Shown here: in pieces, positions 1-32,773 of the stretch
Position numbering within the stretch: position 1 is the stretch's first letter
How the letters are laid out: each line of letters begins with the position of its first letter
NCBI RefSeq assembly: GCF_000754095.2
Contig: NZ_JQSG02000007.1
Span: forward strand, 133 to 32,905
Reading direction: 5' to 3'
Length of the DNA: 32,773 bases
DNA from: Acidihalobacter prosperus
GTDB lineage: Bacteria; Pseudomonadota; Gammaproteobacteria; DSM-5130; Acidihalobacteraceae
Position numbers and translations under genes: made by a program
The notes under the pieces: generated by a model
Database searches by the model: none
What the model saw: only the letters and a program-made list of their open reading frames with translations
Told to the model about the DNA's origin: nothing

Positions 1-90
1 GCCAAAATATCAGGCCACCAGGACCTGCGCATCCTGCAGAACGTGTACTACGCGCCCAAGGTGGACGATCTGGTCAGCAAGATGGATTAA
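1..90 (+). CDS. Tyrosine recombinase (integrase), C-terminal end only
   Basis: The window opens inside an open frame that ends in TAA at 88-90. The 29 visible residues read AKISGHQDLRILQNVYYAPK and a short tail. This matches the end of phage-type tyrosine recombinases: the GH of the second conserved box, then the Tyr-bearing segment (YY) that forms the covalent DNA link. The rest of the gene lies outside the window. Its stop overlaps the stop of the convergent DUF1643 gene by 4 bp. An integrase next to a block of methyltransferase genes suggests the edge of an integrated phage or island. The family call is good for such a short piece; the exact subfamily cannot be told. Confidence 0.75.
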   Translation, partial: AKISGHQDLRILQNVYYAPKVDDLVSKMD

Positions 91-605
91 CTCGCTAAGG
101 CTTTCTCCCAGGGGATGGGGGTTACGGAATAGGGGATATACAGGGGATGTGCCGGCGTACCATCCTTGTTGAGTCTCAACACGCTCGGCGTGATGCCATT
201 GCGTTTGAGCAGGTGCTTGACCTGGTCGCTGCGGTTCATAAGCAGCCCGTGCTTACCCCAGGCGCAGACAACAAGGCCAGCGCCGGCCGCTGACTTCAGA
301 ATGGCCTCGTCATTGTCATTGCCCACCGGATTCAGGTGCTGATAAAGCGCCGCCGGGTCAGTGGAGCGCAGTGCGAAAATGTTGGCCACTCGCAGTCCGC
401 CGAAACCCATGGCGCGGGCGCGCCGCTCGCAACGCTCTACGGTCGGATCGTTCTTGATCTCGTCGGCAGTTGACGAGTTGAGCATGATGAAGGTTATGTG
501 CACCTCAGTACCCCATTGCCGCGTTAGGGTGTAGCAATAGAGCCTGCACTTGGAAAACGTGGCATTGGAGGTCGACGCGCCCTCGGTTTCAGTGAGGGGA
601 ATCAT
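87..605 (-). CDS. DUF1643 domain protein
   Basis: This 172-residue protein matches the DUF1643 family pattern: an early Tyr/Thr-rich strand ending LTRQWG, then ITFIMLNSSTADEIKNDPT, a paired RCERRARAMGFGG segment, RVANIFALRSTDP, and later VVCAWGKHG. The family is common in phages and islands and has no firm biochemical role. There is no signal peptide or membrane segment. Its ATG overlaps the stop of the upstream nuclease-like gene (ATGA at 602-605), so it is probably translationally coupled to it and is the last gene of the minus-strand methyltransferase cluster. The length is normal for the family. Confidence 0.8.
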   Translation of the reverse strand: MIPLTETEGASTSNATFSKCRLYCYTLTRQWGTEVHITFIMLNSSTADEIKNDPTVERCERRARAMGFGGLRVANIFALRSTDPAALYQHLNPVGNDNDEAILKSAAGAGLVVCAWGKHGLLMNRSDQVKHLLKRNGITPSVLRLNKDGTPAHPLYIPYSVTPIPWEKALAS

Positions 606-1369
606 GCTGTGTCCTCCGTCTCAGCCTCGGGGCCACAGAACAAGGCGATAGCCTGATCGAGATTTCCGACCATACGTCGGAGATCGTTGCGAAGAGAGGA
701 TAATCCGCCGTATGTCTTGTTGAGTCCGAGGTGTTGTACCGCCCGTATGGCCCTTCCGATTTCCTCGCTGTCAGTAAACTCCGTGAGCTTTACGCCAGCG
801 ATTCTCTCGATCGTGGCAATGTGATCCATGACACGCTCATATTTTTGAGTTCGGAGTTTGATTTCTCGCTCGATCGTTGTCCGGTCATTTGCGCGCTGCT
901 TTTCAACTTCAGCCCTGACTGCTGCGCGCACCTCATTCTCATCAATGCCACTTGCGCGTCTCAGCATGGCGGCTACGAATTCGCGGGTTACGGGCTTAGA
1001 TTCGAGCTTTGGTGCAGCCGCGACCTGACGCAGAGCGTCCCCCTTTTGGACCTCATACTGACCCCAGGTAGGAGGTAGTTCACCCTCTCGTATGACCCCT
1101 TCCGGGGCTACGATCCACCACCGATCGCAATAACGCTGGACCGGTTCGGATTTTTCCGGATTCTTGAGTTCTCGTATCCAATCACTGCGGCTGACCTTCA
1201 CCTCGAAGCCGTGGATTTCCAGCCCGCGGCTGGGCCACAAATTGATAGATACCGCATCAGCCCATCGGCGTTGATTGGCGCCGGTGCCATCTGCAACCTC
1301 AAAGAAGATGCCCCACTCGGGCGCACAGAAGCGTGCGCGAAGCGCTGCTTTTACCTCGTGCGTCTTCAT
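602..1369 (-). CDS. PD-(D/E)XK-like (MmcB-type) phage protein
   Basis: This 255-residue protein has a nuclease-like N-terminal half. Asp38 precedes a strand carrying the GFEVKVSRSDW motif, in which E56-x-K58 forms a (D/E)xK signature as in MmcB-like and restriction-endonuclease-fold proteins. DRWWIVAPEGVI follows. The C-terminal half (about 130-255) is helical and charged, with coiled-coil-like stretches rich in Arg and Glu. The start overlaps the end of the cytosine methyltransferase gene (ATGA at 1366-1369). Placement between a DNA methyltransferase and a DUF1643 gene suggests DNA processing or repair. Activity is not shown by sequence alone; it could be a non-catalytic relative. Confidence 0.6.
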   Translation of the reverse strand: MKTHEVKAALRARFCAPEWGIFFEVADGTGANQRRWADAVSINLWPSRGLEIHGFEVKVSRSDWIRELKNPEKSEPVQRYCDRWWIVAPEGVIREGELPPTWGQYEVQKGDALRQVAAAPKLESKPVTREFVAAMLRRASGIDENEVRAAVRAEVEKQRANDRTTIEREIKLRTQKYERVMDHIATIERIAGVKLTEFTDSEEIGRAIRAVQHLGLNKTYGGLSSLRNDLRRMVGNLDQAIALFCGPEAETEDTA

Positions 1370-3180
1370 GCTTCATCTCTCTGCGCGACGGTCAGAGCGA
1401 CAGCCATATTCCGGACCCAAATAGGTGTCGCTGACAGTTGGAACGTCTCGCCGGTCTGCGCGAGCAAAAGGGTGCGGCCGAATTCTTCGCCGATGGCTCT
1501 GGCCGCTGCCGGCGGTACCGCGTTGCCGATGCGTTCGCGCCAGGCCTGATCCGAAAGTCCGTCGAGCTCAAGTTGCTCTTCGGGGTCTATCAGGGACTGG
1601 ATTGCGGCCAGTTCGAGGGTCGTGAAGGGACGATGCCAGGTTCCGTCCAGCGCGCGGATGATCGTCGCCAGCTTTTCGTCCGCCGCCGGCAGTGCATCAA
1701 TGCGGGGATATGCGACGCCCCATCGGCCATTGTCATGGCTGGCCGCCGCTGACACGGCGCCGCTGTGTTCATTCCACGGCACCACACCGTAATGCCCACC
1801 GGTGAGGTAGTGATCGCCTTTCTCACGGCGCATGCCCGGGCGCGGGTCCGCCACTGAAAAAGCGCCTTGACCCGTGGTGCTGCCGGACAGGACCGTACCT
1901 GCAGGGCGGTTCCAGTCGGTTACGAGATACTTCCCGAAGCTCGGGCCAGCGCGGCGAGGATCGGCAACCGCATACGCACCGGAATCGTCGCCTCCGATAA
2001 CGGTACCGGTATGGCTGTCGAATCGAGTGACCGCGTACTTGCTGAATAAAGGCCGGTTCGGCGGCCGGGGATCGGCGACGCTGCCGTAGCCGCTGCCGGC
2101 GGCGAGTTTGCTGGTGATCGTTGAGCTATGTTCGGCCCAATGGCGGACACCATAGGCATGGCCGTCGTTCCAGAGAGAGGACTGACTGAATCGAGGGTCG
2201 GCAATCGAGAATGCGCCGTTGGTCGGGCCACTTTCGCTTTGCACCACACCGGTAGGCTGATCCCATCGACGCACGCCCATATAACCCGATCGATATTCGG
2301 GCACGATCAGATAGTCGCGCAGCAAACCGTCCTCAACCTCAAGACGGTTCAGGCTGCGCCAGTCTTTTCCGGCCTCGACGAAGGCAAGGCGGACCCAGGT
2401 TTTCCATGCCAACCGGGGAACCCGATGCATAGAACCGGCGGACATATCGCCCGGGAGCGGCATGCGTCCAAGGACCGTTCCGACCGCCTGTAGATCGCGT
2501 TTCGGAGGTTCGTAGATAAACGGCGGCACCTTCTCAAGGTGCCGAGCGACCAGAAGGAAGCGCTTGCGGCGTTGAGCAAGCCCGCCTAGCTCACCGCAGT
2601 CGTGCGTCGTCTCTGCTACGGCGTAGCCATAGGCAGAAAGCAAGTCGCCGATTTAATCGAGCAGGAATCTACCACGGGTCCCGATTCTCGGGACGTTTTC
2701 AAATGCGACCAATTCCGGCGGGTCATCAGACCAGGCCTCCAACATCAGCCAGATACCGCGTAACGTCAACCTGTTCAGGGCCTGGTATTTGTCGGTGCGG
2801 CTCTTGCTCTCTGCAAGAAGCCCGGAGAATCCCTTGCACGGCGCGCTGAGGAAAACCGCGTTCGGTCGTTCGTTACCGGCGGCACGGCGAATGTCGGTCG
2901 GCGTACATTCGCGCCAATCAGCCGGCGGTTCGCAATCATGGAAGGCGATGTACTGGTCCCGATCGAACATGTCGAGGACGGTGCCTTTCACGCCAGCGGC
3001 ATGCTCGAAGTCCGCGATGGCGGCGGGGTCCACGTCGACGCCACCTATGCAGCGCCAACGTCCCTCAAGGTTCCCGACCCGAGGGGTGGCTTGGTTGAAA
3101 CCTTTGGCGCCACCGCCAAGGCCGCAGAACAAGTGAAAGTGGCGCATTTCGCGCCGTTCGACAGTCTTATGTTGTTCCAT
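1366..3180 (-). pseudogene. C5-cytosine DNA methyltransferase, split by one in-frame TAA
   Basis: Two pieces in the same frame form one methyltransferase. The 5' piece (2653-3180, 175 aa) has motif I (FCGLGGG, residues 18-24), the catalytic motif IV as SAPCKGFSG (Cys115) and motif VI (FENVPR, about 160-165). It then reads RFLLD and hits TAA at 2653-2655. After the stop the frame continues IGDLLSAYGYAV, then motif VIII (QRRKRFLLVAR) and motif X (RIGNAVPPAAARAIG) to 1366. No frame change is needed, so a single sense-to-TAA substitution is the simplest reading. The separately listed start at 2643 is a TTG and would lack motifs I-VI. A region of degenerate ADPR repeats (about 1702-2286) lies where the target-recognition domain is expected. 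Probably inactive unless read through. Confidence 0.85.
1702..2286 (-). repeat. Degenerate ~37-46-residue repeats in the methyltransferase target-recognition region
   Basis: Counting from the TTG at 2643, ADPR occurs at residues 148-151, 190-193, 227-230 and 265-268, and AYPR at 311-314. Each is preceded by a similar unit: Y/V-x-V-xx-W or F, then GTV or a variant, then G-A-x-S-V-ADPR. The units differ at the DNA level, so this is an old protein repeat and not a recent tandem duplication. In cytosine methyltransferases the variable target-recognition region lies between motifs VIII and X, which is where these repeats sit. Confidence 0.65.
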
Positions 3181-3347
3181 GATGTCCGAGTCTCCTAATT
3201 GTTTTTTGAAGATGTTCGCGGGCTAGGCCGCTATCTTTGTGTCCTTGAAGCAGCCCATAGATGGGCTGCGACCCGCCGGCCTTGAGTCATGTGCAGCGGC
3301 AGAGCGGACCCGAAGGGTGATCTGGTCAAATCTCCTGGCACCTCTGT

Positions 3348-4238
3348 TCAGTCATGGATGGCTGTGCGAAGGCGACAAGGCGGCGACTCGACCAGATAGG
3401 TTCTGTCGACCAAATCGCCAGACATCTGATTGCCGAACACGGTCCAGCCCGGTGCGGCGCGGCGTCCGAACAGTTCGAGGTAGGGACCGTCGTTGGCCTG
3501 TTCGATCATGGTTCGAAACGCTTCCGGCTTGGCGCTGTGCTTGCCGCGCGGAAAGGTCACCGCACTATGCAGGTTGCGGGCTTTCCACTGCGGCTTGCCT
3601 TTTCGGCCGAGTAGCAGCAGTTCGTGATTCAATCGCCAATAATTGCCCAGCCCCATCTGCGGCTTAACCCACACCGCCTGACTTTTGAAGTCGAATCCCC
3701 AGGCATCCATGATGTCGAGCGCATCTTTCAGGAACCCGTTCGTTGTCCAGAGATGAAGAAAACAGTCGGTATCCGCGAGATCGGGTATCGGCATGGCGGC
3801 GATATCCGCGCTGCTCATGGTGTCATAGTGGTTGTCGGTCGCCGCGCGGGTGCCCTGGTTGTCGTAGCGCCAGGGCGGATCGGCGTAGATGACGCGGTAT
3901 TTGCGCTGTTCGCGGATGAGCACGTCGAGACTGGATACGTGGCGGCATCCGTTTTGAGCGACACGTTCGCCGTCCGTCGGGCGAGGCTTTTGCGAAGCCT
4001 TGCCGCGTACCGGATTCATGTCGAAGCCCGTCGCTTCCAACGCTTCTCGGCGCTGGGCGCTGAGCGTGCCATGGTTGTATCGGCGCCGCTGTTCGTTAAG
4101 CCAGCGTCCGAGCGGGTCTATTTTCCCGGATGAATCGCGTACGGGAAGGTGGAGTTTGCCGTTGGCGAGCCGGGTTGCGGCCGCGGAGGCCTCGCCCAGG
4201 CGCAGGTGCCAGTGCATGTCGTTATCGATATCCTGCAT
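3348..4238 (-). CDS. MT-A70 family adenine methyltransferase with N-terminal helicase-associated-like segment
   Basis: This 296-residue protein has the MT-A70 catalytic core from about residue 112: YRVIYADPPWRYDN with DPPW at 120-123, then FLHLWTTNGFL, the WVKPQMGLGNYWR segment and LELFGRRAAPGW near the end. The family transfers methyl groups from S-adenosylmethionine to N6 of adenine in DNA or RNA. Residues about 38-76 (GKIDPLGRWLNEQRRRYNHG and the following LSAQRREALEATGF) resemble the helicase-associated (HA) domain, a small helical module, here fused in front. The gene is first in a minus-strand cluster with the broken cytosine methyltransferase, 167 bp upstream of it. No restriction enzyme is visible beside it, so a phage-type orphan methyltransferase is likely. 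Confidence 0.88.
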   Translation of the reverse strand: MQDIDNDMHWHLRLGEASAAATRLANGKLHLPVRDSSGKIDPLGRWLNEQRRRYNHGTLSAQRREALEATGFDMNPVRGKASQKPRPTDGERVAQNGCRHVSSLDVLIREQRKYRVIYADPPWRYDNQGTRAATDNHYDTMSSADIAAMPIPDLADTDCFLHLWTTNGFLKDALDIMDAWGFDFKSQAVWVKPQMGLGNYWRLNHELLLLGRKGKPQWKARNLHSAVTFPRGKHSAKPEAFRTMIEQANDGPYLELFGRRAAPGWTVFGNQMSGDLVDRTYLVESPPCRLRTAIHD

Positions 4239-4268
4239 GACCTGAGACCGTGAATGGGTTTCAGGTCA
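4238..4268 (-). promoter_or_regulatory. Inverted repeat touching the MT-A70 start codon
   Basis: TGACCTGA at 4238-4245 and TCAGGTCA at 4261-4268 form a perfect 8-bp inverted repeat with a 15-bp spacer. On the minus strand the second arm ends on the first base of the ATG at 4236-4238. As RNA it could fold into a hairpin over the initiation region; as DNA it could be an operator. No clear Shine-Dalgarno sequence is seen outside it. The function is inferred. Confidence 0.4.
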
Positions 4269-4363
4269 TTGTCCGGAGTTCTCGAATAACGCAAGCGCCC
4301 AAATAGATCAATATACGGCTGTTATTCGATCAATTTGCGCTTGTCGGATGGCTGCGCGCCGAG

Positions 4364-5017
4364 TCAGAAGACGATCTGTCCCCCGAGACCGATGCCATAG
4401 CTGGCGCTGCCGTTGCTCAGGCCCTTGTCGAAGTAGAGCTGGAAACCGCTGCCCTGTGGGTTGATGTTGTGGTTCCAGGCGACGATCAGGTCCGCCGGTC
4501 CGGCGTAACCCTTCTGCTCCGACTGCGAACCGGAGAACATCGCGGTGATGATGTTCGCCTGCGAACGCGGCAATACATAGCTCGCTCCGAAGTCGTAGGT
4601 GGCGATGTTCTGCAGGTTCGAGTTCGCCGGCTTGCCGACCAGGCGATAGCCGATGTGGGCGAACGGGAAGGTGTAATACCCCGCGCGGGCGTCGAAACCC
4701 AGGCCGGCCTCGTAGTCGTTCTGCCCGGTGCCGAGTCCGGCGGAATGCGAGGCGGTGGCGATCTTGACCTTGGCATAGGGATGGATGCCGATGCGGCCGT
4801 CGCGTGCGTGGGTGGCCGAATAGCGCACGGTGAACCATGTATCGCCCATGCCGGAGGCCGAGCGGGTCTGCGTCTGCGTGCCGCCGCGGCTGGACAGGTT
4901 GCTGCCGGCGAGGGTGGCTCCCTGCGGGAGCCCGCTGACAGACTCGTAGGCCAAAGTCATTTTGACCCGTAGACGACCCTTGCGGTACTGGGCGTAGATC
5001 GGAACGTAGAAGATATC
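4364..5017 (-). pseudogene. Outer-membrane transporter-like beta-barrel protein, 5' end lost
   Basis: The frame runs open from 5017 down to a stop at 4364. It reads DIFYVPIYAQYRKGRLRVK before the first ATG (4960), then GDTWFTVRYSATH, HPYAKVKIATASHSAG, GTGQNDYEAGLGFDARAG, FAHIGYRLVGKPANS and a C-terminal strand ending GGQIVF. The alternating pattern, the GLGTGQNDY element and the terminal Phe match outer-membrane 'transporter' proteins of the MetA-pathway/DUF type. Relatives begin with a signal peptide and about 20-30 more residues before the IFYVP strand. These are missing because the 85-bp repeat starts exactly at 5018. No promoter or signal sequence remains, so it is probably non-functional. 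Confidence 0.7.
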
Positions 5018-5102
5018 GGGTATCCGGAAGATCGTGTTGATTTGAGATGGAGTTGAGATGACGCATCTTGGCGCCTAAACCGGAATATTGTGTGTATGTG
5101 TG
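5018..5102. repeat. Left copy of an 85-bp inverted repeat
   Basis: These 85 bp, starting GGGTATCCGGAAGATC, are identical to the reverse complement of 17299-17383. Beyond 5102 one mismatch is followed by a further CGAC match, then similarity ends. The outer 24 bp also occur at 11505-11528 beside the ISL3 transposase, and a 21/23 match lies at 23740-23762. I read it as the end of an insertion element; its outer edge truncates the adjacent outer-membrane gene. Confidence 0.85.
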
Positions 5103-5193
5103 TCGACACTGCCACACCCGGCATGAATAGGGTTTGATGCTTGATTGTGCGGATTTCAGCTACACGATTTATAACAATTCACCCAGAGTATGA

Positions 5194-5598
5194 TCAGGCG
5201 TGTGAGTGCTCTGTATCAGAAAGTTGACTTAAAATAGGGCACGAGTCGCCTCCATCCGAGCAACACAAATGGCTAAGGCGTGTGAGTTCATCTTTGAATG
5301 CAGACAGACTGGAGATCTTGTGCTCTATTTCTGCAAGCTTTGCCTGAGTCAGCCCCAGGACCTGCCGACGCGCTTCATTGGGTGCTGAGCGCAACCGCAA
5401 CAGAACACGGATGTCATCCAGGCTAAAGCCGGCACTTTTGGCTCGACGGATAAACATCAGCTGTTCGATATCGTGACCATCGTAGTCACGTCGCCCAGCG
5501 GCATCGCGCCCGACGGCATCCAGCAAGCCTATTTTGTCGTAGTAACGCAGTGTCTCGGGACTGAATCCCGAGCGCCTTGATGCCTCTCCAATTTTCAT
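5194..5598 (-). CDS. MerR-family metal-responsive regulator
   Basis: This 134-residue activator begins MKIGEASRRSGFSPETLRYY, the MerR winged-helix DNA-binding domain. A long dimerisation helix follows, then a metal-loop candidate LCCSDGGDSCPIL near the C-terminus (a CC-x6-C arrangement as in ZntR/CadR relatives). At the position that is Cys in divalent-metal sensors (ZntR, MerR, PbrR) and Ser in monovalent sensors (CueR, GolS), the aligned stretch reads NEARRQV with Arg. A short C-terminal His pair (EHSHA) is present. I chose the ATG at 5598 because a strong AAGGAGG lies just upstream, inside the longer possible frame from 5616. It is divergent from the ATPase operon and faces a matching operator. 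Its metal cannot be assigned. Confidence 0.9.
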   Translation of the reverse strand: MKIGEASRRSGFSPETLRYYDKIGLLDAVGRDAAGRRDYDGHDIEQLMFIRRAKSAGFSLDDIRVLLRLRSAPNEARRQVLGLTQAKLAEIEHKISSLSAFKDELTRLSHLCCSDGGDSCPILSQLSDTEHSHA

Positions 5599-5746
5599 CC
5601 ATACCTCCTTCGGCAAACCGGGGCGACTCAGCTATCACCTCTAGAATCGCCAATGACGCGAGATAACCCGTGAGGTCTTCACCAGTGCGAGATCTAGCGT
5701 TTGTCAGCTGAGTGTGTCTGGCAGCGAAATATCATGCCACAAAGCC

Positions 5747-5777
5747 TTGACTTGGAGTTAACTCCAAGCGTTATAAG
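5747..5777 (+). promoter_or_regulatory. MerR-type promoter and operator of the YPC-ATPase operon
   Basis: TTGACT (5747-5752) and TATAAG (5772-5777) are separated by 19 bp, the overlong spacer typical of MerR-activated promoters. The spacer region carries a perfect 18-bp palindrome, CTTGGAGTTAACTCCAAG (5751-5768). It sits 33 bp upstream of the first operon gene, between it and the divergent regulator. This is as strong as promoter evidence gets from sequence alone. Confidence 0.9.
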
Positions 5778-5810
5778 TCACCAGGAGACTCGGGTAAAGA
5801 GGTATTCGAC

Positions 5811-6056
5811 ATGCAGTCGTTCGAACTACAAATCGGTGGCATGCACTGTCATGGCTGTGCGCTGAGGCTTGAACAGGTGTTAAAGAGGGTTTCCGGCGTC
5901 AGCGCGGTTAAGGTTTCCTATCAGGATGGTCAAGCTCGATTGATCATCGATCCCGATGCGACATCGCCGGAGAAGCTGGTGGCATTGGTGACCGACGCTG
6001 GATTTACGGCAACGACGACATCGGAGGGGCGGCGTCATGACGAACATCGCACTTGA
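5811..6056 (+). CDS. Heavy-metal-associated (CopZ-like) small protein
   Basis: This 81-residue protein has one HMA fold. The metal motif is GMHCHGC (Cys13, Cys16), followed by the usual amphipathic helix ([19 protein letters not shown]) and the C-terminal VTDAGFTA strand. Such proteins bind soft metals through the two Cys and pass them to P1B-type ATPases in the cytoplasm. The extra His within CxxC (CHGC) is less common than the usual small residues. It is the first gene after the MerR-type promoter and overlaps the ATPase start by 20 bp, which fits a chaperone-pump pair. The metal is not known. Confidence 0.88.
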
Positions 6057-8508
6057 TCCTTCATCAGACTGGCACCCTTGGCGAGACGAGCCCACGCAAA
6101 CACCGCCACTGCGTCGCGTCAGCGCCCATATCGGCGGTCTGCACTGCTCGCTTTGCACGGGAACGATCGAGCAATCACTTGGCAAACTGCCCGGTGTAAA
6201 GAAAGTCGCCGTGAGCCTGACCCACGAACAGGCCTTGGTCGAATACGATCCAGCGCTGACGGATCCGGCAGTCTTGATGGGAACGCTTGGCGATATCGGC
6301 TACGAACTACAGGATCCGAGGCGGGTCGAGCCGTTCGAAGTGCAGGAACGCCGTCTCGCCAATGAAGGTGCCCGATTCCTGCTGGCGCTTTCCGCCAGCC
6401 TGATCGCCGTGGCTTTGATGGCGCCGTCACAGGGCTGGCAACTCGTCCTTTCCGGGCTCGTCTATGCCACCCTGCTTCTTTTCTCATGGACGCTGCTCAA
6501 GCCGCGCGGATGGATACGCGCGCTCTCCGGGACGGCCACACTAGCGCTTCTCGGCTTGCTCATCTACGCATTGAAGTTGGATGGCCTATTACAGACCTGG
6601 GCGGCACCGTTGACCGCGGCCTTGGCGCTAGGCGTGTTTTTAGGCCCTGGCGGCAATTTTTTGAAGATTGCCTGGCAGTCCCTGCGGCGAGGCATTCTCA
6701 ATCAGCATGTATTGGTCGAAATCGGCGCTGTAGCGGGCATCATCGGCGGGGCCCTCGGTTTTGTTCTACGGCTGCCCCATTACCCTACGGCGGCTTTTTT
6801 CGGGGTCTCGGTGATGGTGCTGACCTATCATCGCTTTTCCGAGTGGCTTTCATTGATCGTGAAGACGCGCAGCTCCCAAGCGGTGCGAAAACTGCTCGAT
6901 TTGACGCCGCGTACGGCGAGACGAGTGGGAAAAAATGGACACGAAGAAACCGTGCCGGCGGAGACGCTTGCGATCGGTGATCGCATTCGTGTGCGCCCCG
7001 GTGAAAGGATCGGTGCCGATGGCCGGGTGCTGGAGGGGCATTCTTCGGTGGATGAATCGCTGTTGACCGGCGAGCCCCTTCCTGTTGAGAAAACGACCGG
7101 GACAAGTGTCGTCGGTGGTGCCATCAACGGGCCAGGCATGCTGCTCGTCGAAGTAAGCGCTGTAGGTGACGACAGTTTCCTGGCTCAAGTAGTCCGCAGC
7201 GTCGAGGAATCGCGCGCACTAAAGCCCGGTCTGCTGCATCTGGTGGACCGTACCCTACGCATTTACACGCCGCTTGTTCTGACCCTTGCCTTGCTGGCCC
7301 TGCTAGGGTGGCTGCTGGCAACCTGGCTGATGAGTGGCACACCGGATGTGGAGCGAGCGGTCTTCGCTGCGCTTTCCGTACTGGTCATGGGTTATCCCTG
7401 TGCGGTCGGGATTTCGGCACCTTTGTCGATCGTACGCGGGGCTGCCGATGCAGCAGAGGCTGGCGTGCTGATGCGTACGGGCGAGTCTTTCCAAGCGTTC
7501 CGCCAGACAACGCTCGTAGTGTTCGACAAGACCGGCACACTTACCGTCGGGCGTCCGCAGGTAGCCAAGCTCATGCCAGCCTCAGGAGTGGACGAGATGC
7601 ATATGCTGAGCCTGGCGGCATCGGTCGAGATGGGCTCGGAGCATCCGCTTGGGCATGCGATCATAAATGAGGCACTGGAGCGCGGGGTCGCTTTGGGCGA
7701 GGCGTCGGATTTCAAGGCGATAGCCGGCTTGGGCATAACAGCCAAGCTCGGTGATACCCAGGTCCAGATTGGTAATGCCGAATGGTTGCGAACGCAACAG
7801 ATCGCCATTCCTGATGATAAGGCCATCAAGAGCGCGCAAGCGCTGGGGCATACGGCCGTTGGCGTGGCGGCTGCGGGTCTTTTCCAAGGCTGGATCCTGC
7901 TGGGTGATGCCTTGCGCGAAGATGCCCGCGAGACGATCCAGGCACTGAATCGTCACGGCATCCGCGCTTTGATGTTGACGGGGGATCACCCGCATACAGC
8001 GGAAGCGGTCGCTAAGCAATTGGGCATAGAAGAAGTCTATGGGCGTGTCCTGCCTCAGGAGAAGGCCGAGCGCATCCGGCAATTTCAGGCGTCCGGTGCC
8101 CATGTCGCCATGGTAGGCGACGGCATCAATGATGCGCCTGCGCTGATGCAAGCCGACACGGGGGTTGCCATGGGGTCCGGCACGGATATCGCGATCGAAT
8201 CGGCCGATATCGTCGTTCTCAACAACCGGCTCTCATCGATTCTGATCGCCTGGCAGATCAGTCGTCGGAGTTATGCGCGTATGGTCCGTAATGTTTTGCT
8301 GGCATTCGCATTCAATGGCCTTGGCATACCTGCGGCGGCGACAGGACTCGTGAACCCCGTGTGGGCCATGACGGCAATGGCAGTGAGTGTTACCGCGATT
8401 TTCGTCCACTCCTTATGGGGCAAACCTGCCATATTTTTTTCAGCCGTCGGCAGTGTCGGCACGAAATCTGCTGTGCTATCGCAAGATGCCATGAGTACTC
8501 CAAGATGA
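6037..8508 (+). CDS. P1B-type heavy-metal ATPase with a YPC transmembrane motif
   Basis: This 823-residue pump has an N-terminal HMA domain (GLHCSLC, Cys37/Cys40), paired membrane helices, the actuator loop with LTGEPLPV, the phosphorylation site DKTGT (Asp497), the P1B HP motif (GSEHPLG) and the hinge GDGINDAP (about 694). The ion-path motif is GYPCAVG (Y453-P-C455), not the CPC of Cu or Zn/Cd pumps. Helix 7 has AFNGLGIP and helix 8 [12 protein letters not shown], altered from the YN and MSS signatures of P1B-1 copper pumps. GGAGGGG lies 6 nt upstream of the ATG. It probably exports a soft metal from the cytoplasm; the motif set leaves the substrate open. It overlaps both neighbours, so it is part of a tight operon. 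Confidence 0.92.
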
Positions 8509-9371
8509 AAACAATTCGCTTTCGTCTTGATAACGATGCGGTGCGTATCGGCGTCACATTGATTGCACTGGCCCTGCTGTTCTTTGCGGGGGAATGGGTT
8601 TATCACACGGTTGGTTGGCTATTGTTTAAAGCCCAGGGAACGCCGGTCGTGCCCGCTCCGCTGATCCTGGCCATTGGGGTTCTTGGTGGTGCCGCCTCAT
8701 TTTTTTCGCCTTGTAGTCTCGTGATTACACCCTCCTTCCTCATGTATTTCGTGGGCAATAGGGCTTCAATGTCTGTTGACATGAAACAACATGACCGCAG
8801 CCTGTTCATGGCGTCATTACTGATCGCATTAGGTATCATCGGTTTTTACGGCGTCGCCGCCGTGCTGGTCGGCATGATTGGCCCCGTAATCTATCGGTTC
8901 CTGATCTACTTGATTCCTGTAGTCGGCATACTTTTCGCAATCTTGGGCTTTGCGCTGTTGATCGGAGGTGCCGCCGCATTGAGTGGTGCAGCGCGGTTTT
9001 TACCGGGACGGCGCTACTATGATCGGTTGCTGGCGGGTGCGGCGCAGGGACGGCGGCGTGATCTTCTGGGTTTTGGCGTGGCCTACGGAGCGGCCGCACA
9101 CACGTGCACCTTGCCCGTTTTTTTGGGGGTCATCATGCTACCGCTCGCCGCAGGTGTCTACTGGCTTGCCGCCTTGGCCGTGCTGCTCTATGGAACTGCC
9201 ATGGCAGGCTTGATGCTCCTCATGCTTGCACTGGGTCAGCCCGCCGTATTGGCCGTGCGACGCCATATCGGTCTCTATTTGCAGCCGGCTACCGGCATTC
9301 TGTTTCTATTGACCAGTGCGTACTTATTTTATTATTTCCTGTTGAATTTCGGGCTTATATCGGGAATCTAA
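8505..9371 (+). CDS. CcdA/DsbD-like transmembrane protein
   Basis: I place the start at the ATG at 8505, which overlaps the ATPase stop (ATGA), and not at the earlier in-frame start inside the ATPase. The 288-residue product has about seven hydrophobic helices. [14 protein letters not shown] (Cys70) matches the PC-x-x-x-x-P element of CcdA/DsbD helix 1, and [13 protein letters not shown] (Cys201) lies in the position of the second conserved half. These families carry electrons across the inner membrane by a Cys pair, keeping periplasmic thiols reduced. Cotranscription with a metal ATPase and a secreted cupredoxin-like protein suggests that it keeps a periplasmic metal-binding Cys reduced, which is inference. 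A TauE-like transporter is a less likely alternative. Confidence 0.78.
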
Positions 9372-9385
9372 GGGGGGGAGAAATC

Positions 9386-9775
9386 ATGCATCAATCAGTG
9401 CGCATCCGTCTCGCGCCGGCCGCCGCATCACTACTGGTGGTATTTGCTTTGCCAGCGATAGCGGCAGCATCCGCCCCATCTGGTACGACGCCGGTTTTTA
9501 AGTTGATAGAAGGTAAAGCCTGGTCGTCCTATCCCTACTCGCCTCCGGTTCTCCATATTCCGGCAGGCAAGACCGTCGCACTCGAACTCACCGACAACAT
9601 CGGCGGCTGCGGTCTCGTGACCGTATTCCCGCATCTAGGTCCTCAGGGGAAAACGGTGTCCATCCGCGTGCCGGTCGGAGACACGAAAAGAATCTTGATA
9701 CACGCTCCCAAGCCAGGGAAGTACGTTTATCACTGTTCTGAAAACATGTGGTATGGAGAGATCGTGGCCGAATGA
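9386..9775 (+). CDS. Secreted cupredoxin-like protein
   Basis: I take the ATG at 9386, preceded by GGGGGGGAG; the longer frame from 9104 lies inside the previous gene. The 129-residue protein starts with a signal peptide (positively charged MHQSVRIRLAP, a hydrophobic core, then AIAAASA at about 25-31). The mature part is beta-rich: VLHIPAGKTVALELTDN, GGCGLVTVFPHLG, then VPVGDTKRILIHAPKPG and YVYHCSENMWYGEI. The last element resembles the C-terminal Cu ligand loop of cupredoxins, with H116, C117 and M121. Cys75 and H83 may complete a site. It is probably a periplasmic copper-family metal binder acting with the pump. The ligand assignment is inferred. Confidence 0.75.
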   Translation: MHQSVRIRLAPAAASLLVVFALPAIAAASAPSGTTPVFKLIEGKAWSSYPYSPPVLHIPAGKTVALELTDNIGGCGLVTVFPHLGPQGKTVSIRVPVGDTKRILIHAPKPGKYVYHCSENMWYGEIVAE

Positions 9776-10148
9776 TTCGATGTGACTGACGAATCCATCA
9801 GCGACTGCCTCGTAGCCTAGCGAGGATGAACGTTATCGTGCCCGCGACCAGACACTGGAAGCTTTTGTAAGATTGGCGGCCTGGTGCACGCAGCAGCCAC
9901 CGGGGCATGCTCGCACGGGATGGTCTAGCCCGAATGTTTCATAAACCCGCCAATTCTGCCCAGCATCTCACTTGCATGTCTGGCTTTTCAGCCTGCTGAG
10001 TCAGATCGGTACCGCAACGTTGCCCTGGAAAGTGTACGCGCTCGCCGGTCACGGAGCCTGCAGCCGGAATTTCAGCGTCGAGGCGTGCCGAGGCCCGCGG
10101 GGCTTGCCCGGATGGATGCGTTTCGCGGGTTACACACGGCGGTGTGTT
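9776..10148. other. Gene-free spacer after the ATPase operon
   Basis: 373 bp between the cupredoxin-like gene and the end of the decayed IS1380 transposase. Short frames here show no family resemblance. No convincing hairpin with a T-run was seen. Part of it is probably the outer end of the IS1380 element, whose terminal repeats I could not identify. Confidence 0.4.
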
Positions 10149-11403
10149 TCAGGGTATGGCTGGAGGTCGGGCGAGATAAAGCAATTCGGTCACCCGGTGC
10201 AACAAGTCTTTTCACCGGGCAGCTGCTCGGCAGGTCCAACTTGATCCGATCCTTGTACTGCACGACGCGCACCGCCCGCTTGAACAGCTTCTGGATAAGG
10301 GTCATGGACTGCGCTTTCACCAGTTCAGTGTGGCACAAGGTGTTCTCACGCAGACTGTGGATCAGGGTGTAGGCGCACACAGGCGTAGAACAGGCGCATG
10401 TGATGGCCGAAGAAGGTGTGATTGGACGTTCGATCACTGGCCAGGTCGTTTTTGATGGCCTTGATGAAGTTCTCATCCTGGCCCCGGGCGTAGTATAAAT
10501 CCCAGTACAGCGTCTCAGACGTCGGGTTGGTCAGCGACGTCTCGACGAAACGCGGGTTGTCTCCTAAGCCCATCACCTCGGCCTTGAACACCAACCGGTG
10601 GGCCTGAGCTCGCCGTTGCTCATGCAGGGCCCGCGCTTTCGCGAGCAAGGGCTTGGCCGCGGGCACAAGCGCCGGGTTGCCGGCCAGGCCGAAGAGGAAA
10701 TCCATCTGCGCATCCTCTTCGCACAGGGCCATCAATTCCGGGTTGGAGAAATGTCCATCCCCGCGCAGGACGATGTGGGTGTCCGGCCAGGCTTGACGCA
10801 GCCGGCGCACGACCCGACCGATGATAGCCGCATTCTCACGCCCGGTGGGGCGCTTGCCGGGACGCAGCACCGCCGTGATGAGTGCGCCGGAGAGCCCCTC
10901 GAAGAGAAACAGCGGCCGGTAGCAGTGGCTGCCATAATAGGGGTTGTAGAAGGCCAGTTCCTGTTGCCTATGGGTGCGGTCGTCGGAATGGTCCATGTCC
11001 AGGACAATCACCGAAGGCGGGTCGGCGTAGCGAGCAATGAAGGCCTCAACCAGGGTCTTGGCCAGACGATAGATGTCCTTGCGGGTGAGCCCATTCTCCA
11101 GGCGCGAGAACGTGGGCCCGGAGGCCAGGTCGTTGTCGGTATCCAGCGGCGCGCGCCCGAGTGCGAGCTTGAAGGCCGGGTCTTGGCGCAGATCGTTGGC
11201 GTCGTTGCCATCGGCATAGCCGCAGGCGGTCTGGAAAATGCGCTGGCGCAGTAGATCGGCCAGGCAGTCGATCAATCCAGTTTGCCGATCGACACCGTGC
11301 AGCAGGAGTGCGCCGAAATCACTCGATACAGCACCTCCCTCGAAGTCGGCACGGACGGTGAAACCGGCCAGGGTGGGGAAACAGAGCTGAGTCGGGGCGA
11401 CAT
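10149..11403 (-). pseudogene. IS1380-family transposase, frameshifted
   Basis: The protein reads, across frames, CFPTLAGFTVRADFEGG, SSDFGALLLHGVDRQTGLID, RIFQTACGYADGNDANDLR and SVIVLDMDHSDD with the catalytic Asp region. It continues VLRGDGHFSNPE and YYARGQDENFIKAIKNDL, all IS1380 (DDE group 1) landmarks. The main open piece is 10346-11275. Near 10375 the frame changes: the C-terminal part (AYTLIHSLRENTL, KLFKRAVRVVQYKDRIKLDLPSSCPVK) continues in another frame. Near 10215 it changes again to LLHRVTELLYLARPPAIP with a stop at 10149. No usable ATG/GTG remains for the N-terminal frame. It is therefore a dead copy with at least two indels. Exact element ends were not found. Confidence 0.85.
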
Positions 11404-11504
11404 CACTTATGGGCGGTCTCGGTTAGGCTTCGCCCGAAGCGTTATTATCGTAAATTTTTATTATATCAGTTAGTTAAGCGCCCGCCCTTCTATTTATGAA
11501 AAAT

Positions 11505-11528
11505 GGGTATCCGGAAGATCGTGTTGAT
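11505..11528. repeat. 24-bp terminal-repeat-like sequence beside the ISL3 transposase
   Basis: These 24 bp, beginning GGGTATCCGGAAGATC, are identical to the outer 24 bp of the 85-bp repeats at 5018 and 17383 and lie 6 bp beyond the transposase stop codon. That is the expected place for an ISL3 right terminal repeat. No matching opposite end occurs within about 200 bp upstream of the transposase start. Confidence 0.75.
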
Positions 11529-11534
11529 ACGGGT

Positions 11535-12851
11535 CTAGAGATCGCCGTTTTCAATCAAGGATATCAATGTTGATATCTGAGCGCCGTAGTTGGTTTCTCG
11601 TTCGATGTCGATAATCCTTGAAAAGGTTTTGTACGCGAACATCGAGTCTTCCATCGTTGCTCTTCGCTTGGGATATTTGGGTTTCTTGACTGTATGTACC
11701 CCTTCGGTGAAAAGGATCTTTGCCCGAAGCGCCTCGAAGCTATAGCCGCGCCCAAGACGATTCATCACCCGAATCAGGTTGTTCAGACTTTCCGTATAGG
11801 CGTTGGTGATCGGGTGATCGAAGTAGTTGAAGATCTCCGTGTGCCAGTTACCGATGGCCGTGAGAATCGGCTTGAAGGCATCTCTCATCTCATCGGATAG
11901 ACTCCCACACCAGATCTCATAAGCACTTTCCGCGTCAGGCCGGTTGTCCATATCCCAGATGCCATAAAAAGCTTCCTTAGCATCGTAGGCCGCCCCCAGC
12001 GATGGGTAGTTGACAGTCCAGCCCGAGAGCTTCAGGTAGTCTTCGTCGGAGATGTCACGGCGGCGTTTGAGCAGCACGAAACGATCGTGCATCAAGCCCC
12101 TGCGCTGTCGTGAGGTAAGTTCCACTCGCAAGTTCTTGCGTACAGTGTCCAGACACTGATTCGCCATCCGCACGACATGAAACTTGTCGATGACGATTCT
12201 GGCCTGTGGGAATACCGTGTTGACGGCGTCGCGATATGGATTCCACATATCCATTGCGACATACCGCACCTTTTCCTTATCGGGTAGCGTTTGCAGGCGC
12301 TTGATCACGGTCGGCTTGTTGCGGTTAGGCAGCACCTCGACGATGGTTTGATGCTCGATATTCGAGATCACGCAGCGCGGTTTCTTGACGATGTAGATCT
12401 CGTCGATGCCCATCCATCTCGGCGTCTCGAACCGGACTTCCTTCTCCAACCGGTTGACATAGGCGCGAAAAATGTTGCGGATGCTCTTTTCGTCGAAGCC
12501 TACGTCCTCGGCGATACTGGCAAAGGTGCGGCGTAGTGACTCACGCTCGATGTATTGCACCAGTCGTCGCGTCGCTTGCCGGCGATCATGCATCTCGGGC
12601 AGCGGTTCCATGAAAGTCTTGCCGCATTGTTTGCAGCGTAACCGTCTGCGGTCTACCCAAATACCTACCCGCTTGCCGCGCACGGGGGCGTCCATGAAGA
12701 GTTGGCGCTTGCGTCCGAAGCCCACGGTATGAGAAGAACCGCAGTCAAGACAATATTGGCTGGAGCCGTTGCTGGTTGCCTCAATGTGATAATCATGTTC
12801 GGATTCTTGAACCGAGTCCTGCTGTAAATACTTGAGATTCAACAAGTCCAT
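11535..12851 (-). CDS. ISL3-family transposase
   Basis: This 438-residue protein is of normal length for the family. It opens MDLLNLKYLQQDSV, then has a zinc-ribbon pair CLDCGSSH and CKQCGKTF, and a helix-turn-helix around IAEDVGFDEKSIRNIF. The DDE catalytic core follows: GIDEIYI (first Asp), VAMDMWNPYRDAV (second Asp), KFHVVRMANQCLD, and NAYTESLNNLIR with the Glu. No frameshift or stop is seen, so the protein may be functional. It is flanked by dead genes on both sides. Confidence 0.95.
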   Translation of the reverse strand: MDLLNLKYLQQDSVQESEHDYHIEATSNGSSQYCLDCGSSHTVGFGRKRQLFMDAPVRGKRVGIWVDRRRLRCKQCGKTFMEPLPEMHDRRQATRRLVQYIERESLRRTFASIAEDVGFDEKSIRNIFRAYVNRLEKEVRFETPRWMGIDEIYIVKKPRCVISNIEHQTIVEVLPNRNKPTVIKRLQTLPDKEKVRYVAMDMWNPYRDAVNTVFPQARIVIDKFHVVRMANQCLDTVRKNLRVELTSRQRRGLMHDRFVLLKRRRDISDEDYLKLSGWTVNYPSLGAAYDAKEAFYGIWDMDNRPDAESAYEIWCGSLSDEMRDAFKPILTAIGNWHTEIFNYFDHPITNAYTESLNNLIRVMNRLGRGYSFEALRAKILFTEGVHTVKKPKYPKRRATMEDSMFAYKTFSRIIDIERETNYGAQISTLISLIENGDL

Positions 12852-12929
12852 CTAGAGCATCCCATGCGAGCAGGCATCGTCAGCCGCGGCATGCAGCCAC
12901 GTGAAGGCTGCCATTTTCCCCAAACGAGC

Positions 12930-13218
12930 CTAATGTCTGGGTGCCAGCATGATAATGGCCACCCCCATTAGGGCGACGAGGTTGCCGATGACATCCCACA
13001 GACCGAGACGTATCCCTTCGCCCCTCATAGCCAACCGATAGTGACGGCAATGTATCCGCCGCCATACGCGGCGTAGGTACGCCCAGCCGCCGTAGGGTGA
13101 AGGGTCAATAACCAAGCGAAAACAGCGAGCGAGGCTGCCGCTGGCAATAGCAGCCAAGGATCTCGGCCACGGCCGTGTGGCCACGAACAGGACAGAATGC
13201 GTAACAAGTTGAGTTCAC
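12930..13218 (-). pseudogene. ynfA: ynfA (UPF0060 small membrane protein), decayed
   Basis: Pieces of the four-helix UPF0060/YnfA family are scattered over three frames: LNLLRIL near 13200, VAEILGCY near 13160, [27 protein letters not shown] and [16 protein letters not shown] (13025-13160), then GIRLGLWDVIGNLVALMGVAIIMLAPRH ending at 12930. Short insertions occur around the ATG-proximal part. The segment that normally joins LGCY to PWLLLPAA is gone, and CTTGGCTGCTATT serves both reading frames there, as expected after deletion between short direct repeats. A further frameshift lies at about 13025. It directly follows the permease stop, so it was probably the tail of that operon. Confidence 0.8.
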
Positions 13219-13346
13219 TGGCGAGCAACGGCAGGTCGTTTCCAGGTGCGGGCATGAACGTCCCCTGGCTGCGACCGAATACGCGGAAAACCTTCCTGAG
13301 GATTGAACCCGGATGATCCATATCGCGTGCCGCGAGAGGCATCGCC

Positions 13347-14528
13347 TCAGGCAGCCGGTTGTGCCGGACTCAGGCCGGGCAGGTGGCGGCGCAGGGGGCG
13401 CAGGGCCACAGCCGCGAGCAGAAAGGCGCAGCCCAGTTTCGCCCAGCCTGGCAGCAACTCAGCACTGGCCTGGATCTGGGCCGTGATATTGATGTTCAGG
13501 GCATGCACCAGGGCATCGGTCAACAGACCGAATCCAATAGCGCAGGCGCTGATGCCGCCGACGTAGATCAGCACGAAGCGCCAGCCGAATACCTTGCGCA
13601 AGGCGCCTACCGTGCCCAGATTGGTTGCCGGTCCCGCCAGCAGGAATACCAGCACCGCGCCGGGCGAGACCCCTGCCAGTAGCATAGCAGTGGCGATCGG
13701 CGTGGATTCGGTCGCGCAGACGTAGAAAGGCACACCGACCAACAGCATCAGCAGCATCGCCATCCAGCCACTGCCGTAAGCACCCAGTGCAGCCGGCGGC
13801 ACCAATGTCATGGTTAAACCCGCCAGCGCGAGGCCGAGCGCCATCCATAGACTGAACTCATCCAGTAGGTCGGTGACCGCATAGCGAATCCCCGCCATGC
13901 TGCGCCACCCGAGCGAACCCGTGTTCGTATTCAAAGCGTGTGCGGTCGATTCGTAGCCGCAGGACGAATCGTTGCAGTCCGCTTGTGCAATCCTCGCCGG
14001 CTTGACTTCAGTACTGCACGCACTCGAACACGTTTGTGATCCGCAGGCGTCGATTCCGACCCGATCTGGGGCAGAACCCGGCACCCGCCTTGCCTCCGGT
14101 TCGGCGAGATTGCCCAGCAGGCCAGTCACGATGGCGCTCAGGATGGCGCTGATCGGACGAACGATGGCCATGAACGGCCCCAACAGCGCGAACGAAATGG
14201 CCACCGAGTCCACGCCTGTCTCCGGGGTGGCGATCAGAAATGACAGGGTCGAGCCTCGCGAAGCCCCGGCACGGCGCAAACCCAGCGCGACCGGTATCAC
14301 ACCGCAAGAACACAGCGGCAGTGGCGCGCCGATCAGCGCGGCTTTGGTGACCGGCCACAAACCGCGACCGCCCAACCAACGCCCCAGCCGGTCTTGCGGC
14401 ACCCATGCCTTGATCAGGCCAGCGCATATCAGCCCGAGCACCACCCAAGGCGCGGCCTCCAGGTACAGCGTCCAAGTGTTCGCGATCCACTGTGCGAGGG
14501 TGTGAAGAGTGGTGTCAATCAGGTTCAT
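13347..14528 (-). CDS. SO_0444-type (DUF318/ArsP-like) metal efflux permease
   Basis: I start at the ATG at 14528 ([15 protein letters not shown]); the upstream frame overlaps the regulator. The 393-residue product has two bundles of membrane helices, each with the family hallmarks. The first is [25 protein letters not shown] followed by [11 protein letters not shown]. The second is [18 protein letters not shown] followed by [12 protein letters not shown] cytoplasmic loop between them is Cys-rich ([12 protein letters not shown] and [10 protein letters not shown]), a likely metal-binding segment. Members of this family next to ArsR regulators are described as Cu/Zn efflux transporters; arsenic/organoarsenic permeases are more distant. 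The start overlaps the ArsR stop by 14 bp, so the two are co-translated. Confidence 0.88.
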
Positions 14529-14919
14529 CAGCGGTTTCCACACACATGCCGCGCACCGCCGCATTCAGGGCGGGCAACGGCGACTCGTCATTCCAGCGGT
14601 AATAGACCATCTTGCCCGCGCTGCGCATGCGCAGCCAGCCCTGGCCGCGCAGAATACGCAGTTGCTGTGAAGTCGCCGCTACGCTCAGGCCGAGCAGGTG
14701 AGCCAGATCGCAGACGCACAACTCCGCCTCGCGTAAAGCGCGCAGGATCATCAAACGCTTGGGATTACCCAGCATTTTGAACAATTCGGCGCTGGCCGCC
14801 AGCTGTTCCGCCTCGGTCGCCAGAGCAGCCTGAACCCGGGTCACGGTGCGCGGATGAAAGCATTCCAGGGCGCAGACGTCCGCTTCGGTTGCAGTAGGGG
14901 TAGAGGGTTTATGTTTCAT
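14515..14919 (-). CDS. ArsR/SmtB-family metal-sensing repressor
   Basis: The ATG at 14919 gives 134 residues. The winged helix is clear: LFKMLGNPKRLMILRALRE, then the alpha-3 metal motif ELCVCDLAHLL, the recognition helix SVAATSQQLRILR and the wing MRSAGKMVYYRW. Additional Cys occur near the N-terminus (ALECFHP) and the C-terminus (RGMCVE), so an alpha-3 Cys site with N- or C-terminal partners is likely, as in CadC/CmtR-like sensors. It is translationally coupled to the permease gene and faces an AT-rich dyad just upstream. It should repress its own operon until the metal binds; which metal is not shown. Confidence 0.9.
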   Translation of the reverse strand: MKHKPSTPTATEADVCALECFHPRTVTRVQAALATEAEQLAASAELFKMLGNPKRLMILRALREAELCVCDLAHLLGLSVAATSQQLRILRGQGWLRMRSAGKMVYYRWNDESPLPALNAAVRGMCVETADEPD

Positions 14920-14922
14920 GTT

Positions 14923-14938
14923 TTCGAATATAATTGAA
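14923..14938 (-). promoter_or_regulatory. Operator-like dyad upstream of the ArsR-permease operon
   Basis: TTCGAATATAATTGAA (14923-14938) is an imperfect palindrome (arms TTCgAAT and ATTgAA) that ends 4 bp before the ArsR start codon region. AT-rich dyads with TTC/GAA ends in this position are usual for ArsR/SmtB autoregulation. It probably overlaps the promoter. Confidence 0.55.
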
Positions 14939-15062
14939 TGAGTCTTGGCACGCAAGCATGAACCGGACACTCAAAGCACCGCACGGCATACAGCCGGCAG
15001 CGGCTCGAATGGAAGGAATCGGGCGCTTGGGGCATCCATGATTGCATGATGGAGTCAACACG

Positions 15063-15540
15063 ATGAAAGCAATCGGCTCCAGGCACTACCTGCCTCTGGA
15101 CGTATGGCTCATGCCCCTAGCCTTGTCGCCAGCGGGCTTGGCCGTAGCTGCACCTGCGCCGCGCAATTACTTGAGAGGCGCTCTCGACCCTTATCTGCTC
15201 TGCGGATGCATGCGAACAACCCGTGGATTGGTATCCCTTGGGGGGGGCGGCGGCGCTGGAAAATGCTCGACGGGAAAACAAACCGATCTGTCTATCCATC
15301 GGTTATCTGGCCTGTTACTGGTGTCATGTGGCCGACCGCGAGTTGTTTTCCGATTCGGCTATCGCCCGCCTGATGAATCGCTGGCTCGTGAATATCTTGG
15401 TCAACCGAGAGAAGCGCCCGGACATCGACCGCGTCTGTCAACTCGCCGCAGTGGTCATGAACGGACAGGGTGGCTGGTCCAGTAACATTTTCCTCGCCTC
15501 TAATCTGAAACCGTTTTCCGCTGCCGTATATTTTCGCCGC
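15063..15540 (+). pseudogene. DUF255 (thioredoxin-like, YyaL-type) protein, N-terminal fragment with frameshifts
   Basis: The ATG at 15063, after GGAG, starts a signal-peptide-like segment (WLMPLALSPAGLAVAAPAP), then NYLRGALDPYLL in frame. The next conserved piece, HANNP, is in a second frame, and VDWYPLGGAAALENARRENKP with IGYLACYWCHV is in a third. Restoring the frames gives the start of a DUF255 protein with its CxxC-like motif (ACYWC). After QGGWSSNIFLASNLKPF the match stops at about 15540, while family members continue for hundreds of residues. It has therefore lost its 3' end as well as having at least two indels. Confidence 0.75.
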
Positions 15541-15654
15541 ATATCAGCGCATTCGGTCAGTCGGATTTCTCCAGGTGCCATGTCGCATCCTTCAACCACG
15601 TTCAGATTTACTGATAATCCTGAGGTATCTCTTAAGGTTAACCAATCATGGACC

Positions 15655-16683
15655 TCATCCTGCCTCAGGCAGCGGCCATTTGGTGTGACGAATCCCCTGC
15701 ATGGGAATCCGGTATTCGGTCTGGAAATGGTCCACCTGGAGTGTCACATGATCGATATCAAAATGCTCAGCAAGCAGTTCACTCAGGCGTCGACGCACTG
15801 CATGGCACTCTCCGGAGCAAGGCTTATCGCCGGATATGAGGACGTGGGCGGATAGGGCAGTAAAGCCAGATGTTATCTCCCAGACATGCAGGTCATGCAC
15901 CTCGAAGACACCAGGATCTGCAGCCAGTGTGTGACCGATTACATCCGGGTCCACTCCCTTGGGGGCGGCTTCGAGAAAGACGCGCCCCGATTCTCTGAGC
16001 AGACTTACCCCCGCACGCAGCATCAAGGTCGCCACCACTAAGGCAGCGAGAGCATCGAAACGGTAGAAATGTGTCCAGTAGATCAACGCGCCGGCAATCG
16101 CGGTGACAATGAAGGCGTACAGATCGGTGAGGATGTGCTGAAAGCTGCCTTCGACGTTGAGACTTTCCCGATTGGCCTTGCTCATTGACCACGTTGCCAA
16201 CAGGTTAACGACAATACCCACCAGGGCGATCCAGGTCACGAGAAGTCCATCGACCGCAGGTGGCCAGATCAGGCGTCGCACCGCCTCAATCAGGAACCAA
16301 CCAGCCAATGCTACCAATGTTAGGCCGTTGATCTGGGCACTGAAGATTTCAGAGCGTTTGAAGCCGAAGGTAAATCGCCCTCCTGCAGGCCGCTGTGCCA
16401 AACGCATTACAGTCAGCGACATCGCGATTGCGCCCGCATCGGTGAGCATGTGCCCTGCATCAGATATAAGTGCCAGCGAGGAGGCCATCAGACCCGCGAC
16501 GACTTCGACTGCCATAAAGGCCAGCAGCAACGCTAGAGCGATCGTCAGATAGCGCTTGTCAGCATCCGGACCGATCGAATGGGTATGGTGGTCATGCGCA
16601 TGCCCATGGTTATGGCGGTTAGAGTCATGTCCGTTCGCATCGTGTTCATGAGAATGGGTATGGGTATGCATCACGTTCGGCAC
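15655..16683 (-). CDS. CDF-family zinc/cadmium exporter (ZitB/CzcD-like)
   Basis: This 342-residue protein starts with a His-rich tail (HTHTHSHEHDANGHDSNRHN), a cytoplasmic metal-binding segment. Six membrane helices follow. Helix 2 carries SDAGHMLTD and helix 5 GSFQHILTD; both are HxxxD, the four-residue site of Zn/Cd-selective members (manganese members use DxxxD). The C-terminal cytoplasmic domain has VFEVHDLHVWEITSG and IDHVTLQVDHF, typical of the dimerising metallochaperone-like fold. It works as a proton antiporter at the inner membrane. It lies 77 bp downstream of the SmtB-like repressor on the same strand, so zinc-induced coexpression is likely. Confidence 0.93.
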   Translation of the reverse strand: MPNVMHTHTHSHEHDANGHDSNRHNHGHAHDHHTHSIGPDADKRYLTIALALLLAFMAVEVVAGLMASSLALISDAGHMLTDAGAIAMSLTVMRLAQRPAGGRFTFGFKRSEIFSAQINGLTLVALAGWFLIEAVRRLIWPPAVDGLLVTWIALVGIVVNLLATWSMSKANRESLNVEGSFQHILTDLYAFIVTAIAGALIYWTHFYRFDALAALVVATLMLRAGVSLLRESGRVFLEAAPKGVDPDVIGHTLAADPGVFEVHDLHVWEITSGFTALSAHVLISGDKPCSGECHAVRRRLSELLAEHFDIDHVTLQVDHFQTEYRIPMQGIRHTKWPLPEAG

Positions 16684-16760
16684 CTCTCCGAGTAGCTCGC
16701 CCAGGGCGAGGCCGCGTGCTTGGGCACCGCACCTGGCATGAGTTGCGTTGATTTCTATTA

Positions 16761-17072
16761 TTACCGTTCGTCTCCAGTTTCTTCAGCGACGTGGATCGTC
16801 ATATCGCTAAGTACCCGACGCACGTGCTCATCGTTGACTGTGTAGAACACCTGTTTGCCACGTCGCTCGGCACGCATGAGGCGCGCCGCCTTCAGCAGAC
16901 GCAAGTGGTGACTCACCAGAGAGGGGGTCAGGCTAAAACGATCGGCCAGATCCTGGACGCAGACCGCTTCCTCAAGGCAAGCACAAATCAGTCGCAGCCG
17001 ATTGACGTCGCCCAACAGGTGGAACATGCCGGCTAATTCTTCGGCTTGCTCAAAAGTCGGTTCCATACTCAT
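16761..17072 (-). CDS. SmtB/CzrA-like zinc-sensing repressor
   Basis: This 103-residue ArsR/SmtB protein contains MFHLLGDVNRLRLICACLE, CVQDLADRFSL, the recognition helix TPSLVSHHLRLLK and the wing RAERRGKQVFYTV. The last helix, DEHVRRVLSDMTIHVAEE, has the alpha-5 zinc ligand spacing of SmtB: Asp, His two residues later, His eleven further and Glu three further. That predicts zinc sensing at the dimer interface. It precedes a CDF zinc exporter gene on the same strand and has a dyad upstream. The start at 17072 is the first of two nearby ATGs. Confidence 0.92.
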   Translation of the reverse strand: MSMEPTFEQAEELAGMFHLLGDVNRLRLICACLEEAVCVQDLADRFSLTPSLVSHHLRLLKAARLMRAERRGKQVFYTVNDEHVRRVLSDMTIHVAEETGDER

Positions 17073-17102
17073 CGAATAGTTCCACGTCGAATCAAAGTAA
17101 CG

Positions 17103-17121
17103 ATTGAATAGTTGTTCATAT
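17103..17121 (-). promoter_or_regulatory. SmtB-type operator candidate
   Basis: ATTGAATAGTTGTTCATAT (17103-17121) is a near-dyad with TGAA/TTCA half sites of the 12-2-12 kind bound by SmtB, CzrA and ZiaR. It lies 31 bp before the repressor start, where it would cover the promoter. Confidence 0.6.
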
Positions 17122-17298
17122 ATTAATGATGAAGCTCTATGATATCAACCGCCCCGACGGGAAACCCGACGCCGGGCATCTCTACATGGATGCTGGGGGA
17201 GCTGGTCTGGCCCTTCCGTGTACTGGCTTGTCACAAATCAGAAGGCGCTGCGGACTTACTGGTGAAACGGGAAGTTCGGTTGCGTCTTGGATAGTCGC
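17122..17298. other. Short spacer with one unassigned open frame
   Basis: An open frame starts at 17126 (MMKLYDINRPDGKPDAGHLY) and runs into the repeat at 17299, ending at 17326. I recognise no family. It could be the 5' stub of a gene cut off by the repeat, or chance. No other structure is seen. Confidence 0.3.
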
Positions 17299-17383
17299 CA
17301 CACATACACACAATATTCCGGTTTAGGCGCCAAGATGCGTCATCTCAACTCCATCTCAAATCAACACGATCTTCCGGATACCC
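17299..17383. repeat. Right copy of the 85-bp inverted repeat
   Basis: Identical over 85 bp to the reverse complement of 5018-5102. Its outer edge at 17383 is 27 bp before the chemoreceptor start, so the native upstream region of that gene has been replaced. The flanking 8 bp (CAACTAAT) do not match those outside the left copy (AAGATATC), so there is no shared target duplication. Confidence 0.85.
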
Positions 17384-17410
17384 CAACTAATAAACAGGAA
17401 GGAATCGACT

Positions 17411-19096
17411 ATGAACCTGGGCCTTCGCACCATCACCGCTCGCATCGTGGCCAGCATCATCGTGGCCGCCGTCTTCGCCGTCGCGGCCGTGCTCACGCCG
17501 GTCTGGTTCGGCAGCGTCATCCGCTCCGATACACAGCTCAGCCAGCAGGAGAACTCCCTGCTCAATGCCCTGCAGCGCATGAGCGGCGCAACCCTGCGGG
17601 CCGGCATCGCCATCCGCGACAATGTGCTCAACATGAACCTCACCACCATCGGCGGCGTCTCGCCGGACGTGACGCAGAAACTGATGACCAACAGCCTCAA
17701 CGGCCAATACGTGAACGCGGCCACGAAATACCTCGCCGAGGCGGACGCGAATTATCAGCAGGCCATCAAACTCGCCGCCAACGATCCCCAGCTCGCGAGC
17801 AAGATTCAGCATGTCGGCCAGCTCTGGAAGCGCAGCGAATCGGACTATGCGTCCGTGGTGCATCATCTCAAAACGCTACAGTTTGCCGGTGCCATGAATG
17901 TACTCGTGACGCGCGCCTACCCGCTGTCCGAACAGATCGGCAGCGAATTGCTCACGCTCACGCAGTTGGCACAGCAGCAAGCCGAAGCGGCTAATCGACG
18001 GGTGCATGACGATCTACGACTTTCGAGCATCTTTAGCCTGAGTCTGCTCGCGCTCGCCCTGATCATCGGCACCGTGCTGGTCGGCATGGCGGTCATGAGC
18101 ATGCGCACGCGGATGCGCCTCACGGTCGAGACCATGCAGGACATTGCCCAGGGCGAGGGTGATTTGACGCGCAGAATGGCCTCGCGAGGACGGGATGAAC
18201 TGGACCATTTAGCAGATGCGTTCAACAAGTTCGTCGAGCGGATCCAGCAGGTGGTAGGACAGGTGGCGGGTTCGACGGCGCAGCTGGCGGCGGCCTCGGA
18301 GCAGCTGTCGGCGACGAGCGAGGAGACCAGCAACCACGTACGTAACCAGCAGAGCGAGACCGACCAGGTGGCGGCGGCCATCAACGAGATGTCGGCGACG
18401 GTGCAGGAGGTGGCCAAGAACGCCAACGACGCCGCGCGCGCGGCGCAGGAGGCGGACGGGGCCACGCGCCAGGGGCGGCAGGTGGTCGAAAGCACCATCA
18501 GCTCGATCAGCCAGCTGGCCGACGAGGTCGAACAGGCGGCGCAGGTGATCCATGCGCTGGAGAACGACAGCGCGCAGATCGGCCGGGTGCTGGAGGTGAT
18601 CAACGGGATCTCCGAGCAGACCAACCTGCTGGCGCTCAACGCCGCGATCGAGGCGGCGCGGGCGGGCGAGCAGGGGCGCGGATTTGCGGTGGTGGCGGAC
18701 GAGGTGCGGACGCTGGCGCGGCGGACGCAGGATTCCACGGAGGAGATCCGGGGGATGATCGAGCGGCTGCAGGGCGGTTCGAAGAGCGCGGTGGCGGCGA
18801 TGACCACGGGTCGCGAACGGGCGCAGGCGAGCGTGACGCAGGCGCAGGAAGCGGGGACGTCGCTGAACACGATTGCGCAGGCGGTGACGCAGATCAACGA
18901 CATGAACGCGCTGATTGCGAGCGCGGCGGAGGAGCAATCCTCGGTGGCGGAGGAGATCAACCGCAACGTCAGCAACATCAGTCACGCCACGGAACAGACG
19001 GCGGCGGGTGCCCAGCAGACGGCGACGGCGAGTGAAGATCTGGCCAGACTCTCAGCAGAGCTACAAGTGCTGGTCAATCAGTTCAAGGTGCAATGA
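17411..19096 (+). CDS. Methyl-accepting chemotaxis protein
   Basis: This 561-residue receptor has TM1 at about 9-33, a periplasmic helical sensor of about 170 residues rich in Gln and Ala, TM2 at about 205-227, and a HAMP domain ([26 protein letters not shown]). A long coiled-coil signalling domain follows, with the conserved hairpin tip [34 protein letters not shown] at about 398-431. No terminal pentapeptide for CheR docking is visible. AGGAAGG lies upstream of the ATG. The four-helix-like sensor gives no ligand. Its promoter region now consists of the end of the 85-bp repeat, so expression may depend on the element. Confidence 0.95.
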
Positions 19097-19295
19097 TCAG
19101 GACGCCGCGTTTCGTCCTATCTTGAGCTATACATACCGCCCGCCATCGTGGCCATAATGACGGTCGCGATGAAAGGAAAATACGGATTCAGCACCATTGA
19201 AACACGGCTTTCCGCTCTATATGTAGAGGGGCATGTAGGGGTCAACGGATTCTTGCCAATGCGTCGCTCAGGTACTTCGACTTAGACAGCATGCC

Positions 19296-19817
19296 ATGTC
19301 AGACAATATCCAACAGCGCCATAGCCCACCTGCCGGCGACACCCAGCGTTTCTGGGGTGTGATGACCTTCTACGAACGCTTCGAGCAAGTCGTGGCGCTG
19401 ATTTTGACCACCGTCATTGCGGTCATCATCGTGATTGCGCTGTGGAATCTGATACGCCAGGTATTCTCCATGCTGGTAACGGGAACCCTGAATCCGCTGG
19501 ATCACAGTACGTTCGAGACCGTGTTCGGCATGATCATGACGCTCCTGATTGCGCTGGAGTTCAAGCATTCCATATTGCGGGTACTGGAAAGACAGGAACA
19601 TATCATTCAAGTCCGAACGGTGATCTTGATTGCGCTACTGGCGCTGGCGCGCAAATTCATCGTTCTGGATATGGGGAGCATCAATGCCGCGGCACTGGGC
19701 GCGCTCGGTTTTGCGTCACTGGCGCTCGGCGTCGTGTATTGGCTGCTCCGCGAGCGTCATGACCGCGCACAGGCGCAAGCAAAAAAGCGTACCCAAGGAT
19801 CTGGAGACATCGGATAA
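19296..19817 (+). CDS. PsiE-like membrane protein
   Basis: This 173-residue protein has four predicted helices: VVALILTTVIAVIIVIALWNLI, FGMIMTLLIALEF, VRTVILIALLALARKFIVLD and ALGALGFASLALGVVYWLL. The elements MTLLIALEFKHSI and VRTVILIALLALARKFIVLD match the phosphate-starvation-inducible PsiE family (PF06146). The role of the family is unknown beyond induction in some bacteria. It is not overlapped by its neighbours and may be a single transcription unit. Confidence 0.85.
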   Translation: MSDNIQQRHSPPAGDTQRFWGVMTFYERFEQVVALILTTVIAVIIVIALWNLIRQVFSMLVTGTLNPLDHSTFETVFGMIMTLLIALEFKHSILRVLERQEHIIQVRTVILIALLALARKFIVLDMGSINAAALGALGFASLALGVVYWLLRERHDRAQAQAKKRTQGSGDIG

Positions 19818-19975
19818 CCCACCTTTCTCGCGCGCACATCACCGGGATCGACCTTTCTATCCTGAGACAACCTACCCGATCCTGAGCGGAGACCGTATCC
19901 GTTCTATATAATCTGACCGCGGCTATGCCGGAGGGTCAATCATCCAGTTGCCGCCGACGCGGGCCTCGGTTGCGA

Positions 19976-22900
19976 ATGCTAATGTGGACTCAAGGTAAGC
20001 AAGGTAAGGGTTGGCTACGCAGGGCGGGCTTTCTCTTTTTGCTCTTTTTGCTGGCTCTTTTTTACGGTGTGCAGTCATGGCGCGATACCCGTTGGCATGT
20101 CGAACAAGCCCTGCGGGCGAGCGTACGGCGTGGTGCAGAGGCCGAGGCATCTTCCTTGACGCACTGGTCGGCTGCCCTGCGGGCTATGGGCAATTTTCTG
20201 GCACTGGGAAACGATCTCCGCCCCGCGCAAGTGGATACGCGCATCATCCTGTTCCAGTCGGCCTATCCCGACAGTGTATTGCCGATCTTCGTCCTCCAAG
20301 CCCAAGATGGGCGCTTGCTGGGCGCGTCACCGATTGTCGGCCGCGCGCAAAGCCCCTACTTGCGTATCGCGCACCGTCTATGCCCGCTCAATCGTAACGC
20401 GTCGGTCACGCTGGCGGCGCCCGTCCACTTACCGCATGAACTCGTATCCGCCGGTCAGGACCAGGCGTTGCCTGCCTGTGCACGCATACGCGATGCCGGC
20501 GGCGATCCGATCCTGGATGTGTATGCCTTGCTACCATGGCCTCCGACTGCGCTGGCGACCCATCGTGATCTTATTGCCGGCCATCAGCCGATCTACCGGC
20601 TGAACTGGCGCGGACCGGGTGCGAGGCAAGTCTCGCATAGCGAGCAGGCCGAGGGCGAAGGCGCCCGCCGTGAAGCAGGCCAACCCGAGTTTCCATTACG
20701 CCGGCATGCGTCGACCGGCATTCGTATCTGGACACAGCAGGGTCGCTTGTACGCACAAACCTCTGTCGCGGGATTTCCCTTGAGCGTGACCGCCAGCCTG
20801 CCACGCGCGGTGATCTGGCGCGAATGGCTGCTGCAGGGCGGCGCCGGCGAAGGGGTGGTCTTGCTGTCCCTGCTTACGCTTGTGCTGGGTATGAGCGCCA
20901 GGCGCTCTACCCGTATCGCGAAGTCCGAATCGCAATTGCGCACCTATTACGGCGCACTCAAGGATATCAATCAGGCTCTGGTTGCCTTGCCCGAACCAGA
21001 AAAGCTGTATGCCAAGGTCTGTGCGCAATTGGCGGAAAGTGCTGACTTGCCGTTGGTATGGATCGGCCTGATCCAGGATTCGCGGGTACATGTGCAAAGG
21101 GCCGCGGGCCCTGCCCGGGGCTACGTCGATGGTCTCGAGATTGATCTCGCTCCGGACAGCCCATCCAGTCGAGGGCCGGCTGGCGAGGCGCTACGCAAGG
21201 GAGAGACCGTGGCCGTGGCGGATCTGTGGGACAATGCCGGTTTTGCGTTCTGGCTTGAGCGCGCCACACGATACGGGCTGCGAAGTGCCGTGATGACGCC
21301 TTTTACAACCAAGGCGGGGCAGCGCGGTATTCTGGCCGCTTACGCGCAAAGACGACATTACTTTACCCCAGCCCTGGTCGAGTTGATGGAGGAGCTGGCC
21401 CGCGATGTCGCATTGGGGCTCAACCAGTACGAGCATGTGCGGGAGATCACGCGCCTGAGCCAGCAGGATTCGCTGACCGGGCTGCCGAATCGAAGCTACT
21501 TCATGCGTATGCTCGAACAGGCCCTGGCGCGTGCCGGTCGTGCCGAACGGTTAACCGCCGTAGGGATACTCGACCTCGATTATTTCAAACAAATCAATGA
21601 CAACCTCGGGCATCAGGTCGGCGACCAGGTACTCCAGATACTCGCAAGGCAACTCAAGGAAGCCGTGCGCCAGGGAGACACCGTTGCCCGGCTGGGCGGG
21701 GACGAATTCGGCATACTTTTGGAGGGCGTTTCTGGCACGGTGGAACTTGAAGGTATTGCACATCGACTGCTCGAATCGGTACGCCAGCCGATACGTATCG
21801 AGGGTATCGGGCATGAACTGAACACGGATGCGAGCCTCGGATTCACGCTCTATCCGCTCGACGACAGCAGTCCCATGGAGTTGCTTCGTCATGCCGATGC
21901 GGCGCTTTATGCCTCCAAGGGAGCTGGAAGACGTCGCTGGCAGCTATTCAGTCACCTCATGGCAGACGATGCCCGGCTCGAATATCAAGTCTATCGCGAG
22001 CTGCCGAACGCGCTCGCCAGCCAGGCGTTGTTTCTCCACTATCAACCGCAAATCGACTTGGCGACGGGCGCGGTGATCGGGGTCGAGGCATTGGTTCGCT
22101 GGCGGCACAACGGTGACGGTTTCTGGATGCCCAACAGCTTTATCCCCATCATTGAACGGGATGCCGCCCTTTCGCGTCAGCTGGGTCGATTTCTACTGCA
22201 CAGCGCGGCCACGGCCATCGCGCGTTGGCGGTCCGATCATTACGCCTTCGGTCGTGTGAGCATCAATATCTGTGCCCGGCATTTACAGCACTCGGCCTTC
22301 CTGGACGATCTGGATGAAACCCTGGATCGTTACCCGGGAACGGCCGCCTATCTGACCCTGGAGTTGACAGAAACCCAGGCATTGGCCGATCTGGACAAAA
22401 GCGCGCGCGTGCTGGGTGAGGTCAGAAAACGCGGCATACACGTCTCGCTGGACGATTTCGGCAGCGGATACGCCTCGCTGCAGCACGTGCGCGAATTGCC
22501 GCTGGATGTGATCAAGCTGGACCTGCAGTTCGTGCAAAATCTGGAGCACGATACCGAAGCGTTCGCGGTCGGCTATGCCGCGCTGACACTGGCCGAAATC
22601 CATGGCGCGAAAGTGGTCGCGGAAGGCGTTGAGGAGGCGCGTGTCGTCAGCCTGTGGCGCCGACTCGGCGGTGAGGTGATCCAGGGATACTTCTTTGCCA
22701 AACCGATGGGCGAACGTGACTGGCTTGACTGGCTCGCTCGCTACCGCCCAGCCGCGCGCTACGCTGAAATTCCACGCTGGCGTCCCACATTGGATGCGCT
22801 GGTTTTATTGCGGACTTTGCCCTATCACAATCAATTGATGATGCGGTTCCGCAAACAGGCATGCGCGGATCATAAACTATCGAAGAATGACCTTGCCGAA

Positions 22901-23155
22901 CTGGCGGCGAGTTTGAGCGCGCCATGTCCCCTCGGCACATGGCTGAAAAGCGAGCAGGCCGTTTCACTTGACACGGTTAGACTCCAGCAATCGCATCGAT
23001 TGCTCCATCGGCAGTTGCTGGATTGGCTGGCGACGCTCTCGACGGGTTCCCCGAACAGCACATCAGTGGAGATTGACGCTGTTTGGACCGCTTTCGTAGA
23101 CGCACTGGATGAGGTCATTGAACAGATGGATGCTCGCTTGCGACAGGAGGCGTAA
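19976..23155 (+). CDS. Membrane GAF-GGDEF-EAL cyclic-di-GMP protein with CZB-like C-terminus
   Basis: About 1059 residues. A first helix (GFLFLLFLLALFYGV), a periplasmic region of about 250 residues and a second helix (VVLLSLLTLVLGM) are followed by a GAF domain. GGDEF comes next (LGGDEFG), with the RxxD inhibitory site RQGD five residues before it. The EAL domain keeps VEALVRW, NICARHL, ELTET, DDFGSGYAS, VAEGVEE and QGYFFAKPM, so both synthesis and hydrolysis of c-di-GMP look possible. The last about 110 residues contain HKLS, APCPLGTWL and QQSHRLLHRQLL, resembling the zinc-binding CZB domain. TATAAT at 19907-19912 would start RNA near 19919; I therefore favour ATG 19976 over 19925. Exact start uncertain. 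Confidence 0.9.
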   Translation: MLMWTQGKQGKGWLRRAGFLFLLFLLALFYGVQSWRDTRWHVEQALRASVRRGAEAEASSLTHWSAALRAMGNFLALGNDLRPAQVDTRIILFQSAYPDSVLPIFVLQAQDGRLLGASPIVGRAQSPYLRIAHRLCPLNRNASVTLAAPVHLPHELVSAGQDQALPACARIRDAGGDPILDVYALLPWPPTALATHRDLIAGHQPIYRLNWRGPGARQVSHSEQAEGEGARREAGQPEFPLRRHASTGIRIWTQQGRLYAQTSVAGFPLSVTASLPRAVIWREWLLQGGAGEGVVLLSLLTLVLGMSARRSTRIAKSESQLRTYYGALKDINQALVALPEPEKLYAKVCAQLAESADLPLVWIGLIQDSRVHVQRAAGPARGYVDGLEIDLAPDSPSSRGPAGEALRKGETVAVADLWDNAGFAFWLERATRYGLRSAVMTPFTTKAGQRGILAAYAQRRHYFTPALVELMEELARDVALGLNQYEHVREITRLSQQDSLTGLPNRSYFMRMLEQALARAGRAERLTAVGILDLDYFKQINDNLGHQVGDQVLQILARQLKEAVRQGDTVARLGGDEFGILLEGVSGTVELEGIAHRLLESVRQPIRIEGIGHELNTDASLGFTLYPLDDSSPMELLRHADAALYASKGAGRRRWQLFSHLMADDARLEYQVYRELPNALASQALFLHYQPQIDLATGAVIGVEALVRWRHNGDGFWMPNSFIPIIERDAALSRQLGRFLLHSAATAIARWRSDHYAFGRVSINICARHLQHSAFLDDLDETLDRYPGTAAYLTLELTETQALADLDKSARVLGEVRKRGIHVSLDDFGSGYASLQHVRELPLDVIKLDLQFVQNLEHDTEAFAVGYAALTLAEIHGAKVVAEGVEEARVVSLWRRLGGEVIQGYFFAKPMGERDWLDWLARYRPAARYAEIPRWRPTLDALVLLRTLPYHNQLMMRFRKQACADHKLSKNDLAELAASLSAPCPLGTWLKSEQAVSLDTVRLQQSHRLLHRQLLDWLATLSTGSPNSTSVEIDAVWTAFVDALDEVIEQMDARLRQEA

Positions 23156-23191
23156 CAATCAGAGGCGGCCGGCCATGATACAGCGTTGAGC

Positions 23192-23395
23192 TTATAGATC
23201 ACTCGTTGTCAGTTCCTCGAATATCCAGTCAGCGCGCTGTTCGGCTGTCCGCACTTTCTCGTAAGCCAAGCGGGCTTCATCGCTCCACTTCCCATGCTCG
23301 CGGGCAATTTCTCGGTAAGCGGACTCTCTTTCCCGCAAGATCGATTCCGCCCGCCTAAGTTGTTCCAGTAATCTTCCCCGAGGTGACGCCGCCAT
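23192..23395 (-). CDS. Small charged helical protein, unknown
   Basis: This 67-residue frame is preceded by CAGGGA just before the ATG. It is rich in Arg, Glu and Ala (LLEQLRRAESILRERE, then REIAREHGKWSDEARLAYEKVRTAEQR) and should form one or two long helices. I recognise no family. It is convergent with the c-di-GMP gene. It may be real because the bias is protein-like and no larger gene overlaps it. Confidence 0.45.
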   Translation of the reverse strand: MAASPRGRLLEQLRRAESILRERESAYREIAREHGKWSDEARLAYEKVRTAEQRADWIFEELTTSDL

Positions 23396-23457
23396 TCCCT
23401 GTCATCAAATCATGTCTGAGTGCGCCACATTAATCAGTTTATAACGCTGAGCGTTGC

Positions 23458-23482
23458 AAAAAAAACCCGCCAACAGGCGGGC
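23458..23482 (-). terminator. Intrinsic terminator, minus strand
   Basis: On the minus strand CCCGCC pairs with GGCGGG around a 4-nt loop, followed by eight T. The preceding block (CTGCATTGGT plus flanks) is shared with the terminator at 29624-29648. It lies about 380 bp beyond merR, so the transcript it ends is not obvious. Confidence 0.8.
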
Positions 23483-23739
23483 AAAAACCAATGCAGTGAC
23501 CGGGGTTGGAGGGAGGGCCACCGCAGCGGGATCTTCCCATGCTTCGGAGTGGCACACAATCATGTGCTCACTATCTTCTCGCGCGCTGGGAAACAGGGTT
23601 GCCGCGTACCTGGTCAGCGCACGGAAATCTTGACCCGCATGCACGAAAGAGGCGTGCAACGGGAACATGCAAAGACTAACAGGGATGCACATATCAACAT
23701 TGATCCTCTTGCTTCAACAAGGCGAATTCTAGACTCCCG

Positions 23740-23762
23740 TCAACACCATTTTCCGGATACCC
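23740..23762. repeat. Diverged copy of the insertion-end motif
   Basis: 21 of 23 bp match the reverse complement of the motif at 11505-11527, in the same orientation as the right 85-bp repeat (17383). It would be a right-hand element end whose partner is not identified. Confidence 0.55.
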
Positions 23763-23864
23763 GATATTTTTATATTGCTGCGCGAAAGAGGCAATAAGGG
23801 TTCAATGATTGTGTATTGCTACAAGGTGATTTCCATACGGAAATGAAAACAATGTAAACAGGCT

Positions 23865-24287
23865 TTAAGGTGTCTCCACTTCGTCTGTGTGTAGCGCCAG
23901 AATCAACGGACAGGTCACCTTTTTTCCGCCTTTGCGGCATTGATCGAGCAGGTTTGCCAGCGTCACTTCGATCCGGTGCAGATTCTGTAGCCGCGTCCGC
24001 ACATCGTTTAAGTGCTGGGCCGCCAATTCGGCCGCCGCATCGCATTGCATCCCCTCATCGAGTCGCAGCAGATGGTGGATTTCGTCAAGGCTGAATCCCA
24101 TCCGTTGCGCCGACTTGATGAATTTCACCCGCGCAACATCCTCGGCTGAGTAGTGCCGAATACCCCCTGGCGGGCGAGGCGGTTCGCGCAACAAGCCCCT
24201 GCGTTGGTAGAACCGGATCGTCTCCACGTTGACGCCGACCCCTGAGGCCAGTTGTCCGATGGTCAATGCGGTAGCTATAGGTTCCAT
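23865..24287 (-). CDS. merR: MerR mercury-responsive regulator
   Basis: This 140-residue protein starts with the MerR helix-turn-helix (LTIGQLASGVGVNVETIRFYQRRG) and a wing with PPGGIRHY. A coupling helix follows (FIKSAQRMGFSLDEI). The three Hg(II) ligands of Tn501/Tn21 MerR are conserved: Cys82 (GMQCDA), Cys116 (LDQCRKGG) and Cys125 (VTCPLI). It represses and, with Hg(II) bound, activates the divergent mer genes by untwisting the promoter. Only 5 bp separate its start from the -35 element, so it should autoregulate. This is the intact regulator of the locus; a second copy at 27205 is dead. Confidence 0.97.
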   Translation of the reverse strand: MEPIATALTIGQLASGVGVNVETIRFYQRRGLLREPPRPPGGIRHYSAEDVARVKFIKSAQRMGFSLDEIHHLLRLDEGMQCDAAAELAAQHLNDVRTRLQNLHRIEVTLANLLDQCRKGGKKVTCPLILALHTDEVETP

Positions 24288-24292
24288 TGGCC

Positions 24293-24323
24293 TTGACTCC
24301 GTACATTAGTACGGCAGTAAGTT
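24293..24323 (+). promoter_or_regulatory. mer promoter/operator
   Basis: TTGACT (24293-24298) and TAAGTT (24318-24323) with a 19-bp spacer. The arms CCGTAC (24299-24304) and GTACGG (24309-24314) form the MerR dyad. This is nearly the classical Tn501/Tn21 arrangement. Confidence 0.95.
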
Positions 24324-24377
24324 TAGCCTACCGGAGTCCACCAAGCACTTACGAATCGTCACCCAGGAGGTTCTGCC

Positions 24378-26481
<2,104 letters not shown>

Positions 26482-26516
26482 ACCACAGCGTCCGTTGGAG
26501 TGAGGATGTATAAGGC

Positions 26517-27197
26517 ATGATCCGACATCAAGACGACGAAAGCCGGCTGCACAGTAGGCAGAAGGTGGAAGCGGCAATTGCCCGCTTGCGTGATCGCTTT
26601 CCTCTGGAAAGTGGGGTGATGGCCTTGTCGAGTCACGCCCTTGAGGATTATCGCCGTCTGATCGATCACTGGTGCGATACCGCAAGCCCGCTAGCAACCG
26701 ATGTGCTTAGCCCCGAGAGTCTGTATGCCTTACTGGCCATCGACGCCGTAGTTGATCAATCCGGGCAACTCGGCTGTTACCCCTTCAGCGTCTTGCCGAC
26801 AGGCATACAGGTCCAACTTGGTGACCGTTCGGTTCATGCCATGTGTGCGATCGACGCCTTGGCGGTTTCGCGCGTCAGTGGCCAAGCGACCCAGATCGTT
26901 GCCCCATGCGCCTTATGCGATACGCAGTTGGCTCTCAGGATGCGCGCCAACGGTAGCTTACATGAGGCAATGATGCATGAGACGGCGGTCCTCTGGACCG
27001 ACGAAACACAGGGAAGTTGCGGTACGAACGCGTGCTGCAACACCTTATGCCCGAGTATTCGTTTCGTCTGCCGCAGTTGCGCCGAAATTGAAAGCAAAGA
27101 CCATGAGGGTGACATTTTTACAGTTCCCCAGGCCGCTGTGGTTGCCAACGCTTTTTTCGGATTTCAGGCAAGGCTGCGTGGTCTGGAGATTGGATAG
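26517..27197 (+). CDS. merB: MerB organomercurial lyase
   Basis: This 226-residue protein has the MerB core motif AMCAIDALAV: Cys110 and Asp113 match Cys96 and Asp99 of the R831b enzyme. Cys173 lies 63 residues after Cys110, the spacing of the third catalytic residue Cys159, within GTNACCNTLCPS. It breaks the carbon-mercury bond and hands Hg(II) to MerA. More Cys follow (FVCRSC), beyond the minimal enzyme. It is 35 bp downstream of merA and 7 bp before the dead second merR. The locus is therefore broad-spectrum. Confidence 0.9.
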   Translation: MIRHQDDESRLHSRQKVEAAIARLRDRFPLESGVMALSSHALEDYRRLIDHWCDTASPLATDVLSPESLYALLAIDAVVDQSGQLGCYPFSVLPTGIQVQLGDRSVHAMCAIDALAVSRVSGQATQIVAPCALCDTQLALRMRANGSLHEAMMHETAVLWTDETQGSCGTNACCNTLCPSIRFVCRSCAEIESKDHEGDIFTVPQAAVVANAFFGFQARLRGLEIG

Positions 27198-27204
27198 GGT
27201 GGAC

Positions 27205-27630
27205 ATGCGGATGAACACGGGCGAGAAGCATCCCACGTGGACGATCGGACGGCTGGCCGCTGCTGCCGGCGTGCACGTGTAAACCGTCCGCTATTACCAG
27301 CGGCGTGCTTTACTGCCCATCCCGTCACGCGTTTATGGCAGCATCCGTCGATATCACCAGGAAGATCTGGACCGTCTGAATTTTATCCGCCACGCACAGC
27401 AGGCCGGGTTCAGTCTGGATGAAATTGCCGAGCTGCTTGCCCTGGGAGAAAAGCGTTGTCACGAAATTCAAATGATCGCAGAAAGGCGTTTGCACGAGGT
27501 GAGTACACGGATCGAATCTCTGCATCGAGTAAAACACCAGCTGTCCGGGTTGATCGACGCGTGCAAGCGAGGAGAAGAAATGGATGCGCCGATCGATTGC
27601 CCGCTGTACCTGAGAATCAGGGATGATTGA
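27205..27630 (+). pseudogene. Second MerR-type regulator, killed by TAA at codon 26
   Basis: The frame starts ATG 27205 and reads WTIGRLAAAAGVHV, then TAA at 27280-27282. In the same frame it continues TVRYYQRRALLPIPSR, GSIRRYHQEDLDRLNFIRHAQQAGFSLDEI and EKRCHEIQ. Later come DACKRGEE and IDCPLYLRIRDD with TGA at 27628-27630. MerR relatives have Glu at this place (VxxETxRYY), so GAA to TAA is the simplest change. Cys at the three MerR-like positions suggest that it sensed Hg(II) or a related metal. No other lesion is seen, so the loss is recent. Restart at an internal codon would lack the recognition helix. Confidence 0.92.
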
Positions 27631-27696
27631 ACCAATGTTGACAAACTGGCAGGCCAGTCACGGCGGTTTGAATGATGTTTCGCTGCGAGCAGGTTA

Positions 27697-27948
27697 ATGA
27701 GACGACGGTCAGCGATAAACAAACTGTCGACCATTTGTTTAACGCCCGCACGCACAATCTGTCGGCCCGCCCATCTAAAACGAACACTCTGGATCACTGC
27801 AATCGTGGGTTCCTGGCTCACGCTGTTTAATTTGGGCGGTCGCCTGATGATCGGCGATATCAGTGCCTGGATCTGGTTGAAAATCATACTGAATTATCTT
27901 ACACCCTTTGTCGTATCTAATTTAGGGCTGCTGAGCCACCGAGCCTGA
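27697..27948 (+). CDS. NrtS-like two-helix membrane protein
   Basis: This 83-residue protein has two hydrophobic helices: RTLWITAIVGSWLTLFNLGGRLM and KIILNYLTPFVVSNLGLLS. The layout (an Arg/Lys start before helix 1, NLGG with a following acidic ISAW, LTPFVVSN) matches the small family annotated as nitrate/nitrite transporter NrtS (LLTYLVPYxVST in relatives). Function in metal loci is not established. It follows the second merR by 66 bp and precedes a thioredoxin gene. Confidence 0.6.
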   Translation: MRRRSAINKLSTICLTPARTICRPAHLKRTLWITAIVGSWLTLFNLGGRLMIGDISAWIWLKIILNYLTPFVVSNLGLLSHRA

Positions 27949-28030
27949 CATCAATGAATCCGGACCGGTTCTCGAAAACGAATAACATTCTGGCCAAACG
28001 AGTTATTGATCCACGGAGCAGACAATAAGC

Positions 28031-28612
28031 ATGCGTAAGAAATCCATCATGATTTTATTAGGGTTGTCGATCTTGATCGGGGTGTCGGGGTGGGTCAGTT
28101 GGAAATTCTCGGGAGCACCATCGACCGTGCGCTCTCAGACATCAGCACGCACTCAAACACCGATGCAATTCCATCCCGTGCCCGCCCCGGATGTTTCATT
28201 TGAAGTGGCGGGGAAGAAAACATCGATCAGCCAGTACGCGGGACACAAAATCATGCTCTGGTTGTTTTCGACATGGTGTGGCAGTTGCGAGGCTGGACTC
28301 AAGGCGCTGGCCAAACATCGCCAGGAGTTGGCGCAGGATGGCGTGACTTTGATCGTATTGGATAATTACAAGAACGATGGATATCCGGGTCTGACAACCG
28401 ATGAATTTGTGCAAAAGGTCGCGCCTGAGTTGGAAAACGCGTCTGGCTGGATATTCGGGACAGCGAGCAAAACGCTTGCTGAAACGTACAATCCGAAAAG
28501 GTTTCCTGACATCTACTTTCTGATCGACAGCAAAGGGCTGATCCAGGCGGTCAGCGGTTCTCCAAACGTCACTATGCAGAAAATACTTAGGTTTGCGAAA
28601 ACAGGTCAATAG
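28031..28612 (+). CDS. TlpA-like membrane-anchored thioredoxin
   Basis: This 193-residue protein has an N-terminal anchor (SIMILLGLSILIGVSGWVSW, about 5-24) and a periplasmic redoxin domain. The active site is FSTWCGSCEAG with Cys83 and Cys86. VTLIVLDNYKNDG and FPDIYFLIDSKGLIQAVSG, with the cis-Pro strand, complete the fold. CGSC is not the commonest CxxC spacer (CGPC in thioredoxin). It may reduce or oxidise Cys pairs of nearby membrane proteins outside the cytoplasm; a role in Hg handling is inferred from position only. Confidence 0.85.
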   Translation: MRKKSIMILLGLSILIGVSGWVSWKFSGAPSTVRSQTSARTQTPMQFHPVPAPDVSFEVAGKKTSISQYAGHKIMLWLFSTWCGSCEAGLKALAKHRQELAQDGVTLIVLDNYKNDGYPGLTTDEFVQKVAPELENASGWIFGTASKTLAETYNPKRFPDIYFLIDSKGLIQAVSGSPNVTMQKILRFAKTGQ

Positions 28613-28723
28613 CGCGAAGGGATGAGGTTTGTATAACGAGTTAAAAAATCGCAGACGGGATGAAGTGCGGTCATAGGTTATCCCTTGATTCGATCTATAT
28701 GTTCTTGCCTGGAGAATGCGCGC

Positions 28724-29245
28724 ATGTTGTATGAACTTGCTACTACGCTCAAACGCCTCTGGACGGAACCTGTTGGGCGATGGACTGTTCTCATGGCCTT
28801 CATCGTCCTGTTCCCGCTCTATGCCGTCACCTTGCCAGCCTCCCTGACCGGTGGACATATCGGCTGGGACAGTCTGCGCCTGCTCGCACCAGGGCAAGCG
28901 GTATTTGCCTTTTGCCTGGCGGTCTTGCTCGCACTCACGCTGGCCACGATGGTGCTATTGATACGCCATGGGCAACGTGCCAGCAAGAGTACTGGGATAG
29001 GTGGCGCCCTGGTCGCATTCTTCGCGCCACTGCTGTGCTGTAGCCCCCTGATTCCCTTGGGCTTGGGAGCCTTGGCCGTCGTTTTCCCGGCCGTGGCGGG
29101 ATTTGCCCCGGGGATCATCCAAGGGTTTATCGCGACCCATGAATTCGAAATCGAACTGTTTGCGGTAGCATTGAGTTTCATCGCTTTCTGGCAAAATGCC
29201 AGGAAGCTTGCGCGTGGCCCGGTTTGTGCTACCCCGCACACCTGA
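28724..29245 (+). CDS. Four-helix membrane protein with vicinal Cys pair
   Basis: I take ATG 28724, with GGAG 9 nt upstream, over an earlier start at 28685. The 173-residue product has helices at about 21-41, 57-80, 92-125 and 137-160. The third starts with APLLCCSPLIPLGLGALAVVFPAVAGF. The vicinal Cys105-Cys106 followed by Pro recalls the metal-binding Cys pair at the first helix of MerT, but overall I do not place it in a named family. It follows the TlpA-like gene by 111 bp in the mer locus. A transporter or redox partner is possible. Confidence 0.6.
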   Translation: MLYELATTLKRLWTEPVGRWTVLMAFIVLFPLYAVTLPASLTGGHIGWDSLRLLAPGQAVFAFCLAVLLALTLATMVLLIRHGQRASKSTGIGGALVAFFAPLLCCSPLIPLGLGALAVVFPAVAGFAPGIIQGFIATHEFEIELFAVALSFIAFWQNARKLARGPVCATPHT

Positions 29246-29802
29246 GCGAAGCGTAACGGTCTCATCTCGAGATCAAAACTGTGCAATTTTCAGAAAACTG
29301 GCGGAAATCGCCCCTCTCAACGCATTCAGGCGACTCACCCTATCGAAGGGTGGCGAAACATCGAGGCCAATGTCAATTGCCGCATAAATACGGCTTATGA
29401 GAATGTGGGTCGATTGGGTGATGCGCTGTGGCCTGAGACATCAGTCGTATTCCCACTCTACTCGTAAACGTACGCTAAGCACAGCTTTGTCGCTTTGGAT
29501 CGGGTAAAGACCGTAGCGCCCACCGGACATGACCTCCGTGGCGGAAGTCGGGATAGCGGGATAGATTGAGCATATCTCCGCCCACCGCCACCGTCGTGCC
29601 GGTGTTACGGCAATCCCATGCCGAAAAAAAGCCCGCCATGCGGCGGGCAAATACCAATGCAGCGATGGGGATGGAGAACGCTGCTGAGAAAACATACCAC
29701 GGCCAATCAACATTAAGTAGTCAGATAAGAAAAAGCGGATGCTGTGCTGGATCGGTTCTGTATTCATTGGCTCGACACCTTGATCCTAGGGCGCTCGTAC
29801 GC
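29246..29802. other. Gene-free region after the mer locus
   Basis: 557 bp between convergent units. It holds the minus-strand terminator at 29624-29648 and its conserved block. A minus-strand frame (29441-29767) ends with alternating residues (LSVRLRVEWEYD) that could be the last strand of a lost beta-barrel, but it crosses the terminator stem, so I give it no weight as a gene. Confidence 0.4.
29624..29648 (-). terminator. Intrinsic terminator of the ArsR-rhodanese/MFS operon
   Basis: On the minus strand GCCCGCC pairs with GGCGGGC around a 4-nt loop, followed by seven T. It lies about 155 bp after the MFS gene stop on the same strand. Upstream of the stem is a block also found at 23458-23510. 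Confidence 0.85.
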
Positions 29803-31134
29803 TCACTGGTCGGTTGTGATGTCATGCGAAACCGGATTGATCCGCGGATGGGTCTCCTCGCTGCCAAAGGCCACCCAGGCGCCTGACAACAGCAAGAGGC
29901 TGATCGTCGCCCAGAATGCCGGCATGACATGGTTGGTGAACTGGGCGACCCCGCCTAGAACCAGCCCACCGATGGCGTAGCCCGTATCACGCCAGTAGCG
30001 ATAGGCACCCAGGGAGGCGCCACGCCATGCGGGGTCTGAGATGTCGTTGACCGCCGCGATGATATTGGGATAGAGCATGGCCATCCCTATGCCCATGATC
30101 ACGGCACTGGCCAGCCACAGAGCGAGCCCCTTGAGCAGTAACGCGCCCAGAACACCCAGCGCTACCAGCCACAATCCCCAGGCGATCAGCCACTTGCGCC
30201 CGATGTGGTCGGACAGCGGTCCGCTCCACAATTGCGAAGCGCCCCATACCGCCGCGTAGACGCCGGTCACCCAGCCGATTTCCACCAGGCCCAGACCGCG
30301 CTGATGCAGATAGAGCGGAAACAGAATCCATACGAGCGTATCGGCCACCTTGTTGATCACGCCGGCTTGGCTGAGCGCGCGCAGGGTGGGGTGACGGAAT
30401 GACACCAACAGGAATATCTCCCAGGCGTCGGGTTCTTCGGTGCGGGTTTGCGGAATCCGCGCTTTCGGGCCGTCGTGGCGTCCTTCCCGGTGAGCGCGGC
30501 TCTCGGCATGGGCGAATCCCCGCGTCTCGCGCACAAACCAGAGGGTAGTCAGGGCGGCGAGCAGAATCACCCCCAGTGAAAACCCGAACAGTGCGATTCG
30601 CGGACCGTAAGTGGCCGCCAGGATACCCGTCGCCAGCCCGGCTACGCCCATGGCGGCATACCCACCGAACTCATTGATCCCCACCGCGAGACCTCTTTGA
30701 TCTGTACGCGCCAGATCCACCATGCTGATCACGGTGACCGACCAGGCTAGTCCCTGGCTGATGCCGAGGAAGACGTTCGCGATGACGACCCAGCCCCAGT
30801 TCTGCGCATACAGCAACAGGAAAGGGATCGGTAAGGCCGCCAGCCAGCCGAGTAGCAGCACCCTTTTGCGGCCGATGCGATCGGCCATGGCACCGGCAGC
30901 GAAATTCACTAGGCCCTTGACGAAACCGAAGGCGATGACGAAGGAGGCCAGCCACAGAAAGGCTCCTTTGGTAACACCAAAATCGGCAGACAATGTCGGC
31001 AGCACGGTACGCTCGGTGCCCAGGGTCAGACCGACGAACACCACCTGCAGGGTCTGCATGAGAAATTGCGGGGCATTGAGTCGTATGCCGCGCTGGTGGG
31101 TTTCGTCCTGACTCGAGGCGGAATCGAAATTCAT
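29803..31134 (-). CDS. MFS transporter
   Basis: This 443-residue protein has twelve predicted helices. The loop-2 motif is GAMADRIGRKRVLLLG, and its counterpart in the second half is GPLSDHIGRKWLIAWG. The central loop is charged (ESRAHREGRHDGPKARIPQ). Early residues read LQVVFVGLTLGTERTVLPTLSADFG. It is last in a minus-strand operon, 9 bp after the persulfide dioxygenase, and is followed by an intrinsic terminator. In this setting export of a sulfur compound (sulfite or thiosulfate) is plausible but inferred; drug or sugar export cannot be excluded. Confidence 0.88.
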   Translation of the reverse strand: MNFDSASSQDETHQRGIRLNAPQFLMQTLQVVFVGLTLGTERTVLPTLSADFGVTKGAFLWLASFVIAFGFVKGLVNFAAGAMADRIGRKRVLLLGWLAALPIPFLLLYAQNWGWVVIANVFLGISQGLAWSVTVISMVDLARTDQRGLAVGINEFGGYAAMGVAGLATGILAATYGPRIALFGFSLGVILLAALTTLWFVRETRGFAHAESRAHREGRHDGPKARIPQTRTEEPDAWEIFLLVSFRHPTLRALSQAGVINKVADTLVWILFPLYLHQRGLGLVEIGWVTGVYAAVWGASQLWSGPLSDHIGRKWLIAWGLWLVALGVLGALLLKGLALWLASAVIMGIGMAMLYPNIIAAVNDISDPAWRGASLGAYRYWRDTGYAIGGLVLGGVAQFTNHVMPAFWATISLLLLSGAWVAFGSEETHPRINPVSHDITTDQ

Positions 31135-31143
31135 CGTAATGCG

Positions 31144-31899
31144 TCAAGCTGTTACGGAGGGGGGCGGTTTGAGTCCCAGATTGACCTCGACCATGCGATC
31201 CATTTCGGCGGGACGTGGCGGGATTTCCTGGGTCAAGGCTTCGATAAAGGCATCTCGGGGCAAGCTCAACAATGGGTTCCAGCGCTTCTCGAAACCGAGC
31301 GTCGAGCCGGGTTTGCCCGAAATGCCGGCGCCGCACACGCTACCCGCCACATGTCCTGCATAGATTTCCGTTTCATCGGGTAGATCCAGTAATTTTCCAT
31401 GCAGGCTGTCCCAGAGTTGGCCGGCCATTTCAACTTCTCTGCCCGCAAGATCGGGGCGACCCACTGCACCCACGAACAGCGTGTCTCCGGTCAACACAAA
31501 CCAGGGTTGATCGCCACGGCGCTTGTCGGTGACCAGAAGGCATACCGAATCTGGGGTATGACCTGGTGTGTGCAGCACGTCAATGGCGACGTTGCCTACC
31601 TCGATGCGCTGTTTATCCGCCAACGGCTCGAAACCGAATTGCACGTTGCCTAGGTTCGCCTCATGCAGGCAATACGTGCCGCCGCTGCGTTCGGCCAGCG
31701 GGCGGCCGCCGGAGTAATGGTCGGCATGAATATGCGTATCGATAACATGCGTGATACGAACATCCTGCTTGCGGGCTTCCTCAATGAACCAATCTTCGTC
31801 TCCCAGCACGGGGTCGATGGCCACGGCCACGTGGCAGGAAGCGCAGCCGAACAGGTAGGACAGGGTGGCATCCTTGGTGGGTAGTTGTCTGAAAAACAT
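31144..31899 (-). CDS. Persulfide dioxygenase-like metallo-beta-lactamase-fold protein
   Basis: This 251-residue protein has the MBL metal motif THIHADHYSGG, then DVLHTPGHTPDSV, LTGDTLFVGAVGRPDL, and EIYAGHVAGSVCG. The GRPDL element and GDTLF pattern are those of ETHE1/Blh-type persulfide dioxygenases, which oxidise glutathione persulfide to sulfite with one iron. The early piece FGCASCHVAVAIDPV has two Cys in place of the usual single residue near the start. No rhodanese domain is fused to it; that domain sits on the regulator in the same operon. It is 60 bp after the regulator and 9 bp before the MFS gene. Confidence 0.9.
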   Translation of the reverse strand: MFFRQLPTKDATLSYLFGCASCHVAVAIDPVLGDEDWFIEEARKQDVRITHVIDTHIHADHYSGGRPLAERSGGTYCLHEANLGNVQFGFEPLADKQRIEVGNVAIDVLHTPGHTPDSVCLLVTDKRRGDQPWFVLTGDTLFVGAVGRPDLAGREVEMAGQLWDSLHGKLLDLPDETEIYAGHVAGSVCGAGISGKPGSTLGFEKRWNPLLSLPRDAFIEALTQEIPPRPAEMDRMVEVNLGLKPPPSVTA

Positions 31900-31959
31900 G
31901 ATCCATCCTCCTCAATGAGATAGTTTTGCGGTCGGCTGTCAATGGTTGGTTTGCCCGCA

Positions 31960-32643
31960 TTAGTCATCGAACACAGGGCACAGCCTTGCCTCGACCGGCA
32001 GACCTTGCGCTCGCCACTCCGCCACCCCGTCTTCGATGCGCGTAGCGCGGTAACCTTCCCGGCTTAATAAGGTCACGGCCTCCTTGGCCATCACGCAGAA
32101 TGGCCCGCGGCAATACGCCACGATGGGCTTGTCGTGCGGCAGCTCCGCCAGGCGTTTGCGTACTTCGGCAAGTGGCATGGAGAGCGCATACGGCAGGTGA
32201 CCGGCAGCGAATTCCGTCTCGGGACGCACGTCCAGTACGACAACGTCGCCCCGCCTGGCTAGTTCAAACATCTGCGTACGGTTGATCGGGGTCAGTTCTG
32301 CTGCCTGTTCCGACATCCTGGCGAGCGCATTCTTCAGTTCCAGCAAATGCGCCTCGGCCAGTGATCGGATACTCACCCAGAAATCCGCCACACTGTGATC
32401 GGCGAGGCGATAAAACACGCGCTTGCCTTCCCGCCGTGTCTCGACCAAACGGGCCTGGCGTAGTTCCTTGAGGTGCGCGCTGGCCAGCTTGATAGAAATC
32501 TCCGCCTCGGCCGCCAGTTGATCGACAGATTTCTCCGCTTGGGCAAGCAGCTCGATTAGTTCCAGGCGCTTGGGGCTGGCAACCGCCTTGCCAATGCGGG
32601 CCACCTGCGCGTAAAGCAAATCTTTGATTTCACGTTCAGTCAT
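31960..32643 (-). CDS. ArsR-rhodanese fusion regulator
   Basis: This 227-residue protein has an N-terminal winged helix (about 1-100: ASPKRLELIELLAQAEKSVDQLA, then SIKLASAHLKELRQARLVETRREGKRVFYRL) and a C-terminal rhodanese domain. In the latter, DVRPETEFAAGHLPYAL and the active loop CRGPFCV are clear. The DNA-binding half contains no Cys at all, so it cannot use the Cys pair of BigR/SqrR-type persulfide sensors. The rhodanese Cys are the obvious sensing residues. The gene leads an operon with a persulfide dioxygenase and an MFS transporter. It is probably an autorepressor released by persulfide, which is inferred. Confidence 0.92.
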   Translation of the reverse strand: MTEREIKDLLYAQVARIGKAVASPKRLELIELLAQAEKSVDQLAAEAEISIKLASAHLKELRQARLVETRREGKRVFYRLADHSVADFWVSIRSLAEAHLLELKNALARMSEQAAELTPINRTQMFELARRGDVVVLDVRPETEFAAGHLPYALSMPLAEVRKRLAELPHDKPIVAYCRGPFCVMAKEAVTLLSREGYRATRIEDGVAEWRAQGLPVEARLCPVFDD

Positions 32644-32659
32644 GTGGAGATAATAATCT

Positions 32660-32669
32660 AAAGATCTTT
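32660..32669 (-). promoter_or_regulatory. Operator candidate of the ArsR-rhodanese operon
   Basis: AAAGATCTTT is a perfect 10-bp palindrome 16 bp before the start, and AAAGAT recurs at 32676-32681. The surroundings are AT-rich (AATCT and TTGAATTAAAG), in contrast to the coding regions. It probably overlaps the promoter. Confidence 0.5.
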
Positions 32670-32773
32670 TGAATTAAAGATGAGGATGCATCATACTTCA
32701 AGATGATTGACTGCAGCAAGCGCCTTCGAGTGGGTTGCCCGGGATAATCCCCCCGAAAAGTTGAACCGCTCCG

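Follow-up and report, generated by a model that had tools for sequence, protein, structure and literature searches.

Analysis of a 32,773-nucleotide stretch of the Acidihalobacter prosperus genome (hereafter, the window) uncovered a compact gene set that encodes a P1B-type ATPase with a YPC motif, a distant CcdA relative and a cupredoxin with a predicted CupA-like fold, and that is carried by a transposable element (Table 1). We read this set, with a probability of roughly 0.52, as a mobile unit that exports a soft, thiol-loving metal and has a thiol relay to the CupA-like cupredoxin. By analogy with CupA, which the cupredoxin resembles, Cu(I) or Ag(I) is the most probable substrate.

The unit spans positions 5194-9775, with merR divergent from the HMA, P1B ATPase, CcdA-like and cupredoxin genes. 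All parts proposed in the first-pass annotation are present as open reading frames, and its statement that they are joined by overlaps or a 14-bp gap agrees with the measured junctions, which are overlaps of 20 bp (HMA/P1B) and 4 bp (P1B/CcdA-like) and a gap of 14 bp before the cupredoxin gene. The proposed MerR control is likewise supported by a MerR-type promoter lying over a perfect 18-bp palindrome, CTTGGAGTTAACTCCAAG (5751-5768), in the merR-HMA intergenic region. This promoter was not reported by a sigma-70 scan of the region because its 19-bp spacer lies outside the scan's range, and it was likewise missing from the output of a dyad scan, from which no count is taken. Searches of open-access papers turned up no account of the four genes as one unit, in keeping with the earlier statement that each family was known alone and not this combination.

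Table 1. Features of the metal-resistance unit and its mobile element in the window.
Feature	Position	Strand	Basis
merR, MerR-family regulator	5194-5616	-	ORF, Pfam and NCBIfam
MerR-type promoter, TTGACT-N19-TATAAG	5747-5777	+	Sequence inspected; palindrome tested by coordinates
HMA metallochaperone, CopZ-like, MHCHGC motif	5811-6056	+	ORF, Pfam and NCBIfam
P1B-type ATPase, one HMA domain, YPC in helix 6 (codons 7393-7401)	6037-8508	+	ORF, Pfam and NCBIfam
CcdA-like membrane protein, conserved C70 (SPC) and H199/C201 (HTC)	8505-9371	+	ORF, profile comparison
CupA-like cupredoxin (predicted), signal-peptide-like N-terminus	9386-9775	+	ORF, alignment, model
Mobile unit, ISL3-type, 12,366 bp (12.4 kb)	5018-17383	.	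Inverted repeats; same stretch in three contigs
DDE transposase (PF13701), flanked by the operon and the inner ISL3 unit	10346-11275	-	Pfam
Element end (24 bp), third occurrence	11505-11528	+	Marks inner ISL3 unit, 11505-17383
ISL3-family transposase	11535-12851	-	NF033550, 289.9 bits (cut-off 180)
SO_0444-family Cu/Zn efflux permease	13347-14564	-	NF033936, 417.7 bits (cut-off 300)
ArsR-family regulator	about 14515-14970	-	Profile match (14515-14922)
CDF cation efflux transporter	15655-16683	-	Profile match

The pump passes the P1B heavy-metal ATPase model TIGR01525 (541.9 bits, cut-off 346.25) and also TIGR01511 (447.2, cut-off 397), and fails the CopA equivalog NF007952 (446.5, cut-off 1316). 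As first noted, YPC replaces CPC and the helix 7 and 8 signatures are changed: the CopA signature of CPC in TM6, YN in TM7 and MxxSS in TM8 reads YPC, FN and MxxSV (M-A-V-S-V) in the window pump. In a quick tree search of 67 rows that included CPC pumps, the YPC pumps formed one clade (43 rows including L091, SH-aLRT 100) next to the CopA-type P1B-1 Cu+-ATPases of the same superfamily. Like CopA, they keep the TM6 Cys after Pro, the TM7 Asn, and the TM8 Met and first Ser. Unlike CopA, they carry Tyr for the first TM6 Cys (42/42 YPC pumps), Phe for the TM7 Tyr (39/42), Val for the second TM8 Ser (41/42), and Ala, Gly or Ser for the acidic M2 residue (42/42). They apparently represent a P1B subtype without earlier description, and because four membrane positions change together they offer a sharply bounded set for studying metal choice in P1B ATPases. 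The gain of a Tyr in helix 6 goes together with the loss of the conserved helix 7 Tyr (YPC/FN). The host genome also encodes separate CPC pumps, and these may already take care of ordinary copper detoxification.

The window cupredoxin scores just below the Pfam Cupredoxin_1 cut-off (25.1 against 27), and a profile search ranks CupA (2mry/4f2e) second (E 1.2e-4); first place goes to a nitrite reductase, no individual stretch of which passes. C75, H116, C117 and M121 are invariant in the cupredoxin alignment, with C75 and C117 present in 18/18 rows. The modelled window protein (mean pLDDT 81.7; ten-residue block values of 74-96 from residue 31 on) is predicted to adopt a CupA-like fold: the best structural match is CupA 4f2e (Z 12.7, rmsd 1.6, 87 residues), tied within 1 Z with 4f2f, 4hcg and 8vuk. 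A model of a natural fusion of the CcdA-like protein with the cupredoxin returned 4f2e first in Foldseek (E 2.9e-5), and 4hcg (Z 12.4) followed by 4f2e (Z 12.3) in VIA-align. When aligned with 2mry, both copper-binding S1 cysteines of CupA, C74 and C111, are matched by C75 and C117, and of the S2 methionines M115 is matched by M121. Like the pneumococcal copY-cupA-copA operon, the unit encodes a bis-Cys cupredoxin with a downstream Met beside a P1B pump. It differs in that the cupredoxin appears secreted or is fused to the CcdA-like membrane protein, in that the M113 position is not Met and a His directly precedes the second Cys, and in having a MerR-type regulator, an HMA-type chaperone and a YPC pump. 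A plasmid search with the cupredoxin gave two weak matches, one annotated nirK.

The CupA likeness favours Cu(I) or Ag(I) as substrate, and the proximity of mer genes keeps mercury a live rival: the unit could instead export Hg(II) or a mercury-thiol, with the cupredoxin as an extracytoplasmic trap, a redox partner regenerating its thiols, and copper secondary. Proximity was compared across 147 P-type ATPases among the matches listed from the same genomes, strongest matches only, comprising 36 pumps labelled YPC from their loci and 111 others that were not each motif-checked. G763, whose genome is that of G044, was dropped, as was the copy on C6 of G000; the set also lacks the second YPC pump of G560 (C15). 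Counting MerA matches of at least 400 bits with G763 dropped, MerA lies within 10 kb of 7/36 YPC pumps and 2/111 others (p 8e-4), and within 20 kb of 12/36 and 5/111, respectively (p 2e-5), although resistance islands are common to mer and copper genes, and core-genome pumps form part of the comparison. A mer gene (merB, merT family, merA or mer-type merR) was also found in the 5-kb flank of the pump at 6/7 plasmid loci, but these seven are our own pick from 25 listed matches and two of them (L099 and L102) are near-copies. The window itself carries merA (24805-26481) and a MerB-like gene, but within the mobile unit there is no merA. As a corresponding test for copper, multicopper oxidase proximity (matches of at least 80 bits) showed no significant excess, at 4/36 YPC pumps and 6/111 others.

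The regulators bear on the same question. The window MerR has a CueR-like metal loop (C..CPI) with both loop cysteines, scores below the NCBIfam CueR equivalog cut-off (104.8 bits against 147.4), and has Arg where CueR has Ser77; it likewise lacks the divalent-sensor Cys, a feature that we counted in favour of Cu(I)/Ag(I) export. At 12/33 loci, the pump-adjacent regulator instead carries the Cys of MerR/ZntR sensors, which counts towards mercury export, and judged from these residues the regulators across YPC loci are mixed with respect to substrate. With its own regulator of the non-Cys77 kind and its cupredoxin resembling a copper chaperone, mercury export by the window unit appears unlikely, if still worth serious attention.

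The CcdA-like protein of the window, which had been so named from its sequence, has no Pfam or NCBIfam match, and among 19 such proteins DsbD_2 (E 1.6e-4) and DsbD_TM each match only one. Kinship to CcdA instead emerges from profile comparison (hhalign probability 97.7, E 1.4e-12), in an alignment that spans both Cys regions, and two membrane cysteines are invariant in 19/19 proteins. It is a distant CcdA relative, not a recognised CcdA. ScsB is a CcdA/DsbD-type thiol carrier in copper tolerance. The window protein shares the two conserved membrane cysteines and the profile match with CcdA/DsbD thiol carriers, but has an invariant His two residues ahead of the second Cys, lacks a curated family match, probably has an extra N-terminal helix, and in its fused relatives is joined to a cupredoxin and not to a thioredoxin-like domain. 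A PDB sequence search with the profile of the membrane half gave no match up to E 1. The fusion model has a mean pLDDT of 71.4, and since the matches listed for it by Foldseek and VIA-align were cupredoxins, its membrane half was barely tested. Neither viral contigs nor plasmids searched with the CcdA-like protein yielded a relative (one CcdA match, at E 0.8). A phylum-wide profile search matched 72/398 genomes, at E 1.4e-7 or weaker outside the own genome; these weak matches were taken as general CcdA kin and set aside.

The set recurs in many other contigs and is more than a chance arrangement. Around 26 CcdA-like loci, a YPC pump lies on the fetched stretch in 25 and a cupredoxin in 23, the CcdA-like frame reaching the contig end in the other three. 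Seen from the pump side the association is only partial: fetched stretches of 2/9 sampled class genomes with the YPC motif contain the CcdA-like gene, and those of the other seven yielded no CcdA-like and cupredoxin pair. The distribution is patchy, at 3/95 genomes, the own genome included. At 13 of the 23 loci the CcdA-like protein carries the cupredoxin as its C-terminal domain, and at one further locus the fused gene is interrupted. Small CxxC thioredoxin-like genes adjoin 5/26 CcdA-like loci, of which two are nearly identical to each other, and near the YPC pumps of 4/7 inspected plasmid loci there is a thioredoxin-like gene with an annotated ccdA of another CcdA branch; queries of the window found no such CxxC thioredoxin-like gene.

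These fusions of carrier and metal catcher in many relatives suggest that the carrier supplies the electrons of the cupredoxin, and they give strong indirect support to the working link first proposed between the two proteins; the thiol-reduction idea also fits the alignment of C75 and C117 with CupA. In the pathway that we infer, the MerR regulator would sense the metal and switch on the operon, and the HMA protein would pass the metal to the YPC-type pump for expulsion. The cupredoxin, on the outer face of the inner membrane, would capture it between C75 and C117. The CcdA-like protein would move electrons from cytoplasmic thioredoxin via C70 and C201, which would keep or reset C75 and C117 as thiols so that the cupredoxin could bind metal again, or could begin by reducing Cu(II) to Cu(I), a reaction that CupA carries out in vitro. 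CupA is a pneumococcal Cu(I) chaperone located at the cytoplasmic side and not outside, and what re-reduces its cysteines is stated to be unknown (PMC5646241). The fused CcdA-like partner is a candidate for that role, and the natural fusions make the question of CupA's electron source testable in one protein. That a dedicated transmembrane thiol relay, in many organisms contained in a single polypeptide, re-reduces CupA-type cysteines, coupling cytoplasmic reducing power to the extracytoplasmic capture of metal expelled by a new P1B subfamily, is a tentative proposal to which we give somewhat less than even odds.

The fusion could also be read as a tether. Deletion of the membrane leader of CupA increases copper sensitivity (PMC5646241), and the CcdA-like protein might similarly be a metal-handling channel or a scaffold that places the cupredoxin by the pump, a role compatible with its near-invisibility to Pfam as DsbD/CcdA and with its invariant His. 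The two invariant cysteines and the alignment of both their regions with CcdA relatives, the thioredoxin-like genes that adjoin five loci, and the thioredoxin gene that accompanies a different CcdA branch at other YPC loci argue for electron transfer instead, and make the channel or scaffold improbable. Against metal export with a thiol relay we also counted the host's separate CPC pumps, the MerA and multicopper oxidase counts, the divalent-type Cys in 12/33 regulators, the failure of window queries to find a thioredoxin-like gene, the altered CopA membrane positions, the cytoplasmic-side location of CupA, the 2/9 association from the pump side and the bare recognition of the CcdA-like protein by Pfam.

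The original account of the operon included no transposable element and needs amending, as the operon sits inside one. At its two ends the mobile unit has 90-bp inverted repeats, at 5018-5107 and at 17294-17383, which are 99% complementary and end in GGGTATCC. The element shows how the pump, cupredoxin and CcdA-like genes can be acquired whole. CcdA-type and copper chaperone genes also take part in cytochrome oxidase assembly, but delivery of copper to an extracytoplasmic enzyme in place of resistance is highly implausible here, given the MerR-type promoter, the company of SO_0444 and CDF efflux genes on a mobile element, and the patchy distribution. The element stretch is common to contigs C7, C6 (as far as fetched, the comparison stopping 1,129 bases before the contig end) and C1. 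Three identical genomic copies were considered and rejected as a count. C1 starts at the outer edge of the element, C6 stops (base 1,111,128) about 45 bp short of where the element would end, and the outer flanks of C6 (left) and C1 (right) share the 8 bp GTTTTTTC; we therefore take the two contigs as parts of a single copy broken by assembly, giving two copies in all. For the 8-bp target duplication of ISL3 transposons, GTTTTTTC is the candidate at this copy, which spans two contigs, and the window copy showed none. The DDE transposase is probably a fragment, since only profile positions 58-363 of 435 are matched. Metal genes flanked by IS5, IS630 and ISL3 elements are described in a 39.9 kb copper cluster of Acidihalobacter yilgarnensis F5, in a paper whose main text names neither a cupredoxin nor ccdA (PMC7760498). 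The ISL3 transposase and CDF (CzcD) passenger are shared with ISPpu12-type ISL3 elements, but the element here is 12.4 kb and not 3.4 kb and adds the pump operon and the SO_0444 permease (PMC4447125).

The first-pass annotation had placed a divergent merR and a four-gene operon in this stretch, encoding an HMA chaperone, a P1B ATPase with YPC instead of CPC in helix 6, a CcdA-like membrane protein and a cupredoxin, and all were found there. Spacing is tight: the HMA and pump genes overlap by 20 bp, the pump gene overlaps the CcdA-like gene by 4 bp, and the cupredoxin gene follows the CcdA-like gene after a 14-bp gap. The proposed MerR control fits the promoter between merR and the HMA gene (TTGACT-N19-TATAAG), which spans a perfect 18-bp palindrome, the known layout of MerR-family promoters. 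The unit is real, recurs and is mobile; its best description is a variant of a metal-export operon.

Features of the window, in window coordinates
Feature	Position	Strand	Remark
Two adjoining frames	1366-3180	-	Apparently parts of one cytosine DNA methyltransferase, from translations
Adenine-methyltransferase-like frame	3348-4238		Next to the cytosine methyltransferase-like frames, from translations
Mobile element	5018-17383		Inverted repeats at both ends
merR and operon	5194-9775
Promoter	5747-5777
Third element end	11505		24 bp
merA, then MerB-like gene	24805-27197
TlpA-like redoxin, then small membrane protein	28031-29245
Hydrolase and regulator	31144-32643

The YPC motif defines a coherent pump group. 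GYPCA is present in 42 of 44 aligned frames, along with LV[ML]GYPCA (42), AMxxSV (41) and NQHVL (40); the frames of loci L094 and L068 are only partial. In a quick 67-row tree, the 42 rows labelled YPC fall into one clade (SH-aLRT 100) with L091, which reads MGYPCA too and had been mislabelled. The remaining two aligned frames, L066 10126-12153 and L089 11620-13563, are other ATPases lacking GYPCA. Compared with 15 CPC pumps, ZntA included, the 42 YPC rows replace Cys with Tyr throughout, Tyr with Phe in 39 (remainder V, L, gap), the second Ser with Val in 41 (one gap), and the acidic residue of helix M2 (Glu/Asp in 14/15 CPC pumps) with Ala/Gly/Ser in all 42, bearing out the YPC-for-CPC change and altered helix 7 and 8 signatures noted earlier. 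We take these to be the Cu(I) ligand and entry positions known from CopA work. The pump clade also has an archaeal representative (LGYPCALGMAT), encoded on a Haloarcula plasmid (L103, 4965-7250), with an annotated merA ~2 kb upstream. Searches of open-access papers did not find the YPC motif; a survey of rhizobial Cu-ATPases tabulates CPC, CPH and CPD, and its main text contains no YPC (PMC5552934).

Of the new findings, the strongest is that a CupA-like domain occurs fused to a CcdA-like carrier, CupA being a Cu(I) chaperone of Streptococcus pneumoniae. CupA ranks second in the cupredoxin profile search (E 1.2e-4), after a nitrite reductase, and is the best match of the predicted window cupredoxin model (Z 12.7, rmsd 1.6, 87 residues); the CupA-like domain of pneumococcal CopA scores Z 12.1. 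For the fusion model, 4hcg, a Cupredoxin_1 protein from Bacillus, scores level with CupA (12.4 against 12.3). Residues C75, H116, C117 and M121 are unchanged in 18/18 cupredoxin rows. Unlike CupA, which a passage in PMC5646241 places on the cytoplasmic side, the window cupredoxin has a signal-peptide-like start and probably lies outside.

Its CcdA-like neighbour has no family match in Pfam or NCBIfam, and profile comparison relates it to CcdA relatives (97.7%, E 1.4e-12); C70, H199 and C201 are unchanged in 19/19 rows. In the predicted model of the fused form, helix breaks at 73-75 and 211 adjoin SPC 75-77 and HTC 208-210. Charged loops suggest that the N-terminus is inside, and seven helices (hydropathy counts eight segments, two of them overlapping) would then place the fused cupredoxin on the outer side. 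CxxC thioredoxin-like genes adjoin L056, L057, L059, L061 and L067. Homologues of the window's TlpA-like redoxin and small membrane protein, the latter without a Pfam match, adjoin the pump in L059 and L061.

A scan of genome contigs gave 28 CcdA-like loci, of which 26 were counted because L074 and L075 match ordinary CcdA; the 26 are partly non-independent (near-identical pairs L050/L051, L052/L053, L054/L055 and L056/L057), and the match in L073 is weak (40 bits). An MGYPCA pump occurs in 25, L070 having a CPC pump instead, a cupredoxin in 23, and a MerR gene in 20, one of them weak (L060, 23 bits); in L071, L072 and L073 the CcdA-like frame reaches the contig end. Cupredoxin and CcdA-like protein share one frame in 13 loci and are separate in nine, and the fused gene of L068 is interrupted. 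Locus titles name Rhodanobacteraceae, Lysobacterales, Acidiferrobacteraceae, Burkholderiaceae and Castellaniella, as well as bins named Acidobacteria, Bacillota, Actinomycetota and Marsarchaeota, where binning errors are possible; many sample names presumably denote acid mine or contaminated-aquifer sites.

Seen from the pump, the association is weaker. The VMGYPCA DNA pattern occurs in 9/369 genomes of the class, and among the stretches fetched from these, three cut by contig ends, the CcdA-like gene is seen only in those of the window's own genome and G044; G059 and G061 lack it in whole-genome search too, and the other five were judged on fetched stretches. The proposed co-occurrence of pump, CcdA-like protein and cupredoxin stands from the CcdA-like side and is partial from the pump side. 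A CcdA protein of a different branch adjoins the pump in L089, L093 and L095 and lies ~4 kb off in L088. Among seven plasmid loci, picked for spread among 25 matches listed (L099 and L102 are near-copies), ccdA is annotated in six and a thioredoxin gene in four. A CcdA-family partner therefore recurs near YPC pumps, and the cupredoxin is particular to one set. In L099-L101 and L089, the CcdA-type proteins next to the YPC pumps read FNPVA in place of the SPC of CcdA and so are missing its first cysteine; a CxxC thioredoxin-like gene is nearby.

The 90-bp inverted repeats of the mobile element are 99% complementary. In the same genome, contig C1 carries 12,368 bases with one mismatch to it, and contig C6 carries 11,195 identical bases reaching the end of the fetched piece. 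Since C1 starts at the element's outer edge, C6 stops shortly before its expected end, and an identical stretch of 8 bp, GTTTTTTC, occurs in the outer flanks of both, as expected from an 8-bp target duplication, we read C1 and C6 as one copy and count two in all. No target duplication was seen at the window copy. The third element end bounds an inner ISL3 unit (transposase, SO_0444 permease, ArsR and CDF genes) akin to ISPpu12, which a passage in PMC4447125 describes as carrying a CzcD gene. G001, of the same genus, holds the pump operon at 95% identity, the match beginning exactly at base 5018; its permease and CDF genes have broken frames and are inverted relative to the operon. An ISL3-end copy with 3 mismatches lies ~6.4 kb right of the element (C7, the window's contig, 23871-23894).

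The substrate is the weakest point of this account. We favour Cu(I)/Ag(I) over Hg by about two to one, given the cupredoxin's CupA likeness, the CueR-like loop without divalent-sensor Cys in the unit's own regulator, and the position of YPC pumps near CopA in the tree. Among 33 loci with a regulator, 21 include one that has Ser/Arg at position 77, and in 12 only Cys occurs at this position. Multicopper oxidases show no significant excess near YPC pumps. Mercury, the less likely substrate, draws on gene neighbourhood: MerA lies within 10 kb of 7/36 YPC pumps versus 2/111 other P-type ATPases listed from the same genomes (p 8e-4) and within 20 kb of 12/36 versus 5/111, and six of the seven chosen plasmid loci carry a mer gene, but this link could stem from shared residence in resistance islands.

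The window's MerB-like gene has SaoL as its top NCBIfam match (42.7 bits, below the cut-off of 140), above MerB models. Near the window's end, a metallo-beta-lactamase-fold hydrolase and an ArsR-like regulator ending in a rhodanese-like tail, the latter protein read from translation, possibly act in sulfur handling.
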